Assembly (NCBI RefSeq): GCF_000447755.1
Contig: NZ_AUNE01000046.1
Coordinates: forward strand, 1 to 38,500
Direction: 5' to 3'
Source: Bacteriovorax sp. BSW11_IV
Lineage (GTDB): Bacteria; Bdellovibrionota; Bacteriovoracia; Bacteriovoracales; Bacteriovoracaceae
DNA: 38,500 nucleotides
Part shown: positions 1 to 38,500 of the stretch, piece by piece
How the letters are laid out: each line of letters opens with the position of its first letter
Position numbering within the stretch: position 1 is the first letter of the stretch
Position numbers and translations under genes: made by a program
Notes under the pieces: generated by a model
Database searches by the model: none
What the model saw: the letters and a program-made list of their open reading frames with translations, nothing else
Told to the model about the DNA's origin: nothing

Positions 1-695
1 ATGATGTGTTTAACACCCTCTAGAATGATTTCATCTTTTGTATCCATCTGCTTTGAAATTTCTTCGAGATTTTCACCAATAGGAATAATAACTAAGTTTG
101 CAATGATTACTCCGTACAGAGTTGTAATAAGACAAACACCCATTGCTGGACCAATCATTTTCATGGCATCAGCACCACCAAGGTTTGCAAGAAGTACGAT
201 CATCCCAATAGTGGTTCCCATCATTCCAAATGCAGGAGGGAATTTTCCAAGAGATTTAATTTTTTTCGTATCATCACTTCTAAGCACACTCATCTTGCTT
301 GCTCTTTGCTCGAGGATCTGAATTACTTTTTCAGTTTCTAAAATTCCATCAGCAATAAGTTCCATCGCTTCTTTTAGAAAAGGATCTTGTGCTTTAGGAA
401 CAAGTGACTCCAAGCTTTCACCTGATCGATATGATTCACATATCTTCATGATGTCTTTGATGACATTTGAAGTATCAACCATTTTTCCTTTGAGAAATTG
501 CGTAAAGAATATTTTAAAGAGACCGCCAATTTTATTCAATTGAAATGCAACTGAAGTTGCAGCAAATGTTCCACCGAGAACGATGAACAAAGAAGGGCCA
601 TCGAAAAATATTTTTAAGTCTGAAGATGACAGTCTAAGACCAACGAAAAGAACTACACCTGAAATGATGAGTCCGATTAAAGAAAAAATATTCAT
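1..695 (-). CDS. motA: MotA-type flagellar motor stator protein, C-terminus cut by window edge
   Basis: This is the proton- or sodium-channel stator subunit that, with MotB, pushes on FliG in the flagellar switch. Reading the minus strand from an ATG at 695-693 gives about 231 residues before the window ends. The start MNIFSLIGLI is followed by a second hydrophobic segment (SLFIVLGGTFAATSVAF). A cytoplasmic helical region comes next, containing LKEAMELIADGILE. The typical PAFGMMGTTIGMIVLLANLG and LITTLYGVIIANLVIIPI membrane pair completes the visible part. GGAG lies 7 bases before the ATG. The missing C-terminus and a probable motB would be just left of the window. MotA and PomA are hard to separate by eye. 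It could serve the ordinary flagellum or another FliG-like rotor; the family call itself is secure. Confidence 0.9.
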   Translation of the reverse strand, partial: MNIFSLIGLIISGVVLFVGLRLSSSDLKIFFDGPSLFIVLGGTFAATSVAFQLNKIGGLFKIFFTQFLKGKMVDTSNVIKDIMKICESYRSGESLESLVPKAQDPFLKEAMELIADGILETEKVIQILEQRASKMSVLRSDDTKKIKSLGKFPPAFGMMGTTIGMIVLLANLGGADAMKMIGPAMGVCLITTLYGVIIANLVIIPIGENLEEISKQMDTKDEIILEGVKHI

Positions 696-726
696 ACATT
701 ACTCCGCATTGTTTTGTATGTGTGAG

Positions 727-753
727 ATATCGGGGTTTTACTTTTTTAACTTA
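727..753 (-). promoter_or_regulatory. Candidate sigma-28 (FliA-type) promoter of motA
   Basis: On the minus strand, CCCGATAT (734-727) resembles the sigma-28 -10 box GCCGATAA in 6 of 8 positions. It is preceded by exactly 11 bases and then TAAGTTAA (753-746), a weak match to the -35 box TAAAGTTT. The -10 box is about 31 bases upstream of the motA ATG. The -35 match is poor, so this is a suggestion only. Confidence 0.35.
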
Positions 754-898
754 GTGAATAATTGGTGTGTGAAATAAAACTTTCATTTTTTTCAAATTAT
801 TTTCAGAGCTTACTAGAGAAATAGGCATATTTTTTGTGAAACTTTTTAGATTTAGTGAAAAAAAACTTCACGAAACAGTGTTTAAGTGTTCGGAAATA

Positions 899-928
899 TT
901 GAGGAAAGGCAAAAAGAACCCATATACA
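899..928 (+). promoter_or_regulatory. Candidate sigma-70 promoter of the lipoprotein operon
   Basis: TTGAGG (899-904; 4 of 6 to TTGACA) and TATACA (923-928; 4 of 6 to TATAAT) are 18 bases apart. They would start RNA around 935, leaving a leader of roughly 80 bases before the TTG start at 1014. Boxes of this quality are common in AT-rich DNA. Confidence 0.3.
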
Positions 929-1013
929 AAATCTATTAAGGTCAATTGCTAATAATGTTTAAGAGTTGTCCGAATGGGGAGTCGAATAGAAAAGAAACTA
1001 TGTAGGAGTTTTT

Positions 1014-2915
1014 TTGAAAACGATATTCAACATAATAAATTTTGTTTTGGTTTTACTCTTGTGTTCATGTGTTGGAACAGTTGAAGACGTTAATCCAAAT
1101 AGAACAAAAGGTTCTGCTGCCGGAAAGGGAAGAATTGCTTTTGATGGTATCTACGATGCAAGAGCAATTGCGCATGATAAAGTTGAAATCTTTTTCTATC
1201 CAAGTTTACTTGCAGTGACTGATGTTACTTATATTATTTCATACGACGGACTTACTGTTGAAAAAACTGTTCCAGGTGCGAACCTTAGACCAGACTACCG
1301 CGGGCTTTTGAAATATACAGTAAGTGGACTTGATATCAATACAGAGTATGCATTCTCGGTTCAAGCTAAAAATTCGGATGGATTGATTAGTACATCGACA
1401 TTAATCAAGAGAGCAAAAACATTTGCGAATAAAACAGCAAACTTTGTTGGTATTGGTGAAGTGAAAAATCTTCCTGGATTTGATGGACGAACAGCTCTAA
1501 GAGTTGAATGGCCAGCAGCTGAGAGACAAGGAACAATTACTCCAAAAGATGAAGACGTTATTCAATATGAAATTATCCTTCTCGATTCTGATATCGCAAC
1601 ACCTGTTGCATTTGATGATATTTCTTTTGTCGAGCCATTTCGAAAAGTTGTTTATGTTGATGGGGCGAAAATATCTCACCAAGTAAATGGTCTCCAGCCT
1701 GATACAAAATACTTTATTAGAGTAAGAGGTATCCATAAAGGAATGAGCACTAACGGTGATGATCCTAACTATAGAGCTGAACAAAATAGTAATTATATCT
1801 TAATGGGAACATTGAGTGATGATATGTCTACTATTGATGTAGACACTTCTTCATTTTCAGTTGAGATACCAAGATCGGTGGAAGGAAAGTATTCTTTGAA
1901 CACGACTTGGGCCAGTGCAAAAGGTTCATTCGACCATTATAGACTTTACTATAAGCAAACTAGTGCAGGTGCTCCATGGGCATCATATAAAAGCGCAAGA
2001 GACACAGTTTGTAGTGGTAAAGAGACAAACGACGCAAGCTGGTCATGTGTTGAAATTGGATTTGAAAAAGATCGTTATACAATTTCAGATTTAGTTCCTT
2101 TTACAAATTATGATGTTTACCTACTTGTTTGTGGAACAAAAACTTGTGAGATTGGTGATGCTATTGAATTTAGCTCTACACCACCGTATAAAACAAATCC
2201 AGGTCATGCTAAGTTTAATGGAATTTATGCCATTGAAAATGCGAAGTACTATTGGGCCTTAAATGAGATTTATCTTCGTCTAACTCCACCAGATATTAAT
2301 AGTGGAGTTGTAGATGGTGTACTTGTTGAACTTAAAGAAAGAGTGAGTGGGCCTCTTAGTGATGTCTTTTTAAATCACCCAGATTACGCTAGTGGACTTA
2401 ATCTTGCTGTCGCCAATTTTGATTACAAGACTGCAGATGAAATTATTGTCTCAGGAGTATCTCTGTCAGAGAGTGAACCTTATTGTTTCTCATTAATTCC
2501 ATACTATTACTCAGATGGAAATCTAATTGAAAACAGAAATAACGAAACAACAAGCTGTATTTTACCAAGAGTGAAAACTCCAACACAAGATGAATTTCCC
2601 GGTCTTACAAATGCAGTTGTAGACTCATCAACAAATACTTTAACTCTTACTTGGGGAGCTCCTCTAGGTGGTGTTTACCAAGGTTTTGCAATTTTCTTAA
2701 AAATTGGTGGTGGCCCATTCTTATATAGTGAGGGAATTAACAGTGATCCTAATTACATTAGAATAAATGTTCCTTTCAGTTATTCATCATATCAAATCCC
2801 ATTTATGAACAGTGGTGATTATCAAGTAGGGATTCTTGCCTATTACAATGATGGTACAACTGAGACTTTCTCTGAACCAAATATTAACGTACAGCCTTTT
2901 ACTGTAGGACCGTAA
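1014..2915 (+). CDS. Large Fn3-repeat lipoprotein (paralogue of the next gene's N-terminus)
   Basis: A 633-aa exported lipoprotein of unknown function. The start is TTG, with AGGAG 5 bases upstream; the nearby ATG at 1000 runs straight into a stop. The N-terminus is a hydrophobic signal ending in LLLCSC, followed by VGTVEDVNP. The lipid-bearing cysteine is probably Cys19, because the paralogue downstream has LLSSC at the matching place. The rest reads as about five fibronectin type III-like beta-sandwich modules, roughly residues 38-135, 140-270, 280-390, 400-520 and 525-630. Each ends in a YxFSVxA or YxVxLxV type strand. No catalytic motif is visible. The gene ends 1 base before the next start, so the two are surely co-transcribed. 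Surface adhesion or envelope scaffolding is an inference from the fold class only. Confidence 0.8.
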   Translation: MKTIFNIINFVLVLLLCSCVGTVEDVNPNRTKGSAAGKGRIAFDGIYDARAIAHDKVEIFFYPSLLAVTDVTYIISYDGLTVEKTVPGANLRPDYRGLLKYTVSGLDINTEYAFSVQAKNSDGLISTSTLIKRAKTFANKTANFVGIGEVKNLPGFDGRTALRVEWPAAERQGTITPKDEDVIQYEIILLDSDIATPVAFDDISFVEPFRKVVYVDGAKISHQVNGLQPDTKYFIRVRGIHKGMSTNGDDPNYRAEQNSNYILMGTLSDDMSTIDVDTSSFSVEIPRSVEGKYSLNTTWASAKGSFDHYRLYYKQTSAGAPWASYKSARDTVCSGKETNDASWSCVEIGFEKDRYTISDLVPFTNYDVYLLVCGTKTCEIGDAIEFSSTPPYKTNPGHAKFNGIYAIENAKYYWALNEIYLRLTPPDINSGVVDGVLVELKERVSGPLSDVFLNHPDYASGLNLAVANFDYKTADEIIVSGVSLSESEPYCFSLIPYYYSDGNLIENRNNETTSCILPRVKTPTQDEFPGLTNAVVDSSTNTLTLTWGAPLGGVYQGFAIFLKIGGGPFLYSEGINSDPNYIRINVPFSYSSYQIPFMNSGDYQVGILAYYNDGTTETFSEPNINVQPFTVGP

Positions 2916-2916
2916 G

Positions 2917-5900
2917 ATGAAGTTATTTTTGTCGTTGATTGCACTATCGCTACTACTGAGTTCATGTGTTGGAACAGTGGAAGATAAAAATCCAAAACTA
3001 TCGAAAAGTGCCGCTACTGGTGGTGAAGAAATCATGTTTTCGGGAGTAAACGAAGTTATTCCTGTATCAGATGATAAAGTTGAGGTTTATTTTTATCCAG
3101 CATCTGGAAATGTTAGTGATATGACTTATCAGATTTTTGTAAACAATACAAAAGTTCCGATTGAAGTAAAGGGAGAGAGTTTACAGTTAAATCAATACGG
3201 TCAGTATATGTATACAGTGACTGGATTAAAAGTATTCACACAGTATAGCTTTTCTGTTGGGGTCAGAAACGCTAAAGAAAATACTGAATCAAATTCAAAT
3301 AAGGCCTTGTTTGCAACAACTTTTCCAAACTATACTGCTGACTTTGGTGGTGTTTCAAAAGTTTATCACTCAAGTGGTGATCTTGGTAAAGAGCAAATCG
3401 AAGTAGAATGGGTTCCTGCGGTTTCATTAGGTTCATCTTTTTCTCCAAAGCCTAATGACCCAGTCGCTTATGAAATTCGCTATATGCAAGCAGATGAAGG
3501 AAAGCCTACGGATCTTCTAAATCCAAATCATCCTGCAGTTAAAGTTTCAATGAAGCCAACAACTCTTGGTTCTAACCCACAGTTGAGTCAGGAAAGAAAA
3601 AGATCTATCCCAGGTTTGAGTCCAGGGAAAAAATATTATGTTCTAGTTCGTGCTATTCATAAGGCGTACGTTGATTACAAGACTGAACCAGGCTACAAAA
3701 CAGAGCAGAATAATAAAATTTTATCAGTAACTACTCTTTCTGATTCTGGTCTTTTTGATTGGGATGCTGCGAGTGTAAAATATGAAACACCTATCGGAGA
3801 AGAAGCTCTAAGCCGCATTGATCTTCGTTGGGATGGCGCTTTAGGTCCATTTAAAAATTATCGTGTCTATTATATTAAAGTCGGTGAAGCAACAGAAACA
3901 TATGAAGATGTTGCGGCGAAGCCAGATACTCTAGACAGTACGACAATCGATGCTTTAAATGGGACAGATGATTATCAAGTTGCCGCGGCCGATGCTCTTT
4001 CATATCAAATTACGGGGTTAAGTTCATACGCTTACTACAAAGCAACGGTTGTTGCCTGTGTAACTTCTGGATGTGCAGATGGTTCACGCATTATTGGTGA
4101 GGAAGTCTTCTTTAGAGTAACTCCAAAACTTGCTCCATTTTCAGGTCTTCTTGAAATTCAAGACCCAACAGATATTAATAAACTTGATGAGATTGAAGTG
4201 AAGTTCGATCCTCCTGTTACAACAGCGGGTTATGTTAATAAATTTGAACTTTATTGTTTTGATAACTTTGATGATAATAATCCTGATGAGCTTCTCTATA
4301 ACATTGCAAGTACAAGCTCTAAGCCAAGCTGTGCAGGTTTAACGAGAATTACGGCTTCTCCGAGTGATTTTTCAAGTTATAGCTCATATTCAAAAATAAA
4401 AATTAAGGGAAGTTTTTTTGGTCCCAATGATGTCGTTTCAGATAAGACATATTGTTTTGGGGCCGTTCCAGTTATCGAGGGAACAAACTTCGTAAATAGA
4501 AATCTCAACTCAGCAATCATTCGTTGTAAAGTGGTCAAAATTAAAGTTCCAACGAAGGAAGAGTTTCCAGGTCCTGCAAATACTTGCACAGTTGGTGCAG
4601 ATAATATTTCAGTAACATGGGATGAACCAGAGTCAGGGATCTATAATCGTTATGAAGTTTTCTGGAAAGAGGATGATGGGACTCCGTTTAGTTTTCAAGA
4701 TGCAGTTAATGGTCTGTATAACTCACAAGATAATTTAACGACTTTAAATTTTACAATTAATACACTCCTTCCTGGTAAGAAATATCAGTATGGTGTGCTA
4801 ACTTATGTAGCAGGAGCTAATAAGAAGTATTCAGAATTTAATACAGGTATTCGCACATGCCAAATCCCACTACCAACTCCAAAATTTGGCGAATGGGTTG
4901 ATATCTTTGCCGTTGGTCCAAAAGCAAATGGTCTTGTCCCAAGACGTGATAATAGTGCTCATGGTTTTGAAAAAGCATACCTGTTTGAAACTTTGAACGA
5001 TAATGGTCAGCCGATAGAAGTTCCTGTTGAGAATTATGCAGGTAACAACTATTCACCAACAACTGAATTTGAAAATCAATTTGCATCTGTAAGCAGTTCT
5101 GTGAATTTTCCTGGAGTATATGGTAAGGCCCAGGGTGACCCTGACGGCATTTACATGAACCAATACTCAAATAGTGGGATTGTAAGGATTGCGTGGAAGG
5201 ATATTACTTTCAATAGCAATACTAAAACGATGACTGATTTCGTCGGAACATATGAAACTGCGGCCCTGAAAAAAGATAGAAAGTACGGGTATAAAGTCTA
5301 TCGTTCAGATAATGGTCAAAAGACTTGGACAGAGCTAACAAGTTCAAGCTTTGCCTTCCAGACTCCATTTAATGCAGGACTTTTACACGCTGTAGATTAC
5401 GCTGAGGCACCACGTGCAACAGACGATGCAATCACGCCAATTAAGGCCGTGATGTTTACTGATTATTCAGTAAAACATGCAGGTCTCGATGGAAATAGTG
5501 CTCGTGCAAGAGTTTACTACTATAAAGTTGTTCCAGTGTTTAATGGTGAAGAGCTACGTTATGAGCGTGAGAATACAAATCCGCAACATATTATCAAAGT
5601 AACTCTTCCTCCAGAAAATATGGCCCTTGTTCATAGACTAATGGCCAACAGACAAACATGTAATGAGATAGGTAAATCATACTCAAAAGATGTTAGCCAG
5701 CATTACACATGCACTTGGAATGGTGTAGGAGCTCGTGGTCTTGCAGTACCATGGGTTCCAGGTGCTACAGTTTATGACTTTGGCAGTGACCTTCTTATTG
5801 ATAGATTTGAGCTTGGGTGTAACTTCACACGCGGAGATTATCAAAATATTAATAGTGCTTATTCTGGACCATTGTCAGGTTTCTTAGGGGATAGTTCTGG

Positions 5901-8091
5901 TGGTGGAACATTTAAGGGATGTTTATTCAAACAAGGATCTCTTGCACAAACAAATGGTGGATCTACTCCTGCAGATGGAGATACTTATACAGATAGAGCA
6001 ACTTATAGAGTTGGTGATTGTATAGGAGAGTCCTTCTCTCAAGTCTATAATGAAACTTCTATTTGTCCTGATATTACAAAAGCAAATTACGACTATTTAA
6101 TGGTTCCAGGAATTGTTAATGGTTTGGGGCTAAATCAATGTCAGAACCCAAGTAATTTATTACCTAATATAAGTGATACCTATAATAATTCATTTTTGAC
6201 AGATGAGTCTGCTCAAAGTGAATACGGAGCTGTTTTTTATAACAGAGACTTCTATTCTACTAGTGAAAATTATGGACTGACTTCGATTAGAGGAGGAGGT
6301 GCAAATCCAGGTAATCCTCATCGTTTAAGAATGAATAATCAAGGTCGCTATCCTTCACGTTGTATGATTAACATTCCTGTTGCAGATAATTCTCCAGGGG
6401 GAAATGCTTTAATTAAACAACGCTGGATTCCTGCCAACATGTTGACTGACCTTGTTTATGATGGACTTACTAATAATAAGATTGATATTGCAACAGTTCC
6501 AATGAGTGTTGTTGAAAGTATGACTCAATTATTTGATAGTACTTTCAACTCTGTACCAAATGCTGGGTATAGAGCAAATTCAGCTCTTTATCGTTACGAT
6601 GAAAATAGCACACCTGTTGCAAGAATTGTATCGTCTAATGATGCAAAACTTCCTCCGATTAATGGTTTGAATCATGATCAGGCAGATGCCTTTTGTTCAA
6701 CATATACGGTTGAAGTTGGATCATTGAATGATTCAACAAACACATTTAGTGTCGAGGAAGGTGGTCTTAATAAACGAATGATGAGAAGAACAGAGGGGAT
6801 TGTAGCCTCAGCTTATCCAAAGACATTTAGTCTAACTGATATTAATAACCTTGAAAGAGGTGTGCGTACAGAAACGGGAACAGGGGCATCTGCAATCTTA
6901 TATAATGCAAGTTGTAATGCCTTTTCTCGAAGTATCTTGAATGGACAAACTCATAATGAGATTGAAGCAGGTCTTGGCATCTCTGTTCGTTTTGGTGACT
7001 TACAAAATAAGAGACATACAAATGATGGGGCCATCATTTTTAGTGGTTCAAGCTTTTTTGATCATGAAGGTAGTGACTATAGTACTCAATCTTGTGTAAG
7101 CCGCTATGGCCTCCAAGATATTGTTGGAAATATGAGAGAGTATAGTTCTGAGAGAATTTTTTGTAACTACGATGGAGAGGAATTTAAAATTGGGACAAGC
7201 TATCAGTCAGCGGATTCAATTGAATTTAATAATGGAGATCTATTCAATGCATCTTCATTCACTCCATGGGTACAAAGTTCACCAGATACTGGAAGATGCT
7301 CTTTAGTTGAGGCCGGAGGAGCTAGAGGAGCAACTTTCACTGCAGGAAGTTATATGGTTCCGCAGTATGATATGTTTGGTAATTTGAATTCGGCCATGAT
7401 TACTGCAACGAATACAATTGATGAATATAGTATTTCATACTTAAGAAATGGGGATGGATTCTATTTAGACTTTGGTCAAGATAATCTTGCTCCACCGTTG
7501 AGTATTAATGATACATTGGCCCTTACTGATGAGTATCCTGTAACAACTAGAAAAAGAGATGTGGGCGTTGATCCAAGAAGAGGAAAATATTTCAGCCCAA
7601 TTGCCGGGATTCCTCTAGAGTGCGCGAATGGAACTTGTTTAAATTCTACTGATAATTTAACGATATCCACAACTGGATTACAGGCAAAAATAGGAGCACC
7701 TGATACAGACTTTGTTGTTCCTCACTTTCCGATTACTAATAGCATGATTATCTCTGATGGGATGTCTGAGATTACTCAAAGTGGATCAACTACGATTAGT
7801 GCTACAAATTCTGTAAGTTATGACATTACATACTTGGATTCTATTGATCCGAAGGCCTACGTAACTCGATCGACAACTGATCCATTGGCCGAGGGAACTT
7901 TAGTTAGATGGGCCAATTGGAGAGTAACGAGAGATACTTATATGTATTTCGAAAATTTCGGAAGTAAGAGTAATGAGTCCCGTCCTGGACGCTATAGTGC
8001 GACAGTACTAGGAAGAAGTGAAGGTTTCCAAAAATCTGGAACTGAAGCTGGTGTTCGATGTGCAGTGAGAATTAATGAAGGGAGACCGTAA
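2917..8091 (+). CDS. Giant lipoprotein: Fn3 repeats plus FGE/C-type-lectin-fold C-terminal domain
   Basis: A 1724-aa lipoprotein with signal MKLFLSLIALSLLLSSC and lipidated Cys17. Residues 17 to about 640 match the whole upstream protein in order: CVGTVEDKNP at the start, and KVPTKEEFPG near 544 against KTPTQDEFPG in the neighbour. From about 955 onward the marks of the SUMF1/FGE-sulfatase fold appear in the right sequence. These are IDRFELGC near 960, DQADAFC near 1254, YGLQDIVGNMREY near 1397 and a closing GVRCAVRI near 1712. They correspond to the family's EVTN, DAxAFC, GLYDMxGNVWEW and GFRCA blocks. The enzyme's catalytic cysteine pair before the last block is not seen, so this is more likely a lectin-like or structural domain than an active oxidase. 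AGGA lies 7 bases before the ATG. The function, perhaps ligand binding at the cell surface, is inferred. Confidence 0.8.
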   Translation: MKLFLSLIALSLLLSSCVGTVEDKNPKLSKSAATGGEEIMFSGVNEVIPVSDDKVEVYFYPASGNVSDMTYQIFVNNTKVPIEVKGESLQLNQYGQYMYTVTGLKVFTQYSFSVGVRNAKENTESNSNKALFATTFPNYTADFGGVSKVYHSSGDLGKEQIEVEWVPAVSLGSSFSPKPNDPVAYEIRYMQADEGKPTDLLNPNHPAVKVSMKPTTLGSNPQLSQERKRSIPGLSPGKKYYVLVRAIHKAYVDYKTEPGYKTEQNNKILSVTTLSDSGLFDWDAASVKYETPIGEEALSRIDLRWDGALGPFKNYRVYYIKVGEATETYEDVAAKPDTLDSTTIDALNGTDDYQVAAADALSYQITGLSSYAYYKATVVACVTSGCADGSRIIGEEVFFRVTPKLAPFSGLLEIQDPTDINKLDEIEVKFDPPVTTAGYVNKFELYCFDNFDDNNPDELLYNIASTSSKPSCAGLTRITASPSDFSSYSSYSKIKIKGSFFGPNDVVSDKTYCFGAVPVIEGTNFVNRNLNSAIIRCKVVKIKVPTKEEFPGPANTCTVGADNISVTWDEPESGIYNRYEVFWKEDDGTPFSFQDAVNGLYNSQDNLTTLNFTINTLLPGKKYQYGVLTYVAGANKKYSEFNTGIRTCQIPLPTPKFGEWVDIFAVGPKANGLVPRRDNSAHGFEKAYLFETLNDNGQPIEVPVENYAGNNYSPTTEFENQFASVSSSVNFPGVYGKAQGDPDGIYMNQYSNSGIVRIAWKDITFNSNTKTMTDFVGTYETAALKKDRKYGYKVYRSDNGQKTWTELTSSSFAFQTPFNAGLLHAVDYAEAPRATDDAITPIKAVMFTDYSVKHAGLDGNSARARVYYYKVVPVFNGEELRYERENTNPQHIIKVTLPPENMALVHRLMANRQTCNEIGKSYSKDVSQHYTCTWNGVGARGLAVPWVPGATVYDFGSDLLIDRFELGCNFTRGDYQNINSAYSGPLSGFLGDSSGGGTFKGCLFKQGSLAQTNGGSTPADGDTYTDRATYRVGDCIGESFSQVYNETSICPDITKANYDYLMVPGIVNGLGLNQCQNPSNLLPNISDTYNNSFLTDESAQSEYGAVFYNRDFYSTSENYGLTSIRGGGANPGNPHRLRMNNQGRYPSRCMINIPVADNSPGGNALIKQRWIPANMLTDLVYDGLTNNKIDIATVPMSVVESMTQLFDSTFNSVPNAGYRANSALYRYDENSTPVARIVSSNDAKLPPINGLNHDQADAFCSTYTVEVGSLNDSTNTFSVEEGGLNKRMMRRTEGIVASAYPKTFSLTDINNLERGVRTETGTGASAILYNASCNAFSRSILNGQTHNEIEAGLGISVRFGDLQNKRHTNDGAIIFSGSSFFDHEGSDYSTQSCVSRYGLQDIVGNMREYSSERIFCNYDGEEFKIGTSYQSADSIEFNNGDLFNASSFTPWVQSSPDTGRCSLVEAGGARGATFTAGSYMVPQYDMFGNLNSAMITATNTIDEYSISYLRNGDGFYLDFGQDNLAPPLSINDTLALTDEYPVTTRKRDVGVDPRRGKYFSPIAGIPLECANGTCLNSTDNLTISTTGLQAKIGAPDTDFVVPHFPITNSMIISDGMSEITQSGSTTISATNSVSYDITYLDSIDPKAYVTRSTTDPLAEGTLVRWANWRVTRDTYMYFENFGSKSNESRPGRYSATVLGRSEGFQKSGTEAGVRCAVRINEGRP

Positions 8092-11000
8092 GTGAAACTT
8101 TCAAAGATTTTACTCTTGGTACTATCTTTTTCTTTGTTTGCCTGTAAGCCGGCCGATCAAGAAAAAGTTAAGGTCAAGACCGCAGGGATTTTTGAGCCCG
8201 TAGAGATTGAAGTACAAGGTGGATTGGACCGTGGGGAATTTCTCATTGGTTCTGATCCCGATGTTATTACAATCAGTGTTCAAAACAATTCAACCTTTCC
8301 TTTGACAGATTTAAATCTTGTCTTTGAAGAAGAGGAGTCTAATGCTGGAGTCAAGTTCAATCCGGATGAAGAAGGGAAGTCTGCTTCGCCAGGATACCTA
8401 GGGACATGTGCATCTAGGTTAGAAACTAAGCAAAAGTGTTATTTCAAGCTTTCTTATTCACCAACAATTAGTGGTAATTTAAAACAAATTATTTTTTTGA
8501 AATATAAAAACCTTGTGGATTCAAAACAGGAAACTTTTGAACTCACTATGTTTGCAGGAGAGGCCGCTTCATTAGTTTTTACGAGTGAACAAATTAACTA
8601 TTCTTTTGGTGTTATTGAAAGAAGTGATAGAGAAGTTTTTAAACAACGTCTTATTATCGAGAATGCTGGAGGTTTAACGGCAAAAGAAATGATTCTTGAT
8701 ATGATCAATAATCCTGTGAGTAATTCTTATCAAATTACGGAGAATACTTGCGGGAATGAATTAAAAGCAAAAGAGCGTTGTGAAATGGAAGTCATTTTTA
8801 CTCCAATGAACTGGGGTGATGGAGCTCCTGATGGAAATATCGATCAATACTATTATTCAAATATCTCAATTCCATATATTCGCGACCCATATGGTAAGAA
8901 ATCTGTTTTAAATGCATACTTCTCAGTAAAGTCATTTAACATTAAAGGGCTAATTAAGCATGCTGGTCTAGCCGTAATTAATTTTGATGACCTAATTGTA
9001 GGTAATTTTGCTTCCAAGCCATTTAAAATTAAAAACGAAGGTGATAAAGAAGCAATCCTACATTATATTGATATCAAAAATGCCGGTGGAGTAATTATTG
9101 GTAGCTGCGTGAAAGTCGCAGGTCAAGATTTGCTAGAATGTAGAGATCCCGCACAGATTGCTGTTGCGGGTGCGAGTGTTGCTTTGCCAACACTTCCTTT
9201 TAAAGTTCGTGATGTAAATAATTGTATTACACCTTATGATTCTTTGAATTATTCTAGAGATGCTGAAGGTGCCATTACTGATTCAAGTGTTATTGAAGTT
9301 GCGGGTGTCGTTGGCGATAGTCAGGGACAATCTTGTCTATTCGATTTGATCTTACATCCAAGTACAACTTTTGAGACGAGCGGTGATTTTTCTGGTTGGA
9401 CATTAACTTTCGTCTATGACTCAACTTGGAAAGGTTTCAGAGATATGATGGGTGTTGGTGGTCCTAGTAACTTTAATGTTGGAACAGCGAACTACTTTTC
9501 TGCTGCGAAAATCAATACTGCATTCTTTGAATATGCTGGAGATAACTCATATTCAAATTTAGATGCTGCCGATAATGGAATCTTTTCATATGATCTTGGG
9601 CGAGTTTCTCTAATTTCAGATGCGGCCTATAAGCAACAAGCAAAATTTCGTTTGAAGAATATGGGAGATAACGTAGCAGAAGTTTTATCAATTCGCGATG
9701 GTCAAAATTTTAATATTACTGATACATCTCAGAATATTAATAATTATTATTTGAGTGCAAGTCATTCTGGTTGCGCCTTTGTTTCTCCTAAAGGAGGAGA
9801 GTGTGATGTGCGCTTTCAAATTGCACCAGTTGCAAGCTCGAACCCCGATGGTATTTTGGCAAAGGCCGAAGAAGATGCTCAAATGTTTGACGATGTTCCA
9901 ACTGAAACCAAAAAGTTTTATATAGAGTATAAAGATGGAACTACTTATAACGATGATCTAACTTTAAGAACTAATCGCATTGTTGAAGTTAAAATGAAAG
10001 CGAAGCTTGTTAGAAAAGGTTTCTTAGTTTTTGAAGATACAAGTTCGAATCAAGGTGTTATTCCTTCGAACAAAATTGCAGGAAATACTGAATACTTTCA
10101 TGTCAAATTAAAAAACGTAGGAACAGGTCCTATACCTTATATTGAAGCTGTAAATGGTAAGATGATGGTACGTCCTAATAATAATGCTTACCCATTCGAA
10201 ATTGTCGATAGGCCGGGACCTGCTTCAGGAGCATCAAAAGATTGTTATGAACTTATCAATTTTACGCCTGCAAATCATCCGATCTCAACTACTCCGTACT
10301 TAGGACAATTACAACCTGGAGAGAATTGTACGTTGTCTGTAAGAATGAAACTTCGTTCAACAGATATTTATGCTTTTAGTCTCTATTCTGAAGAGACTTC
10401 TCCAGAGTGGGAGAGGAAGTTCTCGGTTGCGAAAAATGGAACTTCGGAGGCATGGGAGTATTATAATTATAATGGTTCTGACCAGCTTCTTTCATTTAAA
10501 TACTATGATGGTGATGGTGTCTCGGATCCTGCTAACGGGTATTATCCAACACTTGAAAATTATGGAAATTTCCACACCATTAGTGGTGGAACAAATGGTG
10601 ATTATCGCGTAAATATTAAGTTTGTATCTGAAGGATATATCGTACCTACAAACCCATTTCCAAGTTTAATTGCTATTTTATATCGTCAACCTGTATCTCT
10701 TCCATTCTTGCCAGTAGATGGTTGGGGAGATTCTGTCGCCATGAAAAGTGTTCCACTTAAATGGCGTGATATCTCAAAATTAACAGGAGCAATTCCTGCT
10801 ACATTTTTCTCTACTGCGATTACTCATACAGCATCATTAATGTCCACGACTCATACAACTGATTATGCTTATCATGGTGGTACTTACCCAACAGGTGGCT
10901 CATATACGGGAGCAATAACTCTTTCAAGAAAAGGGGCCAATATAAATACAGGTTCAATTAATATGATTGCTAATAATGGCGATCCAGAAATTGGTGTGAC

Positions 11001-13002
11001 GCTGGCCCCTGACAAAGGGAGTTTACAGTTGGCCTTTAATCCAACAAATGCCGGAGTTTATACAAAAGAAGTTACCATTCAGTATTTTGGTGGGAGAAAA
11101 ACTCTTGATGAGAATACTTTAGTGTATAGCAATACTAACTCTACAATTTCAATTAAGCTTTTCTTTGAGGCCACTGATGAGAATAAAACAATCTCATTGG
11201 GATCACAGGCCTATACAGTTTATTACGATACAGGAACTGAATCAGTCATTGAAACTTTGGATGGCGCGACTGAAAGTTATTCACTTGATGTTATGAAAAT
11301 GGTTCCCAATCAAACGGGGAATTTAAAGGCGATCAAAGGTTCTGAAGTTTATGCGAAAAAGAGATTTGTTGTTACAAACACAAGTCCTTACCCAATTAAT
11401 CGTGTCGATGCCATGATTAAAAGAACTCTAGACTCTTCAACTGTTGAAAACAGTGCCGGTGGATTAGGCTATTCATTAACTTCTAATACTTGTAGCAACA
11501 AGGCCCTACTGTCTGGGGAAAATTGTTACATTGATGTTAAGCTCAAGGCCTCAACTTCTGAGCCAGATTTATCAACTAGAATATTAGCTGTAACGTATGA
11601 AATTGCTGATAAGCAGTATCTCATATCTGCAATTAATCTGAACTTCCAGGCAGCAAGCCCTGCCAAGGTTAAAGTTGCAGGGGTTAACTCCGAGAGTATC
11701 AATAATGAGCTTGGTGGTGTTATCCAAGGCTCTTATCCTGTTAAGTTTGGATATTATCAAGATACGCTTCACCCGGTTCTCAATGATTCTCCTTTTCAAG
11801 AAATGTTGGTGCAAAATATTGTTCTAACTAATAACGTTGTTGAAAAAGCAAGTTTTCTTCATCAATACAGAACTTATGTTGGGAATATGAATGCAGTATT
11901 GCCAGCTGGTGCTTATGTCACAATGTATGATGATGGTGAAAATACTGTGTCTGCAACGAGAGCTTGTTTCTACGGAGACAATGAAGGCGGACCACTTCCA
12001 TCTGATGAGTGGGGCTTTAATCAGGACTCAGCATCCCCTTGTGTTTTAAAAGTATTGAAGAAATTTAATGATGACTTTATTGCACAAAAACTTCCTGCTG
12101 CATTTAACTATGTGAAGTTAACATTCTATAATAGTGGAAGATCATCAGTGGATAATCTCTATCTTCACTTTCAAGGTTTTGTGGAGCCCAATAGATCGAA
12201 TTCGACTGGTGATATTATGAATGTTGTTGCTACAGATGAAGGAGATCTTTCATTCTCATGGAACGACTATACTCCATCAAATCCAGGTTGGGGAGCAATT
12301 ACAGGTTATAGAGTTTTCTACAGTGCAACGAAAACAGCATTGAATAATCTGTTTGAAACATCAGCGAGTTTCACTGATACAACATCACCAGAAGTAGTTC
12401 TTAGTGGACTTGTTCCATCTCGTTACTATTATATTCGTATTGCCGCGAAGAGATTGTCTCCTGGTGGATCGACTTATCTATCTATTAGTAACATGACAAC
12501 TAGAGAAGTCGTCATACCTCCTCAAGATATGTTCTATGATTACGATCTTAAAGTTGTTGTCGATACGTATATTAGTCCTAAGAATAGTCCATTGTTTGGA
12601 ACTAAGAGTGAAGTGGTAACTGGTTGTGATAAAGAGATTTCAAACGTTGTTAAAAATGGCGCCATGATTCAGAAAAGAAAGAAGCTCGTAAACTCAACAG
12701 TTTTTGACGTTATAAAGAGTGATCCTTCTTTGAGTAATTATACTTATCAGGTTGTACCGCATTGGATGAGTGATCCTGTAACTGACATTGCTCCGATCTT
12801 TGCTCCAGTGTTTAACTGTTCTGAGACGACCGGGAATACACCAGATCTGATGACTTTTTATATGAAGAGTTGTTCTGATTGTAGTTGTAATCAATTGTCT
12901 AAGATCGATGGCGGGGATGGTGAGAACTTACCTCCATCAGCACTTTTCTACGTAGACGCTAACGCTTCAAGTGCTGCCCAGAGATGCTACTTTACTCAGT
13001 AA
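8092..13002 (+). CDS. Giant choice-of-anchor/Fn3 lipoprotein
   Basis: A 1636-aa lipoprotein starting at a GTG that directly follows the upstream stop codon, with AAGGGAG about 7 bases before it. The signal MKLSKILLLVLSFSLFAC places the lipidated cysteine at residue 18. The body holds repeated beta-sandwich modules. Several end in a Cys, then a turn rich in K, G or E, then Cys and an alternating strand: for example CASRLETKQKCYFKLSYSP near 106 and CSNKALLSGENCYIDVKL near 1136. This is the pattern of choice-of-anchor D/ASH (Hydin-like) repeats. A clear Fn3 module sits near residues 1375-1470 (GYRVFYSA, YYYIRIAAK). The C-terminus carries a cysteine cluster, SCSDCSC. No enzyme motif is visible. 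It is the third gene of the lipoprotein operon; a shared cell-surface role is inferred. Confidence 0.78.
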   Translation: MKLSKILLLVLSFSLFACKPADQEKVKVKTAGIFEPVEIEVQGGLDRGEFLIGSDPDVITISVQNNSTFPLTDLNLVFEEEESNAGVKFNPDEEGKSASPGYLGTCASRLETKQKCYFKLSYSPTISGNLKQIIFLKYKNLVDSKQETFELTMFAGEAASLVFTSEQINYSFGVIERSDREVFKQRLIIENAGGLTAKEMILDMINNPVSNSYQITENTCGNELKAKERCEMEVIFTPMNWGDGAPDGNIDQYYYSNISIPYIRDPYGKKSVLNAYFSVKSFNIKGLIKHAGLAVINFDDLIVGNFASKPFKIKNEGDKEAILHYIDIKNAGGVIIGSCVKVAGQDLLECRDPAQIAVAGASVALPTLPFKVRDVNNCITPYDSLNYSRDAEGAITDSSVIEVAGVVGDSQGQSCLFDLILHPSTTFETSGDFSGWTLTFVYDSTWKGFRDMMGVGGPSNFNVGTANYFSAAKINTAFFEYAGDNSYSNLDAADNGIFSYDLGRVSLISDAAYKQQAKFRLKNMGDNVAEVLSIRDGQNFNITDTSQNINNYYLSASHSGCAFVSPKGGECDVRFQIAPVASSNPDGILAKAEEDAQMFDDVPTETKKFYIEYKDGTTYNDDLTLRTNRIVEVKMKAKLVRKGFLVFEDTSSNQGVIPSNKIAGNTEYFHVKLKNVGTGPIPYIEAVNGKMMVRPNNNAYPFEIVDRPGPASGASKDCYELINFTPANHPISTTPYLGQLQPGENCTLSVRMKLRSTDIYAFSLYSEETSPEWERKFSVAKNGTSEAWEYYNYNGSDQLLSFKYYDGDGVSDPANGYYPTLENYGNFHTISGGTNGDYRVNIKFVSEGYIVPTNPFPSLIAILYRQPVSLPFLPVDGWGDSVAMKSVPLKWRDISKLTGAIPATFFSTAITHTASLMSTTHTTDYAYHGGTYPTGGSYTGAITLSRKGANINTGSINMIANNGDPEIGVTLAPDKGSLQLAFNPTNAGVYTKEVTIQYFGGRKTLDENTLVYSNTNSTISIKLFFEATDENKTISLGSQAYTVYYDTGTESVIETLDGATESYSLDVMKMVPNQTGNLKAIKGSEVYAKKRFVVTNTSPYPINRVDAMIKRTLDSSTVENSAGGLGYSLTSNTCSNKALLSGENCYIDVKLKASTSEPDLSTRILAVTYEIADKQYLISAINLNFQAASPAKVKVAGVNSESINNELGGVIQGSYPVKFGYYQDTLHPVLNDSPFQEMLVQNIVLTNNVVEKASFLHQYRTYVGNMNAVLPAGAYVTMYDDGENTVSATRACFYGDNEGGPLPSDEWGFNQDSASPCVLKVLKKFNDDFIAQKLPAAFNYVKLTFYNSGRSSVDNLYLHFQGFVEPNRSNSTGDIMNVVATDEGDLSFSWNDYTPSNPGWGAITGYRVFYSATKTALNNLFETSASFTDTTSPEVVLSGLVPSRYYYIRIAAKRLSPGGSTYLSISNMTTREVVIPPQDMFYDYDLKVVVDTYISPKNSPLFGTKSEVVTGCDKEISNVVKNGAMIQKRKKLVNSTVFDVIKSDPSLSNYTYQVVPHWMSDPVTDIAPIFAPVFNCSETTGNTPDLMTFYMKSCSDCSCNQLSKIDGGDGENLPPSALFYVDANASSAAQRCYFTQ

Positions 13003-13355
13003 TTAACGAGTATATTAGACACCGTTTTAAGTAAGAGTGGTTTATTAACTGGCTTACTTAAAATGGTGTACTTTTCACTGCAAATATCATCACCATCTAA
13101 GGCCGTAAGATGAATTATGGGGATACTGGGAAGCTTCTCATGAATCTTATTACCAAATCTAAGGCCATTTTCTTTATTTAGTCTTACGTCCATTAATATT
13201 AAAGAAGGAATATCGTTTTCGTGAAAAATTATATCTTCAAATTCACGCTCTGATATAAACCACTTCACACTATAGTCAAAATTTTGCTCAATAATTTTTT
13301 TTAAGAATAAACAAAAATCCTTATCATCATCTAAAATCCATATCTGTTTTTTCAT
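12996..13355 (-). CDS. Single-domain response regulator (CheY-like receiver)
   Basis: A 119-aa stand-alone receiver domain with no output domain. The expected residues are present: acidic pocket Asp9-Asp10, phospho-acceptor Asp56 in LILMDVRL, switch Thr84 in HLTAL and Lys101-Pro102 in LSKPV. GGAG lies 6 bases before the ATG. Its stop overlaps the stop of the giant lipoprotein gene by 7 bases, tail to tail, and its start faces the six-gene operon. No histidine kinase of normal form is in the window, although the protein at 15559-17136 looks like a degraded one. It could act as a CheY-like protein on a rotor or switch, or as a phosphorelay intermediate. The domain is certain; the partner is not known. 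Confidence 0.88.
   Translation of the reverse strand: MKKQIWILDDDKDFCLFLKKIIEQNFDYSVKWFISEREFEDIIFHENDIPSLILMDVRLNKENGLRFGNKIHEKLPSIPIIHLTALDGDDICSEKYTILSKPVNKPLLLKTVSNILVNY
13019..13069 (+). terminator. Long inverted repeat, probable 3' end of the lipoprotein operon
   Basis: Positions 13019-13035 pair with 13053-13069 over 17 base pairs (16 Watson-Crick and one G-U) around a 17-base loop. The element begins 17 bases after the giant lipoprotein stop and is followed by ACTTTTC, a short U-run. It lies entirely inside the C-terminal coding part of the convergent receiver gene. The one imperfect pair is G-U in plus-strand RNA but C-A in minus-strand RNA, so pairing favours the plus transcript. 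Confidence 0.5.
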
Positions 13356-13404
13356 ACTAACTCCGTAGGAATCTCTACTTTTATTAATGATAATAAATAT
13401 ATTT

Positions 13405-13427
13405 TGTGAAACTGTGAAAGATTGTGA
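13405..13427. repeat. Three TGTGA direct repeats between divergent genes
   Basis: TGTGA occurs at 13405-13409, 13413-13417 and 13423-13427, spaced 8 and 10 bases, which is close to one helical turn. They lie between the divergent receiver gene and the six-gene operon. They could be binding sites for a regulator of either side. The region is short and AT-rich, so chance cannot be excluded. Confidence 0.35.
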
Positions 13428-13454
13428 GAGAAATTCAAAAGACCAATGATATTA

Positions 13455-13472
13455 GGGAGGTATTTGCCTCCT
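13455..13472 (+). promoter_or_regulatory. Hairpin enclosing the only strong Shine-Dalgarno of the six-gene operon
   Basis: GGAGG (13456-13460) can pair with CCTCC (13467-13471) around a six-base loop, extended by a G-U pair. This is the only good ribosome binding sequence upstream of the operon's first gene. It is 17 bases from the first in-frame TTG and 47 bases from the first ATG. A role in translational control is possible but not shown. Confidence 0.35.
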
Positions 13473-13507
13473 ATTAATTGAATATTGTGATTGTTAAGAT
13501 TCTTCAT

Positions 13508-14968
13508 ATGAGAAGCGCTCTAATACTCGTCATATTCATGTTTTCATTTTTCACTTTCGCAAATGAAAGTTCATCAACTACTTCAAATGAAATTCAAAAC
13601 TCAGAAAAAAAATCTGATCAAAAAGTAGATGAAAAGCAGGAAAAAAAAGAAGAAGAAATCATTGAAAAGAAAATGATCACCTTCGACATCACAAAGTTAA
13701 AAGACATGTCGATGAATGAAGTTTCTTTTATTCGAAAAAGTATTGTTGAGGCCGTATTTGCTGCAAAGATTTTTGAAATAACATTCGGTCATGTTGATAG
13801 CAAAATTGGAAAAAACAAAACATGGTATGAAATTAGCGTGTCACATAAAAGAGAAGACAACGGTCTTAGTCATATTGAATTTTATTTTAAAGAGAAGCCT
13901 TCAAATCAATTGATTAATTACATCTCAGAAAGAAATTTACCCAAGGCCAAAGTTCAGTATCGTTCAAGAGTTTTAGTTTACAAACTGATGTTTGGAAAAT
14001 GGTTTGATGAAAAATCTGGAAAATTAATTAAGCCAGAGGTTATCAATATTAAAAATACTGTCTCTGAAAAAGAAACAGAGAATGAATCAGTAAATGAAAT
14101 CAATTCAGAACAAGAACAATTACAAGAAGAAGAGAGCGTAGATGACTTTTCGGAGTCAGGAATAAAGAAGAGTAAAAAAGACGCAAAAGAAGAAGAGAAA
14201 AAAGAAGATAAAAAAGTAAGTGCAGCGAAAAAACGAAAAGTTGAGATACAAAAATACGATGCGCCTAATTTGAATTTAGAGAAGGCAAAAGTAGAACAGA
14301 AAGTGAAGATAGAACCGGGACTCAAGTGGATGTCCCGTTTTGATTATGCGATAGGGTATCAGCAAGAAGCGGCGACTTCTAATATCGCCGTTACTAAAAA
14401 TGAATTCTTAGAAACTGAAACAAGTGTAGAACGTCTTGTTCTCAAATTTTCAACTAGCTTTAGAGTAGAACAGTGGATACAGCACTTCCATACAGGTGGA
14501 GTAATCTCCAGATCAATGTCTGAAGAAGAATATAAAATCAAACCACGAATAAATTTGTTTGGAAATTTTAATTATGATCTTTGGTCAAGTTCACTCTTTA
14601 TCGGATTAAACGTTGAGTATGATCGACTTGGCTTCATTACTGCTCCAGAGCGTGGGGGAGGGTTAAAGTCTATCACGAGTAATATCCTTTGGACTGGAAT
14701 TGGCATCAGATATATCGATAGCTTCAAAAATCATCTTGTCGCTTTTGAGGGAGATATTAAAAGAGCATTGATTGCAAATGCCGATCTTGTAGATGAAGCG
14801 GAAAGCGTGCCCTTAGATGGTAATAAATTACATCTACAAGGAAGAGTTTCTTTATACCAAGGATGGGGAATAGGTCTGAGTTATGAAATGATCAGCCTGT
14901 CTTCTGTTTCAAGCTTGAATTTAGATAATACGCACTCCATTTATGGATTGTACCTGACATACAACTAG
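13508..14968 (+). CDS. Periplasmic/outer-membrane protein with charged linkers and a C-terminal beta-barrel
   Basis: First gene of the six-gene operon; family not recognised. From the ATG at 13508 it has 486 residues. The signal peptide is MRSALILVIFMFSFFTFA. A Lys/Glu-rich stretch occupies about 20-55, and a small alpha/beta domain about 56-165, ending in YKLMFGKWFDEKSGKLI. A second charged linker runs from about 185 to 250. From about 270 to the end there are alternating strands with aromatic girdles (RFDYAIGY, NFNYDLWSSSLFIGLNVEY, YGLYLTYN), typical of an outer-membrane barrel. In-frame TTG (13478) and GTG (13487) starts exist, but neither has a ribosome site at normal distance; I chose the ATG because it gives a compact signal peptide. 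The low-complexity linkers could span the periplasm or bind peptidoglycan, which is inference. Confidence 0.72.
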   Translation: MRSALILVIFMFSFFTFANESSSTTSNEIQNSEKKSDQKVDEKQEKKEEEIIEKKMITFDITKLKDMSMNEVSFIRKSIVEAVFAAKIFEITFGHVDSKIGKNKTWYEISVSHKREDNGLSHIEFYFKEKPSNQLINYISERNLPKAKVQYRSRVLVYKLMFGKWFDEKSGKLIKPEVINIKNTVSEKETENESVNEINSEQEQLQEEESVDDFSESGIKKSKKDAKEEEKKEDKKVSAAKKRKVEIQKYDAPNLNLEKAKVEQKVKIEPGLKWMSRFDYAIGYQQEAATSNIAVTKNEFLETETSVERLVLKFSTSFRVEQWIQHFHTGGVISRSMSEEEYKIKPRINLFGNFNYDLWSSSLFIGLNVEYDRLGFITAPERGGGLKSITSNILWTGIGIRYIDSFKNHLVAFEGDIKRALIANADLVDEAESVPLDGNKLHLQGRVSLYQGWGIGLSYEMISLSSVSSLNLDNTHSIYGLYLTYN

Positions 14969-14978
14969 GTTGGTAAAT

Positions 14979-15575
14979 ATGGGTCTTAAAAATAAGTATG
15001 ATGAAATTTTTGAAACACTTGGGGCGAGTAGAACCGTTGTTGAAGATGAGATTGTTTACTACGGTAGTTATGCCAAAGATACAATTGCGACAAGTGATTT
15101 AGAGTTATTATCAAATGATATTAAGAAAAGATTTGCTAAACCTTTTGAAGGCGCACAGGCGAAACTGCAAATTGATATTTCAACATGTGTAGAAAAAATA
15201 AACGTAGCAAAGATTATGAATACGTTAGATTTTCTTTTGAAAACATTTAGCCGCTTTATTTTGATTAGTAAAAAGTTTACTCCGACAATAAAAGTGAGTG
15301 TAAATAATTCTACACTAAGCTTGAGAGTCGTTTCTGCAAAGGTTGAAAAAAAGTTATTTGATGTTTCACGCATTCAAGACCTTTTAGTACAGGAAAAAAA
15401 GAACTTTATGTCTGTATCTGGAAGCAAAATTAAAGCAACTGTAGATTTTAACGAAAAAAGAGAAGAGATGATCTTTTATTCAGAAACGAATCTAATGAAT
15501 GAAAGTAAGTTGAAAGTGAAAAATAAGAAAAAACAATTGCATTCAAGTGGAAGGACCAATGAAAGAAGTTTGTAA
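14979..15575 (+). CDS. Small cytoplasmic protein, possible degenerate ATPase-like fold
   Basis: About 198 residues, with no signal peptide or membrane span; not recognised. The ATG at 14979 has AGG 9 bases upstream, whereas the in-frame TTG at 14970 is too close to any ribosome site. Predicted order by eye: an N-terminal helix, a strand (KLQIDIS, 62-68), a helix (INVAKIMNTLDFLLKTFSRF, 74-93), then paired strands (TIKVSVNN, TLSLRVVSAK, 103-121). This order resembles the core of histidine-kinase ATPase domains without the nucleotide-binding N, D and G boxes. It shares that pattern with the C-terminus of the next protein. The C-terminal tail is rich in lysine. The last 17 bases overlap the next gene, indicating translational coupling. 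Confidence 0.7.
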   Translation: MGLKNKYDEIFETLGASRTVVEDEIVYYGSYAKDTIATSDLELLSNDIKKRFAKPFEGAQAKLQIDISTCVEKINVAKIMNTLDFLLKTFSRFILISKKFTPTIKVSVNNSTLSLRVVSAKVEKKLFDVSRIQDLLVQEKKNFMSVSGSKIKATVDFNEKREEMIFYSETNLMNESKLKVKNKKKQLHSSGRTNERSL

Positions 15576-17136
15576 AATCGCATTTAAATACATTTTAGTG
15601 GCGATGCTTACCTCAAATGTTAGTTTTGCTAACTGGGAAGTTGATGGGTTTAAAAAACTCGGAACGAATTCATTAGAATCAACTTCAAAAACATACACTG
15701 AGCTTCTAGGGAGCTTAGAGAAAAATGGTGTTGAGAACAAGAAGATTCAAGACAAAATCAAAACACTAAATTCAAGAATGTCAGTTGTATTTAATGAGTC
15801 AAAGAGTTTACTTGAACACATTTATACTTCTTTGAAAAAAGATGGAAACTTAGAGGCCATTTTAGCAAAAAGATATTTAGATTGGGCAAATAGTAGAACA
15901 GGTGCTGCCGATCTGAAAATGTTAAATACTCTTGAAGGTTACTTAGGACATCTTGAAAGGGAAATTGTTCAAAGCAATAGAATGTCTACAACTATTAAAG
16001 TGGAGTTCATGCAAAGCTTTCGAGGAATTGTTAATAAGATCAATGAAGCTCGCAAACTTGATGTGGCCGTCCGTGGAGATTTCGCTGTGGCCCTAGAGGC
16101 ATCTTTGAAAACAAGAGTTGCCAACACAATGAAATCAGTAAAGGCCGATACAATTAAGAAATTGGAAGATAATAGTACTAGAAATATTTTTGTCGTAACA
16201 GCGGCAGGGCTTGTTGTATTGCTCGCTGGAGTTATGATTCGCAATCGACGCTTGAAAAAGAAAAATGCTGAGCTAGAAAATCAAGATTGGGGTCCGTATA
16301 TCAGAAGAAAAACTATCGAAGGACAGAAAAAGGCCTACGAAAGTTTAAAAGATATTGGTGTGGCCATGGTTGAGTCCAATGGTGAAATCTCATACGGTAA
16401 TGCTCTTTTTAGTGAAATGTTTAAAGACACGTTTACAAAGAAGCAAAAATGGGAAGATTTCTTTGGTAAAAATTTCAAGCGCGAGAAAACATTAAAAGGA
16501 GTTCACTCTCTTTATAAGTATCTTGGTGACGTTACTAGTGATTACGTTGTTCAAGTTTCTCGTCCGAATGAACATGGAAAAAGAGCATGTTTCTTTGTTC
16601 GCTTTGACTCTACAGTTCTAGCAAAAATTGGTAGTGAGAGAGTTGCGACATTAGAAAAGATGAAAGTGAATGTCTTAGATATTCTTGATGATATTATTTC
16701 CAGAGAAAGTTCATTAAGAGGTAGTCAGTATATTGAATTTGCTGAAGTTGATTACGCAAATGATCTTTATGTTTATATGCCAGAGGATCATGCAAAGGCC
16801 ATTCTTGAAAAATCTCTAAAGGCCGTATTTTCGATTCAAAGCCTTAAGAAGAATACACGCAGAGCAATTCTTAACGTAAAAAGAAAAGATAAGTGCCTTG
16901 TGGTAAGTGCAGAACTTCCTGGTATTCACCTCGATGTTAAGGATTTCTCTCAGAAAATTATTGGGGATCAAACTTTGAGCAATATCATGCGCGAAGTAGA
17001 GCATTCAAATAGAAATTTTGAAATCACGACAGTTGTTAAAAACGTAAAAGTGAACGGTGAAAGAGCTGTATCATTTGAATTACTTGTTTCTGACCTGGAA
17101 AATGTAAAGGTAGAACAAAGGGAATTCTCGCTGTGA
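15559..17136 (+). CDS. One-span membrane protein: periplasmic helices, PAS-like and degenerate kinase-like cytoplasmic part
   Basis: 525 residues from the ATG at 15559, which has GGAAGGA about 3 bases upstream. A GTG at 15547 would only lengthen the signal peptide. Signal peptide about 1-24 (ending NVSFA), helical periplasmic region 25-205, membrane span about 210-227 (FVVTAAGLVVLLAGVMI), a basic RNRRLKKK stop-transfer, then a cytoplasmic part. Residues about 255-350 look PAS-like (IGVAMVESNGEISYGNALF). Residues about 360-490 follow the order of a kinase dimerisation helix and ATPase fold, with a N-box-like helix (HAKAILEKSLKAVF) and AELPGIHLDV where DxGxGI would be. The catalytic His, Asn and glycines are missing. 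The layout is that of a sensor kinase that has lost catalysis; it might be a structural or signalling subunit of the complex. The functional reading is inference. Confidence 0.75.
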   Translation: MKEVCKIAFKYILVAMLTSNVSFANWEVDGFKKLGTNSLESTSKTYTELLGSLEKNGVENKKIQDKIKTLNSRMSVVFNESKSLLEHIYTSLKKDGNLEAILAKRYLDWANSRTGAADLKMLNTLEGYLGHLEREIVQSNRMSTTIKVEFMQSFRGIVNKINEARKLDVAVRGDFAVALEASLKTRVANTMKSVKADTIKKLEDNSTRNIFVVTAAGLVVLLAGVMIRNRRLKKKNAELENQDWGPYIRRKTIEGQKKAYESLKDIGVAMVESNGEISYGNALFSEMFKDTFTKKQKWEDFFGKNFKREKTLKGVHSLYKYLGDVTSDYVVQVSRPNEHGKRACFFVRFDSTVLAKIGSERVATLEKMKVNVLDILDDIISRESSLRGSQYIEFAEVDYANDLYVYMPEDHAKAILEKSLKAVFSIQSLKKNTRRAILNVKRKDKCLVVSAELPGIHLDVKDFSQKIIGDQTLSNIMREVEHSNRNFEITTVVKNVKVNGERAVSFELLVSDLENVKVEQREFSL

Positions 17137-17756
17137 GAAAAACTTTAGCATTACTCATATTTATGAGCTCGAATGTGTTTGCTGCGGGAAACGGCTTTCA
17201 CGATGTTGTTAGTTTTAATATGGGAATGATTAGCCATTCTGTAACTGAGAATGAGAGTACACTTATTCAAACAGATGATAGTGTGCAAACTGAAGATACT
17301 TCTGCAGTGGCCGCGAGCTCAGCTGTATCAGCAATTAGTTTTAACCTTAATTGGGAATTTAAAACTGAACAAAAGAAATCATATTTTGTGCAGGCTTTTG
17401 TTCCAATGATGACTACCGGTGGTGCTGGTGTCTTCTTGGGTGGGGTTGGAATGAACTGGTATCTCAATGATATGGGTTCAAAATACACATATGTTCAAAA
17501 TGGAACAGAACTAACAATTATCCCTAAATTCAAATACTACTGGGGTGCCAGTACTGGAATTGGGTATGTTGTTTACAACACCGAATCAGCGAAGAAAAGT
17601 GATGTTTTCTTCGATTTAGGTGTTCATGGTGGCGGTGTGTACGGAATTGGTACGAACAGAGGAATTAAATTAGAAGTTGGTGCAAGTCGCGCTACAGGTG
17701 TGGCCACAACTGGAATAAAAATCGGATTCTTTTTAGGAATGACTCAATATTTATGA
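17133..17756 (+). CDS. Small outer-membrane beta-barrel-like protein
   Basis: 207 residues. The GTG start overlaps the upstream stop by 4 bases, with AAAGGGA about 10 bases before it. Signal peptide MRKTLALLIFMSSNVFAAG. The mature part shows repeated amphipathic strands separated by Gly/Asn turns: SAISFNLNWEFKT, SYFVQAFVPMM, VFLGGVGMNWYLN, ELTIIPKFKYYWGASTGIGY, GIKIGFFLGMTQYL. This is what a barrel of about eight strands looks like. It does not end in the usual aromatic residue, so a periplasmic beta-protein is possible. The family is not recognised. Overlap on both sides shows it belongs to the six-gene operon and is likely made together with its neighbours. Confidence 0.72.
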   Translation: MRKTLALLIFMSSNVFAAGNGFHDVVSFNMGMISHSVTENESTLIQTDDSVQTEDTSAVAASSAVSAISFNLNWEFKTEQKKSYFVQAFVPMMTTGGAGVFLGGVGMNWYLNDMGSKYTYVQNGTELTIIPKFKYYWGASTGIGYVVYNTESAKKSDVFFDLGVHGGGVYGIGTNRGIKLEVGASRATGVATTGIKIGFFLGMTQYL

Positions 17757-18364
17757 AAATTTTAACTTTTTTACTTTCTACATTTGTTGCTCTTGGTGCT
17801 TTTGCATCTGAGTTTAATATTAATAGTAATCCAAGTGATTGTGATGTTTTTATTATCGGTGAAAATGGTAAAAAGAATGCCGTTGGTAAAACTCCGTATA
17901 AAGGAAACTTGGAAAGCTTGAAATCAACGTATGGTTTGACTGGTACGATGCAAGTCGAGGTGTATAAACCAGGTTTTGAAGCATTTAATATTTCAGTGCC
18001 TCTCATTAGCAGCTCTGCAGTAAATTTAAATGCCAATTTAGAAGTAGAAAAAGATATTAAACTTACTCAAGATGTTGATCTTCTTGTAACGGATCTTTTT
18101 GATGTACTGAGAATGATGAGAATTAAAGATTTTTCATCAGCTTTTGCAAAATTGGATAAGCTAGAGGCAAAGTTTCCTCAATACTCAATCATTTATGAGA
18201 TGAAAGGATCAATCTCGTATATGCAAAAAGAGTTTAAAAAAGCATTAAATTACTACAGAAAAGCTTTCGGTATTAATCCGAAAAATAGAGAAGCATATAA
18301 GATGAAAGTTTATCTTGAGAAGAAGTTTCAAGTTGCTGGCGATGTTACTGGAGGTAACGGGTGA
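17753..18364 (+). CDS. Periplasmic PEGA-domain/TPR protein
   Basis: 203 residues. The ATG overlaps the upstream stop (ATGA), the classic sign of coupling. Signal peptide 1-19 (MKILTFLLSTFVALGAFAS). Residues about 20-95 match the PEGA surface-layer type domain: FNINSNPSDCDVFI, then GKTPYKGNL, then VEVYKPGFEAF. Residues about 110-183 form two or so tetratricopeptide-like helical hairpins (KDFSSAFAKLDKLEAKFPQY; the second has the typical ALNYYRKAFGINPKN). PEGA domains are small periplasmic or surface beta-modules, and TPRs are protein-docking platforms. In this operon it is a plausible bridge between the outer-membrane barrels and the inner-membrane components. The domain call is good; the bridging role is inferred. 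Confidence 0.8.
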   Translation: MKILTFLLSTFVALGAFASEFNINSNPSDCDVFIIGENGKKNAVGKTPYKGNLESLKSTYGLTGTMQVEVYKPGFEAFNISVPLISSSAVNLNANLEVEKDIKLTQDVDLLVTDLFDVLRMMRIKDFSSAFAKLDKLEAKFPQYSIIYEMKGSISYMQKEFKKALNYYRKAFGINPKNREAYKMKVYLEKKFQVAGDVTGGNG

Positions 18365-20508
18365 GAAGAACGAATATATTCATTATTCTATCCATTTTCA
18401 TTTTTGGACAAATTTCATCTTTGGCCGAAATTGGAAATCTTCCAAGTCTAGAGTGGCAAAAGCAAGGTCTTGAAGACAAAATCAACGGTAAAGTTGAATC
18501 TCTTTTGCTTTCTATCTTAAAAAGAGATCAATTCAGTGTAGATGTTGAAATTGTATCGAATAATCCTGCTGATCCAGAATTTAATAAACCTCTTGATGCA
18601 AATGGGAAGAAAAAGGGCACTGGTATTGGCCCTAATGGTGAAGTAGAACTTTCTGAAGAAGAAAAAGCAAAGATTGAAGAAGAAAAGAAATTAGAAGAAG
18701 CAAAAAAGTCGAATGCTGCTATTAAATTCTCTGATGTAGAACCTGATGCAAATACAGGTGATCATATCGTATTTTCTAAATTTGGTATGGAAGCTCCTCT
18801 TATTGATGATTTTAAAGATTTTCAACCTGATGGGAAAATCTTTTTAACAATGGAAAATGATAACGATAAGAAGAAACTTGAAGAGTTGAAAGAAAAATTC
18901 AACGAAAAAGAAAAGCAATATCAAGAACGAATTAAAAAACTTCAATATGAAAAAAGCCAATCAGAAGGGCAAGTCTCTCCAGTTGAACAGATGTGGAAGT
19001 ATAACAACACAATTGATATTTTCAAAAATCTTAAAGAAGTGAATATTCTTGTTCGTTTAAGTGAAGGCCTAGATGAACCAGTTAAGAAGAAAATTGAAAA
19101 ATATGTTCGTGATCTTAGATTTAACTTAGGTTCCATTGAGCCATCTATCAAATTTGAGTACTCAATTCTTGGTAATGATATTAATCAACCAACGAAAATG
19201 GATAAGATGAAAGAGTGGCTAGAATACGCAAGTAAATATGCAACTCTATTTGGTATTGTTATTGGAACTATTCTCTTTGGTCTCATTGCAAATGGTCTAG
19301 TTAAGAAATACTTTGAACTTAATACAGGTGTTTCTAACACAGGTAATTTCAAAATGGATGGTGGGGCAGACCAAAAAGATTCTGCCAAAGAAGAAGGACT
19401 TCCTGCACTTCCTGGCGGATTTGATGCTGGAGAAATGGCCGTTGCTGGCCTTAACGGAATTGAGAGATTTAAGTTCTATATTAAGAATACACCGAATGAT
19501 GCCATCATGCTTGTTAAGAAATGGGTGCGTGGAGATGAAAAAGGATCTGATTCAGCTCTTAGGGCCCTTGTACAACAGATGGAGAACGATGAACTTAAAA
19601 TTATTTTTGGTTCATTATCTGAGAATGAGAGAACTCACTGGCGCAACTTGCTAGATAAGCCACTTCATGGTCCTGAGCTTTCTCGTGCTAATGACTTTAT
19701 TAGTAATCAGATTGTTCAAAGTGTTATTGTTCCTTCGACAATTGATGATCCTGAAACATACGATCTAATTCTGAAGTTAACTCCAGAAAAAGTCGTGGCC
19801 ATGGTTCAAGCAGATCCGAAAATGTCTGCCATCTTAATGAACGCATTAAGCTTGTCATTTGTTAACGAAGTTTTATCGAAATGTCCTGAGAATATTAGAG
19901 ATACTATTATTAATAAGTCTGTTGAAGTTAAAGCTAAAGATGTTGTTGCTGCTCAGGGCACATTAAAATCTCTTCTAGCGAAGTATGTTGAAACTGTTGA
20001 GGAGAAACCATTTGTTGAAAAATTATTGAAATTGATTCCAATGACAACTCCAGATCTTGAAGAGTCTCTATTTAAGGCCCTTGCTAGAAATATTAATGCC
20101 GATGTCTTGAAAACTACGGCATTATCAAATTTTCCTGCGGCCCTTATTTCAGAGTTGCCAGTACCATTTTTGAAATCAGTACTGTCTTCTTACCCATTGG
20201 AGAAAAAAGTTAAAATGCTTCTTTCTGTTGATGAAGAGATTAGAACAATTTTTATGGAAATCTTTGCACCAGAAGGTTCCAAGGCCAATGATCTTATTAT
20301 GATTGAATTTGAGTCATATGAGCGCGATGAAAGTGAAATGGATAAAATCACTGAAAATGCATCTAAATACTGGCACGACTTTGTTCTTTATACTCGAAAT
20401 GAGATTAATAAAGATAAGACATATTCTAAAGAGATTTCAGATCTTCTGGAAACTTGGAGTCAGGATATGGAAGTCACGAAGAAAAATCATTTACGCGAAG
20501 TCGCTTAA
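18361..20508 (+). CDS. FliF C-terminal-like/FliG-like fused inner-membrane protein
   Basis: 715 residues. The GTG start overlaps the upstream stop by 4 bases. Order: signal peptide about 1-22; LEDKINGKVESLLLSILKRD (37-56) and SVDVEIVSN, resembling the first half of the FliF C-terminal periplasmic domain; a charged coiled-coil linker (about 95-205); then VNILVRLSEGLDEPVKKKIE (227-246) plus IEPSIKFEYSIL, resembling its second half. A membrane span follows at about 292-313. Residues 369-390 (RFKFYIKNTPNDAIMLVKKW) match the FliG-binding tail of FliF (NPxxxAxLLRxWL type). The remaining 320 residues are helical repeats resembling FliG middle and C-terminal domains (TPEKVVAMVQADPKMSAI, SFVNEVLSKCPENIRDTI). 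FliF's usual ring-building modules and first span are absent, so it is not a normal MS-ring protein. Its place at the end of an envelope operon suggests a ring-like inner-membrane base. The assignment is by pattern, without a search. Confidence 0.72.
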   Translation: MRRTNIFIILSIFIFGQISSLAEIGNLPSLEWQKQGLEDKINGKVESLLLSILKRDQFSVDVEIVSNNPADPEFNKPLDANGKKKGTGIGPNGEVELSEEEKAKIEEEKKLEEAKKSNAAIKFSDVEPDANTGDHIVFSKFGMEAPLIDDFKDFQPDGKIFLTMENDNDKKKLEELKEKFNEKEKQYQERIKKLQYEKSQSEGQVSPVEQMWKYNNTIDIFKNLKEVNILVRLSEGLDEPVKKKIEKYVRDLRFNLGSIEPSIKFEYSILGNDINQPTKMDKMKEWLEYASKYATLFGIVIGTILFGLIANGLVKKYFELNTGVSNTGNFKMDGGADQKDSAKEEGLPALPGGFDAGEMAVAGLNGIERFKFYIKNTPNDAIMLVKKWVRGDEKGSDSALRALVQQMENDELKIIFGSLSENERTHWRNLLDKPLHGPELSRANDFISNQIVQSVIVPSTIDDPETYDLILKLTPEKVVAMVQADPKMSAILMNALSLSFVNEVLSKCPENIRDTIINKSVEVKAKDVVAAQGTLKSLLAKYVETVEEKPFVEKLLKLIPMTTPDLEESLFKALARNINADVLKTTALSNFPAALISELPVPFLKSVLSSYPLEKKVKMLLSVDEEIRTIFMEIFAPEGSKANDLIMIEFESYERDESEMDKITENASKYWHDFVLYTRNEINKDKTYSKEISDLLETWSQDMEVTKKNHLREVA

Positions 20509-20511
20509 AAT

Positions 20512-20540
20512 AAAAAGGCCTCCATATTGGAGGCCTTTTT
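20512..20540. terminator. Bidirectional rho-independent terminator
   Basis: A perfect 13-bp stem (20512-20524 with 20528-20540) has a three-base loop, A5 on one side and T7 on the other. The GC core GGCCTCC makes it strong. It closes the six-gene operon on the plus strand and pfkA on the minus strand; the pfkA stop codon begins at the very next base. Confidence 0.92.
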
Positions 20541-21527
20541 TTATATAGATAGAGTTCTAACAATATCTAGATACTTGCTCTCTACTTCAATTTTCTTTTG
20601 CAAACATTCTTCGAATGGAACAGAGATAATCTCACCATGCCTCATTGCTGTAACAACGGCAGATTTTCCTGAGTACAATTCTTTAACTGCAAGGTAGCCC
20701 ATTTCTGAAGCGATTAAGCGGTCTGTTGAAATTGGATTTCCACCTCGTTGAATATGACCAAGGATACATACATGAGCGTCAATTGAGTAAGAATTTTTCA
20801 GCTCTTCTTGAACTCTATAGCAAAGTCCTGGTTTTTCACCTTCGGCCGCAATAATAATTGAAGATGTTTTTCCTCTGGCAATCCCTCTTTTAATATCACC
20901 AGCGATTTGTTCAAAATCAATTTCTTCATTTTTAGTTGGAAGAATAATATTTTCAGCACCTGTCGCAAGTCCAACATTTAGTGCAATTGCGGGAGACTTT
21001 TTACCCATAACTTCTACAATAAAAGTTCTGTCATGAGATGAAGCAGTGTCTCTAATCTTATCCACGGCATCAATGGCCGTTTGAACAGCAGTGTCAAAAC
21101 CAATGCTGTAATCCGTTCCTGAAATATCGTTATCAATTGTTCCCGGAATACCTGCCACAGGAATTGCATGTTCAGTATGTAAAGACCATGCACCATTGAA
21201 CGAACCGTTCCCGCCAATAACAACTAAGGCATCAATTTTTTTTCTCTTTAAGATATGGGCAGCTTCTTTACGAATATCCGCTTGGTGAAATTCCATACAT
21301 CGCGAAGTTTGTAGCATGGTTCCACCGTGTTGAAGAATATTACCAACACTTGAAGCATCCATTTTTTTGATATTACCTTCAAGTAAACCTTGAAAACCTC
21401 TTTGGATTCCATAAACTTCAAGGTTGAGATTAATGGCCGTTCTAACAACTGATCGAATTGCACAGTTCATTCCCGGACTATCACCACCACTACATAAAAC
21501 AGCAATTGACTTAATCTGCTCACTCAT
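20541..21527 (-). CDS. pfkA: 6-phosphofructokinase, with altered active-site residues
   Basis: 328 residues, the usual bacterial PfkA length. It phosphorylates fructose 6-phosphate to the 1,6-bisphosphate in glycolysis. Visible motifs are GGDSPGMN (14-21), GGTMLQTSR (68-76), PGTIDND with base Asp132, SHDR (164-167), MGK (174-176) and GHIQRGG. PGTIDND, and Gly after the third motif position, point to the ATP-using rather than the PPi-using type. Three usual residues differ. The GGDGS loop reads GGNGS (Asn107 for the Mg-binding Asp103 of E. coli). MGR reads MGK. The Arg six residues before the His of GHIQRGG is His. AAGGA precedes the ATG. It is co-transcribed behind gpmI with a 9-base gap, a glycolytic pair. 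Confidence 0.93.
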   Translation of the reverse strand: MSEQIKSIAVLCSGGDSPGMNCAIRSVVRTAINLNLEVYGIQRGFQGLLEGNIKKMDASSVGNILQHGGTMLQTSRCMEFHQADIRKEAAHILKRKKIDALVVIGGNGSFNGAWSLHTEHAIPVAGIPGTIDNDISGTDYSIGFDTAVQTAIDAVDKIRDTASSHDRTFIVEVMGKKSPAIALNVGLATGAENIILPTKNEEIDFEQIAGDIKRGIARGKTSSIIIAAEGEKPGLCYRVQEELKNSYSIDAHVCILGHIQRGGNPISTDRLIASEMGYLAVKELYSGKSAVVTAMRHGEIISVPFEECLQKKIEVESKYLDIVRTLSI

Positions 21528-21536
21528 TTCTTTTCC

Positions 21537-23072
21537 TTATTCAAAAATATTCTTTCCAACAAATGTTGGAGGAAATTCAACACCCATAGCATAGAGTACA
21601 GTAGGAGATACATCTTTAAGTGCATGTTCACCATGAGAAACATCAACTTTTTGATTTTTAAGTTTCTCATTAATTACGGCAAAAGGCACTGGTGAATTTG
21701 TGTGAGAAGTGTGGGGTGTCCCATCTTCGTACATCATTTGATCACTGTTTCCATGATCGGCGGTGATCATAAGAGTAATATTCTTCTCTTTGCATTTTTG
21801 GTAAAGTCTTTCAACACACTTATCAAGGGCCTCGATGGCCTTGATAGCCGCTTCAAATTTACCTGTATGACCAACCATATCTGAATTTGCAAAATTAACG
21901 AGATAAAAATCTACTGATTCATCGTCGAGGGCCTTAATGAGTCTATCTGTGACTAAGGGGGCACTCATTTCTGGTTTTTCGTCGTAAGTTTTAACTTCTT
22001 TAGGGGAAGGAATAAGCACATGCTCTTCATTCTTAAAAGGCTTCTTTTCTCCACCATTAAAAAAGAATGTAACGTGCGCGTATTTTTCTGTTTCAGCAAT
22101 TTTAAATTGCTTTTTACCGATAGAGCTTAAGTACTCAGACATCCCGCCGCTAACTTTTTCTTTGTCAAAAAGAATAGGTAATTCGATATCATCTGGAATA
22201 TAGGGAGTCATACACAGGAAGTAGACAGGTTTTAGCGTTCTATCAAATTCTGAGAAATCTGGTAGAGTCATAGCTTGTGAAATTTGAATGGCCCTGTCTG
22301 GTCTAAAATTTAGGAAAAATACACAGTCATTATTTCTCATCGCAAATTCTTTTTTGAAAAGAACTGGCGTGATAAATTCATCAAAGATTTCTTTTTTATA
22401 TTCTGCTTCTAAATACTCTTCCGGAGAAAGGTCAGTGATATCCCCATGTCCACTAAATGCATTAATGGCATGCTCAATTTTATTCCATCTTCTATCCCTG
22501 TCCATTCCAATAGAGCGTCCTTGCATCGAAGCGAAATTGAAGCCACTCATGGCCTGAAGCTCTTGAATATACTTTTTCCCACAAGCAGGAGGGGTATCAC
22601 GCCCATCCATAAAAGCGTGGAAAAACACCTCAATACCTTCGTATCGAGAAAGGGCCTTTATCGTTTCTTTAATATGTTCAATATGCGAGTGAACTCCACC
22701 ATCCGAAAGCAGACCCATGAGATGAATACGTCCAGAGTTGGCCTTGGCCGTTTCAATGAGCTCTCTTATTAAGGGTAAATCAGCATAAGTTCCATTGCTG
22801 ATTGATTCATTAATTCTCACTAAGTCTTGGCGCACTGGACGGCCGGCGCCGAGGTTCATGTGACCAACTTCCGAGTTCCCCGTAACACCTTTAGGAAGAC
22901 CAACACTTTCTCCACCTGCTTCGATGGTCGTAAATGGGTAATTCGCAAAGAGATAATCAATATGGGGTTTATTTGCGTGCTTTATAGCATTCTTATGATC
23001 TTCAGAATTGATCCCGAAACCATCGAGAATCACTAGAAGCGCACGGTTTGAGATAGCTTTAATTGATGTCAT
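21537..23072 (-). CDS. gpmI: 2,3-bisphosphoglycerate-independent phosphoglycerate mutase
   Basis: 511 residues, matching the family's usual length. It interconverts 3- and 2-phosphoglycerate using two metal ions and a phospho-serine. Seen: LLVILDGFG at the N-terminus with the first metal aspartate, VTGNSEVGHMNLGAG with the nucleophilic serine, HAFMDGRDTPP, NFRPDRAIQ, NSDMVGHTG and TADHGNSDQM with metal ligands. I start at the ATG at 23072 because GAGG is 6 bases before it; in-frame ATGs at 23102, 23099 and 23078 add an unrelated extension. The stop is 9 bases before pfkA, so the two glycolytic genes form an operon ending at the shared terminator. Confidence 0.95.
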   Translation of the reverse strand: MTSIKAISNRALLVILDGFGINSEDHKNAIKHANKPHIDYLFANYPFTTIEAGGESVGLPKGVTGNSEVGHMNLGAGRPVRQDLVRINESISNGTYADLPLIRELIETAKANSGRIHLMGLLSDGGVHSHIEHIKETIKALSRYEGIEVFFHAFMDGRDTPPACGKKYIQELQAMSGFNFASMQGRSIGMDRDRRWNKIEHAINAFSGHGDITDLSPEEYLEAEYKKEIFDEFITPVLFKKEFAMRNNDCVFFLNFRPDRAIQISQAMTLPDFSEFDRTLKPVYFLCMTPYIPDDIELPILFDKEKVSGGMSEYLSSIGKKQFKIAETEKYAHVTFFFNGGEKKPFKNEEHVLIPSPKEVKTYDEKPEMSAPLVTDRLIKALDDESVDFYLVNFANSDMVGHTGKFEAAIKAIEALDKCVERLYQKCKEKNITLMITADHGNSDQMMYEDGTPHTSHTNSPVPFAVINEKLKNQKVDVSHGEHALKDVSPTVLYAMGVEFPPTFVGKNIFE

Positions 23073-23151
23073 TTTCATCCTCGTGTAAATATCCTTCATC
23101 ATTATAGTCCCTAAAAATGGACCTTAAAAGATGAACTCGACGTTTATTGCC

Positions 23152-23175
23152 CAGGCCTAAGTCAAGAAAGGCCTG
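23152..23175. repeat. Inverted repeat in the divergent gpmI/pilin intergenic region
   Basis: CAGGCCT (23152-23158) and AGGCCTG (23169-23175) form a 7-bp inverted repeat with a 10-base gap. There is no T-run, so it is not a terminator. It sits upstream of gpmI and about 85 bases before the pilin-cluster -10 box. An operator is possible. AGGCCT is itself palindromic and GGCC is common here, which lowers its weight. Confidence 0.35.
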
Positions 23176-23238
23176 CCTCATTATTAAGCCAGTCAACTTT
23201 TGGCAAAAATCAGGAAATTTTGTTCATTTTATACGTTT

Positions 23239-23267
23239 TTCTAATAGTTTATAGATTTTGGTATAAT
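23239..23267 (+). promoter_or_regulatory. Extended -10 promoter of the pilin-like cluster
   Basis: TGGTATAAT (23259-23267) is a perfect extended -10 element. The -35 region 17 bases upstream (TTCTAA, 23239-23244) is weak, as is common with extended -10 promoters. RNA would start near 23274, giving a leader of about 60 bases before the ATG at 23335. Confidence 0.65.
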
Positions 23268-23334
23268 AATCAAAGTTTATCGAGACTAAAAGAGTTTATG
23301 ATTTGAGTAAGTTATATTCAAAAGGGGTGGGATT

Positions 23335-24465
23335 ATGAATAAAAACAGTCAATCCGGTTTTGCTTTAGGACTAGCTGTTCTTGTTTTGGCCGCTGTGGCC
23401 GGTGGTTCGTTTTTAATCTTTAAAAGATTAGAAACATCAAATAGGGCAGCACAAAATGAAATTAAAAATGAAAGAGGTCGTGTCGAAACTCAGAAAATTC
23501 TGGGGCTAGGCGGTTTCCTTATTTCAAATAACCTCATTCTTTGTAAGCAAGGTAAATGGGGTAATGGTGTTTATGAAAACCAGTGTAAGTGGATGGGGCA
23601 ACAAAAAGATAAGAACTATGATCCATCAGACTTTGGTCTAAGCAACCTTAGATATGAAAATAATGGGGATCTTGTTTTTGATCTTGTACAAGATAAAGAC
23701 TCATTCAAATACAAAAGTAGTATTACTTTCAGATTAATTGGTACTGACAATAATGAATCATTGAAAAAAGCACTTGGGGAGAAATCTCCAACAGTTCGTT
23801 TCATTGATAAAGATAATTTTGTAGTTATGACTAAGGCCAGTGTTGATATGCCAGATATCGGTGGTCGTATTGATCAAGTTGATGGTCTTGGTGCATTCAA
23901 AAGACCTATCGCCATTCCAAGTATCAACATTCGTGGATCTAGCTGTCTTGCTCAGTGTAATACGTCTTTAAGTGAACACATCAATCCAGCTTGTCGTGGT
24001 GAATTCTCAATTGATGTTGATACAATGACAGATATTGAAATCGTTACGCACAATGAAGGACCAGGTGTTCTTTATGCTCTTGATTATGAAAGACAAGTTG
24101 TATTTAGCAAGGATGTAACTGGGGTAGTTGCACCTGCAAATACAAAAGCTTCACTTCCAATTGATGGATTTGTTCCAGCAAACACTACTGTTCAATGGGC
24201 GGATAGAGTTCCATGTGCAACTTTTGTTAAGAACGTAACTAAGAGAGTTGTAAATAGAGGATTAGCAGGTTCTTCAACTTCTGAAGAAAAAGTGAGTCAG
24301 CACTCTGAGCCTGCAGGGTCTATTGTATATAAACTAGATGCAGCTTCGCCGCTGTCAAATATTGAGCCTTTTAGATTGAATACTAAGATTCTAGCTGAAG
24401 GTGATGTAATCAAAGGTAAAGTGAAGGAAACAACTGTAACAATTTTTGTTAATCCTCCACATTAA
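23335..24465 (+). CDS. Pilin-like membrane-anchored protein (GspK/PilX-like N-terminus)
   Basis: 376 residues, with AAGGGG upstream of the ATG. The N-terminus MNKNSQSGFALGLAVLVLAA is a short polar leader ending in Gly, then Phe and a long hydrophobic helix, as in type IV prepilins. The usual Glu at mature position 5 is absent (FALGL). Loss of Glu5 is known for the GspK/PilX group that sits at the pilus tip. The large exported part contains several cysteines (for example CKQGKWGNGVYENQC, SSCLAQC) and beta-rich sequence, with no enzymatic motif. It is the first gene of a four-gene run with two true prepilins, which supports the pilus reading. It might instead be a simple N-terminally anchored periplasmic protein. 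Confidence 0.68.
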   Translation: MNKNSQSGFALGLAVLVLAAVAGGSFLIFKRLETSNRAAQNEIKNERGRVETQKILGLGGFLISNNLILCKQGKWGNGVYENQCKWMGQQKDKNYDPSDFGLSNLRYENNGDLVFDLVQDKDSFKYKSSITFRLIGTDNNESLKKALGEKSPTVRFIDKDNFVVMTKASVDMPDIGGRIDQVDGLGAFKRPIAIPSINIRGSSCLAQCNTSLSEHINPACRGEFSIDVDTMTDIEIVTHNEGPGVLYALDYERQVVFSKDVTGVVAPANTKASLPIDGFVPANTTVQWADRVPCATFVKNVTKRVVNRGLAGSSTSEEKVSQHSEPAGSIVYKLDAASPLSNIEPFRLNTKILAEGDVIKGKVKETTVTIFVNPPH

Positions 24466-24515
24466 GATTTAAGTCATAGTAGTTAAAAGATTATTTTTCG
24501 CTAGGAGAGTGGTAC

Positions 24516-27500
24516 GTGAACTGGAAATCTAAAAGACAACGCGGTATGAGTATGGTCGAAGTGATGGTGGCACTAGGTGTCGTCGGAGCTGGTGCCTATA
24601 TCGCAATCAACGCTTCAAAATTTATATCAACCCATGAGAAATCTGCTAATAAGTCGAGTTCAATGACACTTGTTAACCAAGAACTTCTTAAAGGTGCTAT
24701 GCGTATGCTAAATCATACGACAGATGGCAATAAGAACGTTAATGGTGTTTGTAAAATTGTAAACTCGGATGCTATTGCACCGGGTGTTGGTAGTATCTAT
24801 ATTAATCTTGGAAATCCAACGGCCGTATTTACAGGTGCTCGTTGGAGTGAATTGTTACCAAATTGGGATTCAACAACTTCACAAGAATGTAATCAAAAAG
24901 ACAAAGCGTGGGGCCGTTGTCTAGCGATTAAATCAGTTTCAAATATGAATATGACAGCAGATCAATTGAAGAAGTTGAATGTTGTTGGTGATGTTCGTAT
25001 CACTCCTGTAAATATGAACTCAAGCCTTGGAATGAACTTATTTCAAGAAATTCCTGTGGCGATTAGAAATAAAAATACTGACGTTAAAAACGTAGGTTTT
25101 ATTGTTGAGGCGTCCGTTTTCTTTAATAAGGAAAATGGTGAAGGCCGTGAACAAAAAGAGCTTAAAGATTTCGTTTGGGCCCCTTCTGTAGGGACTTGTG
25201 ATTATAGACTTGCTAACGGAACACAAGTAAAACTCTCTCTCGCTGGTACTGGAGCATCTGATCCGGAAGGAAAGACTGTTTATAATAGAAGTGGTTTCGG
25301 TGGTAATAAGAAAGTTCCTCTAGAAGTAAGTTTCAATAAAAGTCAGGCACAAGAAGGTCTACTTTCTGAGAACGGACAATATATTACAACGAACTCACAA
25401 AAGAATATTTATGGTTCATGTAATGAAGTTCTTTATAGATGTCCGCAAGAGAATTCAAACAATAGAGAGTATGATGCCGTTAAGTATCAAGCACGTTTGA
25501 AATACAACACTGATAATCAGTTAACGAATTCAACTTCTATGAATGCTAATTTTAAATTTAGCTTCAAAAAAGGTGGAAGTAGTGGTGCCAGAGCGGGTGG
25601 ATCACAAGATGTTCGTTATGCCTTTGATGGCAAAGAACTAACTGAAAATGAAATGCCTGTAAACGTAAATGGATCTCACGAACTACTTATCGCAGTTACT
25701 GATAAAGGTTCAAGTAATGCAAACGGTCTTTGTAGAAGTGTTTGTAGAAAAGATTCAAACTACAATAAAAGTGGAACAGACTATGTTGATAGATTCTCTC
25801 CATTTCTTGAGTATGTATTCAGCGGATTTAATTCTAAGGGATTCGTAGACTCCTCAACAGAAGAGCTTGGTTGTACAGCTTGTTATATGAAAAGTTGTGA
25901 TCAATTTGGTCTAGGAACTTTTGGAAAAATGGATGAAATGCCAAATCAACCACTTGATTCTATCGTTCCAGAATGTTCTTTAAAAGAATCTAATGAGACA
26001 GTATTTGGGATGAACCCATATTTTAATGCAAATAAAACTGGTGGAAACTGGGGCGATTCATCAAAAACATGTATCGCTGCTAGATTAAATTCTACTCAAG
26101 ATGGTTTTGTCTACTCTGCTGAAAGTTGTTCTGAACAACTTCCTGTTATGTGTTACAACTACGGTACTTTCTTACTTGCTAGAGATGTTAGCTTATCATC
26201 TGAACAGTTGGCAAAAGTTCCTTTTAGTAGTGCAAATGACAGATGTGTACTTATGGGAATGGAGACAACTCCTGCTCAAGAGCTACGCGACTATATGGGA
26301 ACACCAAATCTTCCATTTCCAGTTGATGGTGCTAACTTCAAATACTTAAACCTTGCACAACAAGGGTTTTTCTTAGCGCCACAACTTCCACAAGACTACA
26401 TGGACTTCAACAAGTGGAGAGAAGAGAGAAAAATTAGTAGTGATACTAAATTTTGGGTAGCAATGAAAAAAGATGGTAATGACTTTGCTGTTATTCCTCC
26501 AGCTGTAAGTGCTAAGGCCGAGAACGCAAGGTTTGCAGTTTTCTTTGATGGCCAAGGTAGTTTAACTTATAGAGACTATAAATTTAATCTAGGGCTAGCT
26601 CCTTTAAGTGGATCAAACTATGGTGCAGTTCTTTCGAATCATTTGAAGTTCAAAGGTTTAAAAGTTGCTAATGACAATGATCCATTTGGAAATGGCGACC
26701 AGTTAAAATTCCTTTGTCGTAAAAAGAGCTATCCATTTGATCTTTTCATCTCAAGTCAAGATTCAAAAGAACAAGATAAGGGTGATATGATCTGTGGTTT
26801 TGAAGGTGGAGTTTTCGCTCCTCCAACATCTGCTGTGAGTTGGGTTAAGGCCTTAACTTTGGTTGCACCAATTCATAAAAGACATGCTTTCCCTAATCCT
26901 GAAATTAACAAAGCTGATGATGTTCAAGTCGTATGGGTTGCCTTAAAAGGAAGCTCTGCTGATGTGATGACATTTCAACCTTACAATTCTTCTTACTTGA
27001 AAAATATTGGTGATACATCAATTTACACTCCTGAGAGTGTTGATGGTGATGTGAGACTAATGGATGGAGATGGTAAATTTCATGATCCAAAAGCTCAGTT
27101 AGTTGGAAATACTTTTGGCTCAATCAAAATGGATCCAAATGTTCGTTTCAGAGTTAGAATTAACGATGACGCTACGATTGAAGTTCTTTTCAATCCTGGT
27201 GGAACTGCGAAAAAAGAATACTCTGCTGATGAAGTTGTAAATATGTTCAATGCAGCAGCTGGTTCAAGAGCTAAAATGGAAAAAGCAAACCTTGGACCAC
27301 TTGGACTATTTAAGAATTTCAGAATTAAGTCTCTATCAGCTCAATCAAACTCTGAGGTTAAAATTTTAACTGGTGGAGCTGAGTCTGAACTAGGTTTTGG
27401 AGCTGGGCAAACTGCTTATGCGCCTAACTCACAGAGACTTTGCTATAAAGACAATGGTTATTTAGAGTCTCGTAATAAAGATTATAATTGTGGAGCAAAT

Positions 27501-27599
27501 TCTATCGCGTTTGACACAGTTAAAGACTCTAAGAATTTTCATGTAAACTTTGGGATTCATAATTTCAATGGTGGCATGAAGTTTAGATTTGGCAATTAG
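24516..27599 (+). CDS. Giant minor prepilin with lectin-like segments
   Basis: 1027 residues, far longer than a normal pilin (150-300). GTG start with AGGAG upstream. RQRG then MSMVEVMVALGVVGAGAYIA is a complete prepilin signal, with Glu5 after the cleavage glycine. The exported part is cysteine-rich. Around 509-545, GNWGDSSKTC, then SCSEQLPVMC, resembles the closing part of a C-type lectin fold. A second segment runs from FWVAMKKDG (near 648) to LKFLCRKK (near 735), and a third WVALKGSS is near 809. Near the C-terminus, SADEVVNMFNAAAGSRAK followed later by SELGFGAG resembles a module found in phage tail and flagellar hook-type proteins. It is probably a tip adhesin of a type IV-like pilus, an inference from length, signal and lectin-like pattern. 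Confidence 0.78.
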   Translation: MNWKSKRQRGMSMVEVMVALGVVGAGAYIAINASKFISTHEKSANKSSSMTLVNQELLKGAMRMLNHTTDGNKNVNGVCKIVNSDAIAPGVGSIYINLGNPTAVFTGARWSELLPNWDSTTSQECNQKDKAWGRCLAIKSVSNMNMTADQLKKLNVVGDVRITPVNMNSSLGMNLFQEIPVAIRNKNTDVKNVGFIVEASVFFNKENGEGREQKELKDFVWAPSVGTCDYRLANGTQVKLSLAGTGASDPEGKTVYNRSGFGGNKKVPLEVSFNKSQAQEGLLSENGQYITTNSQKNIYGSCNEVLYRCPQENSNNREYDAVKYQARLKYNTDNQLTNSTSMNANFKFSFKKGGSSGARAGGSQDVRYAFDGKELTENEMPVNVNGSHELLIAVTDKGSSNANGLCRSVCRKDSNYNKSGTDYVDRFSPFLEYVFSGFNSKGFVDSSTEELGCTACYMKSCDQFGLGTFGKMDEMPNQPLDSIVPECSLKESNETVFGMNPYFNANKTGGNWGDSSKTCIAARLNSTQDGFVYSAESCSEQLPVMCYNYGTFLLARDVSLSSEQLAKVPFSSANDRCVLMGMETTPAQELRDYMGTPNLPFPVDGANFKYLNLAQQGFFLAPQLPQDYMDFNKWREERKISSDTKFWVAMKKDGNDFAVIPPAVSAKAENARFAVFFDGQGSLTYRDYKFNLGLAPLSGSNYGAVLSNHLKFKGLKVANDNDPFGNGDQLKFLCRKKSYPFDLFISSQDSKEQDKGDMICGFEGGVFAPPTSAVSWVKALTLVAPIHKRHAFPNPEINKADDVQVVWVALKGSSADVMTFQPYNSSYLKNIGDTSIYTPESVDGDVRLMDGDGKFHDPKAQLVGNTFGSIKMDPNVRFRVRINDDATIEVLFNPGGTAKKEYSADEVVNMFNAAAGSRAKMEKANLGPLGLFKNFRIKSLSAQSNSEVKILTGGAESELGFGAGQTAYAPNSQRLCYKDNGYLESRNKDYNCGANSIAFDTVKDSKNFHVNFGIHNFNGGMKFRFGN

Positions 27600-27613
27600 A
27601 AAAGGTTTTGAGC

Positions 27614-28474
27614 ATGGAAGGTCAAAAAGGTTTTACCCTCGCTGAGGTAATGGTCGCAGCGGGGATGGTGGGGTTGGTAGCTCTTGCTGCCAACTATGGA
27701 TTAGAAATGATGAGTAAGATGAAGCGTACCAGTGAAGCTAAGGCCGCTCAGTCTACACTTGTTAATGAAATAGGAAGACAACTTACAAGTGTCGGAAAGA
27801 AAATTGTTTGGACAAATTTCGATTTCAATCGATCGTTCTACGTAAATAATTCTGCAACTTCTGTTATGAAAGTAAATTGGACATTTGCAGATATTCCAAC
27901 GGCATCTTCAGTTTCAGATATTCAATTTCAAACAAAAGTGAAGGGTTTAACAGTTACTACGGTAAGAGATAGTTTTACCCTTGAATATGTTAATGATGAT
28001 GGTTCTGATTCAGGATTAATCGCGAGTAGATGTGTTCCTAAGGGAAGCTATAATGCGAAAATGTCTGCAACGAACGCATTAAGTCTGGCGTATGGCCCAT
28101 TCGTATTCAAAGACAATAAGGGGATTTTTAGAATTAGATGTTGTCGTATAAATGGCCCAGGACTTTGTTCTGGAGATACTATCGACGAGTCCGGTGATAG
28201 CTGGCGTGTAAACACTTTTATGATTAGACGAAATGCTATGAGAACGATCCCTGGAGAGTCTGATGCACGCTATATTCTTGGGGCCGGATTTGCGTTTTAT
28301 TTCAATCAAAATACTGAACCGTACTCATATACAAATTATGTATTCTCAATTCGTAATGGGTGTCCAAATCAAGTTCAAGACTGTGATAAGGTTATTCCGC
28401 CGCTTATTAAACAATATCGTGGTGATGTAAACTCAACAGGAGTTCATGACTCAGGAGTGTTGATTATTAAGTAA
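27614..28474 (+). CDS. Minor type IV prepilin (PilV/PilW-like)
   Basis: 286 residues from the ATG at 27614, which has AAAAGG 8 bases upstream; a TTG six bases earlier is in frame but less well placed. The N-terminus MEGQKGFTLAEVMVAAGMVG is a textbook class III signal: cleavage after Gly6, mature Phe1, Glu5, then a hydrophobic helix to about residue 30. The globular part has four cysteines in two close pairs (RCCRINGPGLC, GCPNQVQDC). It follows the giant prepilin by 14 bases and is surely co-transcribed. It probably initiates or caps pilus assembly with its two upstream partners. No assembly ATPase or prepilin peptidase is in the window. Confidence 0.85.
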   Translation: MEGQKGFTLAEVMVAAGMVGLVALAANYGLEMMSKMKRTSEAKAAQSTLVNEIGRQLTSVGKKIVWTNFDFNRSFYVNNSATSVMKVNWTFADIPTASSVSDIQFQTKVKGLTVTTVRDSFTLEYVNDDGSDSGLIASRCVPKGSYNAKMSATNALSLAYGPFVFKDNKGIFRIRCCRINGPGLCSGDTIDESGDSWRVNTFMIRRNAMRTIPGESDARYILGAGFAFYFNQNTEPYSYTNYVFSIRNGCPNQVQDCDKVIPPLIKQYRGDVNSTGVHDSGVLIIK

Positions 28475-28484
28475 GGGTCTTGAA

Positions 28485-30272
28485 ATGAAAAAATGTTGTA
28501 CGTTGCTTGTTATCCTATTTTTACAATCATGCCAGTTTGGGCAATCTTCTTTCGAGGTTTCAAAGACCTCGGAAGAAGTCCGAATGAAACTAAAAGAAGT
28601 TCTTCCTGTTTTGGAGAGGCCTAATTACGATGTCATTTTAGGTCGTACTCCAAGTCAAAAAGAATTGGAACTCGGGCGTTTAATCTTCAACGACACCATT
28701 CTTTCAAGAAATAACGATGTGAGCTGTGCCACTTGTCACCTTACAAACCATGGACTTGCCGATGGTAATGCTCTTAACGTGGGAACATTAGGACAAGGGG
28801 GACCAAGCGGTGATGATGTTGGTAGTGCTTTTGCTGAAGGCGTTCTCTCTGTGTCACGCTCAACGGGAGAAGATGGATTTGGATTTGTTGGCCCAACTTT
28901 CTTTTTTAGAAATACATTATCGACTGTGAATGTTGCTTATAGAGTAAATGAGGCCACTGATAATGGTCTTTTTCACGATGGACGTTTTGGACGAATCCAC
29001 TTTCAAGTCTTATTGCCTATTCATACTAACGTTGAAATTTGTGGTACGAATCCAATCGTATTGAATGAAAAAGGTGAAAATATCTTCGCAGAGGGTGGCC
29101 CTCTTTTTGATAAACCCGTTACGATTAATCATAGTAATAGTAATGATGACTATACAGGACAAGATACGGGGAAATTTCACGCGCAACCACAAATTATCAA
29201 GGGTATTCCCTATAAGAGAAAAGATGGCTCTATTTCTATTCCAAATAGAAATGAGTGCTTGGCCATTCTTGTGGCAAAAATGAGGAAGGTTCCTTATTAC
29301 CAAAAAACATTTCAAGAAGTTTATGGTGAAGATGTTACTGATTTGAATATAGGTCGCGCGATCTCTAGTTTTGTAATGACCCACGTTGCTTTGAATACTC
29401 CTTATGACAAATTTGTAAAAGGAGAAAATTCACTAGATGCTTCACAACTTAGAGGTCTCGCAATGTTCATGACTCCAATCGGAAAAGAAATTGAAGTTGG
29501 AGGTAAAAAATTAAAAGGTGTCGGCTGTATTAATTGCCATGATAAAGGAACATTTGGTGGTAATGGTTTTGCTTCATTGGGAGTGAGATCAGATTCGAGA
29601 TCTCCTTTGTCGCGCACGGATTTTTCGACAAATAGAAATAATGGTTTTTTTAGCAGACCACGAGTGCAAAGAGGGTATCTACCAAATTGTCACGTTCTAG
29701 GCTCCAGTGCATTGGAGACTACGAGCTATGTTCCAGATATTGGTAGGGCCAATGGAAGCTTCAATAGTGATGATTGCTTTAAATTTAGAATTCCACCTTT
29801 AAGAAACGTAATTGAAACATATCCCTATTTTCATCACGGAACAGAAAGGGCATTAGGTCGCAATGAAAGTGATTTCGAAAAGAGAAGTTTGCTCGCCCTC
29901 AAGAATGTTGTGGCCTATCACTTGCGTGGACCCATTAATCCGCAGCTATATTCGGCCTATGACGTTCAAAAACCATTTTTTGATGATCTCTATCAAAAAG
30001 ACTTTCTGGTTCCTTATTATGCCCAAAACTTTATCGATTATAAGTTAAAAGGCCCAAACCATGTTGATCTCTTTCCTGTCACATTGGATGACGAGGCCAT
30101 AAATGACGTCGTCAACTTTATAGCTTATGGACTATGGGATAAGAGTTCTATGAGCAAAGGTGCGCTTGGAAACGACGTTTCTCACCCCAAAAAGGTGCCT
30201 TCAGGCCTGTCTCCATCGATAACTAGGGATAATGGTAAACAAACAGAACTGCCTCCCAATGGGAAATACTGA
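28485..30272 (+). CDS. Lipoprotein di-haem cytochrome c peroxidase (MauG/CcpA family)
   Basis: 595 residues, longer than the usual 320-400. The signal MKKCCTLLVILFLQSC places a lipidated cysteine at residue 16. Two c-type haem sites are seen: CATCH at 81-85 and CINCH at 348-352. The family's N-terminal phrase ELGRLIFNDTILSRNNDVSC precedes the first; FHDGRFG and PPLRNVIETYPYFHHG follow in the expected places. The length comes from insertions between the two haem domains and a C-terminal tail. The family reduces hydrogen peroxide or, in MauG-like members, modifies other proteins. It begins 10 bases after the minor prepilin and has no promoter of its own that I can see, so it is probably part of the pilin operon. 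The substrate is unknown. Confidence 0.9.
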   Translation: MKKCCTLLVILFLQSCQFGQSSFEVSKTSEEVRMKLKEVLPVLERPNYDVILGRTPSQKELELGRLIFNDTILSRNNDVSCATCHLTNHGLADGNALNVGTLGQGGPSGDDVGSAFAEGVLSVSRSTGEDGFGFVGPTFFFRNTLSTVNVAYRVNEATDNGLFHDGRFGRIHFQVLLPIHTNVEICGTNPIVLNEKGENIFAEGGPLFDKPVTINHSNSNDDYTGQDTGKFHAQPQIIKGIPYKRKDGSISIPNRNECLAILVAKMRKVPYYQKTFQEVYGEDVTDLNIGRAISSFVMTHVALNTPYDKFVKGENSLDASQLRGLAMFMTPIGKEIEVGGKKLKGVGCINCHDKGTFGGNGFASLGVRSDSRSPLSRTDFSTNRNNGFFSRPRVQRGYLPNCHVLGSSALETTSYVPDIGRANGSFNSDDCFKFRIPPLRNVIETYPYFHHGTERALGRNESDFEKRSLLALKNVVAYHLRGPINPQLYSAYDVQKPFFDDLYQKDFLVPYYAQNFIDYKLKGPNHVDLFPVTLDDEAINDVVNFIAYGLWDKSSMSKGALGNDVSHPKKVPSGLSPSITRDNGKQTELPPNGKY

Positions 30273-30344
30273 TCGTCTAAAAAACAGGCGTCTAATCTTT
30301 ATACACCCCGAGAAATAATTACATTATATATTTCAATAGGTTAA

Positions 30345-30363
30345 GTGCCGTTAAAAACGGCAC
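30345..30363 (+). repeat. Perfect 8-bp hairpin upstream of a small lipoprotein gene
   Basis: GTGCCGTT (30345-30352) pairs perfectly with AACGGCAC (30356-30363) around AAA. No T-run follows, so it is a weak terminator at best for the peroxidase gene. It may be a leader structure or binding site for the lipoprotein gene that starts 58 bases later. The remainder of the 149-base gap shows nothing else. Confidence 0.45.
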
Positions 30364-30421
30364 GCTTATTGCTTACTACATAGCAAAAGGTTTTTTTATT
30401 TTTTCATCGCTTGGAGGTTAT

Positions 30422-31027
30422 ATGAAAAAGTGGAATAAGTGGCTTTTGCTATTTGTAATATCAGGATTCCTAGTTGCATGTGGGAAAGACAATAATGTTT
30501 CCAGTGGAACTACAAGTACTACTACAGAAACAGTAAACGAGACAATTACTGATATCAGTAATGTTCAATATCCTACAACTGTTGAGCAGTTTAGAGAATT
30601 TGTAAGACAAGATAAGTTTGTATATATTAATCAAAGCTCATACATTGATAGAATGAAATTTAATTTCAGAAGATGTGATAAAACAACATACTCAGGTTGG
30701 GATGCAATTAAGAATATGTTCAAATCAAATTGTTCAAATTCTACAACAATCACTGCATATGAGTATGCTGCAGATAAGCAAGTTGATTCAAATTTAACAG
30801 GTAAATATACTCGAGCTGATCAGTTAAGCCATTTACTCTCATTGATTGATGGTGCAACTAGAAAGTATTTCGGAACTTCTTATGCTCAGTTAGTAGTTGA
30901 GCATAGTAATAAGGCATACATTATCGATTTAAGTGCTCCTGCCGCAGCAAACCCAAAGCACTCGATTGAAAAAGTCGGAACAAACGTTTATCGCTTCACT
31001 GACTTTTACTACTGGCAAGGCGAATAA
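30422..31027 (+). CDS. Small lipoprotein of unknown function
   Basis: 201 residues, with GGAGG ahead of the ATG. The signal MKKWNKWLLLFVISGFLVAC gives a lipidated Cys20, followed by a Ser/Thr-rich spacer (about 27-45) that likely extends it from the membrane. The globular part has a pair of cysteines (RRCDKTTYSG and KSNCSN) that could form a disulfide, and ends in an aromatic stretch, RFTDFYYWQGE. I do not recognise a family. It stands alone between a hairpin and a strong terminator, so it is probably monocistronic. Confidence 0.8.
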   Translation: MKKWNKWLLLFVISGFLVACGKDNNVSSGTTSTTTETVNETITDISNVQYPTTVEQFREFVRQDKFVYINQSSYIDRMKFNFRRCDKTTYSGWDAIKNMFKSNCSNSTTITAYEYAADKQVDSNLTGKYTRADQLSHLLSLIDGATRKYFGTSYAQLVVEHSNKAYIIDLSAPAAANPKHSIEKVGTNVYRFTDFYYWQGE

Positions 31028-31038
31028 TCTAAAAATAG

Positions 31039-31065
31039 AAAAGGAGAGCATTTTGCTCTCCTTTT
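31039..31065 (+). terminator. Rho-independent terminator
   Basis: A 12-bp perfect stem (31039-31050 with 31054-31065) has a TTT loop and GC core GGAGAGC. It ends in TTTT, then ATTTT. It lies 12 bases after the small lipoprotein stop and ends that transcript. Confidence 0.92.
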
Positions 31066-31113
31066 ATTTTCCTTCTTTTCCAAAACTTCTCTGCAGTAAA
31101 CGTCAAAATCCTA

Positions 31114-31119
31114 TATAAT
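31114..31119 (+). promoter_or_regulatory. -10 box of the acyl-CoA dehydrogenase promoter
   Basis: A perfect TATAAT lies 36 bases before the chosen ATG. No good -35 box is seen at 16-18 bases. It comes directly after a strong terminator, which supports a new transcription start here. Confidence 0.5.
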
Positions 31120-31154
31120 AATTAGTGAATAAAAATATTAAAAAGGATTATATT

Positions 31155-32870
31155 ATGGCCGTTTACAAATCAGACTTAAGAGATGTTTACTTCAATCTTT
31201 TTGACATCTGTGGAGTTCAGACTAATGAGTTTGGTCTTGGTGAAGCAGAGATTAAAGATGTTATCGAACAATTCTATAAATTCACTGAAAATGAAATCTA
31301 TCCATGTCGTACAACAGGTGACCATGAAGGTGTAAAGCTAACTGCTGAAGGTGTCATCGCGCCACCTAGTTTTGTTGGCCCTCATAAATCATTCTATGAA
31401 AATGGTTGGTACGCCCTTGGTTATCCTGAAGCTATTGGTGGTATGCCAGCTCCTCACGCAGTTAAAATTGCTTGTAATTCACTGGCTATCGGTGCAAACG
31501 TAGCCTTTTCTATGTACTACGGACTTTCTCAAGGTGCTATGAACGTTATTGAAAAAGTAGGTTCAGAAGAACAGAAAAATAGAATCATACCAAAAATGAT
31601 GGATGGTACTTGGGGTGGAACTATGTGTTTGACTGAACCTGGTGCAGGCTCAGATGTCGGTAATGCTAAAACAACTGCGGAGCCAACAGGTGACGGAAAA
31701 TATAAAATCAAAGGTGTAAAAATCTTTATCTCTTCAGGAGAGAGTGATCTTTACGAAAACAACATTCACCTTGTTCTAGCGAGAACTCCAGGTGCGCCAG
31801 AAGGAACGAAAGGTCTGTCTCTATTTATCGTACCGAGATACCACTTTGAAGGTGGAGCGGTGAATGGAGTGAAGTGTACAAAGATCGAAGAAAAAATGGG
31901 AATCCACGGTTCAGCGACTTGTGAGTTAACATTTGGTGAATCGGGTGAATGTTTAGGTGAGCTTATCGGTAATGAGTATGATGGTATGGCCAATATGTTT
32001 ATTATGATGAACGAGGCCCGTTTACTTTGTGGACTTCAAGGCGAGGCCCAAGCAAATCTTTGTTATATGCTTACTGAACAATATGCAAAAGAGCGCGTTC
32101 AATTTGGAACTGAGATTATTAATCTTCCAGATGTTAAAAGAATGCTTCTTAAAATGAGATCAACTGCAAGAGGTCTTAGAGCTCTGTCTTATTACACAGC
32201 AAATCTTTTTGATCTTGCACACAGTGGCGATGAAAGTATCGAAAATGAGATCGCACTTTTTACTCCAATTTGTAAGGCCTACTGCTCAGATGAAGGTTTC
32301 AATATTTCTGTTGATGCTATTCAAGTTCACGGTGGTTATGGTTACTGTACAGAGTATGGGATTGAGCAATTTGCAAGAGACACAAAAATCGCAACAATCT
32401 ATGAAGGAACTAACGGAATCCAGGCGATGGACTTTGTTATGAGAAAAATTCTAAAAGATGAAGCGAAGACATTCTTCTCAGTTGGGGAGAAAATCAAAAA
32501 GACAATGAGTCTTCCAGAAGCTAAGAACTTCCCACATGAGATTTCAATGATTGGTAAATCAATGGAAATGTCGGAAAAAGTTCTTCATAAATTTGGAAAG
32601 ATGATGGCCGCTAAGAATATGAATGGTGTTCTTGCTCACTCGACAGACTTCCTAACTTATTGCGGGAATCTTGTAGTATCTTGGCTATTGCTAGAGCATG
32701 CATGTAAAGCTCAAGCTAAAATTGGTTCAGCTAGTGGTGATGATAAAACATATTATCAGTCAAAAATTAATGACTTTAAAGTGTTCTGCCAGTATCAACT
32801 AACTAGAAATATTGGACTTGCTCATAACGTATTAAACTTTGAAGAAGATCTGACAAAGATGGAAGTTTAG
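31155..32870 (+). CDS. Acyl-CoA dehydrogenase (FAD-dependent, long form)
   Basis: 571 residues from the ATG at 31155, which has AAGGA 7 bases upstream; a GTG at 31125 is in frame but lacks a site. It removes two hydrogens from acyl-CoA in beta-oxidation and passes electrons to ETF. Seen: CLTEPGAGSDVG (first signature), IKGVKIFISSGESD, RVQFG in the C-terminal helical domain, and IQVHGGYGYCTEYGIEQFAR. TIYEGTNGIQAMDF carries the probable catalytic glutamate. The start MAVYKSDLRDVYF and the C-terminal 120-residue extension fit the FadE-like subclass that is longer than the 380-residue mitochondrial enzymes. The chain length of its substrate cannot be read. The next gene follows after 39 bases. 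Confidence 0.93.
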   Translation: MAVYKSDLRDVYFNLFDICGVQTNEFGLGEAEIKDVIEQFYKFTENEIYPCRTTGDHEGVKLTAEGVIAPPSFVGPHKSFYENGWYALGYPEAIGGMPAPHAVKIACNSLAIGANVAFSMYYGLSQGAMNVIEKVGSEEQKNRIIPKMMDGTWGGTMCLTEPGAGSDVGNAKTTAEPTGDGKYKIKGVKIFISSGESDLYENNIHLVLARTPGAPEGTKGLSLFIVPRYHFEGGAVNGVKCTKIEEKMGIHGSATCELTFGESGECLGELIGNEYDGMANMFIMMNEARLLCGLQGEAQANLCYMLTEQYAKERVQFGTEIINLPDVKRMLLKMRSTARGLRALSYYTANLFDLAHSGDESIENEIALFTPICKAYCSDEGFNISVDAIQVHGGYGYCTEYGIEQFARDTKIATIYEGTNGIQAMDFVMRKILKDEAKTFFSVGEKIKKTMSLPEAKNFPHEISMIGKSMEMSEKVLHKFGKMMAAKNMNGVLAHSTDFLTYCGNLVVSWLLLEHACKAQAKIGSASGDDKTYYQSKINDFKVFCQYQLTRNIGLAHNVLNFEEDLTKMEV

Positions 32871-32909
32871 TAATAGATGAATTAAGAACAGTTCAAATAA
32901 AAGGATAAT

Positions 32910-33728
32910 ATGAGCACGGCAAAAGTTGACGAACTGATTTTCGAATTTAGCGATGAAAAACACGGTAATTCGGATTATTACAAAGATCAAGTGTATGTAT
33001 TAGGGGAAGATGGCAAGTCCATGGCCCCATTAAGTTATATTTTAAAAAAAATGAATCTTGCAAATGCTGATGGGCTTCATGCCCTCGGCTTTGTTCATGA
33101 TTCTTTTGAAATTTTTTCTCCAGAGAATTTTGAAGTTTGGTACGAAGAGCAGTTTTCAAGAAAACTAAAAACAAGTGGCCTTAGAAATATTGCCATATTA
33201 CATAGACCAAACAACAAAACAATTTTTGATGCCATAGAAACTGTAAATAAGATGTATGAAATTCTAAGAAGAGAAAATATCTTATTAAATGGTAAGAAGC
33301 TTCCTGTTCAATTGGGAGAGTGGTACGCAAAAAATGTCTTCGGCTTAAGGCAAGTGAAGTCTGCTTCTCAAAGAGGATTTGATTTCTATCTTGGCGATAA
33401 AACGGCCGAGGTTATGGTTCACTGGGGGGATCAAGCGTCACCTAAAGGAATCAAGCTTAGAAAGTCTCTCGTTCAATTAAGCGAATATTGTATTATCGTT
33501 TATGTAGCACGAAATTTAATGATCAGAGAAATTTGTTTCTTGGATTCAAGCTTTGTTCTTAGAAAATTCGCTTCAAAGGGGCATACGATTTTCTTAAAGG
33601 ATACAGATATATCTTCTTACTTTTTCAGCCATTCAAATAAGCACGTAGATAAAGTGAAGAATAAAATTGCATTGATGAAGTACTCAATGCCCACTTTAGC
33701 GATGAAGCTAAGTGAGCATTTTTCTTAA
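32910..33728 (+). CDS. Unknown protein, possible degenerate nuclease-like fold
   Basis: 272 residues, with AAGGA before the ATG and no signal or membrane span, so cytoplasmic. Residues about 140-225 run LGEWYAKNVFGL, then GFDFYLGDKTAEVMVHW, then a helix and strand (LSEYCIIVYVARN). The spacing of Glu, Asp and Glu-Val is like a PD-(D/E)XK nuclease core, but the active-site lysine is replaced (EVM rather than EVK), so activity is doubtful. I do not recognise the family. It lies downstream of the acyl-CoA dehydrogenase and may share its transcript; a terminator is embedded in its last codons. Confidence 0.7.
   Translation: MSTAKVDELIFEFSDEKHGNSDYYKDQVYVLGEDGKSMAPLSYILKKMNLANADGLHALGFVHDSFEIFSPENFEVWYEEQFSRKLKTSGLRNIAILHRPNNKTIFDAIETVNKMYEILRRENILLNGKKLPVQLGEWYAKNVFGLRQVKSASQRGFDFYLGDKTAEVMVHWGDQASPKGIKLRKSLVQLSEYCIIVYVARNLMIREICFLDSSFVLRKFASKGHTIFLKDTDISSYFFSHSNKHVDKVKNKIALMKYSMPTLAMKLSEHFS
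33687..33723 (+). terminator. Terminator inside the 3' end of the unknown gene
   Basis: ATGC (33687-33690) and CACTTTAGC (33692-33700) pair with GCTAAGTG (33707-33714) and GCAT (33716-33719). There is one bulge and one mismatch, and the stem is followed by TTTT (five with the last stem base). The hairpin overlaps the final codons and the stop follows at once. This allows termination before the convergent gene, whose stop is 7 bases away. Confidence 0.65.
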
Positions 33729-33734
33729 TTCGTA

Positions 33735-35012
33735 TTAGCGAAGTTCATAGCGCAGCAGGCGACATTCGATATTCCCATTATAAAAAGGAATACGTTTTGA
33801 AGTCTGCAGCGCAATCTTTTTTCTAAGTTCTTGATCAGAAGTAAAGATGTAACCTCTAAAACCTTTGTAGTTCTTTTTTAGGTTTTCACCATAGTTGTGG
33901 TAAAGATCTTCTAGACTCTCTTTGCTATTCATTCTCTCTCCGTACGGAGGGTTACAAATAACAACTCCTGGTGCTTCGATTTCTTCTGGATAGAAACGAG
34001 TGGCATCATTGTGTGAAAGAGTTACGATACCATCTGGAATCCAGGCATTGAACAAGTGTTCCTCACATAGATCGAGGTTCTTCTTATCAATGTCATTACC
34101 AAAAAATTGAAATTCCTCAAGCTTATTGAAGGCCTCAAGACAATGGTTATAAATATCTTGAAGATACTTTTTTGTATCTTTAGTGACATAAGTTTTTTCA
34201 AGAAACCACTTTTGCTTTAGAAATGCAAAACTCTTCTCATTTCTTTCAATGTAGCGCTTTACTCTCAAGTAAGCTGGAGGAATGTTACCTTTAATTAGAA
34301 TTGCTTCAATCAAAAGAGTTCCCGTTCCACACATTGTATCAATGAATAAATCTTCTTCTGGGTTCCAGTCAGTACTTAGAACTATAGCTGCCGCAAGGTT
34401 CTCTCTTAGAGGAGCTTGGTGACCACTTTTTCTATAACCTCTATTGCTTAGTGCATCTCCACACATGTCGATAAAAATAGAAGCATTCCAACCATTTTTA
34501 TTTTCTGGGCTCTCGAGTCTTAGAAGAAGACCCATATCTGGATTTTCTGTATCAACAGATGGTCTTTCATTGTAGATGTCGCGAAAGTGATCTACCAGCG
34601 CATCTTTTAGAATTTGAGAAACAGCAATTGAGTTTTTAAAAAACGATTTAGCTGTCATATCAAATAAAGTTGTAATCTTAAAAGTTTGCTTTAGATCTAA
34701 TATTTTTTCCCAAGGCTGAGTCTTTGCACTTTCGTATAAGTCTCTTTCATTTTTAATTTTTAAAAAAGCAAATGATTTATAAACGCGACTTGCGATACGA
34801 GAATTTAAAAGAAATTTAATCCCACTGAAATCATCAGTTTTAAAAAGAATTCCGCCTTTTTTGATCTCTATATTTGTAATCCCGTGATCGAGAATTTCTT
34901 CTTCTAGAAGACCTTCCATTTCACGTGGGCATGAAGCAAAGAAAGTAGATAGTCCTTTATTTTCGTTACTATCTCTGTTGCTTCTGTTGTCTCTCTTATC
35001 TTTAAAGTTCAA
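33735..35012 (-). CDS. THUMP-type rRNA N2-guanine methyltransferase (RlmL/YpsC-like)
   Basis: 425 residues. The start is a TTG with AAAGGA 7 bases upstream. A basic, Asn/Arg-rich N-terminal tail (about 1-18) is followed by STFFASCPREMEGLLEEEI, the usual beginning of the family. A THUMP RNA-binding domain then occupies about 60-165. In the methyltransferase domain I see RGYRKSGHQAPLRENLAAAI, FIDTMCGTGTLLIEA (SAM-binding motif I) and CNPPYGERM (motif IV, the amino-methylating NPPY). The family methylates 23S rRNA guanine; the exact position cannot be read from the sequence. The first 11 bases overlap the end of the upstream kinase gene, so the two are coupled. Confidence 0.9.
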   Translation of the reverse strand: MNFKDKRDNRSNRDSNENKGLSTFFASCPREMEGLLEEEILDHGITNIEIKKGGILFKTDDFSGIKFLLNSRIASRVYKSFAFLKIKNERDLYESAKTQPWEKILDLKQTFKITTLFDMTAKSFFKNSIAVSQILKDALVDHFRDIYNERPSVDTENPDMGLLLRLESPENKNGWNASIFIDMCGDALSNRGYRKSGHQAPLRENLAAAIVLSTDWNPEEDLFIDTMCGTGTLLIEAILIKGNIPPAYLRVKRYIERNEKSFAFLKQKWFLEKTYVTKDTKKYLQDIYNHCLEAFNKLEEFQFFGNDIDKKNLDLCEEHLFNAWIPDGIVTLSHNDATRFYPEEIEAPGVVICNPPYGERMNSKESLEDLYHNYGENLKKNYKGFRGYIFTSDQELRKKIALQTSKRIPFYNGNIECRLLRYELR

Positions 35013-35958
35013 ACTTTAGTCCTTTGGAATCAATAATTGTTTTAAAGCTTTTCGCTTTATTTAATAGATCTCTGTAGCTATTTTCGAGCATGGGGTTTAA
35101 ATTTCCGTGTTTAAACCTTTTAATACGCCATAAAGCAATAGAAAAGAGGCCAAGTAAAATGGCATCGGCCAAATAATTTTTCTCATTGTCATTGAGGGCG
35201 TGACTTAACTTATATCCCTCGCAGAATGATTCGACTAATTGAGGGTTGATTTGCCCCTTTTCGATACAACTTCCAGAAATTGAAATACCTAAATCAAGAA
35301 GAGCATTACCTAGACCAGCCTGCTCAAAATCGAGTAAAACGGCAATGGACTCGTCCCAAAAAAGTGTATTGTCGTAATACAGGTCACCGTGAATGAGGCA
35401 TCTTGTTTTGTTTACAGAAAGATAGCCTTTTAAGTCATCGCTGAAAACTTGATGAAAGGCCTCGCTAAAATCAGCAGGACAGCTAGGGTCATCAATGAAT
35501 TCTCGTATTGTTTTTGCGTCTTGGCCAATTGCGGCATATTCTCTGACATCTAGTTCTTTATCTTTAGTTGTGGCGTGAAGTTTTCCTAGGGCGCGTCCTA
35601 TTTCGCGACAAGTTATATCTGATGGACCCGGTGGAATGCCTTTAATAAAGGGAAACAGAACGCCAAAGAGATCTTCTTGCTTGTACACAAGCTCACCTTT
35701 GATTGTTGGGAGAGCGCAAATTGAGTAAGGGAAGCCCAGGTCTTTGAGATGCTTTAAAATATGCTGTTCATCACAGAGCTCTGCAAAACCTTTATCGTTT
35801 GAAACTTTTAAAAGATATTGTTTATTGCCAGTATCAACTTTGTAATTGGAGTTGGATATTCCTAGAGAGAGGGCCTTAAGCGTGAACTCGTCCTCAATTC
35901 CATACTGATTTAGTATTCTTTGTGCCGTTTTGGGATGAAGTTTGCTATAATCACCCAT
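35002..35958 (-). CDS. APH-fold small-molecule kinase, homoserine-kinase type II-like
   Basis: 318 residues, a normal length for ThrB of the APH fold. AAGGTGG precedes the ATG. Seen: LGISNSNYKVDTGNKQYLLK (nucleotide loop and ATP-binding Lys), HGDLYYDNTLF (catalytic loop with Asp and Asn), and LLDFEQAGLGNALLDLGISI (metal-binding DFE in place of DFG). GISNSNY and the DFE context resemble ThrB more than antibiotic kinases, but choline- or methylthioribose-type kinases share the fold. Threonine genes are not nearby; the neighbours are an rRNA methyltransferase (coupled) and ahcY (divergent). The kinase fold is certain, homoserine as substrate only moderately likely. Confidence 0.82.
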   Translation of the reverse strand: MGDYSKLHPKTAQRILNQYGIEDEFTLKALSLGISNSNYKVDTGNKQYLLKVSNDKGFAELCDEQHILKHLKDLGFPYSICALPTIKGELVYKQEDLFGVLFPFIKGIPPGPSDITCREIGRALGKLHATTKDKELDVREYAAIGQDAKTIREFIDDPSCPADFSEAFHQVFSDDLKGYLSVNKTRCLIHGDLYYDNTLFWDESIAVLLDFEQAGLGNALLDLGISISGSCIEKGQINPQLVESFCEGYKLSHALNDNEKNYLADAILLGLFSIALWRIKRFKHGNLNPMLENSYRDLLNKAKSFKTIIDSKGLKFEL

Positions 35959-36010
35959 AGAAATTATCCACCTTTTTATGTTGCAAAGTGTTGTCTAGCT
36001 TATTAATTGG

Positions 36011-36023
36011 CAAGGTAACCTTG
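36011..36023. promoter_or_regulatory. Palindromic operator candidate overlapping the ahcY promoter
   Basis: CAAGGTAACCTTG is a perfect 6+1+6 palindrome. It overlaps the -35 box of the ahcY promoter by three bases and lies in the divergent kinase/ahcY region. Its place suits a repressor controlling one or both genes. No regulator gene is in the window. Confidence 0.45.
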
Positions 36024-36049
36024 TTCATGAATTTTTACAATGTTATAGT
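36021..36049 (+). promoter_or_regulatory. Sigma-70-type promoter of ahcY
   Basis: TTGTTC (36021-36026) and TATAGT (36044-36049; 5 of 6 to TATAAT) are separated by exactly 17 bases. Transcription would begin near 36056, about 42 bases before the ahcY ATG. Confidence 0.5.
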
Positions 36050-36097
36050 ACATAAGATTTTTTAGTAACTAAATAAATTATAGCTTCTGGAGGAAGT

Positions 36098-37396
36098 ATG
36101 AGTTTTACAGATTACAAAGTTAAAGACATCTCTCTTGCGGATTGGGGAAGAAAAGAAATTCAAATCGCTGAGAGTGAAATGCCAGGGCTAATGTCACTTA
36201 GAGAAGAATTTGGTCCATCTAAACCACTTAAAGGTGCAAAGATCGCAGGTTGTCTTCACATGACAATTCAAACTGCAGTTCTAATTGAAACTCTAGTTGA
36301 ACTTGGTGCTGAAGTTAGATGGTCTTCATGTAATATCTACTCAACTCAAGATCAAGCTGCTGCTGCAATTGCTGCTGCTGGAATTCCTGTATTTGCTTGG
36401 AAAGGTATGAACGAAGAAGAGTTTGACTGGTGTATTGAGCAAACTCTTAAGTGGGCAGATGGCTCACAACTAAATATGATTCTTGATGACGGTGGTGACC
36501 TTACAAATATGGTTCACGACAAATACCCAGAATTAATTGCTGGAATTAAAGGTCTATCAGAAGAAACAACTACTGGTGTACACAGACTATATGAAAGAGT
36601 TAAAAAAGGTACTCTTAAAATGCCAGCTATCAACATCAATGACTCTGTTACGAAGTCAAAATTTGATAACCTTTACGGATGTAGAGAGTCTCTAGTTGAC
36701 GGTATTAAGAGAGCAACTGACGTAATGATCGCAGGGAAAACTTGTGTTGTTGTTGGTTACGGTGACGTAGGTAAGGGTTCAGCCCAATCACTTAAAGGTC
36801 TTGGTGGTAGAGTAATCGTTACTGAAATCGATCCAATTTGTGCTCTTCAAGCTGCAATGGAAGGTTTCGCTGTAATGAAGATGGATAAAGCTGCTGAGCT
36901 TGGAGATATCTTCGTAACAACTACTGGATGTGTTGATGTAATCAATGCAACTCACCTAGATAAAATGAGAGACGGTGCCATCGTTTGTAACATTGGTCAC
37001 TTTGATTCAGAGATCAATATTAAGCACCTTCACAACAACTACACTGAGACAAATATTAAGCCTCAAGTAGATATGTATACTTCAAAAGATGGTAAGAGAA
37101 GAATCATTCTTCTTGCTCAAGGACGTCTAGTTAACCTTGGATGTGCTACAGGTCACCCTTCTTTTGTAATGTCTAACTCATTTACAAACCAAGTTATGGC
37201 CCAACTTGAAATTTGGGATAACGCTGACAAGTATGAAAACAAAGTTTATATGCTTCCTAAGCACCTTGATGAAAAAGTTGCTAGACTTCACCTAGCTAGA
37301 ATTGGTGTTGAACTTGATACACTTACAGGTGTTCAAGCTGAATACCTTGCTATCCCAGTTGAAGGTCCATACAAGCCAGACCACTACAGATACTAA
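36098..37396 (+). CDS. ahcY: S-adenosylhomocysteine hydrolase
   Basis: 432 residues, with GGAGG 4 bases before the ATG. It splits S-adenosylhomocysteine into homocysteine and adenosine with bound NAD, keeping methyltransferases free of product inhibition. Seen: [49 protein letters not shown] (active-site Lys and Asp), [14 protein letters not shown] (NAD site), [14 protein letters not shown], and the C-terminal KPDHYRY whose Lys and Tyr reach into the neighbouring subunit. At 432 residues it is the short form, without the roughly 40-residue insert of many bacterial enzymes. Strong ribosome site, own promoter and own terminator suggest high, monocistronic expression. Confidence 0.97.
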
Positions 37397-37404
37397 TAAA
37401 AATG

Positions 37405-37432
37405 AGGGCCTGTTTTTAAACGGGCCCTTTTT
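37405..37432 (+). terminator. Rho-independent terminator after ahcY
   Basis: AGGGCCTGTT (37405-37414) pairs with AACGGGCCCT (37419-37428), with one G-U, around a short loop. It is followed by TTTTT (37428-37432). It begins 8 bases after the ahcY stop. Confidence 0.9.
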
Positions 37433-37448
37433 CATTTGTGGATAAGTT

Positions 37449-37889
37449 ATGAAAATATTTTTAGCTACAGACCACGCTGCCTTTACTCAAAAAGAAATGG
37501 TTAAATCTTACTTGTCTGAGCTAGGACATGAAGTTGTTGATCTTGGAACGCATACTGAAGAACGTTGCGATTATCCAACCTATGCCATCGAGCTTGCACG
37601 TCATGTTGCAAAAGAAAATGGTAAAGGTGTTTTGCTTTGTGGTTCAGGAATTGGTGTATCGATTGTTGCGAATCGCTTCAAGGGAATTAGAGCGGCACTT
37701 TGTCGATCGGCCAAAGAAGCTGAGCTAAGTCGTGCGCATAATGATTCAAATGTTCTATGCATGGGCGGAAGACTTTCATCGGAAGATGAATTAAAGGCCA
37801 TGGTAAGAATTTGGTTAGACACTGAATTTGAAGGGGGCAGACATACACAGCGAATCGCCCTTTTTGATAGTTTAGGAGAAGAGGTTTAA
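37449..37889 (+). CDS. rpiB: Ribose-5-phosphate isomerase B
   Basis: 146 residues, the usual length. It interconverts ribose 5-phosphate and ribulose 5-phosphate in the pentose phosphate pathway. Seen: TDHAAF near the start, CDYPTYA (the usual DYPDYA), LLCGSGIGVSIVANRF with catalytic Cys64 and the phosphate loop, GIRAALC, and RAHNDSNVLCMGGR with His97. The ribosome site is weak (GGATAAG). The gene follows the ahcY terminator closely, so it either has its own start site or depends on read-through. Its stop overlaps the next start by one base (TAATG). Confidence 0.94.
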   Translation: MKIFLATDHAAFTQKEMVKSYLSELGHEVVDLGTHTEERCDYPTYAIELARHVAKENGKGVLLCGSGIGVSIVANRFKGIRAALCRSAKEAELSRAHNDSNVLCMGGRLSSEDELKAMVRIWLDTEFEGGRHTQRIALFDSLGEEV

Positions 37890-38500
37890 TGAAAATTGCA
37901 GAGAAAGTAACTTACGGTTTAGTTTTTTTATTTGCTATTATAGGTATTTATTTTGCTTATACGGATATGGCCTACTTCGAAGGAACTTATGTTCGTGAAG
38001 ATGGATTCATTGAATGGCTAACTGTTGTTGCATTATTGTCGGGATCATTTCTCGCATTTTATCGTGCGGCCATTTTAAAAGTATTTAGAGGACCATGGTT
38101 TTCTTTTTGCTTAGTGGTTCTTGGGTGTCTGTTCTTTTTTGGAGCAGGTGAGGAAATTTCTTGGGGCCAGAGAATCTTTGATATTCAAAGCTCAGATTTT
38201 TTCATGACCCACAACTCTCAAGGTGAGACCAATCTTCACAATTTAGTAGTTGGTGGCAAAAAAATTAATAAAATCATTTTTGGAACTCTACTTGGTATTT
38301 TCGTGGGAGTGTATTTTTTAATTCTTCCATTTGTTTATAGAAAAGTGGAAAAAGTTAAAAAACTAATTGATAGCTGTGCTATTCCAGTTCCAAAGTATAT
38401 TCATATTGTTTTTGTTCTTATTGTTGTTGGTATCGTTGAAATTATCGGTCTTGCAGCTGATGGTCATGGAAAGAAAGGTGAGATTATGGAATTCGGCCTA
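37889..38500 (+). CDS. Polytopic membrane protein with GEEISWGQR motif, cut by window edge
   Basis: 204 residues are visible and the 3' end lies outside the window. The ATG overlaps the rpiB stop by one base, with AGGAGAAGAGG upstream. Hydrophobic segments are seen at about 8-25 (YGLVFLFAIIGIYFAY), 43-59, 71-87 (FSFCLVVLGCLFFFGAG), 130-150 and 168-190. After the third span comes GEEISWGQRIFDIQ, then NSQGETNLHN, two acidic motifs that look conserved and suggest a membrane-embedded or metal-binding active site. I have seen this motif pair only in uncharacterised membrane proteins. Translational coupling to rpiB does not by itself reveal the function. Confidence 0.8.
   Translation, partial: MKIAEKVTYGLVFLFAIIGIYFAYTDMAYFEGTYVREDGFIEWLTVVALLSGSFLAFYRAAILKVFRGPWFSFCLVVLGCLFFFGAGEEISWGQRIFDIQSSDFFMTHNSQGETNLHNLVVGGKKINKIIFGTLLGIFVGVYFLILPFVYRKVEKVKKLIDSCAIPVPKYIHIVFVLIVVGIVEIIGLAADGHGKKGEIMEFGL

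Follow-up and report, generated by a model that had tools for sequence, protein, structure and literature searches.

A MotAB-linked gene cluster of Bdellovibrionota encodes a one-chain FliF-FliG-like protein and is a candidate flagellum-independent rotary motor

Among the closest described counterparts of the gene cluster analyzed here is the bacterial flagellar motor, with which it shares MotA and MotB, an RBM3-type ring domain, a single membrane span and a FliG M/C-type domain. Unlike the flagellar motor, the cluster comes without FliM/FliN, export apparatus, rod, hook or filament, and outer-membrane and giant surface proteins are present instead. A likeness to the Agl/Glt machinery of Myxococcus, proposed in the first-pass annotation of this DNA, holds for the overall plan: an ion-driven inner-membrane motor, a trans-envelope chain and outer-membrane parts, according to the literature. 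It does not extend to the stator: AglRQS is of the TolQR-like class and works without a FliF/FliG rotor, whereas the stator here is of the MotAB type, its MotB having a plug and an OmpA-type domain. General family searches of the cluster showed nothing homologous to Agl/Glt components. The T9SS/GldLM motor of Bacteroidota, also according to the literature, has a 5:2-type stator that drives surface adhesins, but its stator family and rotor parts are different. In Bdellovibrionota, the gliding motor, the adhesins and force transmission are listed as unidentified and as a major open challenge in a 2026 review (PMC13104615). A literature search, with most subscription journals outside its scope, found no published description of the cluster.

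The window, i.e. the whole stretch of DNA analyzed, is the complete 38,500-nucleotide contig C46 of the 3.65-Mb genome of Bacteriovorax sp. BSW11_IV (G000). Its map of open reading frames revealed six collinear, tightly packed genes on the plus strand at 13508-20508, termed g1 to g6. A gap of 10 nt separates g1 from g2, g2 and g3 overlap by 17 nt, and the g3/g4, g4/g5 and g5/g6 junctions are each 4-nt overlaps. Signal peptides were predicted for g1, g4, g5 and g6, and more weakly for g3; one membrane span was predicted in g3 (residues 209-227) and one in g6 (residues 296-314). Neither a signal peptide nor a span was predicted for g2.

The first gene, g1 (13508..14968, +), encodes an exported protein with an N-terminal α/β domain, a low-complexity middle and a C-terminus that, from its sequence pattern, is a putative barrel; diverged homologues were found at 11 other loci. 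For g2 (14979..15575, +), which specifies a cytoplasmic protein of 198 residues, counterparts in this position are confined to close relatives, and g3 (15559..17136, +) was likewise found only in these. The g3 protein combines a periplasmic helical domain and one span with a cytoplasmic part that appears PAS-like, a weak PAS_9 match having been obtained for a relative, and in its remainder resembles, as judged by eye, a degenerate kinase. Conserved across 15 aligned loci, g4 (17133..17756, +) specifies an exported protein of 207 residues whose sequence pattern also suggests a barrel. PEGA and TPR domains were recognized by Pfam in the periplasmic protein encoded by g5 (17753..18364, +), for which a 19-member alignment was made; its counterparts in distant relatives are lipoproteins. 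The last gene, g6 (18361..20508, +), encodes a FliF(RBM3)-FliG-like candidate rotor protein of 715 residues.

Upstream, the first 231 residues of a MotA stator subunit are encoded at 3..695 (−), in a reading frame cut at the contig end that gave NCBIfam PomA/MotA matches. Between motA and g1 lie three plus-strand genes for lipobox-containing lipoproteins: a 633-residue Fn3 protein (1014..2915; Pfam fn3, 1.7e-19; lipobox LLCSC), a giant Fn3 protein of 1724 residues (2917..8091; Pfam fn3) and a giant HYDIN/ASH-type protein of 1636 residues with Fn3 domains (8092..13002; Pfam HYDIN, 7.7e-7, and fn3). This arrangement recurs in three related genomes, G001, G012 and G027, where one strand carries motA, motB and a gene of ∼195 codons and the other a gene of ∼640 codons, two giant genes and g1 to g6. 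In these genomes, a reading frame of similar size (633-651 residues) occupies the place of 1014..2915, one of comparable size that of 2917..8091, and a gene like 8092..13002 stands immediately upstream of g1. A minus-strand gene for a lone CheY-like receiver domain (12996-13355), which had been put forward as a partner, is real; however, in G001, G012 and G027 the giant gene is followed by g1 with no such gene in between, and it was rejected as a partner.

The order of g1 to g6 is the same in G001, G015, G012 (with a shortened g3), G033, G027 and G023. Given this retention of gene order in related genomes, the operon arrangement is not due to chance, and the first-pass description of an overlapping six-gene operon is borne out. 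As a functional unit, by contrast, the six genes were drawn too narrowly: the unit comprises ∼12 genes, including those for MotA, MotB and the three Fn3/HYDIN lipoproteins (two of them giant), with g2 and g3 being members in a subset only. In G033 and G023, motA and motB directly adjoin g1, and in less closely related genomes they lie next to other block genes; the Fn3/HYDIN giants adjoin many copies of the cluster. Family f6 includes complete genomes on a single contig (3.7 and 4.0 Mb), and in these the genes for a FecR-like protein, g5, g6, g4, MotA and MotB form, in that order, one operon.

The core recurs widely in the phylum, contrary to the absence of co-occurrence that would have spoken against the first-pass proposal. 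When 369 Bdellovibrionota genomes were searched, a 19-member g6 profile gave matches in 74 of them at a threshold of 1e-6, and a wider profile gave matches in 101, representing 62 of 182 genera, at 1e-5. The PEGA-TPR gene g5 immediately precedes g6 in all 25 loci read, and a g4-like barrel gene lies beside this pair in 21 of the 25, six of these being assigned by place and length only. On counting higher-scoring MotA matches only, a motA gene was found within 25 kb of g6 on the same contig in 62 of 82 g6 loci (from 73 Bdellovibrionota genomes), at a median distance of 1.7 kb; most of the other loci are on short contigs, with MotA encoded on another contig. The proposed link to MotA is thus shown by synteny over the phylum. 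Genome G032 retains the block MotAB and the giants, yet gave no g6 match. Two further genes were observed at such loci: one for a putative exported protein of 3965 residues adjoins the block in G029 (L036:3163-15060), and a 353-codon gene after g6 (L023:6958-8019) has a product resembling the membrane and C-terminal parts of g3.

Scans of the single g6 protein against Pfam and NCBIfam gave weak matches only, including an MgtE_N/FliG signal, and family profiles were therefore built. With these, the weak FliG signal became significant. In a search of the PDB with the g6 family profile, Thermotoga FliG was the sole significant match (E = 3e-5), covering the M and C domains, and the MgtE_N model, which describes a domain related to FliG, matched 14 of the 19 g6 members. 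The hhalign score of g6 against FliG was 30.4, the highest score from shuffles being 21.4. When the N-terminal half of g6 was compared with the FliF profile, the best match fell exactly on helix 1 and strand 1 of RBM3 (score 41.4; E = 1.5e-4); none of 200 column shuffles scored as high, their maximum being 23.1. Other protein families of the block reached at most 21 against FliG or FliF, compared with 30 and 41 for g6. Neither RBM3 strand 2-helix 2-strand 3 alone nor the short RBM core alone gave significance by sequence against FliF in hhalign.

The fold of the periplasmic domain was modeled for a g6 relative from L001, with an alignment of two sequences of which it was the first. The prediction shows five elements of high confidence (pLDDT 80-94), arranged α-β-β-α-β, and an insert that separates strand 1 from strand 2. 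Foldseek ranked FliF first, at a non-significant E of 0.024, and the nine best PDB matches in VIA-align were all FliF RBM3 domains (Z 9.4-10.1), with the unrelated OsmC and MamM domains just under them (Z 8-9). The SctJ (EscJ) ring proteins share the ring-building-motif fold (EscJ, Z 7.5), as does SpoIIIAG, but these systems have neither a FliG domain nor MotAB. A full-length AlphaFold model of g6 was poor (pLDDT 44) and was discarded.

Profile comparison and predicted fold together support an RBM3-like periplasmic domain, while the assignment of the FliG-like domain, which is significant, is drawn from sequence profiles. Taken together, these data indicate that one g6 chain holds, after its signal peptide, an RBM3-like domain (approximately residues 30-66 and 221-268), the span at 296-314, a FliF-tail-like segment (368-389) and a FliG M/C-like domain (approximately 390-680). 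The match of the third element to the FliF C-terminal tail (ERF..NP.EA..LVKKWI) is correctly placed but, at P = 0.08, is suggestive only. In flagella, by comparison, the FliF and FliG parts are not one chain. Given that the RBM3 region starts directly after the signal peptide, g6 has no room for RBM1 or RBM2, and a full FliF with these domains and a first span is absent. The EHPQ motif of FliG, its FliM contact, is not conserved in the 19-member g6 alignment. A forced alignment, in a stretch of low confidence, pairs FliG Arg281 with a position that is Lys in 18 of 19 g6 members and Asp289 with one that is Asp or Glu in all 19, so that g6 would carry a positive and a negative charge where FliG has its own. 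In FliG, R281 and D288-D289 contact MotA (PMC12505986). Separately, most genomes of the window's family encode, besides flagellar FliG, stand-alone FliG C-terminal-like proteins of ∼140-150 residues; examples are G000:C52:162359-162766 and G000:C38:26769-27146, with others in relatives.

The MotA of the window is 64% identical to the block-adjoining MotA of G033, and a stretch of 25 residues that matches the C-terminus of MotA, followed by MotB, was found at the end of another contig of the same genome (C18; L040). MotB of the G033 copy contains MotB_plug and OmpA domains, which identifies the predicted stator as of the MotAB type with a plug and a peptidoglycan-binding OmpA-type domain. Among NCBIfam models, those for PomA/MotA fit this MotA better than those for TolQ/ExbB, and a test for an AglRQS-type stator was negative, the PomA/MotA models scoring best. 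Zorya ZorAB likewise has a MotB-type protein (weak ZorB matches were obtained), but a reading as Zorya defense was rejected, since no Zorya protein apart from this MotB match was detected and none of the six genes corresponds to ZorC, ZorD or ZorE. The reading frame at 32910-33728 was also considered as MotA and rejected for lack of a family match.

In a MotA tree, the 12 flagellar MotAs sampled, 11 of them from the window's family, formed one clade (support 100/99). Of 33 block MotAs, 29 lay apart from the flagellar MotAs of that family, and the other four (families f6 and f19) grouped with other MotAs; strict monophyly of the block MotAs was unsupported, the tree requiring four changes. One cytoplasmic position is Lys or Thr in the flagellar MotAs of family f1 (FLKKA, FLRTA) and mostly Glu in those of the block (FLKEA). 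In Bdellovibrio-like genomes, a role in the flagellum is also conceivable for the one MotA that adjoins the operon.

The cluster is probably a flagellum-independent, ion-driven trans-envelope rotary motor, powered by MotAB. In its best reading, stator and rotor parts of the flagellar type make up a motor that lacks an export apparatus, rod, hook and filament; genes for the last three were not recognized at the loci read. MotA and MotB would form stator units anchored in peptidoglycan, and g6, by way of its periplasmic RBM3 domain, would assemble into a ring resembling the MS-ring, with the FliG-like torque domain as part of the same polypeptide. Turning of MotA would push the FliG-like rim and so rotate the ring, which the PEGA-TPR protein g5 and the putative outer-membrane barrels g4 and g1 may couple to the outer membrane. 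The trans-envelope complex with a FliF/FliG-like base envisaged in the first-pass annotation is thereby supported. An energized machine of the Ton/Tol kind appears unlikely: here MotAB would power a non-rotating complex of g6 and the PEGA-TPR protein that exports, assembles or stabilizes the giant surface lipoproteins or the outer membrane. Barrel-like proteins, TPR domains and giant exported lipoproteins are indeed typical of secretion and assembly machines. The FliF and FliG homology of g6, the retention of putative torque residues and a stator nearer to PomA/MotA than to TolQ/ExbB point instead to rotation.

Ordinary FliF, and FliG where tested, is encoded elsewhere in most genomes that carry the cluster, and three MotAB pairs have been reported for the one flagellum of Bdellovibrio (Morehouse 2011, as described in PMC11323537). 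Both observations would suit an accessory of the polar flagellar motor, such as an extra ring or a second stator set. This is nonetheless very unlikely, given that the cluster brings its own rotor-like protein and that its distribution differs from that of flagella. Genome G107 (94% complete) holds two clusters, each with motA near g6, and, when searched for FliF, FlhA and FliM/N, gave no match to any of these; its sister G032 has no FliF above the cut-off and no FliG, FlhA or FliM/N. Conversely, the flagellated relatives G003, G008, G010 and G021 are without g6. Occurrence in a genome without detectable flagellar genes gives the cluster the appearance of a separate motor. That single-protein family searches find little might suggest a mere neighborhood of unrelated envelope genes, but conservation of order over many families and the repeated linkage to MotA already contradict this reading, which can be given almost no weight.

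For the rotary motor, the probable load would be the giant Fn3/HYDIN lipoproteins, as moving surface adhesins in gliding or prey-surface movement. Gliding or surface movement as the output is a tentative proposal, as is the fuller one of a new rotary machine in which a stator of flagellar type and a FliF-FliG rotor made of one chain turn a trans-envelope complex and so move giant surface adhesins, this machine being the gliding (prey-scouting) motor of Bdellovibrionota. The parts are homologous to flagellar ones, and the assembly is of no known kind of machine; it is perhaps the missing gliding motor of Bdellovibrio-like predators. One locus thus offers a concrete candidate for gliding motor, adhesins and force transmission together. 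If the proposal is correct, the presence of a FliG-type rotor in a machine other than the flagellum bears on the origin or reuse of the flagellar motor, and Bdellovibrio MotAB mutants may need to be re-read as not purely flagellar.

A gene for a PilZ-domain protein follows motB in G107 and G032, a hint of c-di-GMP control. In genus g32, the gene after block motB has 354 codons (L041:10113-11177, in G032, and L092:6264-7328), and its product has an N-terminus that looks receiver-like by eye, a membrane region and a C-terminal PilZ domain (E 7e-7 and 2e-7). Elsewhere in the window, genes at 24516-28474 encode proteins of 1027 and 288 residues with pilin-type N-terminal methylation motifs, the former being far above the usual pilin length, and the pair adjoins a gene for a MauG-type di-heme peroxidase (28485-30272).

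Follow-up and report, generated by a model that had tools for sequence, protein, structure and literature searches.

Does Bacteriovorax sp. BSW11_IV encode, apart from its flagellum, a rotor protein in which FliF and FliG are joined in one chain, and which machine would such a chain serve? Until now, to our knowledge, the flagellar rotor-stator engine has been described as a component of flagella. A sequence-only reading had proposed a natural FliF-FliG-type fusion outside a flagellar operon in the window analysed here, the first 38,500 nucleotides of contig NZ_AUNE01000046.1. The gene and its predicted parts are as follows.

18361..20508, forward strand: FliFG, a FliF(RBM3)-FliG-like fusion of 715 aa (family profile, AlphaFold2 model, Foldseek, VIA)
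18361..18432, forward strand: signal peptide, residues 1-24 (hydrophobic stretch; predicted helix 2-25)
18433..18558, forward strand: RBM3-like domain, first half, residues 25-66 (VIA to FliF RBM3; profile match of 38-83 to FliF)
18559..19029, forward strand: RBM3 insert, residues 67-223 (AlphaFold2 model, VIA; FliF insert site from the accessible text of PMC4768692)
19030..19173, forward strand: RBM3-like domain, second half, residues 224-271 (VIA fold match)
19231..19305, forward strand: membrane span, residues 291-315 (hydropathy; model helix 294-321)
19456..19530, forward strand: FliF-tail-like segment, residues 366-390 (family conservation; weak FliF-tail match)
19531..20454, forward strand: FliG-like N/M/C helical repeats, residues 391-698 (profile, Foldseek, VIA)
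20275..20313, forward strand: stretch that aligns with the torque helix of FliG, residues 639-651 (K641 and E649 conserved)

The reading frame starts with GTG and overlaps the preceding stop by 4 bp. Searched as a single sequence, FliFG gave no decisive match in Pfam, NCBIfam or PDB, only weak ones to MgtE_N (0.0015) and FliG (0.027) in Pfam and NCBIfam; what decided was the family profile and the fold. A profile of 30 members, searched against 177,635 PDB sequences, matched FliG first (3ajc, 2.3e-6), followed by FliF (0.14), FliG (0.26) and FliF (0.29), and taken together these matches are well above chance. Comparisons by hhalign were suggestive and not decisive alone, with a low probability of 25% (P 7.8e-4 over 38 columns) against relatives' FliF and 66% and 54% against FliG. 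The AlphaFold2 model (30-row alignment, mean pLDDT 74.6) has a pTM of 0.32, so only its single domains are usable; mean pLDDT for residues 31-70 is 84-92 except in the last block. The best VIA neighbours of residues 25-271 are FliF RBM3 rings (8zdt, Z 10.8, 101 aligned, rmsd 3.9), and the insert lies at the same place as the insert in FliF (fold alignment; PMC4768692, accessible text). Residues 391-698 share the N/M/C repeat fold of FliG (8wiw, Z 10.4) and its C-domain (1qc7, Z 10.1, 89 aligned, rmsd 2.3), and the 12 highest-ranking Foldseek matches of the model consist entirely of FliG or C-ring chains (best E 1.3e-4). Identity to flagellar FliF and FliG in the fold alignments is about 15%.

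Could the helical repeats resemble FliG by chance, in the manner of MgtE_N, and have no kinship with FliF or FliG? MgtE_N does match 21 of the 30 family members weakly and ranks above FliG in single-sequence Pfam scans, but it spans only about 40 residues of FliFG, and profile, Foldseek and VIA agree in assigning M and C to FliG and the periplasmic part to FliF. That two separate halves match two physically adjacent flagellar partners contradicts a chance likeness, as does a related, bridging second fusion family that passes the Pfam cut-offs for FliG (FliG_C 1.2e-16, FliG_M 7.1e-10); we give this explanation next to no weight. OsmC/MamM-type folds and MgtE_N are also among the matches and are taken as generic for the two folds. 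The model of the second family aligns to FliG (Z 14.4), to FliF RBM3 twice in tandem (Z about 10) and to 8ucs_H, a FliG bound to MotAB (Z 12.8). A canonical FliF HMM found no match in this family at E 1, and its RBM domains are visible by fold only. A scan of the named genome collection yielded one relative, a Bacteriovoracaceae MAG.

FliFG is confirmed by computation as a natural fusion with these folds, and both halves matched the partner that had been predicted for them. The signal peptide, the split FliF-like periplasmic domain and the one membrane span of the sequence-only reading were recovered by hydropathy (an N-terminal hydrophobic stretch at 4-25 and a single further span at 291-315) and by AlphaFold2 and VIA, and its roughly 320 residues of FliG-like repeats came to about 300. 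Other details stood in part. A helix at 169-201 is predicted where a coiled-coil insert had been described, but the remainder of the insert is of low confidence in the model. The chain had also been said to lack FliF's ring-building modules; RBM1, RBM2 and the first membrane helix are indeed absent, and the Pfam domain YscJ_FliF was not found, the signal peptide running directly into RBM3, but the RBM3 that it keeps is a ring-building motif too. The proposed FliG-binding tail (369-390) lies in the right order and in a segment conserved in the family (G366 27/30, R369 28/30, K386 28/30, W388 29/30), but by itself it matches the FliF tail weakly (hhalign P 0.041; profile i-Evalue about 800).

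The same genome carries a canonical fliF (E 3.2e-35) and fliG (E 1.9e-25) on contig C45 and another motAB on C6. Had the standard pair been absent, FliFG would, on the earlier proposal, have been the flagellar protein; with both present, it is not. Among the genes clustered from 33 FliFG neighbourhoods, none was recognised as a flagellar export, rod or hook gene, and the module showed neither a FliM/FliN dock nor an export gate, rod, hook or filament. Most carriers of the fusion are flagellated. In one relative (G075, 94% complete), FliF_C, FliG_M and FlhA were not found, but two fusions and two MotB are kept, one MotB close to each fusion. Another relative without a flagellum (G032) keeps MotA/MotB with similar neighbours, and no fusion was found in it. 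By computation, the fusion module is independent of the flagellum.

The neighbouring genes are of another kind, in line with the operon of envelope proteins that had been described.

1..695, reverse strand: module motA, 231 aa, cut by the contig start (Pfam MotA_ExbB 3.1e-18)
1014..2915, forward strand: fn3 lipoprotein (lipobox by eye)
2917..8091, forward strand: large fn3 lipoprotein (lipobox by eye)
8092..13002, forward strand: large lipoprotein matching choice-of-anchor-D and fn3 (lipobox by eye)
13478..14968, forward strand: 496-aa exported protein with a barrel-like C-terminal half by eye (in 15/33 loci)
14970..15575, forward strand: 201-aa protein without a membrane span (Pfam scan, hydropathy)
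15547..17136, forward strand: 529-aa protein with one membrane span at 211-233 (hydropathy, gene clustering)
17133..17756, forward strand: predicted outer-membrane-type protein, 207 aa (signal peptide, barrel by eye; 28/33 loci; no Pfam match)
17753..18364, forward strand: PEGA-TPR protein carrying a signal peptide (immediately before the fusion in 31/32 loci)

From lipoboxes and domain names only, we infer that the module may act at the surface. The 529-aa protein perhaps has a sensory role; the protein at the same place in another locus (L121) has a weak PAS match (PAS_7 0.018).

The truncated motA at the contig start links the fusion to a stator, and the rest of it, together with motB, probably lies at the end of contig C18. 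No exact end overlap between the two contigs was found; what places them side by side is the motA tail and the matching gene order of six relatives, not assembly. MotA occurs near 27 of 33 FliFG-family loci (21 at first count, 6 after upstream extension), and each of the six loci without it runs into a contig end on one or both sides. In the second family, MotA or MotB is close to 20/20 loci (at first count, 16 with MotA and 17 with MotB). The pairs have a MotA_ExbB domain, a MotB plug with the channel Asp, and an OmpA domain (66.2, 53.7 and 36.9 bits), and the channel Asp motif is present in 36/36 MotB. These domains, the conserved prolines and, mostly, R90 are shared with MotAB stators as described in the accessible text of PMC12505986. 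Unlike the flagellar pairs, the module MotAs adjoin fusion genes and stand apart in a MotA tree from 30 flagellar MotAs, taken from this genome and its relatives, and from that of E. coli, and 26/27 FliFG-family MotAs group together; support is weak (SH-aLRT 78 and 90, the key split having 78), the E. coli branch is very long, and the flagellar sample comprises the 29 loci nearest the own flagellar MotA, that MotA and E. coli, with more divergent flagellar MotAs outside it. By computation, the FliFG module has its own linked stator genes.

FliFG might still be an accessory or alternative rotor of the flagellum, or a ring that recruits its stators. Every core part is homologous to a flagellar part, most carriers have flagella, and all three Bdellovibrio MotAB pairs have been counted as flagellar (accessible parts of PMC11323537 and PMC12827227). 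Against this stand the two copies retained in G075 without FliF, FliG or FlhA, the neighbours free of recognised flagellar genes, and the separate grouping of the module MotAs, and we consider such a role quite improbable.

We instead favour, at a probability of about 0.62, FliFG as the rotor of a second, flagellum-independent, MotAB-powered motor tied to the outer membrane and surface lipoproteins. The RBM3-like domain would probably form a ring at the periplasmic face of the inner membrane, and the cytoplasmic FliG-like half a ring beneath it. The linked MotA/MotB would be the stator, ion flow turning or pushing the FliG-like ring via charged interface residues, and the periplasmic part, PEGA-TPR and barrel-like proteins might transmit force to the outer membrane and the large surface lipoproteins. 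The most likely use would be surface movement, as gliding or prey handling, with gliding the most speculative element. Ring formation, stator coupling, rotation and function are what we infer for the module; the low pTM of the models (0.32, 0.29) counts against a motor.

EHPQ, the FliM-binding motif of FliG, is present in 47/48 FliG and in 0/30 fusions of the FliFG family and 0/18 of the second; the fusions have lost this docking motif. The interface charges, in contrast, seem largely kept in the FliFG family on both rotor and stator sides. K641 occurs in 27/30 members and aligns with E. coli FliG R281 in 2/3 alignment modes; position 649 is E in 27 and D in 3 of 30 and aligns with D289 in 3/3. 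Module MotAs keep R90 in 22/27, and E98 as D/E in 18/27. The position aligned with FliG D288 is mostly hydrophobic; this and the K641-R281 alignment in 2/3 modes only also count against a motor. So do the second family, with neither the rotor charges nor MotA R90 and E98 conserved (R in 4/19, D/E in 4/19), and G032, with MotA/MotB and no fusion found.

A ring-shaped scaffold could account for some of these observations: FliFG would gather MotA/MotB, which would apply Tol/Exb/Agl-like direct force to envelope proteins, the fusion anchoring or gating and not spinning. No rod or shaft protein was recognised in the module, TPR proteins adjoin the stators, the second family lacks conserved torque charges, and the stator genes persist in G032 without a detectable fusion. 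However, both families retain the fold of the stator-contacting C-terminal domain of FliG, and the FliFG-family charges seem largely kept on both sides; we hold a scaffold to be unlikely. The Agl-Glt system of Myxococcus and other TolQR-class systems share with the module an ion-driven stator pair and TPR, barrel and surface proteins (PMC13104615, accessible text), but no FliF/FliG-like rotor is mentioned there, FliF and FliG having 0 occurrences in the main text of that review. NCBIfam scans gave no Glt names among the window neighbours.

A rotor remains our preferred reading, and comparison with known proteins places FliFG further. Like flagellar FliF and FliG, it has an RBM3 fold interrupted by an insert at the corresponding site, a single membrane span after it, N/M/C repeats of the FliG kind, and the order of parts found at the FliF tail-FliG junction; it differs in being one chain that lacks RBM1/RBM2, the first membrane helix, EHPQ and a flagellar operon. 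Natural FliF-FliG fusions are not unprecedented, the nearest precedent being that of Chlamydia, likewise a shortened FliF joined to FliG-related sequence outside a flagellum. As described in the accessible text of PMC4768692, the Chlamydia protein has about 330 aa, has neither a complete SctJ region nor the SpoIIIAG-like domain (which later papers call RBM3), is joined to FliG M and was suggested to act with the injectisome. FliFG, in contrast, has RBM3 and FliG C, does not fit the Chlamydia type and is linked to MotAB, whereas that text describes the Chlamydia fusion without mention of a stator. A remnant or secretion-system part of this sort, acting with a type III secretion system, would agree with the general architecture (PMC4768692, same text) and with RBM domains being common to SctJ (EscJ 1yj7, Z 7.7), but the genes linked to FliFG encode MotA/MotB and lipoproteins, none of them being a recognised export gene, and such a part is very improbable. 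An engineered Salmonella fusion is also one chain, but artificial and built from full-length FliF and FliG; it assembles rings in non-motile hosts (PMC6079021, accessible text). No MotAB-linked FliF-FliG fusion was found described in the accessible text of the literature searched (open-licence papers, preprints excluded).

Beyond the sequence-only reading, the linked stator, the lost FliM-docking motif, the retention without a flagellum and the wider second fusion family are new. According to the accessible part of a 2025 survey (PMC12199754), 11% of non-motile species have at least one rotor protein and no filament protein, and another function of rotor proteins in such species was raised as possible. 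If FliFG works in a motor, the flagellar engine would have been reused without export gate, rod or filament, and FliFG would be a one-protein rotor for the study of torque generation. We suggest, tentatively and at somewhat less than even odds, that the Bdellovibrionota possess flagellum-free rotary motors whose rotor is a single chain (with one RBM3-like domain or two and a FliG ring), with dedicated MotAB and TPR/barrel couplers to surface lipoproteins, that these could be what drives gliding or prey handling in these predators, and that some "flagellar" MotAB pairs are theirs. Some MotAB genes of predatory bacteria that are now counted as flagellar stators may then need re-assignment.

The protein under study is virtually certain to be a fusion of homologs of FliF and FliG.

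18361-20508, plus strand: fusion ORF, 715 residues

A profile built from 30 full-length family members (alignment A1) was compared with the PDB sequences at E up to 10 and gave seven matches in all. Five of these were the flagellar partners, namely FliG (3ajc, E 2.3e-6; 5tdy, E 0.26) and FliF (8z5s, E 0.14; 9yh6, E 0.29; 9ydx, E 0.99), in the correct order along the chain; the matches outside the flagellum were stomatin (E 0.3) and cytochrome bd (E 2.7). The AlphaFold2 model of the fusion reached a pTM of only 0.32, and its domain arrangement is therefore unreliable. The top twelve Foldseek matches of this model were FliG or C-ring chains. In VIA-align, where even unspecific matches may reach Z of about 8-13, residues 25-271 of the model matched FliF RBM3 rings (Z up to 10.8), residues 391-698 matched FliG (Z up to 10.4), and the FliG C-domain superposed with an rmsd of 2.3 over 89 residues. 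The fold match derives its weight from the two halves separately picking proteins in direct contact within the flagellum, and from the agreement of the sequence profiles.

The sequence-only reading had placed this fusion outside a flagellar operon and called for a check on separate fliF and fliG genes. Such genes exist: on contig C45 of the source genome, fliG (E 1.9e-25) comes after an ordinary fliF (E 3.2e-35). The genome also encodes FlhA and, on contig C6, a flagellar-type motA-motB. The window fusion is not the flagellar FliF/FliG protein. In genome G075 (94% complete), YscJ_FliF_C, FliG_M and FHIPEP all lacked a match; this genome carries two fusions (L129, L143), with MotA, MotB and PEGA-TPR genes near each, and two MotB. 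Likewise, FliF_C and FlhA were not found in G109 (89% complete), where a fusion of a second family adjoins MotA and MotB. At locus L218 (contig C49) of G032, a 99% complete genome without a flagellum, MotA and MotB are kept among neighbors resembling those of G075 and are followed by a large fn3 lipoprotein; no fusion was found in G032.

The window protein itself matched in 32 of 143 related genomes, and the A1 profile (E <=1e-6) in 75 of the 368 genomes of the phylum, or 51 of the 234 that are at least 90% complete. The weakest of these genome matches (about 1e-7 to 1e-10) probably represent the second, wider family, which was reached at 20 further loci through one FliF_C match and through FliG_M matches that relatives have away from the flagellar locus.

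L096-L115: second-family fusions, e.g. L098:1750-4050, plus strand

Some second-family proteins (18 in alignment A2) pass Pfam cut-offs, with best E values of 1.2e-16 for FliG_C and 7.1e-10 for FliG_M, and some match the A1 profile (up to 4.9e-11). The model of L098 (766 aa, pLDDT 69.3) shows a tandem pair of RBM3-like domains followed by a membrane span, together with FliG (Z 14.4). This family is a bridge between the window protein and true FliG. TPR proteins of a different cluster occur in 13 of its 20 neighborhoods, and a small protein is often nearby, in L098 a cyclic-nucleotide-binding domain (9.8e-18). More MotA-MotB pairs (L219, L221, L222, L223 in G028, G042 and G018) lie beside ORFs of ~290-580 aa, and PEGA-TPR adjoins three of the four; since the second-family profile recognizes three of these ORFs (6e-7 to 1e-14), some genomes contain several such modules. 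By eye, an ORF resembling a HAMP-SpoIIE-type phosphatase adjoins L100/L171 (G126) and L105 (G142), where fusion and MotA genes lie a few kb apart in single-contig genomes. Short ORFs (169-194 aa) distant from fliG that match FliG_M (E 3e-13 to 3e-21; G011:C124, G025:C9, G039:C102, G045:C58) are perhaps stand-alone FliG middle domains.

The fusion is linked to stator genes.

1-695, minus strand: motA, holding the first base of the window (MotA_ExbB 3.1e-18)
C18 of the source genome, 27727-28455, minus strand: motB at the contig end (MotB_plug 1.5e-14, OmpA 4.6e-9)

The frame preceding this motB (region 27727-28557) matches the last MotA residues of the nearest relative, leaving a gap of about three residues. 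Because the window begins inside motA, and the rest of that gene is found with motB at the end of C18, the two contigs probably adjoin. MotA occurred in 21 of the 33 neighborhoods of the window-protein family in the first fetch; upstream extension, possible for six of the other 12, revealed in every case motB-motA divergent from fn3 lipoprotein genes, just as in the window. Contig ends truncate the remaining six (L119, L122, L125, L128, L131, L146), and extending L146 on its open side revealed no MotA. For the second family, the first fetch gave MotA in 16/20 and MotB in 17/20; of the four loci without MotA, L109 has MotB, L100 and L115 have both within a few kb in extended regions, and L105 has MotA ~4 kb off by coordinates. 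Matching relatives have 1 to 6 MotA-like matches in genomes of about 2-5 Mb, so MotA would fall by chance in a 37-kb stretch in a few percent of cases. In the MotA tree, the 31 flagellar rows group together (SH-aLRT 78), as do 26 of the 27 module rows of the window-protein family (SH-aLRT 90). We put the probability that the fusion is functionally paired with the linked MotAB at roughly 85%.

Torque pairs in E. coli are MotA R90 with FliG D288-D289 and MotA E98 with FliG R281 (PMC12505986); their positions were confirmed on K-12 sequences. Among aligned MotAs, R90 is Arg in 30/30 flagellar rows versus 22/27 module rows, and one other module row has Lys. An acidic residue fills the E98 column in 18/27 module rows; flagellar rows have Glu two columns further on (30/30). 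On the rotor side, fusion E649 (27 Glu and 3 Asp of 30) aligned with FliG D289 in all three alignment modes and K641 (27/30) with R281 in two of three, and the residue at position 288 is mostly hydrophobic. In the second family the MotA charges are not kept (R90 4/19; E98 column acidic 4/19), and the R281 position is mixed. The EHPQ motif, which has a role in FliM binding, is present in 0/30 window-family and 0/18 second-family fusions, versus 47/48 FliG. Its loss is consistent with a rotor lacking the FliM/FliN switch.

Envelope proteins complete the module. PEGA-TPR occurs in 32 of 33 family neighborhoods; in 31 of these 32 it precedes the fusion at a spacing of -30 to +60 bp. The neighborhoods also hold barrel-like proteins of 207 aa (28/33) and 496 aa (15/33) and, in the first fetch, choice-of-anchor (10/33) and fn3 (11/33) lipoproteins. 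Export-gate, rod, hook and filament genes were not recognized among the clustered neighbors. By eye, three ORFs at 23335-28474 (plus strand) have prepilin-like N-termini, two being long (376 and 1027 aa), and a 119-aa ORF at 12996-13355 (minus strand), lying between two genes of the operon and running against them, resembles a response-regulator receiver domain; related ORFs occur close to some other loci.

Chlamydia has a natural FliF-FliG fusion (PMC4768692); unlike the window fusion, with its RBM3-like domain and linked MotAB, it lacks RBM3, and the accessible part of that report mentions no stator. Our literature search found no description of a fused rotor that has a MotAB of its own. The module would be a flagellar rotor-stator engine outside any flagellum. 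Computation establishes the fusion, its folds, its linkage to stator and envelope proteins, and its presence without a flagellum. The fusion would form a ring, since RBM3 makes the FliF ring and an engineered FliF-FliG fusion assembles rings in a foreign host (PMC6079021). MotAB would supply torque, presumably without switching, and true rotation of the ring is somewhat favored. PEGA-TPR and the barrel proteins might carry force to the large surface lipoproteins, and the module may, as a tentative guess, serve gliding or prey handling.
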